Made by a program: the position numbers and the translations under genes
Origin: an uncultured Verrucomicrobiota bacterium
GTDB lineage: Bacteria; Verrucomicrobiota; Kiritimatiellia; CAIVKH01
NCBI GenBank assembly: GCA_937873455.1
Contig: CALMYG010000114.1
Coordinates: 1 to 62,328, forward strand
Direction of reading: 5' to 3'
DNA: 62,328 nt
In this document: in pieces, positions 1 to 62,328 of the stretch
How positions within the stretch are numbered: position 1 is the stretch's first letter
How the letters are laid out: every line of letters starts with the position of its first letter
The notes under the pieces: model-generated
What the model was told of the DNA's origin: nothing
The model's database searches: none
Seen by the model: the letters and a program-made list of their open reading frames with translations, nothing else

Positions 1-324
1 TCGGAAATTTTTCTGCGTGACGTCATGTCCCGCCACCAGCCCAAGACAACACATCGACACCGGGTGACCAAGGTAACCGGAGGCTCCTCGACGCCGCTTT
101 GCTCATGGCGCCGCCCTGCTGAAGCCGGCTGATTTTCCCCACAAAAGCCCACCAATACCATCGTGCTGCCGTTTCTATCAGAAACCGCGCCGCAGTCTGC
201 TTCCGGACCGGCGCAATCCTTGATTCCGAAGGCTGGTAAAGTCCATCGGGCCATGCTTTGGGGCGACTATGCCCGCAGCCGCGATTGTTAACCGGCACCT
301 TCATGCTAACGCTACGCCAAGGCG
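1..324. other. No recognisable gene (left edge)
   Basis: I recognise no gene here. A 93-codon open frame on the minus strand (23-304) has no familiar motif and no convincing ribosome site, so I leave it out. The stretch ends at the point where a truncated intron reverse transcriptase begins, so it probably belongs to whatever replaced the 5' part of that intron. Confidence 0.5.
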
Positions 325-1122
325 GTGGCGTATGACACTATTTCTCTGTCCCCGGTTTCCCGGGCGTATCTGAACAGCGGCATCCTGGTCGGCGAATGCC
401 TTGTGGAGACGGAGAAGGGGACGCCGCAAGGCGGCCCGCTCTCACCGCTGCTGTCCAACATCGTACTCGACGAACTCGACAAGGAGCTCGAAAAGCGCGG
501 CCTGCGCTTCGTCCGCTACGCGGATGACGTCGTGATCTACGTCCGCAGCCCCAAGGCGGCGGAACGGGTGAAACAAAGCGTCTCCGCGTACATCACCGGC
601 AAACTCAAGCTGGTGGTGAACGAGCAGAAGAGTCAAGTAAACCGACCCTGGCACAGCAAGTTCCTCGGCTTTCGCATCACCCGGTTTATGGGACACACCC
701 GCATCGGCGTCCATGAAAAGAGCCTGCGGAAATTCCATGATCGCGTGACCGAAACCACCGCCCGGAAACGGGGTCGAAGTACTCAAGCCGTCGTGCAGGA
801 ACTCAACGAGTACCTGCGCGGGTGGAAAACCTACTTCGATCCGGGACTTGCTGTCACCACGGCCATGGAAATGGACCACTGGATTCGACGGCGGCTCCGC
901 GCCTACGTATGGAAGCAGTGGACACTTCCCCGCACCAAGGTGAGCAATCTGCTCGCCCGCGGCATTAGCCCGAAGTGGGCGCATACGGTCGGAAACACCC
1001 GGAAAGGCCCGTGGCATCTCAGCAAAAACGGGACACTCTGCGCCGCCTTGCCGGATGAATACTTCACTCGTACGCTCGGTCTCGTTCTGCTCGGCCCATC
1101 CCGGAAACAGCCGAACCGCTGA
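325..1122 (+). pseudogene. ltrA: Group II intron reverse transcriptase/maturase, 5'-truncated
   Basis: This is the C-terminal half of a group II intron-encoded protein. Residues 32-45 hold the RT palm motif GTPQGGPLSPLLSN, and the catalytic YADD is at residues 65-68. The maturase (GIIM/X) domain follows, with YLRGWKTYF near 164 and a WIRRRLR...WKQW segment near 188. Family members are usually 400-600 aa, so the fingers and RT0-3 blocks are missing. Homology appears to begin at about position 355; the first ten codons come from unrelated DNA that looks like the end of a repeat (334-354). The intron RNA 3' end lies directly downstream (1115-1186). The protein cannot be active as it stands. Identification is firm; whether the short frame is translated at all is unknown. 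Confidence 0.9.
334..354 (+). repeat. Possible end fragment of the 89-bp repeat family
   Basis: Eighteen of 21 bases match the extended repeat end at 53465-53485, including the ctATTTCT and TGTCCCCG blocks. It coincides with the 5' breakpoint of the intron reverse transcriptase. The match is short, so this is suggestive only. Confidence 0.4.
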
Positions 1123-1186
1123 TTACGCGATCCGTATGATCAGTGGTGTGGGAGGGGCGCTCCGAAAGGGGCGTCCCTATCCCGAT
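1115..1186 (+). ncRNA. Group II intron 3' end (domains V and VI)
   Basis: Domain V: ACCGCTGAT (1115-1123) pairs with ATCAGTGGT (1139-1147), and inner TACG (1124-1127) pairs with CGTA (1133-1136). A two-base bulge (TG, 1137-1138) sits on the 3' side, as expected for domain V. Domain VI: an 11-bp arm at 1153-1163 pairs, with G-T wobbles, with 1168-1178 across a GAAA loop, followed by an unpaired A at 1179 as candidate branch point. The intron probably ends at CCCGAT (1186), nine bases from the stop of the convergent 169-aa gene. The RNA 3' half looks intact although the 5' part of the intron is gone. Confidence 0.75.
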
Positions 1187-1194
1187 CGACCCTC

Positions 1195-1704
1195 TTATTT
1201 GTACCACATTCCCGGTTTCTCTGGTTTCGAGCTATAGTGAAAGTGCCAGACCTGCCAATTGCCGACAATGTGCTTGCTCCAATATGGAGTTGGTAATGGG
1301 GTATGATCATCGCTGTAATAAAGACCCCAATCTCTCGCATTGAACCATTCGTGTGTGGCGATCATATAACCATTTGTTAATTTTACGCCATGAACACCTT
1401 TTTGCATTGGCTGCCCCTCGAGAGGGCCATTTGATATGCGGAGTAATGAAAGGAAGAATCCTGGAGTCCATGGTGCTGTGAATCCTGGTATCGGGCGATA
1501 AGGCTCCATATAAGTGATGTCAGTCATGGGGAAATTGGTCATCGTTTGTAAATCAGCGGCATCAAGTGCAGCCAGATTGGCAGATTCATGCTTTCGGATT
1601 AAGTGCGACTGTGATGCCGGGCCCCAAACGAGGATTGCATATGTCGCGCACCAAGCCAGAATAACGACCAAAATAAGTCCACCTATTATGCGCGCTGCTT
1701 TCAT
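1195..1704 (-). CDS. Small membrane-anchored protein of unknown function
   Basis: 169 aa. An N-terminal hydrophobic segment (about residues 5-28, ending AILVWG) would work as an uncleaved signal anchor, leaving about 140 residues outside the membrane. The soluble part is rich in Trp, Tyr and His and contains TNGYMIATHEWFN and WHFHYSS, but matches no family I recognise. The start codon at 1704 has only a weak purine stretch (AAGAAAAG) in front. The gene stands alone and is convergent with the intron remnant. The reading frame and membrane topology are believable; function is unknown. Confidence 0.55.
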   Translation of the reverse strand: MKAARIIGGLILVVILAWCATYAILVWGPASQSHLIRKHESANLAALDAADLQTMTNFPMTDITYMEPYRPIPGFTAPWTPGFFLSLLRISNGPLEGQPMQKGVHGVKLTNGYMIATHEWFNARDWGLYYSDDHTPLPTPYWSKHIVGNWQVWHFHYSSKPEKPGMWYK

Positions 1705-2171
1705 CTTTTCTTAGGTCGACATATTTATTAAAAACTGGACTTCGCTTATACCCATTAGCCTCACTTCGCAAATACCCGGAGGTGGTTTGGCGGGCGCCTT
1801 TTTGGGGTGGCAAGCCAATAACCTCCGTTGTGACCGCATGTTATGGAATGCCGGATGGTGAGACAAGGTGAATCAGGTGGTGTGTGGGCGGGAGGCGCTG
1901 GTTGCGGGCAAGCGGGTTGTCGGGAGGTGGGTCTGCAGCGCGGAGGATCGTATCGTCGGGAAAAACGTTTTACCGGGTCGGCGGAGGTTCCAAACCTTGG
2001 AAAAGCGGTAGTCAAAAAGTTCCAAGGTTTGGAACTTTTTGGGCATGGGTTTTCCAAGGTTTGGAACTTTTGGCGACGGCGTGGTTGATCCCCGGCCTGG
2101 CCGGAGCTGCGCGGCAGGCCGTCGAGCGCTAAATCCGCAGCTCACATTAAAATAACAGAAACCGAGGTATC
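1705..2171. other. Intergenic region with hairpins and palindromes
   Basis: No coding region is supported. An interrupted hairpin lies at 1777-1827 (CGGAGGT with ACCTCCG, and TTGGC with GCCAA), and a cluster of TTCCAA palindromes at 1988-2066 is listed separately. Several short overlapping open frames across the cluster are products of the repeats. Confidence 0.5.
1988..2066. repeat. Cluster of three TTCCAA-N3-TTGGAA palindromes
   Basis: TTCCAAACCTTGGAA lies at 1988-2002; its exact reverse complement TTCCAAGGTTTGGAA lies at 2020-2034 and again at 2052-2066. Each unit is itself a near-palindrome, and copy 1 can pair with copy 2 or 3 to give two alternative long hairpins. Units of the same design occur at 53400-53446 and inside every copy of the 89-bp repeat near the right end. 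Confidence 0.8.
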
Positions 2172-2205
2172 GAGGTTTGACCTCATTGCCGATAGTGTTT
2201 AAGAT
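2172..2205 (+). promoter_or_regulatory. Sigma70-like promoter for the surface-protein gene set
   Basis: TTGACC (2177-2182) and TAAGAT (2200-2205) are separated by exactly 17 bases, 127 bases before the first start codon. The -35 box is overlapped by a small dyad GAGGT-TTG-ACCTC (2172-2184) that could be an operator. It is the only good promoter-like sequence I found ahead of the 28-kb gene set. Confidence 0.5.
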
Positions 2206-2332
2206 GAAGGTCCTTTAAGGCGCTCATTTTGTTTTTTATGCCCATAGTTACTCGTAGTCTGCTCCGCAAACGATTGGTTTTTTCTCGTCGCCTGCGTTTC
2301 GCTTCCCCCGTACTCCCGTTGGAGATTCAGCC

Positions 2333-3388
2333 ATGAAGATCATCAGCCCGTTTTGTGTTCCGGCAGGTTTTTCCCGATGGAGCAGGCGTTGGCTTGCCGT
2401 TGTGTTTAGTTTGACCGGTCTGGCGTGCAGTACCGCCCGCGCGGATGTCGTCGGGCTTTCGCAAACGCTGTCGCTGACTCCGGGTTGGAATGCGGTGTAT
2501 CTGGAGATCGATCCCTCGGTTACGGATCCCGCCGCGCTGTTTGCCGGCACCCCGGTGGACATTGTCGCGACGTTTACCCCGGCATCGCGAGGGCAGCAGT
2601 TTGTCCGCAATCCTTCGGCGGCGATGTTGAGCGCCTACGGGTGGGCGGTGTGGTACGCGCCGACCCGCTCCGATGGCTTCCTTTCCTCTTTATATGGGGT
2701 CTACGGCGGCAAGGCCTACCTGATTCATGCCCGGACCAATGCTTCGGTGACGGTGACCGGCAGCGTGGGCGTTGGCGCTACGGCGTGGACGCCAAATGCT
2801 TACAACTTTGTCGGCTTTCCGGTGGCGTCTCCCGGCGCCCCGACGTTTCTGCAATTTTTCCGCGGATCGTCCGCGCACAACCATAACCAAATCTATCGCC
2901 TGGTGAATGGCACCTGGCGCAAGGTGTTGAATCCGGCGACGGAGGCCATGCGGGCGGGGGAGGCGTTTTGGATTTTTTGCCGGGGCCGCTCGGATTTTCA
3001 GGGTCCGCTGGAGGTTTCCACCACGCTCCGCAATGCCTTGAACCTTACCTCGCGGGCGGGCGGGCAGGTGGTGTTTCGCAACCGAACCGATCATCCGGTT
3101 TCCTTCCTGCTTGAACACATTACCGACCCGGCCCGGCCCGTTCCGCTCAGTACGCCGGTGAAAACGCTGGATGAGGAGTCCGGGGCGATCCGCACGGTGA
3201 GCGTGCATTTTGATGCCGGTCACTTTCAGCAGGCGTTTCCTCCTCTGGAGGCCGGCCGGGCCATTCGATTGCCGTTAGCGCTGCGGACGCAGGAGGCCGC
3301 GCCGGGGGGGCTTTATTCGCTGCTCAAGGTCACAACGGATCTGGGGACCATTGCTTACATTCCGGTGACCGCCACCCGCGACGAATAA
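2333..3388 (+). CDS. Exported protein, first gene of the surface-protein set
   Basis: 351 aa. An N-terminal signal peptide (about residues 1-38, Arg-rich then hydrophobic, ending STARADV) predicts export. The mature part begins with LTPGWNAVYLEIDP, a phrase I associate with exported verrucomicrobial proteins of unknown role; the rest looks all-beta, with many Gly, aromatic and hydroxyl residues and no enzyme motif. The start has GGAG eight bases upstream. It begins a run of seven same-strand genes separated by about 50 bases or less, which suggests co-transcription and a role in the same cell-surface structure. No function can be assigned. Confidence 0.75.
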   Translation: MKIISPFCVPAGFSRWSRRWLAVVFSLTGLACSTARADVVGLSQTLSLTPGWNAVYLEIDPSVTDPAALFAGTPVDIVATFTPASRGQQFVRNPSAAMLSAYGWAVWYAPTRSDGFLSSLYGVYGGKAYLIHARTNASVTVTGSVGVGATAWTPNAYNFVGFPVASPGAPTFLQFFRGSSAHNHNQIYRLVNGTWRKVLNPATEAMRAGEAFWIFCRGRSDFQGPLEVSTTLRNALNLTSRAGGQVVFRNRTDHPVSFLLEHITDPARPVPLSTPVKTLDEESGAIRTVSVHFDAGHFQQAFPPLEAGRAIRLPLALRTQEAAPGGLYSLLKVTTDLGTIAYIPVTATRDE

Positions 3389-3431
3389 AACCGGCTACCG
3401 CAACCACACGATTTACGCGAAGGAACGAATT

Positions 3432-5258
3432 ATGCATGCGAACAGATGGTTTTCCGCCGGGTTGCTTTGCGCAGCCACGGCGTTGTCGACCCTGATGCCA
3501 AGCGCCGCCACCGGTCAGGCCAGTCCGTACCGGGGGTTGTGGATCGGCTCGGCTGCGTTGACCGCGGTGAACGAAGTGACGATTCCGCTCGACGAAAACA
3601 ACATTCCGATCGCGCCGAATCCGGAGGTTCCGACGGCGTCGTTTGACCGGGCCGATCTGCGCCTGATCGTTCATGTGAACGGGGCGGGGCAGGCTTTTCT
3701 GCTGAAGGATGTGGCCATTCTGAACCGGGTGCACGGGCAGACCACCAACGGGGCGATTGTGCTGGCCGGCGAAAGCGATATCGCGCTGGTGACCGATCCG
3801 CGTCTCTATGCCGAGTTTCCCCCCCAGCCGGCGATGCGTTATGCCAGCGCGGTTTTTGATTTCGGCGATGCCAAGGCCACCGAGGCGTTGGATGCGGTGG
3901 TCGAGACCGCCGCGCTACAAGCGATGGCGTTCACTACGAATGCGTCGTTGCCGGTCGGCACGCAAGGCGAACGCGTGCAGGCGCGCAATGACGCGGTGGC
4001 GTTGATTCGTCCGCAACTGGCGAACATCATCCTGAAGGCCAACGTGGCCGAGGGGTTCAATCAGTTTTTGCTGCAATTCAATTCGGCGGCGCTTAATGCC
4101 ATCGTCCTTGACACCTCCGACCCGGTGGTGGCCGCGCTGACCAACGCCGCGATCCTGCTGCGCGATCAATCCTTCTATAAGGACACGCGCGCCTTGGACA
4201 TGGTGGAGGCGGTGGTGGCCGCGGTGGAAGCCGCCGATCCGTCGGACCGGGCGCAGGCCGCGCACTACACGGCGTCGTCGTTTGCCGATGTGCAGAATCT
4301 GTATCAGCGGTTTATTTCCGGCAGCACGGTGGGGGATATGATTGATCTCGCGGCGGTGGCGGCCGGTCCGGCCGCCAATGCGCCCGGGGCGACGGCGGCG
4401 AGCATTGAATTGGCGCTGCGGGCCTTGCCCAAAAGCGTGCAGGCGCTGACCGAGGCCCTGCAGGCCCGTGTGCCGGCGTACAACGACGGACGCGCGACCG
4501 ACGCGGTGAATGCCGTGCTGGCCGCGATGGCCGAAGCCGCGTATGACCTGGCCGGTTCCTCGTCCTCGGAGATTCGCACGGCCAGCCAGGAGGCCGGTCG
4601 CATGGCCCTTGCCGACATGGTGGCGCGTTATCCGCTGCCGGTGTTGACGCCGACGCTGGATTACAACCAGTTTATCGTTTCCGGCACGGCCACGGGGGCC
4701 CCGGCGATCGCCGCCTTTGCCGCCGCCGATGCCGCGATCCAGGAGCGGGCCATCAATCCGCTGTATACGCCGCTTTCGTTGTATTCGGCGGCCAAGTTGG
4801 CTTCGGTAAAGGCGCTGGAAAGCGCCTACCGCACGGCCGCCCGCGTCATGCGCACGGAGTTGCCGCTGGCCGGCGAGTTCGCGCCCGGTTCCGGCGATAC
4901 CACGCCCATTGCCGATCTCGCCCAACCGTCCGACCTGGGGCCGCCGGGATTGACCGGCCTCATCTACCTGCCGGCCAGCCATCCGACCAATCCGTTCCGC
5001 CATCGCCGCCATCCGGACCACACCACCGGGTACAACATCCAGCGCGTCATTCGGTTCGACTTCGACGGCGTGGCCGGCGATGCCCTGGAGCCAGCCGGTT
5101 TCGGGGTGGATAAAATTAGCGGGATCTACCGCGAGGAAATCTTCGGGCTGCACAAGCCGCTCGGCCCCGAGCCCGACGCGAATCCAATCGGATTGCGCAC
5201 CGAAGGCCGTTTTCAATTGACCCGCATCAGCTTGATCGACGCCCTGAATACCCGTTGA
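3432..5258 (+). CDS. Exported alpha-helical protein of unknown function
   Basis: 608 aa with a cleavable-looking signal peptide (residues 1-29, ending SAATGQA). Residues 30-160 look beta-rich and open with SPYRGLWIGSAALTAVNEV. Residues about 160-480 are strongly alanine-rich and helical, including long stretches such as AVVAAVEAAD. The last 100 residues (NPFRHRRHPDHT onward) contain several Asp/His/Arg residues and could bind metal, but I recognise no catalytic pattern. AAGGA seven bases before ATG supports the start. It lies 43 bases after the first gene and ten bases before the next, so it is very probably in one operon. Function unknown. Confidence 0.75.
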   Translation: MHANRWFSAGLLCAATALSTLMPSAATGQASPYRGLWIGSAALTAVNEVTIPLDENNIPIAPNPEVPTASFDRADLRLIVHVNGAGQAFLLKDVAILNRVHGQTTNGAIVLAGESDIALVTDPRLYAEFPPQPAMRYASAVFDFGDAKATEALDAVVETAALQAMAFTTNASLPVGTQGERVQARNDAVALIRPQLANIILKANVAEGFNQFLLQFNSAALNAIVLDTSDPVVAALTNAAILLRDQSFYKDTRALDMVEAVVAAVEAADPSDRAQAAHYTASSFADVQNLYQRFISGSTVGDMIDLAAVAAGPAANAPGATAASIELALRALPKSVQALTEALQARVPAYNDGRATDAVNAVLAAMAEAAYDLAGSSSSEIRTASQEAGRMALADMVARYPLPVLTPTLDYNQFIVSGTATGAPAIAAFAAADAAIQERAINPLYTPLSLYSAAKLASVKALESAYRTAARVMRTELPLAGEFAPGSGDTTPIADLAQPSDLGPPGLTGLIYLPASHPTNPFRHRRHPDHTTGYNIQRVIRFDFDGVAGDALEPAGFGVDKISGIYREEIFGLHKPLGPEPDANPIGLRTEGRFQLTRISLIDALNTR

Positions 5259-5268
5259 GGAATTTGCC

Positions 5269-8200
5269 ATGAATAGCATTCGACGCATTGTAAAACATGT
5301 CCGCCGGGACGGGGCGGTCGCCGCCGCCTTACTGGGCCTGGCGCTAGCCGTTGGCGCGGGTCCCGCCGCCCACGCGCAACAGCAGAACGAGATGGCCTTT
5401 ACCGCCAAGATTCGCCCGTGGGGCGACGCCTCGTTCGACATGACCATTCAGAACGACACGTTGGAGCCGATCGTCGGCATCACCGTCAGCATGGACGGCA
5501 CCGACTACAAGTTTGGCTCCATTTATCCGGGCACGTTGAGCCGGGGTGGACGGGTGTTGGAGCCGCTGTATTTGCCCGGCACCAACGGGTTGGTGCGCGA
5601 GGTCTGGACCGGCATCGGCGGCAATGAGTTGTTCTGGCTGACTTCAAATCCCCGCTATCCGAATTCCCCCAATACCCGCAACCTCATTACCGGACGATTT
5701 GAAGCGCCCCGCAACGTGGCGGATAACTACGGTCAGCGCATTCACGGGTACCTCATCGCGCCCGAAACCGGCGTCTATACCTTCTGGATTGCCAGCGATG
5801 ACCACGGCGCCTTTTACATGAGCACCGGCACCAATCCCGCTAACTCCACGGTGGTGTGTTCGGTTCCCGGATGGACCAGCCCAAACCAGTGGGACAAATA
5901 TTCCTCGCAGGTCGGCACGCGGTTTCTCACCGCCGGACAAGCGTATTATGTATTCGCCCTTCAGAAAGAGGGCGGCGGCCTCGACAACCTTTCCGTTGGC
6001 TGGCAACGCCCGGGCGGGCTGCTACAGCGCCCGATTCCGGCAAGCTTTTTCCGCATCAGCGCCGGCGGTCTGCCGCTCACCGTTGCTGACCCGTCATCCA
6101 GCACGGATATTTCCGACACCATCCGGATCGTGGACATCTCCAATCTGAACCGCGGTGACACCTTGAGTTTTCAAGCGTTGTTCACGCCGTCTCCGGCCAA
6201 CGCCGCGCGGGTGATGTGGAACAACGGCATGGCCCGCCAAAATGCCATTATCCGGGTGTTTGGCGCCAACGGCGGGACTGGCGAGTTGACCATCCCCGAC
6301 ACCGCCTCCAACGAGTCGAACCGGGAATATGTCTTTGTCACGGCAAAACGTCCGCGCACCCTGACCGTCCGTTCGGAAGTGCAGGGATCGAACCTGTATG
6401 TTTCGAATTATGTGGTGCGGGTGTACAACAGCCTGGGCGGCCTGATCGATGAACGCATTCAGCCGGCCGGTAATGTTACGGTTAATTATTTGTCGGACGG
6501 CAACCGCGTGGAAATCCAGGCGGTCAGCGCGGTGTATCTGGGCGCGACCACGAATTTCCTGTTCGACAGCGCCAGCATTCCGCCGGACATTAACAGCAAC
6601 ACCACCAACCCGCCCCGGCAGCGTTATGTCGCGACCGGCTTGTCGGTCAACAACACGCCGCAAACCGGCGATCCCACCCAGTATGCGTTTGACTTGAACG
6701 GCGATACGGTGGTGAACATCCGGTGGCGTCACGACTTCGCCTTGACGGTGAACCACGACTTCACCGATACGCGCAGTCCGGAGCTCGACGAGTCCGGCAA
6801 TCCGTGGGCTGGTCCCTTGGCCTCCGGCGCGGCGGGAAATCCCACCCCGGACACCACCAAAATCCAGTGGATTCCGCGCGGCGAGGAAGTGATCGCCCAG
6901 ATCGACGGGCAGGTCATCGACTTCAGCCGTCCCGGCCTGGATATCCGGTATGTGCCGAAGGCCTACCGCGCCCGGGGCAGCGCCCGCGGGGTGTTTGTCC
7001 AATTCCCCGAGTACACCAACGCCTTCCCGGTCGGTCAATCCCCGCCGCAGCGCCAGCAGGTCGATTCCTTCGTGATGAACACCTGGGGCAGCATCCAGTA
7101 CGTATGGCAAATTCAATACGGCGTGAAGGTCAACGTCGACGACCCGACGCGCGCCACCCTGCCGCGCGTATTCCAGATCAATCCCGCCAACAACAACAAA
7201 GTCGCCATCGGCAGCCTGGAGGGAACCTTCTGGTTTAATCCCGGCGATGCGGTGCAGGTCGCCTCGGCCGCCAATGAAAACGCCGATCCTTCATCCCAGG
7301 CCTTGAGCGGCTGGGTCAGCGGCGACGGATTTTATTTCAGCGCCAGCGGGGAAATCAACAGCCAGAACGGCGACTTGCTGACCGGCGGCCCGCTGGTTGA
7401 GCCCAGCGGTCCGGTTGCCGAGTGGGAAGAGGAATTCACCGGTCCCGACGGACGCCGCTACCGCGGTCTATCCATTCCCAACCTGCGCCGTCCGGTCCGG
7501 GTATTCTGGCGCTACGGCGAACAGGTGTATCAGGACACGGTGCGAATCGGTGAATACGTGTTCCAGAACAACGAACCGTTGCTGCTCAACACGCCGGTGC
7601 TCGCGCAGATGATTCTCAACGAGCCCTCGCAAATCACCTTGATCACCGTCGCCGGCAACAATCAAAATGTCGCGCCGACCGATGTCGCGGCCTGGGATCC
7701 GAACGCCCAGAAGTTGTATCCGCTGGTGCCCGGCCAGTTCCGGGCCCGTTGGGTCAGCACCAACGGCAACTCCGTCACCGTGCTGGTGGATGTCATTCCG
7801 CCGACCCAGCCGCATTATCCCCATATCGCCGGCACGCCGCCGGTGCAGTTGACGCCCGATCCCGCCGGAACCTTCTTCTTCAAGGAACTGAAGTATACGG
7901 AAAACGATGCGGCGATCAGCGGGGGTAGTTTGTTCACCGCCGACCGCCCCGGGCGCACCGTGCTGTTGTTCGGTGAAATCAAGCGCATTGGACGCGGTGA
8001 TCCCAAGGAATACCTCCGCGTGCGCATGGTGGAAACCCGCGCCTGGAATGACAACAGTCCCACCTCCGGGGTGGCCGTGATTGGTCGGGCGATTCGCGAT
8101 CCCGGCCTGGACCGCGCCAATCTCGGCACCGGGTACATCAAGTTTGAGCAGGCCCGCTACAACGCGACCGTCTACAATGCCTCCAAGCTGGACGGCCTGG

Positions 8201-8742
8201 TCGCGCGGGATGTTTACGATATGTCGGTGCTTCGCTCGACCTCCGGCGACAAGATCGTCGTGAATCGTGATGCGCTGCCGGGTCCGGTTATTCCGGTCAA
8301 CCTGCATCCCGGCGCCGCCGCGGATCAACGCATCGTGGTGGTCTGGTATTTCGATCCTTCGCTGACCGACGAAATTCTCTGGCCGTATGCCGCCCGTACC
8401 TACCTGCCGCGTTGGCCGACCAACGAAACCGAAGGGCTCGGGCGCATTGTCATCGCGAGCCAACTCGGAAGCGAAAGCGTCAACGCCGCCGGGCACGATC
8501 AGCTTGTCGCCCCCGGCTTCACCAACGTGGCGCCCAACGGGGTGGGGGGGCTTTGTTACCAACATCATTCCGGCCGCGACCACCTACAACCCGACCCGGA
8601 TTCTACAACCGGCGGTCTATGTGCAGAACGATCGCAGCCGGCCGGGTTACAATCCCAACGAAGAGCATGCCTTGCTGGCGCCGTCCCGCCGTTTTGCCCA
8701 GGTGTCGCCGCGCCCGCCGGCGGTGTACGCCTTGCGTCATAA
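5269..8742 (+). CDS. Giant PA14-containing exported protein, 5' portion before frameshift
   Basis: This frame encodes the N-terminal 1,090 or so genuine residues of a giant protein; after the G7 tract at 8544-8550 the reading is off-frame and ends at 8742. A signal peptide (residues 1-37, ending AAHA) is followed by a PA14-like lectin/adhesion domain at about 110-265 (IHGYLIAPETGVYTFWIASD is its typical core). Several long beta-rich regions with Calx-beta/Ig character follow. GAGGA eight bases before ATG marks the start. Removing one G from the tract joins it to the 8387-14482 frame, giving a product of about 3,070 aa. Whether the shift is a sequencing error, a true mutation or a slippage switch cannot be decided here. 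Confidence 0.8.
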   Translation: MNSIRRIVKHVRRDGAVAAALLGLALAVGAGPAAHAQQQNEMAFTAKIRPWGDASFDMTIQNDTLEPIVGITVSMDGTDYKFGSIYPGTLSRGGRVLEPLYLPGTNGLVREVWTGIGGNELFWLTSNPRYPNSPNTRNLITGRFEAPRNVADNYGQRIHGYLIAPETGVYTFWIASDDHGAFYMSTGTNPANSTVVCSVPGWTSPNQWDKYSSQVGTRFLTAGQAYYVFALQKEGGGLDNLSVGWQRPGGLLQRPIPASFFRISAGGLPLTVADPSSSTDISDTIRIVDISNLNRGDTLSFQALFTPSPANAARVMWNNGMARQNAIIRVFGANGGTGELTIPDTASNESNREYVFVTAKRPRTLTVRSEVQGSNLYVSNYVVRVYNSLGGLIDERIQPAGNVTVNYLSDGNRVEIQAVSAVYLGATTNFLFDSASIPPDINSNTTNPPRQRYVATGLSVNNTPQTGDPTQYAFDLNGDTVVNIRWRHDFALTVNHDFTDTRSPELDESGNPWAGPLASGAAGNPTPDTTKIQWIPRGEEVIAQIDGQVIDFSRPGLDIRYVPKAYRARGSARGVFVQFPEYTNAFPVGQSPPQRQQVDSFVMNTWGSIQYVWQIQYGVKVNVDDPTRATLPRVFQINPANNNKVAIGSLEGTFWFNPGDAVQVASAANENADPSSQALSGWVSGDGFYFSASGEINSQNGDLLTGGPLVEPSGPVAEWEEEFTGPDGRRYRGLSIPNLRRPVRVFWRYGEQVYQDTVRIGEYVFQNNEPLLLNTPVLAQMILNEPSQITLITVAGNNQNVAPTDVAAWDPNAQKLYPLVPGQFRARWVSTNGNSVTVLVDVIPPTQPHYPHIAGTPPVQLTPDPAGTFFFKELKYTENDAAISGGSLFTADRPGRTVLLFGEIKRIGRGDPKEYLRVRMVETRAWNDNSPTSGVAVIGRAIRDPGLDRANLGTGYIKFEQARYNATVYNASKLDGLVARDVYDMSVLRSTSGDKIVVNRDALPGPVIPVNLHPGAAADQRIVVVWYFDPSLTDEILWPYAARTYLPRWPTNETEGLGRIVIASQLGSESVNAAGHDQLVAPGFTNVAPNGVGGLCYQHHSGRDHLQPDPDSTTGGLCAERSQPAGLQSQRRACLAGAVPPFCPGVAAPAGGVRLAS

Positions 8743-11700
8743 CGACCTGAACCGTTTCAGCCTTTCCTCCAACGGCGAATCCGGACAACCGGTGGACTAC
8801 ACCTCGCATCCGTTCGTATTGGTTCAGTATTTCGATACCGCGATCAACGAATTCGCCATGCGCGTGTACCGGATTGAAAAAGAAGACCAGAACTTCCCTA
8901 ATTACCGCTTCGCGAATCAGACCATGATCACGCTGGGTTCCAACCAGGCGCAAGTGGCCGCTTCGCCGTTGCAGTTGGCCCAGCAACCGCATGTGGTGAT
9001 GGAAGCCGGCGAGCCGGTGATTCCGTTCTATCCGCTTGGCGTGGTGATCGGGGCCTCGCCCGCGCCGGAGACGTTTGGCGTAAACATCAAGGGCCAGTCC
9101 ACGTACTGGGAAGATCACAAAGGATCAAGCTGGGCGGTCTCCGGCGGCTCCAACGCCTGGTTCACCTTCTCGATTTATTATCCCATGGCCCCCAGCTTCT
9201 GGTGGCCCGGCGGTGAGCCCGGTAGGATTGTCTACAACGAAGTCACCCAGCAGCGCCGCGCCGCCTTCCCCAACACCGGTGACAGCGTCGCCTTCATGCC
9301 GAACAATATCCGGCTGCTGCGGAATCTCGCGGTTAATGCCGTGGTGGTGACCTCGGTGGAAACCAATGCCCAACCGAACCGCATCTTATACAAGAGCGAT
9401 TGGCCGAAAGTGGCCCCGGTGCTCAAGGCGGGGGAAACCCTGACCTACTCCGGTGGCGAATACCGGCAGGACAATCCGACCACGCCGGTGCTCGACGCAA
9501 ACGGCAACGTGCAAACCGTACCCACCCCCGGCCTGCCCGGCGTGCTGGCCTTCGCGGTGGGCGAGGTCGTGTTTGATGCCTTGAACCCCCGTGGACTGAC
9601 CGCCCTGCTGACCAACAGTTGGACGGTGCGCATGGGCCAGGTCCTCGAAGTACGCACCACCACCTTGCCCATCGGCGACTTCCCGACCACCCTGTTGCCG
9701 GCGAATGGACGCACCCGGGTCAGCGGCGGCAAGTACGTGTTCAATGACCTGCCCGCCTCGTTGCAGAAACGGTTCCGTTACGATCCGCTGGCCCAGTCCG
9801 TCGACCCGGCCACCGGGATCACGGTCAGCGGTCGCTTGGAAATCAGCGGCCTGGTCAATGACCGTCGCCTCGGCAACACCGATCTCACCGCGCCGCCGCC
9901 GGCCGTGTATGTGCTTGAGCCCAATATCATGACGCTGGATGATCGCGATGCGCTGCTTGCGCTGGGCGATGAGAGCGATGCCGCCTGGCGCGCCGCCATC
10001 CTCACGCTTTATGAAAAAACCCGCAATCCGGCCGAGCTGCGCAATGCCTCGAACCAGATGATCGCCGGTCAGTACCTGGTCGGCTTGCAACAACAGGTTC
10101 AGCGCAATCCGGTGACCGGCATGCCGCTGCTCACCCCGATTGAACCGGGGTCCGATGTGCTGGTTCCCCTCACCGATGCCAAGGTCCCTGAGGCGGCGCG
10201 TCAGTTCGGTCCCGGCCTCGCGGTCATTCCGAATGCCGGCTTCCTGAATCCTTTCGGGGTGATTCCGAATCCCGGCGGGTCGCCTATTCCGTATCCCGAT
10301 ATCAGTTGGGTCACCATCGCCGAAAACAACGATCCCAGCATGGGCGGCTCTCCGGTTACCCTGCATGTCATCAAGGTTGACCGGCGCGAGCGTTATCGCG
10401 GCGCGATCAAGACCATTCTCTCCGACAACGTCTTCGATGAAAATGTCGTGCTTCGCCACACCGGGGATTTCGGGGCCAACAGCGACGATCTGGTTTTTGA
10501 GTGGTGGTACCGCCCCGATGACGGGTCCTTGAATGTCATGCCGCCCTTCATTGTTGACCGCAATTCCGCCGGCCCGTGGAGCTTGTTCCCGGATATTACC
10601 GGTCGCCGCGGTCTCGGCCGATCCGAAATTCTTCTCAAGGGAAATCCGAATACGCCGGAAACCCTCATTGCCGATTCCTGGTGGTTCACCCGCTACCGGC
10701 ATCGCAATGACATTGTGGACGACACCGATTGGTACCGTCCGCAGCCGAACGGCGACAGCAAGGTCAACTTCGAGTGGGCGGGCGCCGGCAACAACGATCC
10801 GAAAAACGATTTCGATCTGGATGGCTTCCCCGATTACCGCGCCCAGCTTTCCATGGGTTGGATCAAGCGCGTACTCGACGCGGTCAATCCCTACGAGGCC
10901 CGCATTCGCGACTTCGAGGGCGACAGCCCCACAACGGTATCCAGTATGTTGCAGCAACTGGGTCCGCGCTTTGAGGGCCCGGTCGCCCTTAATCCGGACA
11001 AGAATGTCATCGAAAACGTCGGGTTGATTGAGTTGTATGAAACCATTCTCAAGCGCGGCAGCGACTTGAGCATCAACTTGTCGTCGCCGGTGTCCACGCC
11101 GGCCATCGCCAATGCGCTGCAATTGGCTTCGACCCGGCTGTCCGACTTCTACACCCTGCTCGGCAACGAGGCCTATACCGACGCCAAGGATCCCACCATC
11201 GGAATCGGCAGCAGCACGGTGGACTTCGGCGCGTTGGGCCCGGTCGTGTTCAGCTTCCAGAACCAGATGTCCTCGCTGATTGAAGAGGAACTGGCCCTAT
11301 TGCGCGGCGTGGATGATTTCTTCGCCCGGCCCGTGTACAACCGGCTCTTCTGGAATTTCACCAAGGGCGAGGGCGAGGCCGCCTACGTGATGAACTACAA
11401 CATCTCGGATATCACCGCCGACGGATTCATCAACGAATTCGACGCGATGAAGTTGTATCCGCAAGGCCATGGCGATGCCTGGGGCCATTACCTGACCGCC
11501 ATGCGCAAGCAGTACGAGCTGCTGCGGCATCCCTTCTTTAATTGGGTCTCGCGTTCCGAGTTCTACAACTTGATGGACATTGTGTTGAAGGTTGATTTCC
11601 TCGATGAACGCAAGTTCGCCCAGGTCGCCGCCGCCAAGGCCCGCGCCGGCGCCGAAATTCTCACCACCACCTACCGCGATCATTACGTCGAAGATCCCAA

Positions 11701-14482
11701 CGCCCAGTGGCAGGGCTACACCGATGTGAACAAGGACCGGGCGTGGGGCGTGCAGGACTGGGCCCGCCGGGCCGGCCAGGGCGCGTACTTCGACTGGGTG
11801 GTCGCCAACGCGCTCTTGCCGTCGCAGCATCCGAACGAAACGCTGGAGGGCATCCAGAGGGTCGATCGCCAGGCCAACGACGATATCAAGGTGATCTCGG
11901 CCAATCTCAACCTCGTCCAGCAAACCTTTGACGACGCCAACCGTGGGCTGAATCCGCTCCGTTTGTCCTCGCAGGTCGTGCCGTTTGACATCAATCCCTT
12001 TATGCTGGATGACCTGGTGTTTGGTCGCTCGTATTTCGAGCAGATCTATGACCGGGCCTTGGCCGCGCTGAACAATGCGCGCACCGCCTGGGAAAACGCC
12101 AACGCCTCCCAGAACCGGCTGCGCCAGATCGCGGTCAGCGAGGCGGAGTTCCGCAACGATGTTTTCCAGGAAGACCTGTCATACCGCAACCAGCTCATCG
12201 AAATCTTCGGGCGTCCTTACGACGGTACCGTGGGCGCGGGCAAGTTGTATCCCGCCGGTTACGACGGCCCCGACCTGGCCCTCTACATGTATGTCAACGT
12301 GCGCGAGCTGAACAACAAGACCGTTCCCGGGCCGACGCTTGGTTTTGCTTCGTTTAACACCAACGGGTTGTTGACCGGCGGCGCGATGTATGACGCCTAC
12401 AACGGTGAAGGTGGTCTGAGCATCACCACCCTGGGCAACGATATGCGCACGCTGTTCGCCAGCACCTTCGCGCTGGATAGTTCATCGGGAACGACCCCGG
12501 TCCGCGCCCGCGATGGCTTGTACGCGGTGAATTACACCGATCTTTCGAATCCCAAAGTGCCGCTCGATAATTTTGCCCAGCTCATGCCGGTCAAAGCTTC
12601 CGGCTACACGTTCCAGGCGCCGGTCGCCTGGGGCAGCCGACCTGCGGTGGGCGAGTTGCAGACCATCATCAGCGAGATGATCCAGCAGGAAGCGGAAATC
12701 GCCGCGGCGATTGGCGCCTGGGATGCCCTGACCGGTGAAATCATCCGCCAGATGCGGGTGGTCAATGCCCAGTTGGCGACTACGGAAGAAATTCGGGTCC
12801 GCAACAACGCCTTTATCCGCTCACAATACGTGATCGGCAACATCATCAAGGCGCTGACCACCGCGGTGGAACTTTACGAAGATGCCAAGGACACCACCGT
12901 CAGCATCAAGGACGCGAGCGTGGAAGCTGTTCCGAAAAACCTGCCGACCGGTGGTGTCGCGGTTTCACCGGGCGATGCCCTGGCGCCGGCGCGCTCGGTA
13001 ATTGCCTTTGGCGGGGCCACCATCGAGTCCGGCATCAGCGCCCTGCAAATTGTTTCCCGCAGTATCCTGCTTGCCCAGGAAATTGCCTTCGAAATCGCGC
13101 AGAACGAAGTCAATCTGGCCAACGAAACCGACGAGCGGACCCAGGCCCAACGCGAATTGCTGAAGAGCATCGAAGACCTGGTCGGCGACGAGCCGGTATT
13201 GCGTATCGCCATCTTCAAGGAAATCGAAGCGTTACGCGCGCTGTCCGACCGCTACCGTTCGGTCGTCGCCCAAGGCGTTCGCCTGATCGACGAGCGCGCC
13301 GCCTTCAACAAGCGCGTGGCCGCGATGACCCAGATGAACCGTTATCAGGACATGACCTTCCGCGTTCACCGCAACCACGCGCTACAGGTCTATAACAACC
13401 TGTTCGATATCGCCGCGCGGTACACCTACCTTGCCGCCAAGGCCTACGATTACGAAACCAACTTCGATCCCTCCGATCCCGGTTCGCCGAGCGCCTTGTA
13501 TTCGGACATTATCAAGGCCCGCACCCTCGGCTACATCCCCGACGGCGAGCCGCAAATGGGCGAGGGCGGACTGGCCCAGGTTCTGGCCACCTTGCGTATC
13601 AATCACGAAGCCGTGAAGGGGCAGCTTGGCTTCAACAATCCGCAGTATGAAACCGGCAAAATGTCGCTCCGCACGGAATTGTTCCGTATTCTCCCCAGCG
13701 GTAAAACCCAGCCGGTGGGCAATAGCCAGTTCCCCGGCGGCGGTCAGGATTCGGATGAATTGTGGCGTCAAACGCTGGAAAATGCCCGGGTTGAAAATCT
13801 GTGGGACGTGCCGGAATACCGCAATTATGCGCGGCCGTTCGCTTCCGATATCGATGCCAACGGCAATGCCGCCGTGGAGCCGGGGATCGTGCTTCGATTC
13901 GGCACCACCATCGCCGCCGGTAAAAATGTTTTCGGCCATCCATTAAGCGGCGGCGACCACGCCTACGACCCCTCGGTGTACGCAACAAAGATCCGGTCGG
14001 TTGGCGTTTGGTTCTCGGACTATCTGTCCGACGACGTGCTCAACGATTTGCCGAGCGCACCCCGGGTGTATCTCATCCCGGTGGGCGCCGACATCATGTC
14101 CATTGCCAACAGCCGAACGCCCGACCGGGTTCGGGTGTGGAAGGTGGTAGATCAGCAAATCCCGGTGCCGATTCCCTCGGTCAGCGCCACGTTGGACCGC
14201 GCCAGCTTTACCCCGCTGCTCGACAGCTTAAACGGGCGCATCGGTTCGCCGCGCCGCTACTCGAGTTTCCGCGCTTATCACAACGCCGAGTCGGATGTGG
14301 ACTTTGACGAGCTGATTCTGGACAGCCGGTTGGTCGGTCGCTCGGTCTGGAATACCGAGTGGATGCTGATTATTCCGGGGCTCACCCTGAACAGCGATCC
14401 GGATGAGGGCCTCGACCGGTTTATCGACCAGGTGACCGACATCAAACTGATCTTCCAAACCTACGGATTTTCCGGGAACTGA
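8387..14482 (+). CDS. Giant exported protein, 3' portion after frameshift
   Basis: Genuine homologous coding resumes at about 8551; the codons before that are off-frame, and no independent start is convincing. Residue 1 of this frame is at 8387. Visible parts: beta-rich modules to about 10700; a calcium-loop-like segment (DFDLDGFPDYRA, near 10807); a helical region with a dockerin/EF-hand-like loop ISDITADGFINEFD (near 11402); long helical, coiled-coil-like stretches (11850-13450); and a beta-rich C-terminus ending FQTYGFSGN. The mix of long helices followed by a terminal beta domain recalls pore-forming or Tc-toxin-like proteins, but that is only an architectural impression. I think it is a surface or secreted giant of a PVC-specific family. 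Confidence 0.75.
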   Translation: MPPVPTCRVGRPTKPKGSGALSSRANSEAKASTPPGTISLSPPASPTWRPTGWGGFVTNIIPAATTYNPTRILQPAVYVQNDRSRPGYNPNEEHALLAPSRRFAQVSPRPPAVYALRHNDLNRFSLSSNGESGQPVDYTSHPFVLVQYFDTAINEFAMRVYRIEKEDQNFPNYRFANQTMITLGSNQAQVAASPLQLAQQPHVVMEAGEPVIPFYPLGVVIGASPAPETFGVNIKGQSTYWEDHKGSSWAVSGGSNAWFTFSIYYPMAPSFWWPGGEPGRIVYNEVTQQRRAAFPNTGDSVAFMPNNIRLLRNLAVNAVVVTSVETNAQPNRILYKSDWPKVAPVLKAGETLTYSGGEYRQDNPTTPVLDANGNVQTVPTPGLPGVLAFAVGEVVFDALNPRGLTALLTNSWTVRMGQVLEVRTTTLPIGDFPTTLLPANGRTRVSGGKYVFNDLPASLQKRFRYDPLAQSVDPATGITVSGRLEISGLVNDRRLGNTDLTAPPPAVYVLEPNIMTLDDRDALLALGDESDAAWRAAILTLYEKTRNPAELRNASNQMIAGQYLVGLQQQVQRNPVTGMPLLTPIEPGSDVLVPLTDAKVPEAARQFGPGLAVIPNAGFLNPFGVIPNPGGSPIPYPDISWVTIAENNDPSMGGSPVTLHVIKVDRRERYRGAIKTILSDNVFDENVVLRHTGDFGANSDDLVFEWWYRPDDGSLNVMPPFIVDRNSAGPWSLFPDITGRRGLGRSEILLKGNPNTPETLIADSWWFTRYRHRNDIVDDTDWYRPQPNGDSKVNFEWAGAGNNDPKNDFDLDGFPDYRAQLSMGWIKRVLDAVNPYEARIRDFEGDSPTTVSSMLQQLGPRFEGPVALNPDKNVIENVGLIELYETILKRGSDLSINLSSPVSTPAIANALQLASTRLSDFYTLLGNEAYTDAKDPTIGIGSSTVDFGALGPVVFSFQNQMSSLIEEELALLRGVDDFFARPVYNRLFWNFTKGEGEAAYVMNYNISDITADGFINEFDAMKLYPQGHGDAWGHYLTAMRKQYELLRHPFFNWVSRSEFYNLMDIVLKVDFLDERKFAQVAAAKARAGAEILTTTYRDHYVEDPNAQWQGYTDVNKDRAWGVQDWARRAGQGAYFDWVVANALLPSQHPNETLEGIQRVDRQANDDIKVISANLNLVQQTFDDANRGLNPLRLSSQVVPFDINPFMLDDLVFGRSYFEQIYDRALAALNNARTAWENANASQNRLRQIAVSEAEFRNDVFQEDLSYRNQLIEIFGRPYDGTVGAGKLYPAGYDGPDLALYMYVNVRELNNKTVPGPTLGFASFNTNGLLTGGAMYDAYNGEGGLSITTLGNDMRTLFASTFALDSSSGTTPVRARDGLYAVNYTDLSNPKVPLDNFAQLMPVKASGYTFQAPVAWGSRPAVGELQTIISEMIQQEAEIAAAIGAWDALTGEIIRQMRVVNAQLATTEEIRVRNNAFIRSQYVIGNIIKALTTAVELYEDAKDTTVSIKDASVEAVPKNLPTGGVAVSPGDALAPARSVIAFGGATIESGISALQIVSRSILLAQEIAFEIAQNEVNLANETDERTQAQRELLKSIEDLVGDEPVLRIAIFKEIEALRALSDRYRSVVAQGVRLIDERAAFNKRVAAMTQMNRYQDMTFRVHRNHALQVYNNLFDIAARYTYLAAKAYDYETNFDPSDPGSPSALYSDIIKARTLGYIPDGEPQMGEGGLAQVLATLRINHEAVKGQLGFNNPQYETGKMSLRTELFRILPSGKTQPVGNSQFPGGGQDSDELWRQTLENARVENLWDVPEYRNYARPFASDIDANGNAAVEPGIVLRFGTTIAAGKNVFGHPLSGGDHAYDPSVYATKIRSVGVWFSDYLSDDVLNDLPSAPRVYLIPVGADIMSIANSRTPDRVRVWKVVDQQIPVPIPSVSATLDRASFTPLLDSLNGRIGSPRRYSSFRAYHNAESDVDFDELILDSRLVGRSVWNTEWMLIIPGLTLNSDPDEGLDRFIDQVTDIKLIFQTYGFSGN
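8544..8550 (+). other. G7 homopolymer at a frameshift
   Basis: Seven consecutive G follow a T at 8543. With six G the frame reads GTG GGG GGC TTT GTT ACC and continues without a stop to 14482; with seven it terminates at 8742. Such tracts are classic slippage sites and also classic sequencing-error sites. Confidence 0.75.
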
Positions 14483-14493
14483 TTGGGGAAGCC

Positions 14494-17157
14494 ATGAAAC
14501 TTTCTATGAATACACGTCATTGCGAACCCTTCAATCGGCGCGCGATTATCGCGCGGTGCTTGCCGGCTCTGTTGCTGCTTGGCGCCTTGCTGACGCCCTC
14601 CACGGCCCGGGCCATCAGCGAACCGCATACCGTATTTTACGGCAAAGTGCTGGGGACGGCATCGGCCCAGCCCTTTCTGATTACCACCGGCCGCCTGGAG
14701 TGGACCATGCAACGCTCCGACGGGCAGTCGGTAACCTTGCAGACCAGCTTGTTCCCCTTGAACAACGGGATGTATTCGTACCGGTTGAACGTTCCGCACG
14801 GCGCATTCGCCCTCGGCCTGGACGATCCGGGCGGCATTCCCCTGCCGCCAACGCCGCAGGTCAATATCCATGCCGCCATCAAGGTGGATGGGCAGACCGC
14901 CGCGTTGCTCGGGCCGGCCGGCGTGGCCTTCACCACCGAACAATTGCTCCGCACCGCCACCTACCGGCTTGATCTTGGGCTTAACCGAACCGCCGTTGAT
15001 ACCGACGGTGACGGCATCCCCGATTGGTGGGAGGATCAGTTCGGTCTCGACAAACAAGACCCGTCCGACGCCCAACGCGATTTTAGCGGCGATGGCCTTT
15101 CCGCGTTGCAGGCGTATTTGCAGGGACTCGACCCGACCCAGGATGCGCGTCACCCCGCGTTGTTGACCGAAGAGATCATCGTGTATCCCTCCGGGCTCAC
15201 CGCCGTTCTGCTGCACACCGCCGATCTCGATAGCGCGCCCGGTCAACTCACCTACACGGTGACCGGCTTGCCGCCTTCGGGTTCGTTGATTCTCCGCAAT
15301 GCGGTTGCCGACCCGGACAATCCGGATCGGATACTTGCCGAAGGTTCGTCGTTCAGCCAGGCCGATGTGCTGGCTGGTCGCGTGGTGTATGAACACCAGG
15401 CCGGCGGCGGCGATCCCGGCTTTTTCGGCGTGTCGGTTCGCGATGAAAATCCTGCGCATCCGGCGAACGAGGGCACGGTGAGTTTGCTGGCCTTTGAGCC
15501 GGCGGACTATCTGCCCGCCCAACTTTCCCCCGGCGAAGCGCAACGGTTGGACAATCACTTTTATGCCGGAATGGGGTATGTCGTATTGGATGCCGCGTCC
15601 GTCAGCGCCATCCGCGAAGTGGGCGCGCCGAGCGCGGGCTTGAGCGGTTCCGCGTTGGATGCTTACCGCGCCGCCTACGGCGATGACCTGCCCTACGTTG
15701 TTGTCGCCTCGTCGACCAGCAATGCCGTGGTGAAGGGCGGACATCGCGGCGATGTCCTGATCGGCGGCGGCCGTGGTGACGCGATGACCGGCGGCCCGGG
15801 CGCCGATCTGTTTGTCGTAACCTCCTTTGATCGTGGCAGCACGACCATAACCGATTACACACCGGCCTCCGGGGATGTGCTGGACCTTTCCCTGCTGCCC
15901 GCGCCCGCCGGCGCCTATGTGCATCATGTTATCCGCATGGTGAAGACCGCCGGTGTTCACCGGATTCAAATCGACCGGGACGGCGATGGAGTCGGCTTTA
16001 CCAATCGGGTTGTCATGCTGCCCGGCTTGCCCGACGCCCAGGCTAATCTGTACGATCTCATCGAAAGCGGAAAGCTGCTGGTTGGTGATCTGCAGTTGGA
16101 GCCGATGATCTCCGTGGCGGCCAGTCAGCCCCAAGCTTCCGAGAACGGCCCGACCGAAGGACGCTTTACCCTTACCCGGCGCGGCAGCTTGGCCGGCGAT
16201 CTGACGGTGAACATCGGCATCAGCGGTTCGGCGATTAATGGCACGGATTATATCACCATTCCCAATACCGTGGTGATGCCGGAAGGAGTAGCCACGGTCG
16301 ATGTCCCGGTGGCGCCTTATGCCGACGGCCAGACCGAAAACACCGAAACGGTTCAGTTGACCATCACCGCCGGCGCCGGTTACCGGATTGGTACGCCGTC
16401 ATCGGCCATCGTGACCATTGAGGACCTGTTGATGCTGGTGGAAATTGAGGCGCTGGAACCGATTGCCGTCAAGGACGAGGGGTCGCCCGGGTTGTTCCTG
16501 ATCACCCGGCGCGATGTCATCAACCGCGATGTGCTGGTGCGCCTGACCATCAGCGGTACGGCATCCAACGGCGTGGATTACAACCGGCTCACCAACCAGG
16601 TCTACATGGCCGCCAACCAGACCGCGGCCTTCCTGTACGTCATGCCGCGTCCGACCGCGCAGCTCGCCGGCGGATTGGAGACCGTGGTCATCACCGTTCG
16701 ACCGGACGCGAATTACCGGGTGGCCGGTGCGGGGTCCGCCCAGGTCTTGATTATTGAACGGAACGATTCGTTTGCCGGCTGGCGGGCGCGTGAGTTTCCC
16801 GAGGCTTCGGGCGATGCCCAAACCTTCGCCATCGGCGATAGCGGCAACACCGGCGTGACCCACTTTGAGCGGTACGCCTTCGGGTTGGATCCGCATCAGC
16901 CGGATCTCAGTGGTCTGCCGAAGCCGCTGGTGCTGGATGGCAAGCTGGGCGTCACCTTCCGCCGTCCGGCCGGGATTTCGGATGTGGAATACCGGGTGAC
17001 CGCTTCCCGCGACTTGCCGCGCTGGACCGAGCAGTCGGCGCCGGTTGTTCCGGTTGTGCCGGAAGGTGTGGGTGTCGATCCGGCCCGGGTATATTACCGG
17101 GCCGAGCATGACGACCCGGTTTCCTTTATCGCGGTTGAAGCGGAGTGGATGCCCTGA
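14494..17157 (+). CDS. Exported RTX/Calx-beta protein with TSP3-type calcium repeats
   Basis: 887 aa. Signal peptide at residues 1-41 (ending PSTARA). Domains in order: a beta-rich N-terminus; thrombospondin type 3-like calcium loops at about 168-210 (DTDGDGIPDWWEDQFGLD); a CSPG/cadherin-like repeat at about 225-340; a hemolysin-type segment at about 410-465 (GDVLIGGGRGDAMTGGPGAD) leading into a domain like those at the C-termini of type I secreted proteins; two Calx-beta domains at about 535-655 and 655-755; and a C-terminal tail (FERYAFGLDPHQPDLSG) also seen in two other giants of the window. GGGGAAG precedes the start and the gene follows its neighbour by 11 bases. Its stop overlaps the next start (TGATG). 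Probably a calcium-stabilised adhesin or matrix protein. Confidence 0.85.
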   Translation: MKLSMNTRHCEPFNRRAIIARCLPALLLLGALLTPSTARAISEPHTVFYGKVLGTASAQPFLITTGRLEWTMQRSDGQSVTLQTSLFPLNNGMYSYRLNVPHGAFALGLDDPGGIPLPPTPQVNIHAAIKVDGQTAALLGPAGVAFTTEQLLRTATYRLDLGLNRTAVDTDGDGIPDWWEDQFGLDKQDPSDAQRDFSGDGLSALQAYLQGLDPTQDARHPALLTEEIIVYPSGLTAVLLHTADLDSAPGQLTYTVTGLPPSGSLILRNAVADPDNPDRILAEGSSFSQADVLAGRVVYEHQAGGGDPGFFGVSVRDENPAHPANEGTVSLLAFEPADYLPAQLSPGEAQRLDNHFYAGMGYVVLDAASVSAIREVGAPSAGLSGSALDAYRAAYGDDLPYVVVASSTSNAVVKGGHRGDVLIGGGRGDAMTGGPGADLFVVTSFDRGSTTITDYTPASGDVLDLSLLPAPAGAYVHHVIRMVKTAGVHRIQIDRDGDGVGFTNRVVMLPGLPDAQANLYDLIESGKLLVGDLQLEPMISVAASQPQASENGPTEGRFTLTRRGSLAGDLTVNIGISGSAINGTDYITIPNTVVMPEGVATVDVPVAPYADGQTENTETVQLTITAGAGYRIGTPSSAIVTIEDLLMLVEIEALEPIAVKDEGSPGLFLITRRDVINRDVLVRLTISGTASNGVDYNRLTNQVYMAANQTAAFLYVMPRPTAQLAGGLETVVITVRPDANYRVAGAGSAQVLIIERNDSFAGWRAREFPEASGDAQTFAIGDSGNTGVTHFERYAFGLDPHQPDLSGLPKPLVLDGKLGVTFRRPAGISDVEYRVTASRDLPRWTEQSAPVVPVVPEGVGVDPARVYYRAEHDDPVSFIAVEAEWMP

Positions 17158-18197
17158 TGGGAATAGGGCGGCCATGGAGGACAAGCTGGGTGCTGGTGCC
17201 GGCGGTGACGCTGGCGCTGGGCTTTGGCTGCGGCAAGAAGTCGGCGGAAGCGCCGACAACGGATGCCCCGCTGGCCCGCGTCAACGATACGGTGATCACC
17301 GAGGACGATGTTGCCTTCGAGGTGGAGCGGCGACGTTCCGCCGGTCGTCCCATTGGGGAGCCCCGGGAAATTCTGCAGGATTTGATCGAGCGTCAGGCCA
17401 TGCTGCAAAAAGCCGAGTCCTCGGGTGTGTTTGATGACCCCCACGTGAGGCGCGAGTTGGAAAACCGCCGCCTGGGACAATGGCTTGACCGGTCCCTGCA
17501 AATCGAACGCGATGCCGTGACCGTTTCCGACGACGAACTGCTCGCGCATTATGAAGCCCATCGCGAATCGTTTACCGCGCCGGCGATGATTCGCTTGGCC
17601 GTGCTCTATCGCCGCGATCACGAACGCGACCCTTCAGACGACGCGTTATCGCTGCGCACGGAGTTGGAGCAGGCTCGGCAACGTTATCTCGACGATCCCG
17701 CCGGTGCCACCCGAAACGGAACGATTCCCGGTTTTGGCGTCGTGGCCGCTGAAGCTTCCGAAGATACCGTCAGCCGTTATCGCGGGGGCGATTTGGGTTG
17801 GCTGGAGACCGATGCGTGGACCCAACGGCTACCCGCCGTGGTGGCCGAGACGGGATTGGCGCTGCCGGTCGGGGGTGTCAGCGACGTGATGGCGGTTGGC
17901 AATGAATTGTACGTTGTCATGAAGGCGGACGAGCGGCCGCCCCGGATCACGCCTTTTGAAGAGGCCAAAACCGGATTGCGGCGCCGCGTGATCCGCGAAA
18001 AACAGCAAACCGTGGAGCAGGTTTTCCGGAGCAATGTCCTCGCGGCCACCCGGGTCGAGATCAACGCCGATAAAGCGGAACGCTTGACCGTGCCGCAACC
18101 CGCCCCGCCGGAAGCGTTGGAGCTCCGGCCCGCCAAGGAATTTGCCCCGCGCGGGAGCGTTCCGGCTTCTCCGGAATCCGGCCGCATGGATGAATGA
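17157..18197 (+). CDS. Parvulin-type peptidyl-prolyl isomerase, SurA/PpiC-like
   Basis: 346 aa from ATG at 17157; a GTG at 17145 is possible, but ATG shares the A of the upstream TGA and is the better coupled start. A hydrophobic leader ends in a Cys (LALGFGCGKK), suggesting a lipoprotein although the lipobox is not ideal. Residues about 35-110 resemble the SurA-type N-terminal chaperone helices (ARVNDTVITEDDV). Residues about 120-270 form a PpiC domain with SRYRGGDLGW and a downstream PFEEAKTGLRRRV segment. Such proteins assist folding of outer-membrane and surface proteins in the periplasm. Sitting between giant surface proteins and just upstream of a barrel gene, it is likely a dedicated folding factor. 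Confidence 0.85.
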   Translation: MGIGRPWRTSWVLVPAVTLALGFGCGKKSAEAPTTDAPLARVNDTVITEDDVAFEVERRRSAGRPIGEPREILQDLIERQAMLQKAESSGVFDDPHVRRELENRRLGQWLDRSLQIERDAVTVSDDELLAHYEAHRESFTAPAMIRLAVLYRRDHERDPSDDALSLRTELEQARQRYLDDPAGATRNGTIPGFGVVAAEASEDTVSRYRGGDLGWLETDAWTQRLPAVVAETGLALPVGGVSDVMAVGNELYVVMKADERPPRITPFEEAKTGLRRRVIREKQQTVEQVFRSNVLAATRVEINADKAERLTVPQPAPPEALELRPAKEFAPRGSVPASPESGRMDE

Positions 18198-18246
18198 GCG
18201 TATGACAGGAATCGCGATACGATAATTTTGGGAGAAGAAGTGCCCT

Positions 18247-21200
18247 ATGAAAATGTACCGACACGATAATCGCGCGGGCCGCAAGGGTTCGCGGGGGTGG
18301 GGGATGCTTGTGGCGCTGGCGTTGTTGCCGGTGGTCGTTCAGGCCCAACCGAATCTCACCCTTGGCTTCAGTAGTCCGGCCACCAATGCCAGCCCCGGGG
18401 CGACGTTTCAAGGGCTGGTGAATTATACGCCCACGGGAACCGTCATCACCGCCACGGTCACCGCTGGAACCGCCATTGTGCCGCAGACCAATCTCTCGTT
18501 ATCCATCGGAGCCACCAGCGTTGTGGTTACGCTGGTTCCGGTCACCAACACTTCCGGTACGGTGAGCGTGCAGGTGCGCGGCGTATCGGGCGCGGAAACC
18601 GGTACGGTGAATTTCGCGGTGGTGTTTAGGCCTTATCCGCCGACCATCGGCCCGATCGCCAACCGGACCATTCCTGAAGATGGTTCCACCAATGTGCCGT
18701 TTACGGTCAGCGATCCGGACACGCCGCTGAACAGCCTGCTGCTTACCCGGAGTTCCAGCAACACCAATTTGATCGACTTGTCGGGAATGACCTTGAGCGG
18801 GACCGGATCCAACCGGTTCATTTTGTTAACGCCGAAACCCGACATCAACGGAACCAGCATCGTCACCCTGGCCGTTACCGACGGCATCTATACCAATACC
18901 CGTTCGTTTACGTTAAGCGTGACCCCCGTTCCCGATCCTTCCACCATCACCGGTATGGTTAACCGCTCGTTCCGGGACGACGTACCGGTGACCAATGTGT
19001 TTAGCGGAATCGGCATCAACGATGTTGATCACAACATGCCGTTGCCCGAGCAATTGGTGGCTACCGCATTGCTGTCCAGCGATCAATTGGCCACGTTTTC
19101 CGACGGGTCCATCTCTTTTTCCCGCACCGGAACGCCGAGTCAGGTCACCGCCGCGATGGCCGGGGTTGGGGTTGTACCCATTCGATTCCGCGGCGCGCCG
19201 GGCGCGGTCAATACCCTGAATGCCTCGGTGCGGGTACGGGGCGTGAGCGATACTATCACGGTCACCAATACGATTACCCTCGCCATTGAGGTGGTGAACA
19301 CCCCGCCGACCTTCGGTATCGAAATGAATCCGACCTCGGTGGTGGAGGGGGTAACCGTCCAGCCCTTCAACATCCTGTTCATCGCCGATCCCGATATCGG
19401 CGACGAATCCTTTATCCTTACCATTGAGCCGGTTAACACCAACCAGGCTGCGCTTTTCAACATTTTCCCCACCAATGTCTTGGCTGACAACGCACCGGGA
19501 CTCCAGACCGCGATCCGCAATATCAATCTGCAGGCGCTGGGCGGGATCATGACCAACACATCCGAGACCATTGCCTTCCGGTTCACCATGATGGACACCT
19601 ATGGCGACACCTCCGCGGAAACCAATCTGTTTACGATTATTCAGGCCCAAAATCCCCCGCAGATCACCGGCATTGTGCCGCAAACCCTTAGTAAAACCGA
19701 CGGCGATTCCCCGTTCGTTCTTTTCCCGACCGTTTTCATTCAGGATCCCGACCAGGGCGGCCTGCAACCGGTGCGCGCAACGATTTCCCAGACCGAGCCC
19801 GCCATCGGCACGATCTCCCAGACCAACTTCACCTTCATCACGCCGGCGCAACTTAGCACAGCGTTGCAATCCGTGGTCTACGCGCCGATCCCCGGCGCCT
19901 TGCCGGTCGGCCAAAACGCCGAGTCCACGATCATTCTCACGGTTACCGACAGCTCGGGTTTGTTCTCCCAGAATACCGCGTTGAAGGTCCGTATCACCAG
20001 CGTCAATAACGCTCCGCAAATCCTGAACATCCCGCCGCCGGAACAGCAACCGGTCTTGATTCCTCCGTCCGCCGAGATTCGTCCGTTCGCCCTGGTTGGC
20101 TTGACCAGCGACGACACCAACGCCGTCCTGTTCACCTTGTCGATCGACAACGTCAACAAAGGATCCTTCAGCAATCTCGGCGCGTTCACCCAGTCCAGTC
20201 CGGGTGTATTCCAGATGTCGGGCTCGCCGGGGCAAATTCTTGCCTCGCTGACCAACATCCTCTACTTCCTGAACCCCGGCTTTTTGTTCCCCATTGATGA
20301 CCCCGGCGGGACGACCTTTACCTTGACTGCCCGCGACTACGCGTTGCTGACCACCACACGCAGTTTGTATATCCAGATTCAGCAGCAGCCGCGCAATCAT
20401 CTCGTGGTGCGGGCCATCAATGACGGACAGCCGGGTTCCTTCACGTACGCCCTGGCCAATGCCGGCAACAACGACGTGATCACCTTTGCCTTGCCCTCGT
20501 ATCCCGCGATTATCCGCATGCCCGGATCCTCGCCGACTGTGCTTCCCCGTAACCTTCGCATCAAGGGACCGGGTGCGAACCTCCTCACCATCAGCGGGGA
20601 CAACAATGGCGACAGCATTCCCAACCGGCAATTGTTTCGCATCCGAGCCCGGGTGGTGATGGAGGGGTTGACCTTGTCGCACGGAACCGCGCCATTCGGT
20701 GGGGCCATCCTCGTCGAAAGCAACGGGTTTCTGACCCTTCGTCAATGCGCGGTGGTCGATTCAATCGCCTCCCAGTACGGCGGGGCCATCGATGTCGATG
20801 GCGGCCAATTGACCCTGGAAAGTTGCTTCATCGCCCGCAATCGCCTGCTCGCCGACACTGGCCAAAGCGGGGCCGGCGTGTCGGTCTATACCGACAAGGA
20901 AGTCCGCATCCTCAATACGACGTTTGCCGGAAACGTCCAGCCCAACGAAACCGGCGACGGCGGCGGCGCGTTGGTGGTGCAGAACCTGACCCCGGGCACG
21001 CCGCTCAATGCGTTCGTGACGCATTGCACCTTCATCGAAAACGAAGATGCGGCCCAAACCGCGAGCGCCGCACTCAGCGTGGAATTTGGTTCCCGGATTC
21101 GTTCGCGCAACAGCATCTTTAACGACTTTTCCGGCCGCAACATTGATGTCGCCGGCGCCGGCAGCTTTATTTCTCATGGCGGGAATATCTGTGACGACAG

Positions 21201-24200
21201 CTCGCGCACCGCCAACCAGCAACAAGGCCAAAGCCAGGAAGTGTTTTTGCTGGATCAACCCAGCGATGCCACCCTGACCGATGCGGTGCTCGCGCCGTTG
21301 AAACTTTCCGGAGATCCCACCCCTTATGCCGAACCGTTGCCCGGTAGTCCGGCGATCGGGCGCGCCCAGGGCGACTCCGTCGGCGTGGATCAACGCGGCG
21401 TGATCCGCAATGGCTCGGCGGATTCGGGTGCGATTGCCTTCAATGCCCTCGGCCGGCTCGTCATCAACGAGATATATTTTGATGACGACCGCGTCAATTA
21501 CATCGAGTTGTTTGTGCGGCGTGACTCCACCCCGGTGGATTTGAGTCCGTATGCGCTCTACATTGACAACGTCAAGGTTCATGATTTTGCCGACAGTGTG
21601 ATTGTCGGCACCAACCAGTTGTTTGCCTTCGGTGCCTCGGCCTCCCCGGTGATTCAACCCGGGTTTGGCATGCTCATCGCATTTACCAATCAACCGGTGA
21701 GTCTGACGTCCGGGATGAATCCGACCCCGGTGGTTCGCCCCTCGGTCACCAATGCCGTACTTGATGTTGGTCCGCGCGGGGTGCTTACCATCGCCGCAAC
21801 AGCTTCCGCCGAACCGGTGGCCCGGCAAAATTATCTGGGTATTTATGTCGATCCGGTTTCCGGGACCAATCAGCTCAACACCACCGGCAATGCCATTTCG
21901 CTGGCGCCGCAGTACCGCGGGTATGCCTTGCTGCCGCATAGTTTCATTTTACCCGGCCCCTTTGATGGCGCCGATCTTTCCCGTGATCCTTTCGGCAATC
22001 CATTATCCCCGGGCGCCGGTTCGGATGGCACGCCTTTTGGACAAAACAACGCCGAGCCGCTGGCCTTGCCCGATATTTTCACGGTGACCGAGGATGACCT
22101 CAGCCGCCTGACCGTGCTCGCCAATGATTTTGACGGCGATGGCAATGACCGCCTGGTTATCGTGGACGTCAGCACCGCATCCGATCCCGGAGCCGGAGAT
22201 TCCGCTACGGCGATTTCGGTGTTCGGCGCCGGGATCGAAGTTGATCCCGCTGATGCACCCTTGCGGGGCGCCTCGATCTGGTACGACCCGCGCGCCTCGG
22301 CAACCCTGCAGGCGCTGCCGGTGGGTGTTGAACGCATCGACACCTTCCACTACGAAATCATCGATATCGGCTCTGCGGCCGTTGAGGGCTACGGCTCCAA
22401 TGGATTGGTCACCGTGGTATCCGCCGTCAATCACCGCTTGACCAATGGGGTCGAGGTCGTCATTTCGGGTTCCGATGTCGGCGACTACAACGGCACGTTT
22501 GCCATCACGGTCATTGACGAGGATTCGTTCTCCATTCCGGTGGCCTTTGCCGGTCCGGCCGCCCAGCCGGGCGTTTGGGAAACCGTGCTGCCGCGCTCGC
22601 CCTCATCACGCAGCGAGGCCTCGGTATCCATACGGGTGATCGGGGTCAACGATCCCCCGGTCGCCGTCGCCGATACCATCACCAACGTAACCGAGCGTTC
22701 GCTGGTGCGCATCATGACCCGCCCCGAATTGGCCGGTCAGCCGTTGGTGTTTCCGGGCGACCCGGTGCCGGGTCCCGACCCGTTGACCCAGGATGTACTC
22801 GGCAACGACACCGATGTGGACAGCGATGACACTTGGGAAACCTTGCGCGTGGTCGGCGTGCTGGGCGCCTTGAATCCCATCCTGGGTTACTCCGGCGTGT
22901 CTGCCGCCGATCCCGTAACCGTGCATGCGCCGGATCATGGATTGATCTCGGCAACGGAAATTCTGATCGCCAACTACGGCGGGCATCCCTCCTATAACGG
23001 CTATCACCTGGTGACGGTGATCGATGAGGATCACTTCACCATTCCGCGTTTCTTTGTCGATGACCATCCCGAGAAGGGGGTCTGGGTCATCCTCAACGAG
23101 GCCAACCGTTATTCCGCCCAAACCGATGTTGATGCGGCGGTGTCGTTGGTTATCCGGGCCGACCCGTTGGAAGACCACATGCTTTATGACGCGTCCGCTT
23201 CCGCCTTCCTGCGCGGACTGGCCGAGAACGAGCAGTACACCAACCGCTTCTATTACGCCGTCGCCGATTCCCATGGTGCGATCGGAATTGGCCCCGTCGA
23301 TGTGATCGTGGATGGCGTTAACGACACCCCGGTTCCGAAGCCCGATCCGGATTCGCTGGACATTCTTGATCCGCTGGTCGATCCAACCAATACGCTGGAG
23401 TCGGTGTTGTCCGGCGGGCTTGACCTGATGTACACGCTGCCTCCGGCTTCCGGCGGGCCGGATCGGGTCGATCTCTTTGTCCTGGACGTCAGCGGACTGC
23501 TGCCTGGAACCTTGACGCTGCGCGATTTCTTCGTCACCGATGAAGATACCCCGCTGGCGATCGACACCGCTGACTTGCTGGCCAACGATACCGACATCGA
23601 CCGCATTGATATGTTAACCATCGTTTCCGTTGACTCGGTCAGCCGTGAGGGTGCGGCCTTGAGCCTCAACGCCGGGACCATTACCTTCAACCCCACGGTT
23701 TCCAGCAATCTGCAGGCATTGGCCCGCGAGGAAATGCTCATCGATACCTTCCGCGTGGTGGTTTCCGACGGCGGCATGGGCGGGCAGGTCACGTCGCTGG
23801 TTGCGGTGCTGGTCATCGGGCTCAACGACACCCCGGTGGCGAATCCGGTATTCCTAACCACCCACGAGGATGAAGTTCTGGTGTTCGATCCGCGGTTCAA
23901 TGATGTTGATCTGGATATCAACTTCGTTGAGCCCGATGACCGGATATCCATCGTCCCCGCGGAGAACGTGCCGAACCCCGGTCAGGCCCGGGTGGACATG
24001 AGCACGACCAATGTCACCCATGACGCGCCGGCTTCCGATTTGTTGAATCAACTGGCGGATTGGCAATCCTTCACCAATGTCTTTCCGTATACCATTTCCG
24101 ATAACAGCTTCCTGTTCGCGGTGGACGACTCGTTTTATGTTCCGGCCGGAACCACCGGCAAGGTGTTGAATGTGCTGGCCAATGACCGCGATTATACCGA

Positions 24201-27200
24201 TTCGGATGGCAACCTGGTGATTGTCGATGCCGGGCCGACCCTGAATGGCGGCACGGTGACCATCCACGCCAACGGCCAGCATGTCGTCTACAGCTCGCCT
24301 CCCGGATTTGCCGGCGACGATTATTTCCGGTACACCATCGAAAACGACCGGGGCGACCGGAATAGCGGCCGGGTCATGGTGCGTTCAGTGATCGCTCCGC
24401 TCAATGGGGTCTTGCTCGCCGCTCCGGATCATTTTGCCGTGGCCGCCGGGGAAACCGCAACCCTCCATGTATTGGCCAACGACGGCATGCTGCCGAACGG
24501 CGGCGGGTTGGTGATCACGGCCCTGATTGCTTCGTCGCAGCCGGGTCAGCCGGTATTGACGAACAACACGTTCGTGTATACGGCGACCAATGGATTGGCG
24601 CCCTTGACCTTCCGTTATGAAATCAGCGGAGGCGGTTCATCGCGCGCCCAGGCCGACGTCACGGTGGATGTCATCGAGCGCCGCGGCACGTTGACGATCC
24701 AGAACGACGCGTTCAGCATTCTTCCCGGCAGTTTTAATAACGAGCTGGATGTTCTGGAGAACGATGGATTGGTCAACGAGTCCAAGGCCGCGCTTCGAAT
24801 CCGGGAGATTTTGACCGCTCCCTCGCACGGCGTCTTGACCACGAATGCCGCCGCCACCCGTCTCATCTATACACCGGCGACCGGCTTTATCGGCATGGTC
24901 TCGTTCCAGTATCTTGCCACCGATCAAATTGGCGGCACGGGAACCGGACTGGTAACGCTCGCCGTGGGCCAGCCCGAAACCGCGCCCGATTTCTACAAGA
25001 TCGCCGCGACCACGAATCCCGTTCCGGTGGTGTTAAATGTGCTGGCGAATGACCGCACCATGCCGGCCCCGGTCGGCGGGTTGACCCTGTTGTCCGTGAA
25101 TCCATCCGCGCCGACGGCAATTGGCACGCTTCAGGTCGGTGGTGCGGGAACGCATGTGTTGTTCACGCCATCCAATGCCATCGGGCAGGTGGATTTCGAT
25201 TACGTGGTTCAGGATGCCGGATCGCCGGCGCGTTTGGCCACCGGGCGGGTCACCATTGCCACCGTACCGAACGGCATCTATGCCAATCCGGACCGGTATA
25301 GTGTCCGGGGCGGAGGTGTCGAGTACGTGCTCAACGTTCTGACCAATGACATCAGTTATCCCAACATCAACAAAACCTATAGCATTCTCGCCATTGGTAC
25401 CGGCGCCAACGCGCCCAACCAGGGCGGTACGGTGATCATCGACGGCAGCCGGTTGCTCTATACTCCGGCACCGGGATTTTTCGGCGAAGAAAGCTTCACC
25501 TATCAGATGTCGGATTCCATCGGCACGGATGTCGCTCAAGTCACCGTGTCCGTTCGCCGGGGAGATCTCCGCGCCAACGACGATCACTACGCGGTATTTT
25601 ATGAAGTGCCGCCCGGCACGAATGTCGCCACCAGCTTTGTTTTGCCGGTAGTCTTGAACGATGCCATCCTGCCCGCATTTGATCAGGTCATTGAAGTGGT
25701 GGCGCTCGGGGCCGGTACCAATCAGCCCAATCAGGGCGGTTCGGTGCAGATCGCCCCGGATAAACAATCGTTGATTTACCGGCCGGGTCTGGCTTCGGCC
25801 ACGGGTTATGTCGAACAATTCACGTACGAAATCTCGGATGGCGGAAGCCGGCGCTCGTCGGCCTCCGTCCGGGTGAAGGTACAGAACCGGGCCAGCAACC
25901 TGGTCGCGATCACCCAGCACGATGCCTTTGCCGTGGCGCGCAACAGTTCCAATAACGTGCTGAACGTACTGGCCAATGATTTTGTCCGTCCCGGAACGGC
26001 CGCCGGCTGGATCGTCACCGGCGTCAGCCCCTCGCAACAGGGTGGTCTGGTCACCGCGAGTAACGGTGTGGTGCGGTACTCCCCGCCAGCCGGTTTTGTC
26101 GGGATGGATGTCTTTTCCTACAGCGTCAACGACGGGTTGGGCGGCACCGGCCAAGCGACCGTTACCGTGAAGGTCGGTTCCATGCCCACCTTGGATGATG
26201 TGTTCACCGTGCTCTCCGGCACGGCCAACAACATCCTGGATGTGCTGGCCAACGATGTCCTCGAGCCCGACTACCTCGAGGAATATACCTTGGCTGATGT
26301 TTTTGGCGCATCCGCTGGCGGAGTCGTGGCGGTCACCACCAACAACACCATCGGTTATACGCCTAATCCCGGATATGCCGGATCGTATCCGTACCACGAG
26401 ACCTTCTTGTATACCGTGTCCGACGACACCGGCGGTCTGGTCACCGGCGTGGTCCGGGTCATTGTCCACCTGGCCGGCAGCGACCGCGCCTCTTCGACGA
26501 TCACCCTGCTGGTCGAAGGTCGCAACGATGAGCCGGTCATTCACAACCAGCCCAATGTACCTCCGATTACCGACAAGCAAACGGTCAAGCCATTCCTCGG
26601 GGTCACCATTGTCGAGGTTGATGAGCAGTACCAGGAGTTGGTCGACGTTCTGGTGTCTCTCGACGATCCCGCGAAGGGTGTTCTGGCCGGTCTTGGGTTA
26701 TTTACCGATCTTGGCGGCGGGCAGTATGCGTTGATCGGTGTAACCGGCGCGAATGCCACGCTTGCGTTGCGGGCGTTGATTTTTGTCCCAACCGAAAACC
26801 GGATACCTGTTCCCACCAGCGAAAACACGGTGCTGACCATTTCCGTTACCGACAACAAGTCCCCGCCGGTCATCGACAGCCAGACCGTGGTCACGGTCAC
26901 CGCAGTCAACGATTCTCCGGTTATTTCCGGAACGCTGGCCGGGCAGGAATATTATTATAAAAACACCATTCAGCCGTTTACGACCGTAACCATCGGCGAG
27001 GTGGATGACCTCGCGCTGCAACCGTTGACCGTCACGGTCACGCAGTTGCCTTCTTCACCGGGAAGCCTCACCCAACTCGGCGTGTTCGCGATGTCCACGT
27101 CGGGCGTGTATGTCGCCACCGGCGTTTCCGCCGCCGATGCCACCGCGGCCCTGCGCGCGATGATCTTCTCCATCGGCACCAACGTTGTGCCTCCCGGGGG

Positions 27201-29214
27201 AGCCATCCTGACCGGATTCCGCATCACGGTGGACGACGGCTTTGCGCCGCCGGTGGATGACCTGAACGCCAGCGTCATCGCCCGCAATCCGTTTGAGTCG
27301 ACGCTTCGCCCGGCGAATCAGCTTTATCAGGGGTCGTTTGGGCAATCGGTGGATATCCATACGGACTTTGCCGTGGTCGGAGCGGCCAACGCTTCCTACA
27401 GCGCGACGAACTCCGGGCTCGCGGTGGTCTATCGGCGAACCGGCGTCGGAACGAATTCGTGGGAGGAGTGGCGCGAGCTGCAACCGGCGGGAATCAGCAC
27501 CAACTACCGGTTTGGACGCGCGGTCGCCATCGACGGCGCGCGCATCGCCGTTGGCGCCATCGGCGATCGCGAAGCCGGGGTTCCGATAGGGGCGGTGTAT
27601 CTATTTGAACGCGATCGTGACGGAGCCGACAATTGGGGCGAGGCGTTGCGCATCAGTCCGGTGAATGTAAGCAGCGGGGCGAACTTCGGTTTGTCGGTGG
27701 CGCTGGACGGCGATTTGCTGGCGGTTGGTGCGCCGACGGCACGGTTCAACGCGACCGGCGCGGTGGTTGGTGCGGTCTTCGTATTTGAGCGCAATGCCGG
27801 CGGTCCGGATGCCTGGGGCGAAATCATGCGGTGGTCGCCTTCCGGCGCGGGAACCACCAACGGCGAATTTGGATTCAGTGTCGCGCTTTCCGGCGACAGC
27901 CTGGTGGTCGGTGCGCAACAACTGAATGTCAATACCGCTAATACCAACCGGGAGGGCAAGGTGTTTCACTTCCGTCGTGATCAAGGCGGGCCCAATGCCT
28001 GGGGCTTGGCTCAGGAGATCACCTCCCCGCAGTCGGCGATTTCCATCGAGTTCGGATGGGCGCTTTCGCTTCATCAGGAGACGCTGGTGGTCAGCGCCCC
28101 GGCGGTCACCGTGAGCAATGTGGCCCGGGCGGGTCGCGTCTATCAGTTCAGGAAGGAACCGGTCAGCAACGACTTTGTGTATGTCACGGCGGTTGATCGC
28201 CACACCAATCCCGAACGCCGCTTCGGCAACAGTGTAGCCGTTCACGGTAACCGTATGCTGGTGGGCGCGCCCGAAAATGTTTCGGTTCCCAATGTGGGTG
28301 CGGTATATCTGTATGAACGCGCTGACGGCAATGCCACCAACTGGCTGCTTGTGGAAAAATTCCTGCGCCCGGTCGGCGTCCCGGCGGGATTGTTCGGAGC
28401 CGCGGTTGCGTTGGATCAGGATCTTGGCATCGTCGGCGCACCCGCCGATTTGACCAACACCAACGCGCCGGTCGCCCGTGGTTATGCGTTTATCTACCGC
28501 TTCGGCTATAACCGCGCACCGGTGGCCGCCGATATCCCTCCCGATCAGTTTGGCCAAGCGGGACAACCGTTTGCCTATGCGGTTCCATCCGGCGCATTTA
28601 TCGACCCGGATCCCGATGATGTTCTTACCTTCCGTGCGGATTTCCTTGATGGCGCCAACGGATTGTCGTTCTCCAACGGAGTCTTCTCCGGTATTCCGGT
28701 GGACGATGGCATTTACCCGGTTGCGCTTGTCGCTGATGACGGACGTGGCGGGGTGACATCGGTGACCTTCCGGATTTTCATTGGTATTCCGGCGCCGACG
28801 ACGCTGCGCGAGGCGTGGAATATCGCGTACTTCGGTTTGGATATCACCAACACCGCCTTGCAAAGTGTCGGGTGGGGCGGGGCGGCGGACCCTGACGGCG
28901 ATCTGCGTTCCAATGATGAGGAATACGCCTTCGTTACCGATCCTCAACAACCCGATGCCGACCTTTCCCGGCTTTGGATTGATCGCGAAGGGCATTCCCC
29001 CCGCGTGTTGAGCTATCAGCGCCGCTGGAATGATTCCGGCCTCGTCTTCCATCTGGAGTACACCACCAACATGGCGACGTGGGTGAACGGAATCTTGCAC
29101 ACCCAGAGCGAAACCTCGGTTAAACTCGACGCTGAAGCCGAGTTTGTTACGGTGGAGATTATCACCATCGATGGGGTGAAGGTTGTGGCATACCGGATTC
29201 GGGTTGATCTGTAA
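18247..29214 (+). CDS. Giant cadherin-like/beta-helix/FG-GAP adhesin
   Basis: 3,655 aa, about 11 kb. Signal peptide at residues 1-34 (ending VVVQA). Approximate layout: Ig/cadherin-like domains to 715; a right-handed beta-helix at 718-960 (GGAI and NSIF repeats, CSLREA/choice-of-anchor Q style); a lamin-tail-like domain at 1065-1200 (LVINEIYFDDDRVNYIELF); at least ten cadherin-like repeats at 1278-2750, each marked by VLANDxD-type motifs; more cadherin domains to 3010; FG-GAP/integrin-like repeats at 3018-3418 (FGxSVALDGDLLAVGAP); a putative-Ig domain at 3420-3512; and the shared tail at 3515-3655. Two inserts near 1385-1450 and 1555-1620 (VISGSDVGDYNGTF) interrupt the cadherin array. GGAGAAG precedes ATG. 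It is clearly a surface adhesin or fibre and carries no LPXTG or PEP-CTERM signal. Confidence 0.85.
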   Translation: MKMYRHDNRAGRKGSRGWGMLVALALLPVVVQAQPNLTLGFSSPATNASPGATFQGLVNYTPTGTVITATVTAGTAIVPQTNLSLSIGATSVVVTLVPVTNTSGTVSVQVRGVSGAETGTVNFAVVFRPYPPTIGPIANRTIPEDGSTNVPFTVSDPDTPLNSLLLTRSSSNTNLIDLSGMTLSGTGSNRFILLTPKPDINGTSIVTLAVTDGIYTNTRSFTLSVTPVPDPSTITGMVNRSFRDDVPVTNVFSGIGINDVDHNMPLPEQLVATALLSSDQLATFSDGSISFSRTGTPSQVTAAMAGVGVVPIRFRGAPGAVNTLNASVRVRGVSDTITVTNTITLAIEVVNTPPTFGIEMNPTSVVEGVTVQPFNILFIADPDIGDESFILTIEPVNTNQAALFNIFPTNVLADNAPGLQTAIRNINLQALGGIMTNTSETIAFRFTMMDTYGDTSAETNLFTIIQAQNPPQITGIVPQTLSKTDGDSPFVLFPTVFIQDPDQGGLQPVRATISQTEPAIGTISQTNFTFITPAQLSTALQSVVYAPIPGALPVGQNAESTIILTVTDSSGLFSQNTALKVRITSVNNAPQILNIPPPEQQPVLIPPSAEIRPFALVGLTSDDTNAVLFTLSIDNVNKGSFSNLGAFTQSSPGVFQMSGSPGQILASLTNILYFLNPGFLFPIDDPGGTTFTLTARDYALLTTTRSLYIQIQQQPRNHLVVRAINDGQPGSFTYALANAGNNDVITFALPSYPAIIRMPGSSPTVLPRNLRIKGPGANLLTISGDNNGDSIPNRQLFRIRARVVMEGLTLSHGTAPFGGAILVESNGFLTLRQCAVVDSIASQYGGAIDVDGGQLTLESCFIARNRLLADTGQSGAGVSVYTDKEVRILNTTFAGNVQPNETGDGGGALVVQNLTPGTPLNAFVTHCTFIENEDAAQTASAALSVEFGSRIRSRNSIFNDFSGRNIDVAGAGSFISHGGNICDDSSRTANQQQGQSQEVFLLDQPSDATLTDAVLAPLKLSGDPTPYAEPLPGSPAIGRAQGDSVGVDQRGVIRNGSADSGAIAFNALGRLVINEIYFDDDRVNYIELFVRRDSTPVDLSPYALYIDNVKVHDFADSVIVGTNQLFAFGASASPVIQPGFGMLIAFTNQPVSLTSGMNPTPVVRPSVTNAVLDVGPRGVLTIAATASAEPVARQNYLGIYVDPVSGTNQLNTTGNAISLAPQYRGYALLPHSFILPGPFDGADLSRDPFGNPLSPGAGSDGTPFGQNNAEPLALPDIFTVTEDDLSRLTVLANDFDGDGNDRLVIVDVSTASDPGAGDSATAISVFGAGIEVDPADAPLRGASIWYDPRASATLQALPVGVERIDTFHYEIIDIGSAAVEGYGSNGLVTVVSAVNHRLTNGVEVVISGSDVGDYNGTFAITVIDEDSFSIPVAFAGPAAQPGVWETVLPRSPSSRSEASVSIRVIGVNDPPVAVADTITNVTERSLVRIMTRPELAGQPLVFPGDPVPGPDPLTQDVLGNDTDVDSDDTWETLRVVGVLGALNPILGYSGVSAADPVTVHAPDHGLISATEILIANYGGHPSYNGYHLVTVIDEDHFTIPRFFVDDHPEKGVWVILNEANRYSAQTDVDAAVSLVIRADPLEDHMLYDASASAFLRGLAENEQYTNRFYYAVADSHGAIGIGPVDVIVDGVNDTPVPKPDPDSLDILDPLVDPTNTLESVLSGGLDLMYTLPPASGGPDRVDLFVLDVSGLLPGTLTLRDFFVTDEDTPLAIDTADLLANDTDIDRIDMLTIVSVDSVSREGAALSLNAGTITFNPTVSSNLQALAREEMLIDTFRVVVSDGGMGGQVTSLVAVLVIGLNDTPVANPVFLTTHEDEVLVFDPRFNDVDLDINFVEPDDRISIVPAENVPNPGQARVDMSTTNVTHDAPASDLLNQLADWQSFTNVFPYTISDNSFLFAVDDSFYVPAGTTGKVLNVLANDRDYTDSDGNLVIVDAGPTLNGGTVTIHANGQHVVYSSPPGFAGDDYFRYTIENDRGDRNSGRVMVRSVIAPLNGVLLAAPDHFAVAAGETATLHVLANDGMLPNGGGLVITALIASSQPGQPVLTNNTFVYTATNGLAPLTFRYEISGGGSSRAQADVTVDVIERRGTLTIQNDAFSILPGSFNNELDVLENDGLVNESKAALRIREILTAPSHGVLTTNAAATRLIYTPATGFIGMVSFQYLATDQIGGTGTGLVTLAVGQPETAPDFYKIAATTNPVPVVLNVLANDRTMPAPVGGLTLLSVNPSAPTAIGTLQVGGAGTHVLFTPSNAIGQVDFDYVVQDAGSPARLATGRVTIATVPNGIYANPDRYSVRGGGVEYVLNVLTNDISYPNINKTYSILAIGTGANAPNQGGTVIIDGSRLLYTPAPGFFGEESFTYQMSDSIGTDVAQVTVSVRRGDLRANDDHYAVFYEVPPGTNVATSFVLPVVLNDAILPAFDQVIEVVALGAGTNQPNQGGSVQIAPDKQSLIYRPGLASATGYVEQFTYEISDGGSRRSSASVRVKVQNRASNLVAITQHDAFAVARNSSNNVLNVLANDFVRPGTAAGWIVTGVSPSQQGGLVTASNGVVRYSPPAGFVGMDVFSYSVNDGLGGTGQATVTVKVGSMPTLDDVFTVLSGTANNILDVLANDVLEPDYLEEYTLADVFGASAGGVVAVTTNNTIGYTPNPGYAGSYPYHETFLYTVSDDTGGLVTGVVRVIVHLAGSDRASSTITLLVEGRNDEPVIHNQPNVPPITDKQTVKPFLGVTIVEVDEQYQELVDVLVSLDDPAKGVLAGLGLFTDLGGGQYALIGVTGANATLALRALIFVPTENRIPVPTSENTVLTISVTDNKSPPVIDSQTVVTVTAVNDSPVISGTLAGQEYYYKNTIQPFTTVTIGEVDDLALQPLTVTVTQLPSSPGSLTQLGVFAMSTSGVYVATGVSAADATAALRAMIFSIGTNVVPPGGAILTGFRITVDDGFAPPVDDLNASVIARNPFESTLRPANQLYQGSFGQSVDIHTDFAVVGAANASYSATNSGLAVVYRRTGVGTNSWEEWRELQPAGISTNYRFGRAVAIDGARIAVGAIGDREAGVPIGAVYLFERDRDGADNWGEALRISPVNVSSGANFGLSVALDGDLLAVGAPTARFNATGAVVGAVFVFERNAGGPDAWGEIMRWSPSGAGTTNGEFGFSVALSGDSLVVGAQQLNVNTANTNREGKVFHFRRDQGGPNAWGLAQEITSPQSAISIEFGWALSLHQETLVVSAPAVTVSNVARAGRVYQFRKEPVSNDFVYVTAVDRHTNPERRFGNSVAVHGNRMLVGAPENVSVPNVGAVYLYERADGNATNWLLVEKFLRPVGVPAGLFGAAVALDQDLGIVGAPADLTNTNAPVARGYAFIYRFGYNRAPVAADIPPDQFGQAGQPFAYAVPSGAFIDPDPDDVLTFRADFLDGANGLSFSNGVFSGIPVDDGIYPVALVADDGRGGVTSVTFRIFIGIPAPTTLREAWNIAYFGLDITNTALQSVGWGGAADPDGDLRSNDEEYAFVTDPQQPDADLSRLWIDREGHSPRVLSYQRRWNDSGLVFHLEYTTNMATWVNGILHTQSETSVKLDAEAEFVTVEIITIDGVKVVAYRIRVDL

Positions 29215-29230
29215 AAACGGAGCATACAGC

Positions 29231-30343
29231 ATGATGAAAACATGGAGCGTAATCGCGGGTTTGGGGGTGGCGCTATCGGTGGCAAACGTTGGTTTTGCCG
29301 ATCCGCCGGATGAAGAAGATCGTTCAGAGGTTGTCGACGCGGTCGTCGCAGAGCTGGAGGCATCGGCCCCGCCGAGCCGTGGTGATTCCATTGACGTTGT
29401 TAAACCTACCGCGCCGCAAATCGCTTCCGGCCGTTTAACGTTGGGCGCTCGCCTCAGTTCCGATGTTCAGGAGTACCTGGTTGATGGCCTGTTGCCGCTT
29501 TGGCGGAGTGATGACCGGGTGCTGTTTCTCAATGTTCGCGGGTCGTTTTTGGAAGACCGGGAACAGGAACTCAATGCCGGGCTGGTCGCCCGGCGGTTGT
29601 ATCGTGACGCCGGCGTCATCCTTGGCGTCAACGCTTTTTATGATCAGCGCTGGACGGAAAATGACAACCGGTTTGATCAAGTCGGCGGTGGTCTTGAGGT
29701 GATGACGCAATGGTTTGATGCGCGGTTCAACTACTACTACCCGCTCAAGGACGAGGTCGCGCTTGATGAATTCTCCGATACCGTCGTTTCCCGCTCCGGA
29801 AACCGGCGAATTTCCACCACGACGGTCTACCGTCAGTACGAAGAGGCGCTGGAGGGATGGGATGCGGAATTCGGGTTGTGGGTTCCCTTCCTGGCGAACA
29901 CCATTCCTACGGCGCTGTATGCAGGCTATTACGACTTCAGCTCCGACCGAGCGGAGGATCTGTCGGGTTGGAAGGCCCGGATTGAATCCAGGTTGTGTTC
30001 CTATACCACGCTTGATGCCGAGTGGTTCGAAAACAAAGAGCTCAATCGTACGGACTATTTTGTCGGTTTTCGCGTACACCTTCCGCTGGACTTTTGGCGG
30101 GGAATACACAGTGCGCCTGCCGCCGATCCGCTGGAGGCCCGGATGAGCGACATGGTTTACCGGGATTTCCGTATTCGTACGCGCGTTACCGATCGCGTAG
30201 TGGTTGACCAGCGCCAATCGGCAACCACCGTGTCCGCACCTGCGGCGCCGGCCGCGCCGACCCGTCCGCCCCCGCCGCCGCCGCCCCCTCCGCCGAACTG
30301 TTTCATCGACCCCATTACCGGGGATGTCATTTGTAGAAACTAG
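29231..30343 (+). CDS. Inverse autotransporter-type beta barrel without passenger
   Basis: 370 aa from the double ATG at 29231; CGGAG eight bases upstream decides the start. Signal peptide at residues 1-23. Residues about 60-285 match the inverse autotransporter (intimin/invasin) beta-domain pattern: LFLNVRGSFLEDREQELNAG, LGVNAFYDQRW and a run of alternating amphipathic strands. In intimins a long Ig-like passenger follows this barrel in the same chain. Here there is only a short Ala/Pro segment with ten consecutive prolines and a terminal CFIDPITGDVIC, which could form a disulfide loop. The giant Ig/cadherin protein ends 16 bases upstream, so barrel and passenger may be separate polypeptides. 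The stop overlaps the convergent TPR gene's stop in CTAG. Confidence 0.8.
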   Translation: MMKTWSVIAGLGVALSVANVGFADPPDEEDRSEVVDAVVAELEASAPPSRGDSIDVVKPTAPQIASGRLTLGARLSSDVQEYLVDGLLPLWRSDDRVLFLNVRGSFLEDREQELNAGLVARRLYRDAGVILGVNAFYDQRWTENDNRFDQVGGGLEVMTQWFDARFNYYYPLKDEVALDEFSDTVVSRSGNRRISTTTVYRQYEEALEGWDAEFGLWVPFLANTIPTALYAGYYDFSSDRAEDLSGWKARIESRLCSYTTLDAEWFENKELNRTDYFVGFRVHLPLDFWRGIHSAPAADPLEARMSDMVYRDFRIRTRVTDRVVVDQRQSATTVSAPAAPAAPTRPPPPPPPPPPNCFIDPITGDVICRN

Positions 30344-32442
30344 TTGGGGGCAAGCTCGGGCGATTCGTTGTCGTCGATGAGTTCTTCGATTTCGCCGCCC
30401 GTGTCCTCTTCCGGGGCTTCGGGAAGGCGGCCGCGCTCGCGCAGTTTTTCGCGCACGTCTTCGTTGCCGGGATCGTTTTCGTGGGAGGTTAGCCACCACG
30501 TAATCGCTTGCTCCTCATCGCCCAGGGCGAGGTAGATATCGCCGAGGTGGTCGGCGATGGTGGGGTCTTCGGGTAGCAATTCGGCGGCGCGTTGAATGTC
30601 GATCCGCGCTTTTTCGAACTCACCTTGCTGGTAGTAGATCCAACCGCGGGTGTCGATGTAGGCGGCGTTGTCCGGTTCAATGGCAAGAGCGACGCCGATG
30701 TGGTCGTAGGCCATGTCCAGTTTGACCCCGCGCTCGGCATGCATATAGGCGAGGTAGTTGTGCGCGTCGGCATGATCGGGTTGCCGGGCGATGGCGATGA
30801 GAAAAGACGCCTCGGCATCGTCATAGCGCTGGGTCCGTTCGGCCGCGGCGCCCAGCCAGAAATAAAATTGCGCGGTCAAGGCCTCTTCCTCTCCGGCGTC
30901 AATGGCCAGATCCTCGGCGCGCTGCAGCAGCGAAAAAGCTGTTTCATACACTTCGGCTTGAAAGGCGATCAAGGCGTAGAGCGTATACGACGCATGTTCG
31001 GCGGGTACCAGTTCGGCTACCTCCTCAAGAACAGCCAGCGCTTCGATCAGGCGTTCTTTATTGCCGCGGTCGCGAAGCGTCGCCGCCATGAAATCATCGA
31101 GTATATCGGACTGATCTCCCGCGCCCAGGCGGAGCTGTCGGGCGGCGCCTTCGCGATCCCCGGCACGCTGCCGGGCAATCGCATGGTTCAGGTGAAAGTT
31201 GGTCAGTAGCGGGCGGACATCCTGGCGATCCAGCCCTTCTTCAACCTGCTGAAATAGCGCCACGGCTCGTTCGTACTCGTTTCGCATCAGGTGGACATAG
31301 GCGGTCAGTTCCTGGATGCGAATATCTTCGGGCAAGCGCGATGCCCCCGCCGACAATACGTCCATTGCCGACTCGGTATCGTTCCGCTGGAGAAACAGGT
31401 AGGCGGATTTCAGGTAACCTTCAGGAAGATCGGGCCGGGCTTCGATGGCGCGTCGGTAGGCTTCGGCGGCTTGTTCGGGTTCGCCGCCTTGTTCATGCAA
31501 TTCGGCCAGGTAGTACCAGAGACGGTGCTGGAGAGGTTGTTGCGCGGCGATACCCTCCAGCAGGACGATGGCGCGCTCGCGATCGCCCACCGCGAGCAAG
31601 CTGACCGCCAGTTTTTGCCGGATGGCAAGGTCGGTCGGGTTGAGCGCCTCGATGCGGGCAAAGACATCAAGCGCTTCCTCCATGCGCTGGTGGATAATCA
31701 GTAAGTCGCCCAGAAGCGAAAGCAGGTAGGGATCATCGGGAAATTCTTCACTGGCCAGCTTCATGACGTCGAGCGGCGCTTGGGGGAGTGCGGCATGTTT
31801 TTTGGTCAGCTCGCCGGCTTGTCGCACATACAACTCGCCCAGGGCCTGAAAGATGGCTTTGCGGTCTTCCACGCGGCGCAAGCCGTGTTCGAGCAGGCTC
31901 AATGCGGCGGGCAGGTCGCCGACCCGGGAATGGATGGAGGCGCCCTCCAGATAATGAAGCGCTTCTTGCGGCTCGAGTCGCATGGCGGACTCCAGCGGGA
32001 CCCGTGCATCGCGGTGCCGGCCTTGCAGGCGGAGGCCCAGCGCCCGCAGTTGATAGGCGCGAACCGTGTCCGGCGCCTGGGTCAGTATGCGATCGATCAG
32101 GGCCTCCATGGCTTCGTATTGACCCCGGTGGAGGTAGGCCACCGCGAGTTCCATGGCGAGGGGGATGTTTCCCGGATCCAGGGCGATGGCCTGGTTCATG
32201 AGGGTGAAATAATCCTCGTCATCGCCCTCCAAACCGGCCCGGACGCTCATGGCGTAGGCGGTCAACGCAGCCGCAGAACGCAGGATTTCCTCGCGTTCGG
32301 GTGATGGTTCCGGTTTGGCGCGAGGAGACGGCGACAGGGTGCCACAACCCGCGGCAACCAGAAAGAACAGGCACGTGGCTCCACGCACGAGGGGGAGCAA
32401 CGTCACTGTAGGTTTTGCCTTCAATAAACAGACCGGTTCCAT
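30340..32442 (-). CDS. TPR-repeat lipoprotein
   Basis: 700 aa. A signal sequence ending AAGC (Cys33) marks it as a probable lipoprotein. From residue 50 onward nearly the whole chain is tetratricopeptide repeats, with recognisable units such as AEAYRRAIEARPDLPEGYL and DAEASFLIAIARQPDHADAHNYLAY. It ends in an acidic tail (EEDTGGEIEELIDDNE). TPR solenoids are scaffolds for protein-protein contact; in this position, at the membrane and next to a barrel gene, it might help surface-protein or envelope assembly, but that is inference. It lies downstream of a small ribosomal gene and hisG on the same strand, with a 53-base gap, and its stop codon overlaps that of the convergent barrel gene. Confidence 0.9.
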   Translation of the reverse strand: MEPVCLLKAKPTVTLLPLVRGATCLFFLVAAGCGTLSPSPRAKPEPSPEREEILRSAAALTAYAMSVRAGLEGDDEDYFTLMNQAIALDPGNIPLAMELAVAYLHRGQYEAMEALIDRILTQAPDTVRAYQLRALGLRLQGRHRDARVPLESAMRLEPQEALHYLEGASIHSRVGDLPAALSLLEHGLRRVEDRKAIFQALGELYVRQAGELTKKHAALPQAPLDVMKLASEEFPDDPYLLSLLGDLLIIHQRMEEALDVFARIEALNPTDLAIRQKLAVSLLAVGDRERAIVLLEGIAAQQPLQHRLWYYLAELHEQGGEPEQAAEAYRRAIEARPDLPEGYLKSAYLFLQRNDTESAMDVLSAGASRLPEDIRIQELTAYVHLMRNEYERAVALFQQVEEGLDRQDVRPLLTNFHLNHAIARQRAGDREGAARQLRLGAGDQSDILDDFMAATLRDRGNKERLIEALAVLEEVAELVPAEHASYTLYALIAFQAEVYETAFSLLQRAEDLAIDAGEEEALTAQFYFWLGAAAERTQRYDDAEASFLIAIARQPDHADAHNYLAYMHAERGVKLDMAYDHIGVALAIEPDNAAYIDTRGWIYYQQGEFEKARIDIQRAAELLPEDPTIADHLGDIYLALGDEEQAITWWLTSHENDPGNEDVREKLRERGRLPEAPEEDTGGEIEELIDDNESPELAPN

Positions 32443-32495
32443 GGCGGCATCATCCGCGACAATGCTCGTGAACAGGAACCGGGCCGGCCGTACGA

Positions 32496-32585
32496 CTACT
32501 TCTTCTTGTGGCGATCGGCGGAGGAGCGTTTCTTCCGCTTGTGTTTGGCCATCTTTTTACGACGTTTTTTCTTAACCGAACCCAT
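32496..32585 (-). CDS. bS22-like AURKAIP1/COX24-domain mini-protein
   Basis: 29 aa, about half Lys/Arg, beginning MGSVKKKRRKKMAKHKRKKR and ending DRHKKK. This pattern is that of the AURKAIP1/COX24-domain proteins, the tiny ribosomal protein bS22 reported in Actinobacteria and with relatives in Bacteroidetes. The ATG is preceded by AGGAG at a good distance, and the frame is closed by TAG. It probably sits in the small ribosomal subunit near rRNA. It lies between hisG and the TPR lipoprotein gene on the same strand. It is short enough to be missed by automatic gene callers. Confidence 0.8.
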   Translation of the reverse strand: MGSVKKKRRKKMAKHKRKKRSSADRHKKK

Positions 32586-32613
32586 AGGTCTCCTGATCTC
32601 TTTCTTGGTCCTC

Positions 32614-33495
32614 TTACGGCACCACTTTGTTCAAACCGATCTCAATAATACCTTCAGCGCCCGCCTCTTTCAATGACGGGATGATTTCCCGGACGACCGA
32701 TTCGTCCATCACCGATTCGACCGAGTACCAGCCGCTGGTGGCAAGCGGGTTGACGGTCGGGGCATGCAAACTGGGCAACAACTGCGTGACGCGATCCAAA
32801 TGGTCTTGTTGGACGTTGAGTTTAATCAACACCTTGGTCTCGGCCGCCAGCGCACCGCGCAGCAACAGGGCAATTTGCTCGATCTTTTTCCGCTTCCAAG
32901 GGTCGTTCCAGGCGTTGCGGTTGGCAATCAGCCGGGTGGTGGACTCCAGCACGGTATCGACGATTCGCAAGTTGTTGGCGCGCAACGAAGATCCGGTTTC
33001 GGTAATGTCGACGATGGCGTCGACCAGTTCCGGGGCTTTCACCTCGGTGGCGCCCCAGGAAAATTCTACGTCGGCGTTGACCCCGTGATTTTTCAGGTAC
33101 TGCCGCGTCAAGCCAACGGCTTCGGTGGCAATGCGTTTGCCTTCCAGGTCCTTGGCGGATTGGATCGGGGAATCGTTGGGAACGGCCACGACCCAGCGGA
33201 CCGGGCGAAGCCCGGCCTTGGCGTAGACCAAATTGGCGACTTCGTGTACGTCGGACTGATTTTCGGTGATCCAGTCGTATCCGGTCAATCCGGCATCCAG
33301 CACGCCTTGTTCGATATAGCGGCTGATTTCCTGGGCGCGGATCAGCCGGGCCTCGATTTCCGGGTCATCCACGGTGGGAATATAGGCCCGCGAACCCAGG
33401 CGAAAGTTAAATCCGGCCTTTTTCATCATGGAAAAGGTCGATTCCTGCAAGCTGCCCTTGGGGAGGGCCAATATGATTTTTCGTGTTTGGCTCAT
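32614..33495 (-). CDS. hisG: ATP phosphoribosyltransferase, long form
   Basis: 293 aa. Catalyses the first step of histidine synthesis, joining ATP and PRPP to phosphoribosyl-ATP. Typical landmarks are the N-terminal ALPKGSLQEST, DAGLTGYDWI, and the PRPP-binding segment DAIVDITETGSSLRANNL near residues 160-180. The chain continues into the C-terminal ACT-like regulatory domain (about 215-293, ending GIIEIGLNKVVP), so it is the long, self-regulated form that does not need HisZ and is usually inhibited by histidine. I prefer ATG at 33495 over GTG at 33504, although neither has a strong ribosome site. No other his gene is nearby. Confidence 0.93.
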   Translation of the reverse strand: MSQTRKIILALPKGSLQESTFSMMKKAGFNFRLGSRAYIPTVDDPEIEARLIRAQEISRYIEQGVLDAGLTGYDWITENQSDVHEVANLVYAKAGLRPVRWVVAVPNDSPIQSAKDLEGKRIATEAVGLTRQYLKNHGVNADVEFSWGATEVKAPELVDAIVDITETGSSLRANNLRIVDTVLESTTRLIANRNAWNDPWKRKKIEQIALLLRGALAAETKVLIKLNVQQDHLDRVTQLLPSLHAPTVNPLATSGWYSVESVMDESVVREIIPSLKEAGAEGIIEIGLNKVVP

Positions 33496-33766
33496 GGCGG
33501 TCACTCGTTCAGTAAAAGCGCGAAACTATAACGGATGACCCCGGGGCCGTCCATCATTAAAAGCCCATCTGTTCGGGCGCATCCGTGATTTTCTGACTGC
33601 ATTGTGTAACCGGATACCCGAAGACGGTACAAGAAATGAAGGGGTTTGGTAATACTGTGCGTGAGCCAGGCGGGAATCCGTCGGCGGGGAGTCGGTTGTC
33701 CCAGCGGGCCGCCAGCGGTGTTGTCGCGGGCGGCGCGACCGAGAGGTCAGCGCCCCCCGCTCCGCC

Positions 33767-33802
33767 TTGCTGGCCGCCGGTCGCTGACGACCGGCTCGGT
33801 CC
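33767..33802 (+). repeat. 36-bp palindromic repeat, copy A
   Basis: Starts TTGCTGGCCGCCGGTCG and contains the dyad GCCGGTCG/CGACCGGC. It differs at two positions from the copy at 34055-34090, in the same orientation. Confidence 0.7.
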
Positions 33803-34054
33803 GCTGGATCAACCGACTCCCCGGACCCCACGAAGCGCGGGGTCTACCCGACGGCTTCCCGCGGCATCACATGCGCCTGCGGCGCATAAAGAGGACGGGC
33901 TCCTTGCACAATCCCTTTATAATCCTGATGTGATGGATGATGAACCAAATGGCATCAGTCAGCCAATCAAGGATGCGTCCTTCGCCGTGCTGGGCTCATC
34001 TCTGATGGGTTGACGTGTTTGTGAAATCGAATACCTGAAGCCCATTGATGCATG

Positions 34055-34090
34055 TTGCTGGCCGCCGGTCGCCGACGACCGGCTCGCTCC
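34055..34090 (+). repeat. 36-bp palindromic repeat, copy B
   Basis: Second direct copy of the element at 33767, 34 of 36 bases identical. Its core dyad GCCGGTCG/CGACCGGC could form a stem. It lies about 90 bases before the ferritin-like gene. Confidence 0.7.
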
Positions 34091-34148
34091 CTTCGCCGCC
34101 CGCCCGAGTTTTTGCGCGGTTGCGCTGGAGTGGGCGCGGTGGTGATGC

Positions 34149-34154
34149 TATACT
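34149..34154 (+). promoter_or_regulatory. Possible -10 box of the ferritin-like gene
   Basis: TATACT lies 25 bases before the ATG at 34179. No good -35 hexamer is placed 16-18 bases upstream, so this is a weak call. Confidence 0.3.
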
Positions 34155-34178
34155 GGTAACTACAGAAACGAGGATTCC

Positions 34179-34634
34179 ATGAAAAAGAACCATGACATTA
34201 TCGCCGCCTTGACCGATGCCTACTGGAAGGAACTGGAAACCGTACAAAATTACCTGGCCAATTCCGTCAATCTGGATGGCGTGCGGGCCGAGGAAATCAA
34301 AAAAGCCCTGGCTGCCGATGTCGCCGAGGAATTGACCCATGCCCAGCAATTGGCCTCCCGCATCAAGGTGCTGGGCGGCCAGGTGCCCGGCTCCAAGGAG
34401 TTCAAGGCCCGCCAAAAAGGACTCCAGCCCCCGAAGGACACGACCGATGTCCTCAGCGTAATTGAAGGCGTGCTGGAAGCGGAAGAGGATGCGATTGTCG
34501 GCTATAACCGCTTGATCAAGCTGTGTGACGGACGCGACTATGTAACGCAGGACCTGGCCGTAACCTTGTTGGCCGACGAGGAGGGGCATCGCCAGTTGTT
34601 TCATTCCTTTATGAAGGAATACAAGAAGCGGTGA
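34179..34634 (+). CDS. Ferritin-like (bacterioferritin-type) diiron protein
   Basis: 151 aa, predicted four-helix bundle. Candidate diiron ligands are E18/E20 in WKELETVQNY, E51 and H54 in EELTHAQQL, E102/E103 in AEEDAIVGY, and E134 with H137 in DEEGHRQLF. That is the E...ExxH...E...ExxH pattern of ferritin-like proteins. The length is close to bacterioferritin (about 155 aa), but I do not see the usual haem-ligand Met at the expected place with confidence, so a haem-free ferritin-like protein is possible. It would oxidise and store iron or scavenge peroxide in the cytoplasm. A GAGG site precedes ATG. It is followed by a hairpin and then purU. Confidence 0.85.
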   Translation: MKKNHDIIAALTDAYWKELETVQNYLANSVNLDGVRAEEIKKALAADVAEELTHAQQLASRIKVLGGQVPGSKEFKARQKGLQPPKDTTDVLSVIEGVLEAEEDAIVGYNRLIKLCDGRDYVTQDLAVTLLADEEGHRQLFHSFMKEYKKR

Positions 34635-34653
34635 CGCGTATGAGGGGTCATGA

Positions 34654-34671
34654 CCGGGCGGGTTCGCCCGG
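34654..34671 (+). terminator. GC-rich hairpin between the ferritin-like gene and purU
   Basis: CCGGGCG and CGCCCGG form a perfect 7-bp stem around a GGTT loop, 20 bases after the upstream stop and just before the purU ribosome site. There is no T-run, so it may lower read-through or tune purU rather than terminate outright. Confidence 0.45.
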
Positions 34672-34688
34672 CCCCGAAAGGTTGCGGT

Positions 34689-35555
34689 ATGCCGATTAGC
34701 GATTTCAATCCATCGGCCGTGTTGTTGATCTCCTGCCCGGATCGGCAGGGGATCGTCGCGGCGGTGACGGAATTTATATTCAAGCACCGGGGCAACATCC
34801 TCGATCTTGATCAACACGTGGACCGGGATGCCGGCGTGTTTTTAATGCGGGTGGCCTGGCAATCGGACTCCGCCTTGCTTGACCCGGAAGTATTCGCGCG
34901 TGAATTTGCCCCGCTGGCGGACTCCTTTCATATGAAATGGGAGCTGCGCGATCCGCAACAACGCACACAAATCGCGATTATGGTCACCCGGGAGTCCCAC
35001 TGTTTATTTGACCTGCTCGCCCGGCATCAGGCCGGCGAATGGTGGGCCGACATTCCGCTGGTGATCGGCAATCGCGATGATCTCAAGGGGGTGGTGGAGC
35101 GGTTTGGAATTCCGTTTCATCATTTTCCCATTACCGCGGACAACAAGGCGGATCAGGAACGGGCGGAAATTGACTTGCTCAAGGCCTACCAGATCGACAC
35201 GGTGATTCTGGCGCGCTACATGCAGGTGTTGTCCCCGGCATTTTTGCGGCACTTTCCCCATCGAATTTTGAATATCCATCACTCTTTTTTGCCCGCCTTT
35301 CCCGGGGCCCGCCCGTACCACGCGGCGTTTGCCCGCGGGGTCAAGATCATCGGGGCGACCTGTCATTATGCCACGGCCGACCTCGATGAGGGCCCGATTA
35401 TCGAACAGGATGTGATCCGGGTTACGCACCGGGACGATGTGCAGGATTTTATCCGCAAGGGGAAAGACGCGGAGAAAATCGTGTTGTCCCGGGCGGTTAC
35501 CGCCCACCTGGAACACCGTATTATTGTTTACGAGAACCGCACGGTGGTTTTTTAA
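34689..35555 (+). CDS. purU: Formyltetrahydrofolate deformylase
   Basis: 288 aa. Hydrolyses 10-formyl-THF to THF and formate, balancing one-carbon pools. Residues about 8-85 form an ACT domain ([19 protein letters not shown]). The catalytic formyltransferase-fold domain follows, with the Asn-x-His and Asp active-site elements at about N195/H197 ([15 protein letters not shown]) and D233 ([11 protein letters not shown]). I choose ATG at 34689, which begins the ACT domain and has GAAAGG upstream, rather than an in-frame GTG-like start at 34650 that overlaps the hairpin. It is 20 bases ahead of the clpX-like gene, so the two are probably co-transcribed, a pairing I cannot explain functionally. 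Confidence 0.93.
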
Positions 35556-35575
35556 CCGGCGCGAGGAGCATCACG

Positions 35576-37150
35576 ATGGCGAACGAACCGGAAAACAAGG
35601 AAAACCAGGAGGACCTCGGCGCGCAACTTCAGGAGATGCTGCGGCAGGCCCGGATGCAATTCATGCAGTTTCAACCCGGCGCCGCCCCGGCCGCGACGGA
35701 TGAGGATGATGAGGAGGAGGAGGCCGGGGAAGCGTTGCGGAAAATTCGCGACTTTCAACTTCGTCCGCGCGAGGTGCGCGACTACCTTGACCGTTTTGTC
35801 ATCCGTCAGGATGAGGCCAAGAAGGTATTGTCGGTGGCCATTTGCGACCACTACAACCATGTCCGGCGATGCCTGGATGACCCGCATGCCGCCGAGGAGG
35901 AATACACCAAGCAGAATGTCATCCTGCTCGGACCCACCGGCGTTGGCAAAACCTATCTCATGCGGTGTCTGGCCAAGTTGGTGGGCGTTCCTTTCGTCAA
36001 GGCGGATGCGACCAAATTTTCGGAAACCGGATACGTCGGTTATGACGTCGATGACATCGTCCGCGATTTGGTGCGCCACGCCGACAACCAGCCCGATCTC
36101 GCCCAGTACGGCATCGTCTACATTGACGAAATTGACAAGATCGCCACCCGCTCCACCGGAGGCGGGCGCGATGTCTCGGGGCGCGGGGTGCAGACCAACC
36201 TGTTGAAGTTAATGGAGGAAACCGAGGTCAACCTCCAAAGCCAGACCGATCTGGTGGGGCAGATGCAGGCGATCATGGAAATGCAGCGCGGCGGCAAACC
36301 CCGCAAGCGCACGATCAATACGCGGCATATTTTGTTTATCGTCAGCGGGGCGTTTGACGGCCTGCAAGAGATTATCCGCAAGCGGGTCGCCTCCGGGGCG
36401 ATCGGTTTCGGGGCCGAGCGCGCCGGGATTCTCGATGATGAAGGACTGTTGCGGAAGGTCGCCACGCCTGACTTTATCGCGTACGGCTTCGAGCCCGAGT
36501 TTATCGGGCGCTTGCCGGTGCGGGTGGTGTGCGAAAATTTGAATGCCGATGACCTGGAGAAGATTTTGCTCCAATCCGAGGGGAGCATTCTGCGCCAATA
36601 TGTCAGCGATTTTCGCGGTTACGAGATCGAGCTCAAGGTGGAGCCGGCGGCATTGAGGCGAATCGCCGAACGGGCCGCTCTCGAGAAAACCGGCGCCCGC
36701 GGCTTAATGACGGTTCTGGAAAACGTGTTGCGGACGTTCAAGTTTGAACTGCCCTCCACCACGATCAAGCAGTTGCTGTTGGATGAGGCGGCGTTGGAGC
36801 GGCCTGGTGATGCATTGACCGCGCTGGTGCAAGCCAACGCGGCGGCCCAGCGGGCGCTTATGCGCGAGGATGTCGGCCGGTTCGCCGGTCGGTTTTCCCA
36901 GGCGACCGGCCTGACCTTGACCTTTGAGGACGAGGCCGTTGAGGCCCTGGTGGAAGCCGGTATTTCCTCCGGGAAAACCATACGCGCAGTTTGTGAGGAA
37001 ACGTTCCGCGATTTCGAATTTGGTCTTTCCCTGGTCCATCGGAATACCGGCAAGACCAGCTTTGTCATTTCCCGGCACACCGTGGAAAATGCCGTCGCGG
37101 AAATTTCGAGGTGGGTCCAGGAGAGTTATGCTTCCGGCGGCGACTCGTAA
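35576..37150 (+). CDS. clpX: ClpX-like AAA+ unfoldase without zinc domain, with C-terminal extension
   Basis: 524 aa. Residues about 60-400 are a ClpX-type AAA+ module: Walker A GPTGVGKT (119-126), pore loop GYVG (152-155), Walker B VYIDEIDK (181-188), the ClpP-docking IGFG loop (276-279) and an arginine-finger segment EFIGRLP (309-315). Normal ClpX is about 420 aa with an N-terminal four-Cys zinc-binding domain; here that domain is replaced by an acidic, Gln-rich leader (residues 1-55). The chain also runs about 120 residues past the usual ELPS end, with a segment ([15 protein letters not shown]) that looks like a second small helical domain. GAGGAG precedes ATG. No clpP is adjacent. Either a divergent ClpX or a paralogue with its own substrates. 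Confidence 0.88.
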
Positions 37151-39723
37151 TCCGCAAGCGCGGCGAACAGCTCGCGCGCTGAAGCCGGCTTGATCCCAAG
37201 CCGGCGGTTGCGGTCGCCAATTTTGAAGGCGATACGCCATTGGCGGGCCAGGATCGCATAAGCATCAAACAGTCCGTATTCGGGGTCGTAAATGTTGGTG
37301 GCCTCCGAGGTCACGCCGTTCAACTCGATCGCCTTGAATCCCTTGCCGGCGCGCAGGTTGTCCAGCGATCCGGCCCGGATATCGTAACGTCCGAAATAAA
37401 ACCCCTCGAAGCCCTGGGACAAGTCATCAATAGCGCGTTCCAGTTCCGGGGTTTTGATCCAGCGTCCATCGTGGAATACCGCGCCCCGGCAGTGGGTGCC
37501 GAGTTCGACCAGTTGCACCATTTCATCCTCGGCCGGAACCAGATAACGTCGATCATCCAATAAGCGGAAGTAGTAGGGGGCCATGCAAACCGCGCGGGGA
37601 TCTTTCAGAATGAGGTGTTCAAGATCCTTGCGCCCATCACCGATGACCGCGGGGAATCGTTTTTCGGTAATGGCAAAAATATGACCACGGGGTTGGCCGG
37701 GTAGGCGGTAGTAAAACACCCCGAATTCGAAACCCGGCACGTATTCCTGAACCAAGGTGGGGGGGCGGGCGATCGAAAAGTAATCGGCGATCGCGCTGAT
37801 GTTTCGCGCCACGGTGACGCCAATGCCGCGTTGCCCGGCATCGGGCTTTAACACCACGGGCAGGGATAATCCGTGGCGGTCGAGAAAATCAAGCACACCC
37901 TGTTCTTTCTCCCGGGCGTCAAGGTTGTGGGGAATCAACGCATAGCGGGCGACCAGTTCGCGTCGCTTCGTGAGGCCGTCCAGGATCAACTTCTTGGACT
38001 CGCCGATAAAGCCGCCGAGCGGAATGCCCGGATTTGCCAGGGTAAACAAGGCCATGTTCCGGTAGCGTGCCCCGAGAAGCAGCACGTACACCAGCATAGG
38101 CGGATAAACGACCCAGGCCGGCCAGTACTCCCAGCGGGTCAGCCGTTTCCAACGGCCGTGTAGCAGGCGGCGTCCCTTGAAGCTGAACAGGGGAATTACG
38201 ATTCTGAAAAGCAGCCAGAGCAGAGCCGCGGCCGCGCCGATCGCGGCCAGCGTATACAACTTGTAGGTGAACAGCGTCTCGATGATTTGCTGGCCGATCT
38301 TCATGGACAACCAAACCAGCAAGGGGGCCCACAGCAGGCCGGCGATGAGAAAGAACACAAAAAAGATCCAGAAGCTTCCATGCAGCATGCCGGCGGTGAT
38401 GAACGTGGGGAAGCGGCTGCCCGGCACAAAGCGGCTCAATAAAACCACCACCGGCCCTTTCCGGGCGAACCACTTGGCGCTGTCGCGCAACGCCGCCTCG
38501 GTGATCATCCATTTGAAGGGCGGTTTTCGTAATACCGCCTTGCCCCAATGGTGTCCGATGCCGAAGAGAATCAAGTCGCCCACGAAAATTCCGATAAACG
38601 CCCCGGCGGCGGCGGTGGGGTAGTTGATGACGCCCTGGGTGACCAGCAAACCCGCACCAATACAGGCCAGATCTTCGCTGACAAAGGTCGCCAGGGCAAT
38701 CAGCAGCACCATCACCACCATGGCTACACCCACCGCATGGTCCACGTCGGCGGCATCAAAGGGCTGCTTGGATTTCGCCACCCGGGCGGGTTCGGCATCC
38801 GCGCGAAGCAAGGCTTCACCGCGCTCCGCGCGGTCGATGAAGTTCGCGGTCAGCTCGCCGACGACCCCGGCTTCGCGCATGGCCATGAGATGGCCGCCCC
38901 GGCGCATCACCAGGTCACTTTGCGGAACCAGGCGGTGGCTTTCCTGGGCGGTTCCGGAGGGGACGAAGAGGTCGTTGCGTCCGTGGATCAGCAGCAGCGG
39001 CCCCGCGTAGGCGAGCAGGTAATCGCGCAGCGGCCGCATGTCCGAATCGTAGAAATTGCGGGCATAACGGGTGTTGATCATGAACTGGTCGAGCCAGCCG
39101 AAATGAGGCGTAAGCAGGGCCGCCGCCCCGATCGCGGCGAGCTGGATCCCGTGAATGGCCCGGTTGAGTCCGTAGATGCCGAGCAACTCAAACTCCTGGA
39201 CGCCGATGGAGGAAATCAGGGTCATCGAGCGGATGATGTCCGGGCGGGCATGGGCAAGCTCCAGAGCGACTCCGCCGCCTTGGCTGTACGCGATCAGATG
39301 CAGGTTGCTGACGCCCAACGCGGTGATCATCCGGTCCAGGTAGGCGGCGTGGGCGACGAAGGAGTAATCGGGCGCCCAGCGGGTGGATTGACCAAAGCCC
39401 GGCAACTCCGGGGCCAATACCCGGTACCGGCTCGCGAGATGATCGGCGACGTTTTGCAGGTCATACGAGCGCATCGGGCTGCCGTGAATCAACAGCGCCA
39501 CCGGCGCCCCGGGCCGGTCGGCAGGACGCAAATCCTGATAAACCATTTCCACCCGGCCTTCGCGCGGCTCGCGGCCTTGAAACGCCGGCAACGTCATCAC
39601 CTGGTGATGCCCGTGCGGACGGGCATTTTTACCCTGGTGATGGCGCGTCAGACCGGATGCGATGACCAGGATCAACCAGGCCAGCACCATGTAACGTCTC
39701 GGAATTCGCCGTTTACGCACCAT
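37126..39723 (-). CDS. Alpha/beta hydrolase - DedA (VTT) - ATP-grasp fusion protein
   Basis: 865 aa in three parts. (1) N-terminal membrane anchor, then an alpha/beta hydrolase at about 60-300 with oxyanion HG (80-81), nucleophile S147 in AYSQGG, acid D251 (HGRNDLFVP) and H278 (GGHLM). (2) A DedA/SNARE-associated (VTT) membrane domain at about 330-510 with the characteristic [11 protein letters not shown] (431-441). (3) A C-terminal ATP-grasp-like domain at about 560-850 with the nucleotide loop [14 protein letters not shown] (623-636) and later [11 protein letters not shown]. DedA proteins flip or transport membrane lipids, and ATP-grasp enzymes ligate carboxylates to amines. I infer modification of a lipid or envelope metabolite at the inner membrane. 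Divergent from secA; its 3' end overlaps clpX by 25 bases. Confidence 0.85.
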
Positions 39724-39844
39724 GGGCCGATACTAGCGGAACCCTTGGACGACTCAACAGGAAACGGGCGTAGGCTTGCCAAACCTTGTCGCAATCCGTA
39801 CTGTTTCCCGCTTAATTCAATCAACCCGCCCGGGAACGCTCATC
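39724..39844. promoter_or_regulatory. Divergent promoter region, fusion gene / secA
   Basis: This 121-base interval must hold the start signals of both divergent genes. I see no strong -35/-10 pair, only AT-richer CTTAATTCAATC about 20 bases before secA, so no box is assigned. Confidence 0.35.
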
Positions 39845-42800
39845 ATGCAATGGCTTTTACGTAAAATTGTCGGCACCAAGAACGAACGCGACGTCAGGCG
39901 CATGCGCCCGCTGGTCGCCAGGATCAACAAGCTGGAGGAAGAGCTCCAGGCGTTGACCGACGATCAACTCAAGGCAAAAACCGCGGAATTCAAAGAGCGC
40001 TTGGCCCAAGGTGAAACGCTCAGCAACATCGAGCTGGAAGCTTTTGCCGTGGTCAAGAATGCTTGTCGCCGCTTGTGCGGAACCGTAGCCAACGTCTGCG
40101 ATCATACCTTGACGTGGGAAATGGTTCCCTTTGACGTCCAGTTGATCGGGGGATTGTCTCTTCATTACGGCAAGATCGCGGAAATGGCCACCGGCGAAGG
40201 CAAAACCCTGGTCGCCACCATGCCGGCCTACTTGAATGCCCTGACCGGACAAGGCGTCCATGTCGTTACCGTGAACGATTACCTGGCCCGTCGCGACTCG
40301 GAATGGATGGGGCTGGTGTACACCTATCTGGGATTGACCGTCGGCTGCATTCAAAGCCAGATGGACCCGGCCACCCGGCGGCGTCAGTACGCCTGCGATA
40401 TCACCTATGGAACCAATAGCGAATTCGGCTTCGACTACCTGCGCGACATGGGTATGGCCTACCGCCCCGAAGACCAGGTCCAGCGCGGCCATGCGTATGC
40501 GATTGTCGACGAAATCGACAGCATCCTGATCGATGAGGCCCGCACGCCCCTGATCATTTCCGGGCCCGCGCCGTATTCCACCCAGCAGTACGTTGAATTG
40601 AAGCCGTTCGTGGAGCGGCTCTACCGCCGGCAGCGCGAGTTGTGCAACCAGCTCGTCCAGGAGGCCAAGGCCCTGCTGGAAAAAGGCGACAGCGATGAGG
40701 CCATGCGCAAGCTGTATCAAGTCAACCAGGGCATGCCCAAGCATCCCCAGCTCCAGCGCATGCTGGAAGAAGCCTCCGTGCGGCGCCTGCTGGAAAAAAT
40801 TGAGGCCATGATGTTGACCGACATGCACAAGGAGGAAGGGCGCTCCCTGCGCGAGGAGCTTTACTTCGTTATCGAGGAAAAGCACCACGACGCCAGCCTT
40901 ACCGAGAAAGGATGCGAAGCCCTCAGCCCCAACGATCCCGACGCCTACCTCCTGCCGGATATTGTATCCGCCATGTCGGAACTCGATGGCGATGCCTCCC
41001 TCACCGAAGAGCAGAAGTTTGAAAAACGCCAGGAAATCCAAAATGCGTTCGCCAATCGCAGCGAGCGCATTCATGCCGTCGACCAACTGATCCGGGCCTA
41101 CAGCCTCTACGAGCGGGATGTCCAATACGTGGTCCAGGAAAACCAGGTGGTGATTGTCGATGAAAACACCGGGCGCCTCATGGTCGGCCGCCGGTGGAGC
41201 GACGGCCTCCACCAAGCGGTCGAAGCCAAGGAAGGCGTCAAGATCGAGCGCGAAACCCAGACCCTCGCCACCATCACCATCCAGAATTACTTCCGCTTGT
41301 ACAAAAAACTGGCCGGTATGACCGGCACCGCGGAAACCGAAGCCGATGAATTCCACCAAATCTACAAGCTGGATGTGATGGTCATTCCGACGAATCGTCC
41401 GGTCCGCCGGATGGATTACAACGATTTCATCTACAAGACGCAGCGGGAAAAATACAACGCGATCATCCAGGAAATCGTCGATTGTCACCAGCGCGGGCAG
41501 CCGGTGCTGGTCGGCACGATATCCGTCGAGGCGTCCGAGTTGGTCAGCCGGATGCTGCGCCGCCAGAACATTCCCCACAACGTGCTGAACGCGAAGAACC
41601 ATCAACGCGAAGCCGAAATCGTCGCCAATGCCGGTCAACCCGGCGCGGTTACCATCGCGACCAACATGGCCGGCCGCGGCACCGACATCAAGCTCGGTCC
41701 CGGCGTGGTGCATCTGGCCCGCGAGGTGATCACCTCCCAGGCTTCCCTCGACAGCAAAATCGAAGGCAAGACCCTGCGCCAGTTGTTGCTGGACAAACCG
41801 GCCGGCCTGCATGTCATCGGCTCGGAACGCCATGAGTCCCGCCGCATCGACCGCCAGTTGCGCGGCCGCTGCGCCCGCCAGGGCGATCCCGGATCCTCCC
41901 GCTTCTACGTGTCGCTCGAAGACGATCTCATGCGCATTTTCGGCTCCGACCGTATTTCCAAGCTGATGGAAAAGTTGGGCATCGAAGAAGGCGAGGTCAT
42001 GGAGCATCGCTGGCTGAACAAGTCCATCGAGCGCGCCCAGCGCCGGGTTGAGCAGCACAATTTTTCCATCCGCAAACGCACGCTGGACTACGACGATGTC
42101 ATGAACAAACAGCGGGAAATCATTTACGGATTCCGCAGCGAAGTGCTTCAGTCCGCCAAGGTCAGCGAGCATCTGCTCGAAGTGGCCGGGGATATGATCG
42201 CGGCGAACGCGGAAACCATGATCCGCGAGGATGACGAAGACGGCATCAAGCAGTTCGTCGAGTGGGTCAACACCAAGTTCCCGGTGGGACTCAAGCGCGA
42301 TCAGTTGCCGGAAAAAGAGGTGTCCGCCGATGCCGCCACCGATTTGGTGCTCGAACGGGTGAAGCAAGCTTACGAGGTGAAGATCAAGACCGAGGACCCG
42401 GAGCGGCTGGCGTCCATGGAGCGTTACATCATCCTCAACGCCGTTGATACGCATTGGCAGGAATACCTGCGCGGCATGGATGCCTTGCGACAAGGCGTGG
42501 GGCTGCGCGCCTACGGGCAACGCGATCCGCTGGTGGAATACAAGCGGGAAGCGTATACGATGTTTTCCGACCTCATGGACAAAATCAAGTCCGACGTCAC
42601 CGACCGGATGTTCCGCTCGGCCACTTCGCTGAATGCCTTCCAGTCATTTTTGTCCGCCCTGCCGAAGGTCCAGACGCAACATGCGTCCGTGACGACGCTG
42701 GGCGGCGGCGCCGGCGCCTCGCCTTCGGCGCCGCCCCGGGCGATGAATCCCCAGGAAGCGGCGATGCAGGCCGCCCTTGCCCGGAAACCGGAGCCGGTTC

Positions 42801-42889
42801 GTCGCGATCTGCCCAAGGTGGGGCGTAACGACCCTTGTCCGTGCGGCAGCGGCAAAAAATACAAGCAGTGCCACGGCCGCAACGGATGA
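39845..42889 (+). CDS. secA: Preprotein translocase ATPase SecA
   Basis: 1,014 aa from ATG at 39845 ([16 protein letters not shown]); a longer in-frame start has no support. Motor of the Sec pathway, driving the unfolded exported proteins encoded elsewhere in this window through SecYEG. Walker [12 protein letters not shown] is at about 114-124, the DEAD-type [15 protein letters not shown] at about 222, the second RecA domain carries [15 protein letters not shown], and the C-terminus ends in a SEC-C zinc motif ([18 protein letters not shown]), which binds SecB and ribosome partners. It is about 100 residues longer than E. coli SecA, mostly from inserts in the first half. Its TGA overlaps the lnt ATG. 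Confidence 0.96.
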
Positions 42890-44490
42890 TCCTGGGCGGC
42901 CAGGCGATCTCCGTGCGCGCGGCCGCGATGACGGTCGGCGCGCTTGTGACCGCGTTGTTGCTGGCGCTGTGTTTCGCTCCGTTTGAAATGGCCGATGCCG
43001 CATGGGTCGCCTTGGTTCCATTGCTTATGGTGGCGGCGTATGCGGAACCGGCGCGCATTCCGAAGTTGGCGTGGTTGGCCGGCAGTGTATTTTGGCTGAT
43101 CAGCTTGTTTTGGCTGACCCGGGTAACGTATGCCGGTTGGTTCCTGCTCGCTTTGTATTGCGGAGCCTATGCCATACCTTTTCTGTGGGTGGTATCGTGG
43201 TGGTTCCGTCGTTTTGGCGTCGCCCGTTTCCTGCCCAACCTCGGTTTCATGGTGGTGGCCACGGCATCGTGGGTCGGGCTTGAATACCTGCGCGGGCGTT
43301 TGTTCACCGGCTTTCCCTGGAATCCACTGGGCGTCAGTCAATTCACGCATACGGCGTTTATCCAGCATGCATCCTGGGGCGGCGTTTACGCGGTCAGCGC
43401 CATGCTGGTGTGGACCAATGCCGCGCTGGCCCTGACCGTGCTCCGCTATGTGCAGGGCCATGCACGGCTCGGGCGCAAGCCGCATCCGGAAATCATGTTG
43501 GCGATGGGCGTCATCGTGATCGCCTTCGTCACCGGCAACCGGATGGCCCGGCAAGCGGACGATGTTTCGCCCCGGGTGATGCGACTGGCCCTCATCCAGC
43601 CCTCGATTCCCCAGGACAACAAATGGAGTTCCGACAAGGTCGAAATGATTTATGACCGCCTGCGGGAATTGACCGCATCGGCGATTCTCTTCACAAACCC
43701 GGATTTGGTGGTCTGGCCGGAAACCGCCCTGCCGTATGATGTCCGGCTCAGTGACAGTTGTTATGCCTTGGTCAACGAACTGGTGCGGATGGGCGCGCCG
43801 ATTCTGGTGGGCTCCATGGATGCCGAGACCTTTGCCGATCGTCCCGCCCGCTACTACAACAGTTCTTTTCTATTCGACACCAACGGGGTGATTATCCGGC
43901 ATTACGAAAAGCGGCATCTGGTGCTGTTTGGGGAATACGTGCCGTGGCACGAACACATCACGTTTATCACCGCGATGACGCCGATCATGGAAAGTTTTTC
44001 CCCGGGAAACACCAGCACGGTGTTCCGGGCGCCCGGAGTGGATGTGCCGTTTTCCGTTTTGATTTGCTTCGAGGACACCTTGGCCTATCTGGGCCGCGAG
44101 TCGGTCCGCAATGGCGCCCGGTTGCTCATCAATCAAACCAACGATGCCTGGTTTGATCCTTTGTGGGGGTCTCGCCAACACCTGGCGCTCAGCGTGTTTC
44201 GCGCCGTGGAAAACCGGGTCCCCCTGGTGCGCGCCGCCAACACCGGTTATTCCTGTGCCGTGGATGCGCGCGGGGCGCTTCGCGAGGTGTTGACCGGTGA
44301 ACAGGGGCGACACGACGGCCCGGGATTTCAGTTGGTTTCGGTGGAAATTCCGCCGGACCGCATGCCGCTGACCTTCTATACCCGTCATGGCGATGTCTTC
44401 GCCTGGTTATGCTGTGCGGTAGGCGCGGTGGCGCTTGCCTTGGCGTATCGGGACCGTCGGCGCGTGGATTATCGACAAGCATATCCATAG
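42886..44490 (+). CDS. lnt: Apolipoprotein N-acyltransferase
   Basis: 534 aa. Adds the third acyl chain to bacterial lipoproteins at the inner membrane. About six hydrophobic segments (residues 10-230) precede a nitrilase-fold catalytic domain whose triad is E279 (VWPETALP), K342 ([12 protein letters not shown]) and C394 (VLICFED), spaced as in E. coli Lnt (E267, K335, C387). I choose the ATG at 42886, which overlaps the secA stop as ATGA and implies translational coupling; the longer upstream frame is not needed. Its presence supports an outer membrane and triacylated lipoproteins, consistent with the lipoproteins at 17157 and 30340. Confidence 0.94.
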
Positions 44491-44780
44491 CCCAAGCCGA
44501 ATATACAAAACGGTAGAACGTAGGCTTTAGGCTAAAGACCTCAAGCTCACCTGATTTTCCCTCATCAATTGGACCGTTTCTTGTGGGCGTTAATGGCGTG
44601 GGGACTACCCTCGAACGTGGCCCTATTTTACCGGGTGAAGGTCAAGCCGCTGCATCAGTAGATTCATCCTTTACGCCTCACATGGAGCAAGCTACTGTTT
44701 TTACAGGATAATCCACGCCATTTAGGCGGGATGGGAGTTTACGAGGCTTCGGCACATGTTGGTGGAATGAGATCGGCTCC

Positions 44781-45536
44781 ATGCGACTACGCGCCATAGA
44801 CTATCGGACGATATTGGATGTTCTGGGTGATATCTACGCATCCACATCCTTGGATGCGTTGCACGTATCCGCCTGCAACGGCTTGGAACGTCTGGTTCCT
44901 GGAGATTGCCACGATCTTGTGCTATGCGGCAACGATGCCCGTAGCGAAGACTTGTTTATTTCCAAACTGAACACCTACACGGTTGAGGAAATCCGATATA
45001 TGCTACAGCATGCTGGTGATCATCCGGTGGCCCGCATGTACCAAGCAGGGGCCACCGGGGTAATCAGCGTTTCGCAGTGCGCTTCGGATGTGGAATGGAG
45101 AGGGAGCGCCCTTTATGCCGAAGGTGGCTATCAACGGATGGGGTTAAAATACGAAATCGCGGTTGATATTCCGATTGTTTGCCAGCCGAGTCTCGCGGCA
45201 CTCTCCATCGCCCGGACCCGCTCGGACTTTACCTCTCGGGAGCGCGAGATTCTGAAATATTTTCGTCCGCATCTCGCCAAGGCCTGGAAACAGGCCCGCC
45301 GCAGAAGCTTGGGCCATACGCCTGCGGCGCTGCGCGAAGTATTCCCCATCCTTTCCGCGCGGGAAGCGGAAATCCTTTACTGGATCGTGGAAGGCAAGCT
45401 GAATTCCGAAATCTCAACCATTCTGGAGAGACGTTTGCTGACCATTCAGGAGCACGTCGAAAATATTCTCCGAAAGCTGGGTATGGAAAACCGCCACCAA
45501 TTGACGGTACGCGTCCTGCGGACACTTCATAGCTGA
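44781..45536 (+). CDS. LuxR-family transcriptional regulator
   Basis: 251 aa. The last 60 residues are a LuxR/GerE helix-turn-helix (FPILSAREAEILYWIVEGKL, then EISTILERRLLTIQEHVENI). The first 185 residues form a GAF/autoinducer-like sensor region (VPGDCHDLVLCGND) with no receiver Asp pocket, so it is not an ordinary response regulator. LuxR genes with this N-terminus often stand alone beside giant exported proteins in PVC genomes. Here a giant surface-protein gene starts 150 bases downstream on the same strand, with a dyad between them. Likely a local regulator of that gene. The start at 44781 has only a weak ribosome site. Confidence 0.88.
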   Translation: MRLRAIDYRTILDVLGDIYASTSLDALHVSACNGLERLVPGDCHDLVLCGNDARSEDLFISKLNTYTVEEIRYMLQHAGDHPVARMYQAGATGVISVSQCASDVEWRGSALYAEGGYQRMGLKYEIAVDIPIVCQPSLAALSIARTRSDFTSREREILKYFRPHLAKAWKQARRRSLGHTPAALREVFPILSAREAEILYWIVEGKLNSEISTILERRLLTIQEHVENILRKLGMENRHQLTVRVLRTLHS

Positions 45537-45573
45537 CCACGCCCTTTTGCTAAGGCTTGCCCGCGCATGCCCC

Positions 45574-45589
45574 CCCCCACGCATGGGGG
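45574..45589 (+). promoter_or_regulatory. Dyad CCCCCA-CGCA-TGGGGG, possible LuxR operator
   Basis: Six-base inverted arms with a four-base spacer lie 38 bases after the luxR stop and about 97 bases before the start of the giant gene, a suitable place for an activator site. It is followed by TATATC. Binding is inference. Confidence 0.4.
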
Positions 45590-45686
45590 TATATCGAAAG
45601 CTTGTGGTCGGTTAGTGTTTTCTCTGATGCCTCGACTCCGGTCTCCTTGTCGGTCAATACCAGGAAGAAAAAAGGAAGTATCAATT

Positions 45687-48600
45687 ATGAAAAACCACGC
45701 TGTTTTCAATCGGAAAAATCAGCGACAGATCGGCTGCTATCCGGCGATGGTTTTCGCATCATTTTTATTTAGTCTCCTGCCAGCGGTAGGGGGCATCGTG
45801 ATCTCCGGCGGTGGTCTGGCGCTTGTCGAAGAGGGCGGAACCTTCGCGCCGGGCAATCTAGCCACGAACGGCACAGCGTTCGCCTTGAACGAGATTGGCG
45901 TGGCGCCTCATACCATTGCCGGGGTGAATGACGGCATCTACGGCAATTCCAGCAGTTGGATCGGTGGCACGCCGAGCAGTTTTGTCGGCATCACCTTCGG
46001 CGCCGCGACGGCGCGGTTGCACAAGGTCGCGTTCGGTCGCGATAACCTCGGCAACTTCACCGATCGCGCCCTGGGACTCTACACCCTCCAGTACACGACC
46101 GTCGCAAATCCCGACCAGAACACGCCGGATGGAAGTTGGACGACCATCGGTACGCTGGATTACCAGTCGGCCGGTGGCGCGCTCTTCACCAACCCGGCGA
46201 TCCGGCATGCGTTTACCTTCGATCACGTCTGGGCCACCGGATTCCGGATCAAGATGGACAGTGCAACGGACTTCATCGCGATTGACGAGATCGAGCTTTA
46301 CCGCCCCCCGAGCGGCCTGTCGTTGTCCGGCGGCGGATTGACCTTGCTGGCCGAGGGCGGGACGTTTGATCCGAACAACCTTGCGACCGGCGGCGTGGCG
46401 TTTGCCAAGGATGAACTGGGCACTCCGCCCCACACGATCGGCGGCGTCAACGACGGGGTGTACGGCAACAGCAGTAGCTGGATCGCGGGAAGCTCCAATT
46501 CATTCATCGGCATCAGCCTGGGCACGTCGCCGGTCACCGTGGGCCGGATCGCTTTTGGACGCGATAATACCGGGAATCTTGAGGATCGCGTGTTCGCGAC
46601 CTACACCTTGCAGTACACGACGAACGCCGCGCCCGATAACGCGACCCCCGATTCGTCGTGGACCACCATCGGCGTGATGGTCTATGCATTCCCCGACGGC
46701 CCCGATTTTGCTTATCCCGCGCGTCGCCACGAGTTTTCGTTCACGCCGGTTTCGGCGACCGGTATCCGGTTGGCCATCAGCGGGGCCGCGGAGGCCGACA
46801 CCATGGTCGCGATTGATGAAATTGAACTCTACCCTCCCTACGGTCCGCCGCTTCTGCGCATCGAACAACCGGCGGGCCGCCCCCATGCCATGAAAACCAG
46901 GGTGGCGGTGTGGGGCGATACAGAGAACGGCAACGTCACGGCGCCCACGAATCTGCTCGATGCCCAGGTCGTCGTGGCCGGACTTGGCCGGGTCTCGGTG
47001 TTGAACTCAAACCGCGCTTATGTGGGGTGGGGCACGATCTATCCGATCTTAAACACCGATCCGTTTGGTTTGATCGGGATCAAGGCGGTCGCGCACGGCT
47101 GGTTGCATAACCTGCTTCTGGATAGCAACGGCACGATCAAAGCCTGGGCGTATGCGGATGCCAACGGCGAAAGCATCGTGCCGACTTCGTTGACCAATGA
47201 GACCGTCAAGGGCATTGCCGCCGGCTTCCGGTTTTCGGTGGCGCTGACCGAAGCGGGCCAGGTTGTGGCCTGGGGCACCAATAGTCACGGTCAGGTTGAC
47301 GTACCGCCGGGATTGAGCCATGTGACGGCCATTGCCGCCGGTTTCGCGCATGTCCTGGCCCTCAAAGAGGACGGAACGGTGGAGGCGTGGGGCGATAATT
47401 CCCAAGGGCAGAGTGCAGTGCCGCCGGGGCTTAGCGGTGTGACAGCCATCGCGGCCGGCAATCACCATAGCTTGGCGCTATTGTCCAATGGCGCCGTCGT
47501 GGCCTGGGGGTGGAACGCCGACGGGCAGGCCAGTGTGCCGTCGGGGTTGAGCAATGTGACGGCGATCGCGGGAGGGTGGTTGCACAGCCTGGCCTTGCGA
47601 CAGGACGGCACGATCGTTTCCTGGGGCGCCAACGCCGACGGGCAGGGCACGATTCCCGAACGGTTGACCCTGGCGCGTTCCATTTCCGCCGCCCAGAAAA
47701 TCAGCGCGGCGATTTATTCGGAGCATGTCGCGCTCGCCTTTGGACCCCTGACCCCACCCGCCCAGCGGAGTCGTACGTTTACCATTTATAACGACGGCAC
47801 CGGCCCGATGGCGATTGCGCAGGTCTTCACGGCGGGCGACCACGCCGAGCTGTTCAGTCTGGATACGACGGGCATGGCCGCCTCGGTGCCGATCGGCGGC
47901 ACTACCTCCTTCACCGTGACCTTCGCGCCGACGAATACGGCGGAAGTGGAAACCACCCTCTACATCCTCGCCGACGATCCGGATACGCCTCGCTTCGCCT
48001 TCGCATTGACCGGGAATCACCCGGACAACACGCCGCCGGTGATCACTACGCCGTCCAACATCGCGGTGATGACCACCAGCGTCGGCGGCGAGGTGTTGTT
48101 TTTTGATGTGGTCGTCGAGGATAACGCCGATACCGAACCGTTCGTTTCCACAATACCGCCCAGCGGCAGTCTGTTCCCAGTCGGTGTCCACACTGTCCGG
48201 GTGACCGCCGTGGACTTCGCGGGCAACACCTCCACCGCCTCGTTTGTCGTCAACATGAAACTGCCCGCGCCGGTGCGGGTCGAGACCGGCGGTAGCTTCT
48301 CCACCAACAACCTGGCCTTCGGCCAACAACTTTTTGTGAAGGACTTTGCCTTCTTCCCCACGCACCGCCCCGAATATCTGCATGACGGTGTGTATGGCAA
48401 CGCCAGGAGTTGGATTGCCGGCAGTACCAACAGCTTCCTCGGCTTCGTCCTGGGTTCGACACCGGTTCCGGTTCAACAAATCGCCTTTGGCCGCGACAAC
48501 AACGGCCTGGCCACCGACCGGTATGCCGGTACCTACACCATTCAATTCACCACCTCCGCGACGCCCAATTCGAGTTCCACCTGGATTGATCTCGGCACCA

Positions 48601-51600
48601 TCGTGCATCCCGGCGAAAGTCCGGTGCCGTGGCGGAGGAATCGCTATGCCATCTTTCCCGTCGCGGCCACCGCGATCAGAATCCTCGTCGCGTCCAGCGG
48701 AGAACTGCTCTGCATCGATGAAGTTGAGCTCTATGCGTATGACCCCGCCCCCGTGATCGGTGTCGAGTACCCGCCCGACTCGCCGCTCACCTCACAAGTG
48801 TCCACGATTGACTTCGGGGTGCAGGAAACCGGCCTCATCGGCGCCACCAATGTCGTCACGATCCGCAACACCGGAAATGCGTATGGGCAGATCCTCGGCA
48901 TCACCACCAGCGGCGCACATTCCAACAACTTTGTCGTCGGTACCTCGGGTATGGTTTCCGATTTGCCGCATGGCGCCAGCACAACCTTCTCGGTCACATT
49001 CCATCCCACCGGACTGGGCGCGCGCAGTGCCATCCTGCGCATCGCCACCACCGACCGGAATGAGCCGGAGTTTGAGATCAACCTCGCCGGCATCAGTACG
49101 GACACGGCGCCGCCGGTGATAGCCTCCGTGCCGGATATCACCACCTACGCGTCCGATCCGGCCGGCATCGTTGTCTTCTTCCCGGCGCCCGTCGTCACCG
49201 ATAATTCCGGCGAGCCACCCGTCGTGGACGTGGCGCCGCCCAACGGCAGTCTGTTTCCGCTCGGCACCAACATCGTGACCATCACCGCTACCGACGCCGC
49301 GAACAACGTCGCAACCGGTTCATTCCGGATCATCGTGCTGCCGCGCCCGGACGCGGTGATCGAGGCGCCCGTCGGCACGGTTCTCAGCGGCGAACCGCCC
49401 GCCTACGCGTTCGGCACCGTGCAACTGGGGTCGGTGACCACCCAGACGTTTATCGTCCGCAACGAAGGACTGATCCCGCTGAGCATCAGTGGCATCAGTG
49501 TGCTGGGCGCGCACCCGGGAAATTTTATCCTGGATGCATCCGGCCTCGCGACCAACATCGCCGCCGGCGACGACAGCAGTTTTTCCGTAACCTTCGCCCC
49601 CACCGTTCATGGCTCCCGGTTGGCGACCGTGCGCCTGCTCACCAGCGATCCATGGCTTCCGGTATTTGACCTGTCGTTGTCCGGTGATGGTTTGGACATC
49701 CTGCCGCCGGTCATCACGCCCCTTGCCGACATCACCGTGCACGCCGGCAGTGGCACGGGCGGGGTCCGCGTCCTGTACCCGCCCATCCATGTTACCGATG
49801 ACAGCGAAGCGGTTCTCACGGTCGAGTTCGCGCCTGAAAACGGCAGTCTTATGACGCCCGGCACCCATCCGGTCACCATCACCGCCTTTGACGGCAACAA
49901 TACATCCACGTCCTCGTTCAACATCGTGGTGCTGCAGGTCGCGTATCCTCCGGATGTGCCGGTGGGTAGTGCGGTTCCCTTCAATTTAGCGATCGGAAAA
50001 AACGCGTTTGCCCTGAACTCCGCTTTCTTCCCGGCGCATGACGTTACCTATATCAATGATGAGCTCTACGGAAACAACCGCAGTTGGATCGGCGCAACGT
50101 TAAGTAGCTTCATTGGCGTCAACCTCGGTGCGACGACGGTCAAGGTCAACCGCATCGCGTTCAGTCGCGACCACAACGGCATGTTTGTTGATCGCACGGA
50201 CGGAACGTATACCTTGCAGTTCACCACCACGCCCAATCCCAACGCCGCCACCCCCGACTCAGCGTGGCAAACCCTCGGCTCGATCACCTATCCCGGAAAT
50301 GTCAGCACGCCAAGCCGGCGCAACATGTATGCATTCCCTGACGTGTGGGCCACGGGCGTTCGTCTGAAAATCCTTTCCAGCGGATCCCCTGTCGCCATAG
50401 ATCAGATTGAAATCTATGGCGACGTCGGCCATGTGACGTTGACGCAACTGCCGGATATACCGCTCACCTCCGGCGTTTCCACGATCACCTTTGCCCCGCA
50501 GGACCTCGCCACGCCCAGCGTACCGCGCACCGTCACCCTCGGCAACCTCGGCCCCGAACCGATCCGCATCACCGGCATCGCCGTCACCAACAACCAGGCC
50601 GGCGATTTCATCCTCACCCCGCCGAACCTCGTCACTACGCTCGCCGTCGGCGCCTCCACCACCCTGCAGGCGGTCTTCCAACCGCCGGCGCTGGGTCCCC
50701 GCGAAACCACCCTGCGGGTGCGCGTAGAAAACGCCACGCTCGCGGCGTTCGATGTCGCGCTCGCCGGAACCGGCGTGGATGTGTCCGCCCCGGTCATCGT
50801 GACGCCGGGGGACATCACCGTGTTCATTCCCCTCAACGAAACCAACGCCGTGGTCACCTATCCGCCCGCGCAGGTCTCCGACAATTCCGGGTTTCCGGCC
50901 GATGTAACCTATTCGCATCCCAGCGGCAGCGTGTTCCCTCTCGGCATCACTCCCGTCACCATTACCGCGGTCGACCCCTCCAGCAACACCTCCACCGCCA
51001 CCTTCGCCATCGGCGTCCAGTATGAACCGACGCTTTCCCTCGAGGTCATCGAGGGAAATCCGTTCGTGCAAAAAAACATCGTGCAAGCTTGGGGCGCCAC
51101 ATTTATCGGCCTCCCCATGCCCTCCAACCTCCCGAGCGCGACGGCGGTTTCGCTGGGCTACCAGCATGGACTGATCCTGCTGGAGGATGGAACCGTGGTG
51201 GCATGGGGCGACGACAGCGCCGGACAACGAACGGTTCCCGCCGGGTTAAGCAACGTGATCGCCATCGCGGCCGGTGCCTGGCATTCGCTCGCGATCACCG
51301 CGGACGGCACGGTCACCGCCTGGGGCAAACATGAGCCGGATATCTTGAAGCCCCCGGTGGTCGTGCCACCCGGCTTGACCGGCGTGGTGCAGGTCAGCGG
51401 CGGCTACTACATGTCGGCCGCGCGCCTCGCCAACGGGAGCATCGTCGTGTGGGGCGGAAACCAACAAGGCCAATTGACGGTCCCGCCCGGCCTGACCAAT
51501 GTGATCGACATCAGTTGCTCCACCGACCATTGCCTCGCCGCGCTGACCGACGGTACCGTCGTCGCCTGGGGTGACAACGAGTTCGGCAAACTCAATGTAC

Positions 51601-53357
51601 CGGCTGGCCTGTCCAACGTGATTCAGGTCACCGCGGGCCGGAATGCGTCCGTGGCCTTGCGGGCCGACGGAACGGCGGTGGGCTGGGGAAGAAATGCGGC
51701 CAACGAGTACGGAGGGCTGAGCGGCGCGACCAATCTGATGGAAGTACAAACGGGCCTTGAACACACCGTCGCCCGTCGTGCCGACGGCACGCTGCTCGTC
51801 TCCGGGACACCCGGATCGCCCCAGGTGACCGGCGCCGCGGGCCTTGAGGATGCCCTGTCGATCGGCAGTGCGCAGAGCCTGACCGCGGCGGCCGTCGTGA
51901 AGAACTGGCCGGTGATCACCTTCGATACGATTTCTTTGGGCACACGCGTCACCAACACGTTTATTCTTCGCAACACCGGGCCGGGTCCGTTGAACGTGAC
52001 CAACTTCATCTTGGTTGGCACGAACACCAATCAGTTCCAGGTGGACACCTCCGCCACGATCATGCCCCTGGCCAGCGGCGCCACCACCACCGTGTCCGTC
52101 ATCTACAACCCCACCGGACCCTTGGGCGTGCGCACCGCAACCCTGCGCCTGTACAGCAACGACCAGCAAATCCCACTCTGGAAAGTTCGCCTCACCGCCG
52201 AAGCCACGGATGACGAACCGCCGGTGTTCCCTCTGTTGGAAGATCTCATTGCCTACGCCAGCGATACCGGCGGCGTGCGGGTACTGCTCCAACCGCTCGC
52301 TGTCGACAACAGCGGCCAGCCGCCGGCGATCACCACCACCCCGCCCACCACCTCGAAATTCCTTCCCGGCTCCAACCTCGTCACCGTGGTCGCCACCGAT
52401 GGGGCCGGCAATGCCGCCACCGGCACGTTCCGGGTGATCGTACGGATCACCAGCGCACCGCCGGTGGTCGGGCCGTCCGACCCGGTGCCGCCGAATCTTG
52501 CCCTGGGCAAAACCCCGTTCGCGCAGAATGTCCTGCCGTTTTTCCCGCACACCATCCCGGCGCTGAACGACGGAATCTACGGCAACAACAGCAGTTGGAT
52601 CGGGTCCACCACCAACAGTTTTGCCGGTATCAACCTCGGGGCCACGCCGGTCCTCATCGACCGCATCGCCTTTGGTCGCGACAACACCGGTATCCAGATC
52701 AGCCGCGCCGAAGGAACCTACATCCTGCAGGTCACCACAACGCCGAATCCCACGGCCGCCACCCCGGACAACGCCTGGCAGACCATCGGTGTGGTCGTCA
52801 ATCCGGGCCTGCTCGATGTCCTGTACCGTCGCAATCTCTTCGCCTTCAAACCGGTGCTCGCCACCGGGGTTCGCATTCTCGTCGCGACCACGGGCCCGGA
52901 AATTGGTATCGATGAAATCGAACTCTACGGGCCGCCCGAACTGGATCCGTTCGCGGTGTGGCAGGCCGCCAACTTCTCTGCGGGCGAACTGCTCGACGCC
53001 GCGATCAGCGGCCCCTTCGCCGATCCCGGCAACACCGGCATCGCGAATCTGTTCCGCTACGCCACCGGCCTCGGCCGCCACGACGACCCCAAACCCGCCA
53101 TGCCGCGCCTGCAGGCGCTCCAGTTCATCTACCGCCGCCTGCTCGACCCGGATGCCGGCGTCGCCTACGCCGTCGAACTCACCACCAACCTGCTCCACGC
53201 CGCCTCCTGGCGCGGAATCGAGATCGCCGACGGTATCACCGAAACCAGCGCGACCCCCAACCCCGACGGCATCACTGAAGACGTCCGCATGTCCATCCCG
53301 CCCGGCACGATCAACCCGGCCCTGAACCTGCGGTTGAAGGTGACACCGGAGGAGTAG
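45687..53357 (+). CDS. Giant exported protein: discoidin-like, RCC1, HYR and choice-of-anchor D modules
   Basis: 2,556 aa from ATG at 45687, chosen because AAAGGAAG lies eight bases upstream and a signal peptide follows (residues 1-36, ending LPAVGG). Order: two discoidin-like modules (about 38-208, 210-391; each has DGxYGNSSSWI and a DEIELY end); RCC1-like repeats (402-685, units like VVAWGTNSHGQVDVPPGLS); choice-of-anchor D (688-777); HYR (782-862); discoidin-like (862-1025); choice D, HYR, choice D, HYR (1035-1418); discoidin-like (1420-1581); choice D and HYR (1592-1777); a second RCC1 set (1795-2071); choice D and HYR (2075-2255); a fifth discoidin-like module (2265-2418); and a C-terminal tail (2420-2556) like those of two other giants here. 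Probably a carbohydrate- or surface-binding protein under the upstream LuxR regulator. Confidence 0.88.
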   Translation: MKNHAVFNRKNQRQIGCYPAMVFASFLFSLLPAVGGIVISGGGLALVEEGGTFAPGNLATNGTAFALNEIGVAPHTIAGVNDGIYGNSSSWIGGTPSSFVGITFGAATARLHKVAFGRDNLGNFTDRALGLYTLQYTTVANPDQNTPDGSWTTIGTLDYQSAGGALFTNPAIRHAFTFDHVWATGFRIKMDSATDFIAIDEIELYRPPSGLSLSGGGLTLLAEGGTFDPNNLATGGVAFAKDELGTPPHTIGGVNDGVYGNSSSWIAGSSNSFIGISLGTSPVTVGRIAFGRDNTGNLEDRVFATYTLQYTTNAAPDNATPDSSWTTIGVMVYAFPDGPDFAYPARRHEFSFTPVSATGIRLAISGAAEADTMVAIDEIELYPPYGPPLLRIEQPAGRPHAMKTRVAVWGDTENGNVTAPTNLLDAQVVVAGLGRVSVLNSNRAYVGWGTIYPILNTDPFGLIGIKAVAHGWLHNLLLDSNGTIKAWAYADANGESIVPTSLTNETVKGIAAGFRFSVALTEAGQVVAWGTNSHGQVDVPPGLSHVTAIAAGFAHVLALKEDGTVEAWGDNSQGQSAVPPGLSGVTAIAAGNHHSLALLSNGAVVAWGWNADGQASVPSGLSNVTAIAGGWLHSLALRQDGTIVSWGANADGQGTIPERLTLARSISAAQKISAAIYSEHVALAFGPLTPPAQRSRTFTIYNDGTGPMAIAQVFTAGDHAELFSLDTTGMAASVPIGGTTSFTVTFAPTNTAEVETTLYILADDPDTPRFAFALTGNHPDNTPPVITTPSNIAVMTTSVGGEVLFFDVVVEDNADTEPFVSTIPPSGSLFPVGVHTVRVTAVDFAGNTSTASFVVNMKLPAPVRVETGGSFSTNNLAFGQQLFVKDFAFFPTHRPEYLHDGVYGNARSWIAGSTNSFLGFVLGSTPVPVQQIAFGRDNNGLATDRYAGTYTIQFTTSATPNSSSTWIDLGTIVHPGESPVPWRRNRYAIFPVAATAIRILVASSGELLCIDEVELYAYDPAPVIGVEYPPDSPLTSQVSTIDFGVQETGLIGATNVVTIRNTGNAYGQILGITTSGAHSNNFVVGTSGMVSDLPHGASTTFSVTFHPTGLGARSAILRIATTDRNEPEFEINLAGISTDTAPPVIASVPDITTYASDPAGIVVFFPAPVVTDNSGEPPVVDVAPPNGSLFPLGTNIVTITATDAANNVATGSFRIIVLPRPDAVIEAPVGTVLSGEPPAYAFGTVQLGSVTTQTFIVRNEGLIPLSISGISVLGAHPGNFILDASGLATNIAAGDDSSFSVTFAPTVHGSRLATVRLLTSDPWLPVFDLSLSGDGLDILPPVITPLADITVHAGSGTGGVRVLYPPIHVTDDSEAVLTVEFAPENGSLMTPGTHPVTITAFDGNNTSTSSFNIVVLQVAYPPDVPVGSAVPFNLAIGKNAFALNSAFFPAHDVTYINDELYGNNRSWIGATLSSFIGVNLGATTVKVNRIAFSRDHNGMFVDRTDGTYTLQFTTTPNPNAATPDSAWQTLGSITYPGNVSTPSRRNMYAFPDVWATGVRLKILSSGSPVAIDQIEIYGDVGHVTLTQLPDIPLTSGVSTITFAPQDLATPSVPRTVTLGNLGPEPIRITGIAVTNNQAGDFILTPPNLVTTLAVGASTTLQAVFQPPALGPRETTLRVRVENATLAAFDVALAGTGVDVSAPVIVTPGDITVFIPLNETNAVVTYPPAQVSDNSGFPADVTYSHPSGSVFPLGITPVTITAVDPSSNTSTATFAIGVQYEPTLSLEVIEGNPFVQKNIVQAWGATFIGLPMPSNLPSATAVSLGYQHGLILLEDGTVVAWGDDSAGQRTVPAGLSNVIAIAAGAWHSLAITADGTVTAWGKHEPDILKPPVVVPPGLTGVVQVSGGYYMSAARLANGSIVVWGGNQQGQLTVPPGLTNVIDISCSTDHCLAALTDGTVVAWGDNEFGKLNVPAGLSNVIQVTAGRNASVALRADGTAVGWGRNAANEYGGLSGATNLMEVQTGLEHTVARRADGTLLVSGTPGSPQVTGAAGLEDALSIGSAQSLTAAAVVKNWPVITFDTISLGTRVTNTFILRNTGPGPLNVTNFILVGTNTNQFQVDTSATIMPLASGATTTVSVIYNPTGPLGVRTATLRLYSNDQQIPLWKVRLTAEATDDEPPVFPLLEDLIAYASDTGGVRVLLQPLAVDNSGQPPAITTTPPTTSKFLPGSNLVTVVATDGAGNAATGTFRVIVRITSAPPVVGPSDPVPPNLALGKTPFAQNVLPFFPHTIPALNDGIYGNNSSWIGSTTNSFAGINLGATPVLIDRIAFGRDNTGIQISRAEGTYILQVTTTPNPTAATPDNAWQTIGVVVNPGLLDVLYRRNLFAFKPVLATGVRILVATTGPEIGIDEIELYGPPELDPFAVWQAANFSAGELLDAAISGPFADPGNTGIANLFRYATGLGRHDDPKPAMPRLQALQFIYRRLLDPDAGVAYAVELTTNLLHAASWRGIEIADGITETSATPNPDGITEDVRMSIPPGTINPALNLRLKVTPEE

Positions 53358-53399
53358 CGCGCCGACTGGTCGGCGCAGAAGTTGGCCTTGTCGCGAAGG

Positions 53400-53446
53400 T
53401 TCCAATCCTTGGAGCTTTTGACTGCCGCTTTTTCCAAGCATTGGAA
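53400..53446. repeat. Two TTCCAA-type palindromes after the giant gene
   Basis: TTCCAATCCTTGGAG (53400-53414) and TTCCAAGCATTGGAA (53432-53446) lie shortly after the stop at 53357. They match the design of the 1988-2066 cluster and could serve as transcription-end hairpins. Confidence 0.6.
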
Positions 53447-53464
53447 GATCGACGCTTTGCGTTA

Positions 53465-53485
53465 GGCGCTATTTCTGTGTCCCCG
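53465..53485 (+). repeat. Solo end of the 89-bp repeat family
   Basis: Carries TTCTGTGTCCCC (53473-53484) preceded by GGCGCTA; the same extended end recurs at 62212-62232 with one difference. It sits at the breakpoint of the truncated toxin gene. Confidence 0.7.
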
Positions 53486-53578
53486 ATGAGTCTCACGAAT
53501 TCCGTTCCTAGATTGTTGGCGCGCTCCTCGTACCAAGCTCGCGAATGCTCAAGCTCCCCGTACACATCGGGGTATACA

Positions 53579-53821
53579 TCAACGTTGTACATTCGCGTTC
53601 CGGTATAACCGGTCTCTAACCTCTTCCCAGGGTATGCATTGGACGGTCCCGGAGTCGATCTCACGCAGTCGTTTGTCGATCTCGGCTTGCCAGGTCTTTT
53701 CGGTGTCTTGATCCGGCGGGGCGTCAAGACTGGCGATGAGAGCCTCCGCGATGCGGGCACGATCCGTGTCGGACTGCTTCAGCGCGCGGTCCAGTATTTC
53801 GTCGGCAACGGTAGTGCTCAT
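53579..53821 (-). CDS. Antitoxin, addiction-module component family
   Basis: 80 aa starting MSTTVADEILDRALKQSDTD. The sequence follows the small putative addiction-module antitoxin family (TIGR02574-like): a helical N-terminus, then RARIAEALIASLD, then an acidic helix and IDSGTVQCIPWEEVRDRL at the C-terminus, which would wrap the toxin. AAGGA in front of 53821 supports that ATG; an in-frame TTG at 53851 is less likely. The partner toxin gene overlaps its 3' end but is truncated, so this antitoxin may be an orphan or may still repress its own promoter. Confidence 0.85.
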   Translation of the reverse strand: MSTTVADEILDRALKQSDTDRARIAEALIASLDAPPDQDTEKTWQAEIDKRLREIDSGTVQCIPWEEVRDRLYRNANVQR

Positions 53822-53910
53822 GATCCATTCCTTCACAAATGTTACGGTCAAAATGTACCACTTCGGCTAGATGGCGTGAAGCCCGGCTTTGTCGCCCACC
53901 GCCAACGATC

Positions 53911-53988
53911 TTACCCGTAGGGTCCCCGCTCTTGATCAACCTTCAGCTTCTCCTTGATGTATTTCGCGATGTCCTTGGGCAACCGGCG
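53911..53988 (-). pseudogene. 3'-end remnant of a HARE-HTH nuclease-like gene
   Basis: Reads ...PKDIAKYIKEKLKVDQ, then ERGPYG and a stop, matching the last residues of the intact gene at 60528-61505 (PKDIAKYIKEKLKIDQ, EPGPYG) with several base differences. The upstream part is missing: only three bases separate it from the toxin fragment at 53991. It is an older paralogous scar, not a recent copy. Confidence 0.8.
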
Positions 53989-53990
53989 CT

Positions 53991-54089
53991 CTATCTTCCG
54001 ATCCAGTAGGCCGGCCGTCTATGTAGGTGCATCGTGGCCTGAATGATAATCTCATCATGTTCAACCCGGTATAGAAGCGCACGGTAAAC
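53991..54089 (-). pseudogene. C-terminal third of a ParE-like toxin
   Basis: Begins directly at the edge of the repeat copy at 54090 and reads VYRALLYRVEHDEIIIQ, then ATMHLHRRPAYWIGR and TAG. This is the standard ParE/RelE C-terminus (Y-R-V-E, then H-x-x-R-R-P-x-Y-W). It lacks a start and the first 60 or so residues. Those could be the fragment at 61734-61927, which ends at another copy of the same repeat. Confidence 0.8.
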
Positions 54090-54179
54090 GGGGACACAGA
54101 ACGATCCGTTGTCATAACGCGTTGATTTCCAAGGATTGGAACATGCGCCGAGGACTTTCGGGACAACTTCTGTGTCCCC
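54090..54179 (+). repeat. 89-bp repeat, copy 1
   Basis: Perfect 12-base terminal inverted repeats GGGGACACAGAA and TTCTGTGTCCCC. Inside, GTTGTC can pair with GACAAC and TTCCAA with TTGGAA, so a single strand would fold into one long interrupted hairpin. Apart from the last base it is identical to copy 2, and it differs by one internal base from copies 3 and 4. Confidence 0.92.
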
Positions 54180-54251
54180 AATGTGTCATTTCGGTGGGCG
54201 CAGGGTATCGTCTAGCCAAGCGGAAGGCGAAGCAAGTGGAGGGGACGGAGG

Positions 54252-54602
54252 CTAATGAGTCGTCGCCGGCACATAGCCATCCCGGGTTTTGATAACAGCG
54301 TTACGGTCTATCCTCCGCATGCGTCTGGTGCCATCGTAGATGGCCCATCCGTCGCCCTCGGGCATTGCGGTAATGACTCGGCGTGTCCTGGTTTCGGTAA
54401 AGGTATAATTTCGTCCAACGAGCGCGGCCTGGATACTTTTTCCTCCCGGACCAGACAGCAACCAACCGCCGGAATTGGCCGTCGTAGACGAGTACGGGGC
54501 GATGGCCGCGAAGAGCGCCGCGGGATAATCGCGAGCCGTCTGCGCGGCCGTAGCGAGGCCGGCGCTGATGACGAGCATGATGATGGCTGCTGAACGTTTC
54601 AT
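54252..54602 (-). CDS. Small exported protein of unknown function
   Basis: 116 aa with a clear signal peptide (MKRSAAIIMLVISAGLATAA). The mature 95 residues contain SGGWLLSGPGGKSIQAALVG and a basic C-terminal part (TRRMRRIDRNAVIKTRDGY), with no family I recognise; a small periplasmic or secreted beta protein is likely. The gene lies alone between repeat copies 1 and 2, which face the same way and are almost identical, so it looks like the cargo of a two-repeat unit. Confidence 0.6.
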   Translation of the reverse strand: MKRSAAIIMLVISAGLATAAQTARDYPAALFAAIAPYSSTTANSGGWLLSGPGGKSIQAALVGRNYTFTETRTRRVITAMPEGDGWAIYDGTRRMRRIDRNAVIKTRDGYVPATTH

Positions 54603-54663
54603 GGGCGTAGACTACCATGAGGCACAACTTGTTTCGAGAGCATTTCCGCGTCCCAACTCAAAC

Positions 54664-54752
54664 GGGGACACAGAACGATCCGTTGTCATAACGCGTTGAT
54701 TTCCAAGGATTGGAACATGCGCCGAGGACTTTCGGGACAACTTCTGTGTCCC
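54664..54752 (+). repeat. 89-bp repeat, copy 2
   Basis: Same orientation and sequence as copy 1, ending CCC followed by T. With copy 1 it brackets the 116-aa exported protein gene. Confidence 0.92.
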
Positions 54753-54777
54753 TGCGATACTGCGATCACCCGCCCGA

Positions 54778-55128
54778 TTACCCGATGGCCGCCATGATCG
54801 ACGTGAAATCACGCTCCTTGGGCATGACAAAAAGGCATTTCCCGCCGCTACGCGACGCCCACACCGCCCCGATGGCCCGCTTCTCTTCCGCGTCTGTCCA
54901 CAAAAAGCCGCCTTTGTACTCCACCACCAGAATCCGGCCATCCTTGAGCTGGCAGACGAAGTCGGGATAAAACCAATCCTTGGACAAATGCAGCCGGAAC
55001 GAGGTATTTTTACGGGCCAGATTGCGCACCCAGAATTCGACCTCGGGAAGCGCGTCGAGAAAAGCCGCGCACTTTCTATTTCCTCGTACGAAACCCAGCA
55101 AGCGCAGTGCAATCCACAATCCGATCAA
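54778..55128 (-). pseudogene. Type III restriction enzyme Res subunit, C-terminal remnant
   Basis: About 100 residues match the nuclease end of type III Res proteins: LPEVEFWVRNLARKNTSF, then the PD-(D/E)XK core FYPDFVCQLKDGRILVVEYKG with the catalytic acid and E-x-K residues present, then EKRAIGAVW and GGKCLFVMPK. The helicase part (about 800 residues) is gone, so this is a remnant. Its 5' end overlaps the stop of the PD-(D/E)XK gene upstream, suggesting a deletion joined the two. Confidence 0.8.
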
Positions 55129-56107
55129 GCGTCTTTGGTGTGAAAACCTTCCCCTTTGTGTGAAAGATCATCTGGCGCATGTCTTCTCGGCGGACACCAA
55201 AGCCCCTCCCGGCCAAGCAAGCCACGACCTCATAGGAGGATTTTCCGTCGCGCGCACGTTGCTCGGACATCTGGCAAAGACGTATGACACGAGTTGCCTT
55301 GTCCCGTGCGGTCCCGTCGTCTTCGGTCAGTTTTGCCTCGATGATTACGGCAGCATGAAATTCGTCCGGTATGATGAAGTCTGGAGCCTGATCAAAACCG
55401 GCAAGGCGCTCCGCCCTCTTCGTCTTGCGAAACGTCACACCCGCCGATACTAACTGCTCTTCAATGGCACATTCCAAACCATCACCGACCAATTCGCTAA
55501 CGGAGTCACGATGCCCGGCAAAAGGCCTTCCAAGAAATCGCTCGTAAAGCAACATTGCGTAGGGAGCGCCCAAATCCGCAAGCTGTCGCACCGAGGAGAG
55601 GCCACCGAGGCTGTCGGCCTTGCAGAAACGGTGTAGACGGTCCGGCGGTACATCGGGGCATCCCTCTATAATTAGTTCGCATGCAGTTTCTACGAGAGCG
55701 TTAATCCTCGCGCCTGTCGTAGCGCTAGGCTTGAGTGGTCGGTCGGGCTGCGATCTGATGTTGCGGTCAAGCGTTCTGGCTGCATTCTGAGGTATTTCGA
55801 TTCCTTTACGACTCGACGTAATGTAGGCCCATTCAGGTGGCGTAAAGCCCAGGATTGTCCTCAGTACGACAAGAACAACTGGGCATTCGAGCGCAGCATT
55901 GAAAACGCGCGGCGCTGTCAGTTGAGCGAAGCCCTCTGTCGCACACTTAAGCGCCTCATATCCCGATGCAAACACGGAGTACTCCAGAAAACCATCGCCT
56001 TTGGGCATAATGAGAAACTCGGAAGCAAGGCTCGAGAAAACGGCATCAACATATGCATCCGGGTTGGTCAACACCTCTTCCTGGCTGGCTTCAAAAGGGT
56101 ATTTCAT
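55076..56107 (-). CDS. PD-(D/E)XK restriction endonuclease, probable partner of the adjacent methyltransferase
   Basis: 343 aa when started at 56107, where GGAG lies seven bases upstream; a longer frame to 56188 runs deep into the methyltransferase gene. The C-terminal third carries a PD-(D/E)XK core: D243 in APDFIIPDEF, then E257 and K259 in VIIEAKLTEDD. The N-terminal two thirds are helical, with no named domain I recognise. The 5' end overlaps the methyltransferase 3' end by 17 bases, so the two are coupled, which fits a type II-like restriction-modification pair. The recognition sequence cannot be read from sequence. Confidence 0.75.
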   Translation of the reverse strand: MKYPFEASQEEVLTNPDAYVDAVFSSLASEFLIMPKGDGFLEYSVFASGYEALKCATEGFAQLTAPRVFNAALECPVVLVVLRTILGFTPPEWAYITSSRKGIEIPQNAARTLDRNIRSQPDRPLKPSATTGARINALVETACELIIEGCPDVPPDRLHRFCKADSLGGLSSVRQLADLGAPYAMLLYERFLGRPFAGHRDSVSELVGDGLECAIEEQLVSAGVTFRKTKRAERLAGFDQAPDFIIPDEFHAAVIIEAKLTEDDGTARDKATRVIRLCQMSEQRARDGKSSYEVVACLAGRGFGVRREDMRQMIFHTKGKVFTPKTLDRIVDCTALAGFRTRK

Positions 56108-58292
56108 ATTCATTCTCCGAAGTTTCGCGCACCATGCCGACCGGCGTCCATTCTTGAACGTGAGACGCATTGGTGAAAGATGCATCAAGAGCCGTCAAGA
56201 CAGCGGCGAGACCACCAAAACTGGAAAACCACGATTCCACGGCTGTCATCTTCTCAGTTGTTTTTAAGCTTCGTTGCCATGTTCCACGAAGATTCCACAC
56301 AGCCAACCGGGTCATGTGGCCACACACGATGCAACGGATATCCCCCTGCGTTGCTTTCAGTCCGCCTTCGGCCAAGGCACTGATCTCCTGCCGAATGAGG
56401 CCGACGAGTTCCGTCGCCGCGCCTACGATCCACCGTCGAGGCACCAGCCCCGTTTGACGACAGACAAACACAGTGTCAACCACGGAGGAGCGAGTCCCGT
56501 TGATATGGATTGAGGCCCCCATCTCGGCGGGACACGGCAAGGACGCGGAACAGGTGAGGCCGGCGTCCAGAATGGCGACAGCCAGAGGGACATATGCGTC
56601 AATTCTGTTGTGATGAAACGTGAAAACTAGCGGACCACCTGACTTCAGCCGCCCGGCGGCCATGCGAAAGACCGCCGACATACCTTCGGTGAAATGCGCC
56701 AGATCACGTCCCATGTTGAGATTGCCGGTCAACTCTCCCGCATTTCTGGTGGTATCGCTGGCAAATTCTTGATGTGCTGCGCCGGCAAGCTTTCTGAGCC
56801 AGACATAGCAGAAGTCCATTAACTCCGCGTATTGAACGTTTCCGAAGTATGGAGGGTCGGTGAAAACCCCGTCAAATAAAGCGCTTCCATGAAGTGTGGT
56901 CGAGTCGCCGCAGATGAGATCAACTTGCCTATCTTCATGGTTGCTGGAATCGCGGGAGCGAGTTCCGATCCATTCCCCGGCTATCGGCACTTCAACCTTG
57001 CGTTGTCCTGTGCCTCGAACCTCAAATGGCTGCTGACAATATCGCTTCGCCTTCGCGAACTTCTCCGTGATGTTGAACCAGCCACCGCTACCGACCGGCA
57101 GGCCGCGCGAGCCCTCGATGCCTAAAATGTTGGATTCGCACTGGATCAACCCGACCGGAAATCCATGGACGGAGAAGATGTCGAGTGACTTCAACGCCAT
57201 GATATCGTACCGGCAAAGCATATTTTGATACCGGAGCAGGTCGGACAGATTGGTCGACAGCGCTTCACGAACGCGCTCGTTTGGATAGGCGGAAATCCAT
57301 CGGCAACTCAATTCGAGACCAATCAACTGACGGGCATTGAACAACTCCCGATAGCGGGTATATCCCCAGCGATGAAGGCGTTCGGTCTCATCACCTTTGG
57401 GGATAGCGTCTTCCGGTATGAATCGAGGGCGCATTTTCCGGAGATATTCATCCGCCTCGGCAAATTTACACAAATCGTCTGCGTCGGGCGACTTGAACAT
57501 CCGCCCTTTGCGCCGTTCGCTCCCCGGTGCCTGTGGTGCGTGGTATTCGATCGCGAACAACCGGTGTTCAGGAACGCCTTTTTCCGGATAGGCCACTGGG
57601 GCGTCGCAGTGCAGGCAACGTGATTTATTCCGTCCAGCCGTATTTTTCGAGGGCAATTTGTTTGCACAATGGGGGCATGGGCCTGGGTTGTTACGTAACC
57701 CTGACTCGAATAGCCCGCCGCAATATCCGCAGGCAAAGACATTGGCCGTATGACGAACATCCTGAGCGATAAGGTGGTTGGGAAACAGGTCGTGAGATCG
57801 GCCACATGATCCGCAGGTTGCGGTCTTAACCCAAAGGAAGTATTTGACCTCGGCAAGCCCGCCTGTCTTCGGGCATTTTGTCATATAAAGGTGGCCGATT
57901 TCCTTCCGCAGGTCGGCGCGCAGCCTTGCTGCGGCCTTGGCATATTCACCAAGATCAAGGTCTTGAATCTGCTGCCGAACAATCCACCAGGACATCGGGT
58001 TTATATCCGCAGCGGTTACCATGCAGCCCAAACGATTCGCCTCTACGACAGTGGTTCCTCCCCCCATAAACGGGTCAAGGATGTGCTTGTCTGAAAAATT
58101 ATGCCCATGAAAATAGGTCTGCTCAATGCGCTGGTCATCGAATTCGGATAGAATAAGCGACCGAAAAAGGGTGCCCGGCCGCCGGGCGAACCACTTGTGC
58201 ACCGCAATCAGGGGACGGTAATTTTGCTGGATTTGTTTCTCGGCCAGCGCAAGACGAGCAACAAAAGGAATATGGAAGTGGCGTTCAATCAT
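56091..58292 (-). CDS. DUF1156-type amino DNA methyltransferase with zinc ribbons
   Basis: 733 aa. The opening NYRPLIAVHKWFARRPGTLF is the signature of DUF1156-containing methyltransferases. The SAM-binding motif I DPFMGGGT is at 73-80 and the catalytic DPPY at 477-480 (TDPPYFGNVQYAE), giving an N6-adenine or N4-cytosine specificity. Four CxxC pairs lie between them (158/161, 186/189, 204/207, 224/227), most likely two zinc ribbons in a large insertion that may read DNA. Proteins of this family occur in defence islands. The start at 58292 has a weak ribosome site, and a 9-bp hairpin lies 27 bases upstream (58320-58343), so expression may be controlled at that point. Confidence 0.85.
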   Translation of the reverse strand: MIERHFHIPFVARLALAEKQIQQNYRPLIAVHKWFARRPGTLFRSLILSEFDDQRIEQTYFHGHNFSDKHILDPFMGGGTTVVEANRLGCMVTAADINPMSWWIVRQQIQDLDLGEYAKAAARLRADLRKEIGHLYMTKCPKTGGLAEVKYFLWVKTATCGSCGRSHDLFPNHLIAQDVRHTANVFACGYCGGLFESGLRNNPGPCPHCANKLPSKNTAGRNKSRCLHCDAPVAYPEKGVPEHRLFAIEYHAPQAPGSERRKGRMFKSPDADDLCKFAEADEYLRKMRPRFIPEDAIPKGDETERLHRWGYTRYRELFNARQLIGLELSCRWISAYPNERVREALSTNLSDLLRYQNMLCRYDIMALKSLDIFSVHGFPVGLIQCESNILGIEGSRGLPVGSGGWFNITEKFAKAKRYCQQPFEVRGTGQRKVEVPIAGEWIGTRSRDSSNHEDRQVDLICGDSTTLHGSALFDGVFTDPPYFGNVQYAELMDFCYVWLRKLAGAAHQEFASDTTRNAGELTGNLNMGRDLAHFTEGMSAVFRMAAGRLKSGGPLVFTFHHNRIDAYVPLAVAILDAGLTCSASLPCPAEMGASIHINGTRSSVVDTVFVCRQTGLVPRRWIVGAATELVGLIRQEISALAEGGLKATQGDIRCIVCGHMTRLAVWNLRGTWQRSLKTTEKMTAVESWFSSFGGLAAVLTALDASFTNASHVQEWTPVGMVRETSENEYEIPF

Positions 58293-58319
58293 AATGCTCG
58301 TAATTTATTTTGAATCCTT

Positions 58320-58343
58320 CAGCAGGTGAAACGGCACCTGCTG
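58320..58343 (-). promoter_or_regulatory. 9-bp inverted repeat upstream of the methyltransferase
   Basis: CAGCAGGTG and CACCTGCTG are perfect inverted arms around AAACGG, placed 27 bases before the methyltransferase start. It could be an operator, for example for autogenous control, or an attenuator-like hairpin. Confidence 0.45.
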
Positions 58344-58465
58344 ATGATGATTAACCACCGCCTCTTTCCCAATCCAGTTCAGTGTCGGCATAGTTGGACT
58401 CTTTTACTGAATTGACGGCCATCTGTCACGTTGTCATCGGGAGTAACGACTACCCGCACGCGGGC

Positions 58466-58489
58466 CGAGAAATGATCGATCATTTCTCG
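58466..58489. promoter_or_regulatory. 24-bp perfect palindrome over the 3' end of the two-TM gene
   Basis: Half-site CGAGAAATGATC, centred on GATC; the TGA stop of the upstream gene lies inside it. A loopless perfect palindrome suggests a protein-binding site or a cruciform; as RNA it would give an end hairpin. Confidence 0.5.
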
Positions 58490-59496
58490 CCAGATATTGT
58501 GTTTGTCAGCAACTCGACAACCGATTTCGCCGCAGGGCCATCTGAAGAAGCACCAGCACTATAGCCTGTGGGCTGGGGTGCAAATATGCATGCCGATGCA
58601 TGTGTAAGAATCACCTCTTTGTTGGCGACTTCCTTCGCAGCCTCTACAAGCGCTTTATATGTCATTAATGCATTCTGGCGATGCCTGTTGATGACGGCAT
58701 TATGTTTATGTGCCATAAAATTCTTCGTGGCAAGGTATACCATATACGACAGAACGCCAAAGATAAGAACCTTGCTAATAGCGAGCTGTGCGGTCTGATA
58801 TACATCCTCGGGCTTTATGACGGGAATCTTGTGCAAGAAGAGTGTAAAGACAGCATATACTCCTAAAATAATTGCTGAATTCCTAATGTCTTTTCGAGAT
58901 AATATTGCATTGTCTTCATGTTCTTTCGCGTCATCACGAAAATAGATTGCTTGCTGTGATACGCCATGTTCGGCAGCGGCACGTCGAACCAGTTCCAAAA
59001 CCCGTTCCGCTTCTTGGCTTTTAGTTCTAAGTTCATCCGATAGCTTGTTGCCCATATCCGATACAGTCTGGATCGTCGCCCTCGCCTGTCGTTCGAGACC
59101 CTGAAAATCAGTCGATTTACTTGCCGAAAAAGATATGAATGATTGAAGAGCGTTGAAGCATGGCTGGTAAGCTTGATCCAGCTTAATTATCAAGCTGTCT
59201 CTTTCAGTGACCGGTTTCCCCGGCTGAAACTCTAGAATCTGTTTGAGGATGTTGTAGTCACTATTTGCTTGGCTAACTATGGCGTTCAAGTGCGATTCGG
59301 GGAGATCATCCAGTATTGTTTGAGACACCCTTTTGTATAGCGCAATTAACCGCTCTGCTGGCTGAACCGATTCTGAAAAGTTTACGACTGAGCCCAATTC
59401 CTTTTCTCGAGGAAGTAAACTTGTGTCAAAGCTCTGCAGTCGCGCGAGAGACTCAGCCGTCTGTTGTCGAAGTTGTTTCTCTTGGTTTGATGGCAT
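58480..59496 (-). CDS. Two-TM coiled-coil membrane protein, candidate defence component
   Basis: 338 aa. Residues 1-200 are helical and rich in Gln, Glu and Leu (coiled-coil likely, for example SQEAERVLELVRRAAAEHG). Two membrane segments follow at about 208-225 (NSAIILGVYAVFTLFLHKI) and 242-262 (VLIFGVLSYMVYLATKNF). A short helical tail (TYKALVEAAKEVANKEV) follows. I recognise no family. GGAG six to seven bases before ATG fixes the start. Local sequence is visibly A+T-richer than the core genes, as expected for acquired DNA. Its place between nuclease-like genes and the methyltransferase suggests a membrane effector or anchor, but this is inference. Confidence 0.65.
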   Translation of the reverse strand: MPSNQEKQLRQQTAESLARLQSFDTSLLPREKELGSVVNFSESVQPAERLIALYKRVSQTILDDLPESHLNAIVSQANSDYNILKQILEFQPGKPVTERDSLIIKLDQAYQPCFNALQSFISFSASKSTDFQGLERQARATIQTVSDMGNKLSDELRTKSQEAERVLELVRRAAAEHGVSQQAIYFRDDAKEHEDNAILSRKDIRNSAIILGVYAVFTLFLHKIPVIKPEDVYQTAQLAISKVLIFGVLSYMVYLATKNFMAHKHNAVINRHRQNALMTYKALVEAAKEVANKEVILTHASACIFAPQPTGYSAGASSDGPAAKSVVELLTNTISGEK

Positions 59497-59535
59497 ATCT
59501 TACTCCTTTTTTCTTTTAGATCGAACTTCCGGGTT

Positions 59536-59575
59536 ATGCGGACTGGCGACCAGTCCGCAGACCGCCAGTCCGCAT
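59536..59575. terminator. 13-bp inverted repeat hairpin between two accessory genes
   Basis: ATGCGGACTGGCG (59536-59548) and CGCCAGTCCGCAT (59563-59575) are perfect inverted arms. The 14-base loop contains a third partial copy (CAGTCCGCAG), allowing alternative foldings. It lies after the stop of the 59593 gene (minus strand) and has no T-run. Confidence 0.5.
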
Positions 59576-59592
59576 AGCCCATTGTTGGGGCA

Positions 59593-60333
59593 CTATTCAG
59601 CTATATTAGTTTCCGCCGCGAGACGAGCCACTGAATGCAGTGCGACGACTTTGGTCGGCAATTTTGATTTATCGGTCTCGTCATCAATCCAGCATACCAA
59701 AACATCGATTTCTTCAGGCTTGTGATTCTGCTTAAACTCAGATGATTTCTTCTTCCACTCGCCCATGACATATTCTCCGGACACGCGGTCTATCAGGATC
59801 GCATCAGGTTTTGTCGCGTCCACGTATTTCGCGCCTAACTTATCGAGCAAGCTTTGGCTCGCGCCGCAGCAATACTGATAATCGGTGTACTCTTGGAGAA
59901 CGCCAAATGCCATGTAGACATCTGTCTCGGTTTCAGGTTCCCAGTGGTTGAGATTCTCGGGTCGGAATGGTTCGATGAATATATGCCGCAGATTCTGTTT
60001 TGAGAATATCGTCCCCGTTGGTTTTGATGTTGGAGGACCGAACGATGTCGGGACTGGCGAGAGAATCGTTATTGACTGCGTACCCTGCGCATTCTGTGTT
60101 GTGAACTGTATTTTGTCGCCTTCCTTGAGCTGGAGCTTGTAGTAGAACGCCGCCATACCAGACAAGCCGCCTTGTTTGTTGAGCGTTCCCTCAAGATTAA
60201 ACGTCGAGTCAGATGGAATTAGAACTGCGACTTTACCAGGCTGGAACGAGCTGTCTCGCATCGCATCAGCACCGAGGTACAAACTTTTGAGGTTTAGGTA
60301 ACTCGTGGAAATAGTTGTTGTGTATGTCTTCAT
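59593..60333 (-). CDS. Nuclease-like (PD-(D/E)XK-type) accessory protein
   Basis: 246 aa from ATG at 60333, which has AAAGG six bases upstream; an ATG six bases earlier abuts that site and is less likely. The N-terminal half is beta-rich (YYKLQLKEGDKIQFTT) and may bind DNA or a cofactor. Residues about 175-225 read PDAILIDRVSGEYVMGEWKK, with a D and an E-x-K in the spacing of a PD-(D/E)XK core, then IDVLVCWIDDE, a typical following strand. I infer a nuclease or inactive nuclease-like partner. It sits in the minus-strand accessory locus between the HARE-HTH gene and the two-TM gene. Confidence 0.6.
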   Translation of the reverse strand: MKTYTTTISTSYLNLKSLYLGADAMRDSSFQPGKVAVLIPSDSTFNLEGTLNKQGGLSGMAAFYYKLQLKEGDKIQFTTQNAQGTQSITILSPVPTSFGPPTSKPTGTIFSKQNLRHIFIEPFRPENLNHWEPETETDVYMAFGVLQEYTDYQYCCGASQSLLDKLGAKYVDATKPDAILIDRVSGEYVMGEWKKKSSEFKQNHKPEEIDVLVCWIDDETDKSKLPTKVVALHSVARLAAETNIAE

Positions 60334-60527
60334 CGTCATCCTTTACTCAGAAAGTTATTTGTCTGTTTTCTTGTGTCATGTAAGCCCTTGAACCAGCGCC
60401 AATAAAACCCCGCATATCAATCCCTGGCGATGAATATTTGCTCAGGACGTCAAGATCGAACGATGATTAATTAGTGTCGCTGCTTGTGCCTGTTTTGGGT
60501 GCCACCCGCCTTCCACCCCACACAGGC

Positions 60528-61505
60528 TCACCCGTAAGGTCCAGGCTCTTGATCAATCTTCAGTTTCTCCTTGATGTATTTCGCGATGTCTTTGGGCACG
60601 TCGTCAAACTCGTTCCGGTGAATCCGTTTGGATTCGTAGTCGATTTTCACGTCCTGCAGGAATCGGTCGAAGTCCCGGTTTTGCTCGCACAGTTTATTGA
60701 TCGTTTCCCAGTCGAGTTGTGCCCGGCCGCGTGCAGGGTAGAGAATGCGAGAGGCGTCGATGTCGGTTGGATCGAGTTGGATAATCCCGATGCCGAACGA
60801 CGAGGCCAGCCGCTCCAGCTCAGCCAGAAATTCATCGTCCTGGAGAATATCCACCGCCACCAGATAGCCCTCGTGCGCCCAGGATGAATTCGAGACGGCT
60901 TGAAAATAGGATTCCCGGTAATTGGCCTTGTTCAGTCCCTTCTTGATCTCGAACGAGAACAGCCGCAACGAGTTGTTGTCCGAGAGCCGGTTAAATTCGA
61001 TTACATTGGGCCGCCAATCATCCAGGGGAAGATAGAACCCGACCATGTCAGGGTGAATCCATTCGTTGTACCCGCCCTTGGTCGATTTTTCGTGCATGAT
61101 CGTCTTGGTGTAGATCGAGCGGCCACGGTTGAACGAGGGGTTGGAGTTTGCGTAGTACGTGAGCAGCGGATGCAGATCGCGCTCGTGGTACTCCGTCTTT
61201 TTCTCGGCCTTCCTCCCCTCCTCCTTCTCCAGCTTGCTGATCGCGTCGGCGGGGAGTTCGGCCGCCCGTTCTTTAAGGAAGAATCGTGTCGGTCGCGACC
61301 CGACCTTGATAAATAGGCCGTCATCGTTGTCGCGCACTTCCACATACAGGCGGGCGCCGAGACTTTGCCAAGGCGTCTTGCCGCTCGTTTCCAGCTTGGC
61401 CGTGAGTCCACGGTCCTGTCCGACTTTCCATATCTCCTGATAGATCATCGGCTGGGTCGCCTGCTTCAGGACGTCATAGGCCAGGTCAAGAAACGAGTAA
61501 CTCAT
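60528..61505 (-). CDS. HARE-HTH restriction endonuclease-like protein (COG2958 type)
   Basis: 325 aa. Residues 1-80 form a HARE-HTH (HB1, ASXL, restriction endonuclease) winged helix: FLDLAYDVLKQATQPMIYQE, then TPWQSLGARLYVEV and RFFLKERA. The C-terminal domain has a nuclease-like core, FEIKKGLNKANYRESYFQAV (E186, K188/K189), preceded by NEWIHPDMVGF, which could supply the Asp. HARE-HTH modules are thought to sense modified DNA and direct nucleases to it. First gene of the minus-strand accessory locus. A 3'-end remnant of a paralogue lies at 53911-53988. GAGG ten bases before ATG is acceptable. Confidence 0.75.
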   Translation of the reverse strand: MSYSFLDLAYDVLKQATQPMIYQEIWKVGQDRGLTAKLETSGKTPWQSLGARLYVEVRDNDDGLFIKVGSRPTRFFLKERAAELPADAISKLEKEEGRKAEKKTEYHERDLHPLLTYYANSNPSFNRGRSIYTKTIMHEKSTKGGYNEWIHPDMVGFYLPLDDWRPNVIEFNRLSDNNSLRLFSFEIKKGLNKANYRESYFQAVSNSSWAHEGYLVAVDILQDDEFLAELERLASSFGIGIIQLDPTDIDASRILYPARGRAQLDWETINKLCEQNRDFDRFLQDVKIDYESKRIHRNEFDDVPKDIAKYIKEKLKIDQEPGPYG

Positions 61506-61644
61506 TTCGTCATCGCCTCATGTTCTTTTCTTGCGCAGGTCATGGATTCATCTCACTTGTGCGGCGTATCGTAGCGGCGTTTTCCCGGGCGGTAAAGGCG
61601 GGAAACGTAGGCTGGAAGCGCGATAGCGCTTCTCCGGGGTAAAC

Positions 61645-61733
61645 GGGGACACAGAACGATCCGTTGTCATAACGCGTTGATTTCCAGGGATTGGAACATG
61701 CGCCGAGGACTTTCGGGACAACTTCTGTGTCCC
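61645..61733 (+). repeat. 89-bp repeat, copy 3
   Basis: Same orientation as copies 1 and 2, with TTCCAGGGATTGGAA in place of TTCCAAGGATTGGAA. On the minus strand a toxin frame runs straight into it. Confidence 0.92.
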
Positions 61734-61927
61734 TGAAACACCTCCAAGCGGCGACGAACATTTCCCGTGACGACAGGCCAACGTTCCGGGTACTCGCTAA
61801 TGTCTTGAACGGCCGTTTCGATCTTCGCGAGAAACTCCAGACCCGGTCTGGTTGCCTGATGTTCATAATACCTTGCCGCGTCGAGCATTTCCAGTTCGGC
61901 GGGACGGAGAAAGCGAACGGGCTTCAC
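61667..61927 (-). pseudogene. ParE-like toxin, N-terminal two thirds, interrupted by repeat copy 3
   Basis: From GTG at 61927 the chain reads MKPVRFLRPAELEMLDAARY, then PGLEFLAKIETAVQDI and WPVVTGNVRRRLEVF, a textbook ParE/RelE N-terminus of about 64 residues. At about 61734 it enters repeat copy 3, and the last 22 residues are repeat-encoded. The GTG overlaps the stop of the antitoxin fragment (GTGA). The missing C-terminus could be the fragment at 53991-54089, which abuts repeat copy 1 on the same strand; together they would give the usual 90-95 aa. Confidence 0.8.
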
Positions 61928-62038
61928 GAGATGGCGTTTCGGGCATCGCTCAATATTTCTTGCGCCGATCTTGCCGGGATTTTCCCGCTTTTGTATTCAC
62001 GGTACCGACGGTCAGCTTCTTCAATCCAGGGGGTAAAC
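61924..62038 (-). pseudogene. Antitoxin C-terminal fragment, cut by repeat copy 4
   Basis: Reads PWIEEADRRYREYKSGKIPA, then RSAQEILSDARNAIS and TGA, matching the C-terminal helix and tail of small addiction-module antitoxins. The N-terminus is replaced by repeat copy 4, through which an open frame continues. Overlap of its stop with the toxin start (GTGA) shows the original operon order. Confidence 0.7.
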
Positions 62039-62127
62039 GGGGACACAGAACGATCCGTTGTCATAACGCGTTGATTTCCAGGGATTGGAACATGCGCCGA
62101 GGACTTTCGGGACAACTTCTGTGTCCC
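62039..62127 (+). repeat. 89-bp repeat, copy 4
   Basis: Identical to copy 3 over the unit; like copies 3 and 5 it is preceded by GGGGTAAAC. It forms the 5' breakpoint of the antitoxin fragment. Confidence 0.92.
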
Positions 62128-62211
62128 TGTAACACCTGCAACACCCAGTACAACGTCCACCTTTGATGGCGCATCGTAACGCATTGCTTCCGGGCGGTAG
62201 AGGCGGGAAAA

Positions 62212-62232
62212 GGCGCTGTTTCTGTGTCCCCG
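62212..62232 (+). repeat. Solo end of the 89-bp repeat family
   Basis: TTCTGTGTCCCC (62220-62231) preceded by GGCGCTG, nearly the same extended end as at 53465-53485. It lies between copies 4 and 5. Confidence 0.7.
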
Positions 62233-62277
62233 GTTTTTTCCCCGGTTTTTCGTTAGTTTTAAAATGGCGGGGTAAAC

Positions 62278-62328
62278 GGGGACACAGAACGATCCGTTGT
62301 CATAACGCGTTGATTTCCAGGGATTGGA
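62278..62328 (+). repeat. 89-bp repeat, copy 5 (runs off the window)
   Basis: The first 51 bases match copies 3 and 4; the rest lies beyond the window edge, so the array continues to the right. Confidence 0.9.

What the first reader, a model, noticed from the sequence alone, without database searches (positions are those of the whole stretch)
53991..61927. A defence-like cassette appears to split one ParE toxin gene at an 89-bp repeat
Seen: the first 64 or so residues of a ParE-like toxin (61927 down to about 61734, minus strand) end at repeat copy 3. A ParE-like C-terminus (54089-53991, same strand, downstream) starts exactly at repeat copy 1. The two copies face the same way and enclose a restriction/nuclease gene set. 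The joined halves have the length and motif order of one toxin, and the antitoxin fragment upstream overlaps the toxin start as in a normal operon. Inferred: a repeat first entered the toxin gene, and a cassette was then gained between repeats, possibly as a circle. The exact junction bases cannot be fixed, so in-frame continuity is only possible, not shown.
Basis: partly seen in the sequence, partly recalled or inferred. Interest (0 to 1): 0.85.

Follow-up and report, generated by a model that had tools for sequence, protein, structure and literature searches.

The report
Repeat-split toxin gene around defence genes
In this unnamed bacterial genome, two pieces of what was likely one ParE-family toxin gene sit beside two same-facing copies of a short hairpin-forming repeat, with a mixed set of predicted DNA-defence genes between them; the repeat is likely a mobile element that broke the toxin, while the partner antitoxin is probably still whole.

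Summary
Confirmed. ParE pieces at 61736-61927 and 53994-54089 (minus), searched apart, match one 96-residue subfamily: 55 of 56 full-length relatives align both; two other genomes hold single intact genes matching both. The fit is not seamless: six positions at the split are unmatched, so the break likely replaced about 18 bases. The repeat is a 90-base hairpin (z -5.8) with ends GGGGACACAGAA (24 exact sites, reversed control 0); one Y1 (IS200-like) transposase gene here lies between inverted ends of nearly that sequence. A second ParE nearby stops at a degenerate copy. Gene order in a same-genus genome (secA-lnt-prfB-trpC) places the two pieces on opposite sides of one locus. With a 55-base overlap to contig C3 it also makes the antitoxin probably whole on the chromosome; window 62030-62328 (copies 4, 5) is an alternative path. 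The 'cassette' is a mosaic: its methylase-nuclease pair stands without the other genes in 78 of 80 loci. A circle could not be tested. Likely a mobile-element family breaking toxins within a growing defence island: a new member of a known kind.

The parts
61736..61927 (-). ParE1 toxin, N-terminal piece (64 codons)
   Evidence: Homologs; PF05016 weak (E 0.011, below cut-off)
53991..54089 (-). ParE1 toxin, C-terminal piece (32 codons plus stop)
   Evidence: Same subfamily as the N piece; no Pfam hit alone
54090..54179 (+). Repeat copy 1, both GGGGACACAGAA ends, 90 nt hairpin
54664..54752 (+). Repeat copy 2, identical to copy 1 over 93 nt (54660-54752)
61645..61733 (+). Repeat copy 3; block shared with copy 4 (98%) runs 61636-61747
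62039..62127 (+). Repeat copy 4, on the alternative assembly path, inside the antitoxin
62278..62328 (+). Repeat copy 5, cut by the contig end
61924..62029 (-). Antitoxin 1, C-terminal part (PF09720 positions 30-54); 61975-62029 identical to C3:1-55, where the gene continues unbroken
62030..62328 (.). Alternative graph path with copies 4 and 5; not the path supported by gene order
60528..61505 (-). HARE-HTH protein (325 aa); COG2958-like by recall
   Evidence: PF05066
59593..60339 (-). 248-aa protein of unknown family
   Evidence: No family above cut-off
58480..59496 (-). 338-aa protein of unknown family
   Evidence: No family above cut-off
56091..58292 (-). DUF1156-type DNA methyltransferase (733 aa)
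55076..56116 (-). Predicted nuclease that accompanies the methylase; PD-(D/E)XK type by eye only
   Evidence: Present in 78 of 80 methylase loci; no family above cut-off
54778..55128 (-). C-terminal remnant of a type III restriction enzyme
   Evidence: PDLC03650 positions 789-876 of 898
54252..54602 (-). Small protein (116 aa), signal-peptide-like start by eye
   Evidence: no NCBIfam family
53896..53981 (-). Remnant of another HARE-HTH gene 3' end, 85% identical to 60513-60598
53579..53821 (-). Antitoxin 2, PF09720 positions 4-54 of 54
53485..53592 (-). ParE2 toxin N-terminal stub, stopping at a degenerate repeat copy
   Evidence: Six relatives at 77-91% over about 33 residues
53373..53484 (.). 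Degenerate repeat copy that cuts ParE2 (one exact end, the other degenerate by eye)
1..354 (+). Tail and terminus of a second Y1 (IS200-like) transposase element
   Evidence: 92.7% identical to the C22 copy; identity stops within a base of the GGGGACAGAGAA terminus

Best explanation
Two pieces of what was likely a single ParE toxin gene lie at one chromosomal locus, separated by same-facing copies of a roughly 90-base hairpin-forming repeat and a mosaic of predicted defence genes. Shown: both pieces belong to one 96-residue toxin subfamily, have no other DNA copy in the draft genome, and sit on opposite sides of a locus whose outer neighbours (secA-lnt and prfB-trpC) are adjacent in a same-genus genome. 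Shown: the repeat ends match, but for one base at one end, the ends around a Y1 (IS200-like) transposase gene in the same genome. Inferred: the repeat is a non-autonomous element moved by that or a similar transposase; it landed in the toxin and about 18 bases were lost; defence genes then built up between copies, by recombination between repeats or by block insertion. Inferred: the toxin is dead and the antitoxin is kept, as in the neighbouring second toxin-antitoxin pair, because losing the toxin first is the survivable order of decay.
For: Same subfamily: 55 of 56 full-length relatives align both pieces, 53 with one fixed offset; single intact genes in L035 and L036 match N at 74% and 67% and C at 72% and 76%. 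No second DNA copy of either piece in the genome. A database protein (P0001) with the same fused tail but one different residue suggests the split in a second sequence. Synteny: secA-lnt-prfB-trpC on one contig in G001 and G018, lnt-prfB in G029 and G017. Element: 24 GGGGACACAGAA sites against 0 control; hairpin z -5.8, 0 of 200 shuffles as good; Y1 gene between inverted ends on C22; two Y1 copies lose similarity within a base of that terminus. A second ParE stops at a copy of the same family, its antitoxin intact. Lower GC in the 3-kb bins from 54 kb on: 0.556, 0.499, 0.531, against 0.565-0.634 elsewhere.
Against: Six positions at the split are unmatched, so the join is not a clean insertion. 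No target duplication was seen (by eye). Copies 3-5 share 60 or more identical bases, longer than the 55-base assembly k-mer, so which flank pairs with which copy rests on the assembler. Five of the six Y1 genes found have no GGGGACAC or GGGGACAG end within the roughly 1.5 kb fetched on each side; one of these five has other GGGACA ends. Copies elsewhere, looked at by ORF listing for 11 loci, were not seen inside toxin genes. That the transposase acts on the short copies is inferred from end sequence only.
Confidence: 0.75

Rival explanations
1. The repeat-flanked block (copy 1 to copy 3) inserted into the toxin in one step, like a composite element, rather than growing between repeats later.
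For: Outer copies face the same way and the toxin flanks would look the same under this model. GC of the block is low.
Against: The block holds unrelated modules, a remnant of a type III enzyme and a third internal copy, which looks like stepwise build-up. None of the 80 methylase loci examined carries the block. No target duplication seen (by eye).
Confidence: 0.25
2. The sampled population is mixed: some cells have an intact toxin-antitoxin operon, and the contig merges them with cells carrying the interrupted form.
For: C3:1-55 equals window 61975-62029 over exactly 55 bases, the same overlap as at 3 other contig ends, so two continuations of the antitoxin exist in the data. An intact-toxin bridge would be too short to be kept in a genome bin (inference).
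Against: No other contig of the genome carries either toxin piece. A second sequence appears to show the same split.
Confidence: 0.3
3. The two pieces come from two different ParE genes whose remnants happen to lie near each other.
For: Other ParE genes and remnants exist in the genome. The closest database match differs between the pieces (P0005 at 90% for C, 72% for N).
Against: Same subfamily, complementary coverage with no overlap, same strand and order, no second copy of either.
Confidence: 0.1
4. The junctions are assembly errors at repeats.
For: Repeat copies are longer than the 55-base k-mer, and copy 4 with the window end contradicts the chromosomal path.
Against: The N piece with the same tail occurs in a sequence with one residue changed. 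Gene order agrees with the outer flanks.
Confidence: 0.1

Closest known systems
REP-associated tyrosine transposases (RAYT) with REP/REPIN elements (PMC2817692, passages read; PMC3116915, abstract)
   Same: Y1 (PF01797) gene between two inverted ends; short hairpin-forming copies elsewhere in the genome sharing those ends.
   Different: 24 end sites, where REPs are usually over 100 per genome; copies inside two toxin genes; one long hairpin with 12-base ends rather than paired short REPs.
Miniature inverted-repeat transposable elements (definition recalled)
   Same: Short, no gene, inverted ends matching those around a transposase gene.
   Different: No target duplication seen; PMC2817692 (passage) says IS200/IS605 relatives make no larger ones.
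ParE/RelE toxin (PF05016) with PF09720 antitoxin
   Same: Antitoxin stop overlapping the toxin start; both toxin pieces fall in one ParE subfamily.
   Different: Toxin in two pieces, 7.6 kb apart.
Defence islands (PMC10121019, start of abstract in a search listing)
   Same: Restriction, methylase and toxin-antitoxin genes clustered at one locus.
   Different: Interleaved with copies of one short repeat; no search for an integrase was run.
Stand-alone DUF1156-type methylase plus nuclease pair
   Same: Gene order, and 76-78% nuclease identity to the three nearest loci (L098-L100).
   Different: Here placed between repeats with other genes.

Membership tests
ParE toxin subfamily | Both pieces align to the same full-length members | tested here: met
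   55 of 56
ParE toxin subfamily | All conserved positions present | tested here: not met
   Six positions at the split unmatched, three of them invariant in 44 of 44 relatives of 96 residues; N piece below the Pfam cut-off
RAYT/REPIN | PF01797 gene flanked by inverted copies of the repeat end | tested here: met
   1 of 6 Y1 genes, on C22, one end differing by one base; terminus shared with window 1-354
RAYT/REPIN | High copy number, extragenic | tested here: not met
   24 end sites; copies at breaks in two toxin genes
RAYT/REPIN | Hairpin folding | tested here: met
   -24.5 kcal/mol as DNA, z -5.8, 0 of 200 shuffles as good
RAYT/REPIN | Mobilised by the transposase | not testable with these tools
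   Needs a cutting or transposition assay
Composite transposon | Block found as a unit at another site | tested here: not met
   Of 80 methylase loci, 0 carry the 248- or 338-aa protein and 1 a weak HARE match
Integron cassette array | Integrase and attC sites | not tested
   No integrase search was run; repeat ends compared with recalled attC boxes by eye only

The most novel reading that the evidence does not exclude
Toxin genes of chromosomal toxin-antitoxin pairs act as safe landing pads: a Y1-linked hairpin element breaks the toxin and spares the antitoxin, and the repeat copies left behind become recombination anchors through which defence modules are collected, a process still going on in the sampled population.
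Probability: 0.2. Interest if true: 0.65.

Novelty: new member of a known kind. Interest (0 to 1): 0.42.

Why it matters
If right, it gives a concrete, checkable route by which toxin-antitoxin loci decay (toxin first, twice in 8 kb) and by which defence islands may grow around short repeats. It also shows how gene order in a relative plus k-mer overlaps between contigs can separate a real gene split from an assembly fork.

Tried and rejected
Rejected: the repeat as an integron attC site (its ends do not fit the recalled attC box patterns, by eye; no integrase search was run). Rejected: the cassette as a fixed unit. Rejected: copy 4 as a plain insertion in the chromosomal antitoxin (C3 and synteny). 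Rejected: a second genomic DNA copy of either toxin piece. Led nowhere: NCBIfam on the toxin pieces, solved-structure searches (best E 0.0062 to an unrelated enzyme; 0 hits), a loose pattern scan for the flank of copy 3 (104 sites against 73 in the reversed control, only the two window sites exact), paper searches (0 papers; 25 held two or more terms, 8 listed, 2 used; 14 held the terms, 12 listed, none opened; 1 listed, not opened; 6 listed, none opened).
Full report
What is there. The window is the whole of contig C114 of an unnamed 4.12 Mb draft genome in 197 contigs, 92.6% complete. Minus-strand toxin pieces lie at 61736-61927 (64 codons) and 53994-54089 (32 codons and a stop). The first abuts repeat copy 3, the second repeat copy 1, and the copies face the same way. 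Five close copies of the repeat lie between 54090 and the contig end at 62328; the fifth is cut by that end.

One toxin or two. Searched apart, the N piece finds 61 proteins at E <= 1e-10, the first of them its own cluster. Of the 56 with at least 90 residues, 55 align both pieces; 53 do so with the same offsets (N residues one to one, C residues at +64) and 2 with another C offset. Two genomes of the same class hold one intact gene that matches both pieces: L035 (74% N, 72% C) and L036 (67% N, 76% C). Neither piece has another DNA copy in the genome; the two other own-genome matches to the N piece are 32% and 42% alike. So the pieces are very probably one gene. The closest database protein differs between pieces (P0005 is 90% to C but 72% to N), which I take as noise of short queries.

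The split is not clean. Homology ends at N residue 61 in 50 of 55 relatives (60 in 5) and resumes at C residue 4 in 42, 5 in 11 and 1 in 2. Six positions between them have no counterpart, three of them invariant in the 44 relatives of exactly 96 residues. The 14 bases next to copy 3 match those next to copy 4, which sits at another site, at 12 of 14 positions, so they look like part of the element. The break therefore probably replaced roughly 18 bases of toxin.

What the repeat is. The core is 89-90 nt with 12-nt inverted ends GGGGACACAGAA. As single-stranded DNA, copy 1 folds into one long hairpin at -24.5 kcal/mol (shuffles -10.8, sd 2.4; z -5.8; 0 of 200 as good). The end has 24 exact sites in this genome, with 0 for the reversed pattern. 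Of 54 relatives searched, 14 have any, at most 8 in one; the reversed control hits 8 of them, at most 5 in one, so most single sites there are chance. Six Y1 (PF01797) genes were found in the genome. One, on contig C22, lies between two inverted ends of this type, one of them with a single base changed. The other five show no GGGGACAC or GGGGACAG end within the roughly 1.5 kb fetched on either side, though one has different GGGACA ends. The window's own first 354 bases are the tail of a second C22-like element, 92.7% identical, and the identity stops within a base of the GGGGACAGAGAA terminus. Y1 genes between inverted repeats are the arrangement described for RAYT genes and their REPs (PMC2817692, passages; PMC3116915, abstract), though copy number here is low. 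That this transposase moves the short copies is inferred.

The second toxin. Antitoxin 2 (53579-53821) matches PF09720 positions 4-54 of 54. Its ParE2 partner runs about 33 residues at 77-91% identity to the six relatives found, then stops at a degenerate repeat copy. No close match to its missing part exists elsewhere in the genome; the best other genes are 45% and 42% alike. Two toxins in 8 kb are thus broken at this repeat family while both antitoxins remain. That toxin-first loss is the survivable order is general toxin-antitoxin reasoning, recalled, not a result here.

The antitoxin and the window end. C3:1-55 is identical to window 61975-62029 over exactly 55 bases. Of six contig ends tested against 13 own-genome loci and the window, four overlap another contig by exactly 55 bases (C3, C70, C74, C114 start), C102 matched none, and the C114 end repeats 61 bases within C114 itself. 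So 55 is very likely the assembly k-mer and this is a graph fork. C3 continues with the antitoxin's N part (PF09720), RsgA, prfB and trpC. The window carries secA and lnt. In the same-genus genome G001 and in G018, secA, lnt, prfB and trpC follow each other on one contig, and lnt stands by prfB in G029 and G017; in the other 10 of the 14 regions fetched, some of them short, lnt was not found beside prfB. C3 thus most likely follows the window on the chromosome, and the antitoxin is whole on that path. Window 62030-62328 is a second continuation: another strain, another copy, or a mis-join. In G001 the gap between lnt and prfB is 1.3 kb, with no match to the toxin, antitoxin or defence queries and no GGGGACAC or GGGACACAG end. 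The two toxin pieces lie on opposite sides of the insert.

Is the split an artefact? The repeat copies exceed the k-mer, so flank pairing among copies 3-5 relies on the assembler. Against an artefact, protein P0001 (86 aa; cluster of 2 sequences, longest contig 63,501 bases) has the same fused tail and differs from the window at one residue. Its row bears the mark used for proteins the window itself encodes, so it may be a near copy from the same site rather than an independent one. An intact-toxin allele in the same population cannot be excluded, because its bridge would be too short to be binned (inference).

The genes between. The methylase has 233 relatives among genome contigs, of which the tool kept 80. 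At tblastn E <= 1e-4 in those 80, its nuclease partner is present in 78, the 248- and 338-aa proteins in 0, HARE in 1 (23% identity), ParE in 1 (L144, unsplit), and a 10-base repeat-end match in 2, about what chance gives. A type III restriction remnant and a HARE 3' remnant beyond the toxin C piece point to repeated gain and loss. GC there is lower than elsewhere in the window. This is a defence mosaic, not one cassette. No call could test a circle.

Verdict. The order of events is open between stepwise growth and block insertion. I found no print account of a toxin gene split this way in an open-access library searched; those searches were few and narrow.

Noticed in passing
window 1-1122: The contig begins in a Y1 transposase element tail (1-354) directly followed by a group II intron reverse transcriptase/maturase fragment (PF00078, PF08388).
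   Followed up: partly
L008 198-1403 (G000:C6 80622-81827): A Fic/DOC gene (PF02661) lies between two same-facing ends of the repeat family 1.4 kb apart, another toxin-like gene in repeat brackets.
   Followed up: partly
L032 753-1420 and L033: A YefM-YoeB pair plus a GGGGACACAGAA end sits in an 868-nt block 99.2% identical on contigs C164 and C171; its borders look integron attC-like by eye.
   Followed up: partly
G000:C3 262-361: A hybrid repeat shares its left end with the window copies but has a different right half, which recurs at window 62174-62243 (97%): modular exchange of element halves.
   Followed up: no
L009, L007; window 62231-62245: Several copies are preceded by short tandem iterations of the flank ending in GGGG (by eye), as if end joining slipped on a G run.
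   Followed up: no
window 45567-53357: A 2596-codon reading frame with five 118-nt internal repeats (four at 65-73% to the reference copy) lies directly beside the island.
   Followed up: no
window 18247-29214: A 3655-codon reading frame, repeat-rich and surface-protein-like by eye.
   Followed up: no
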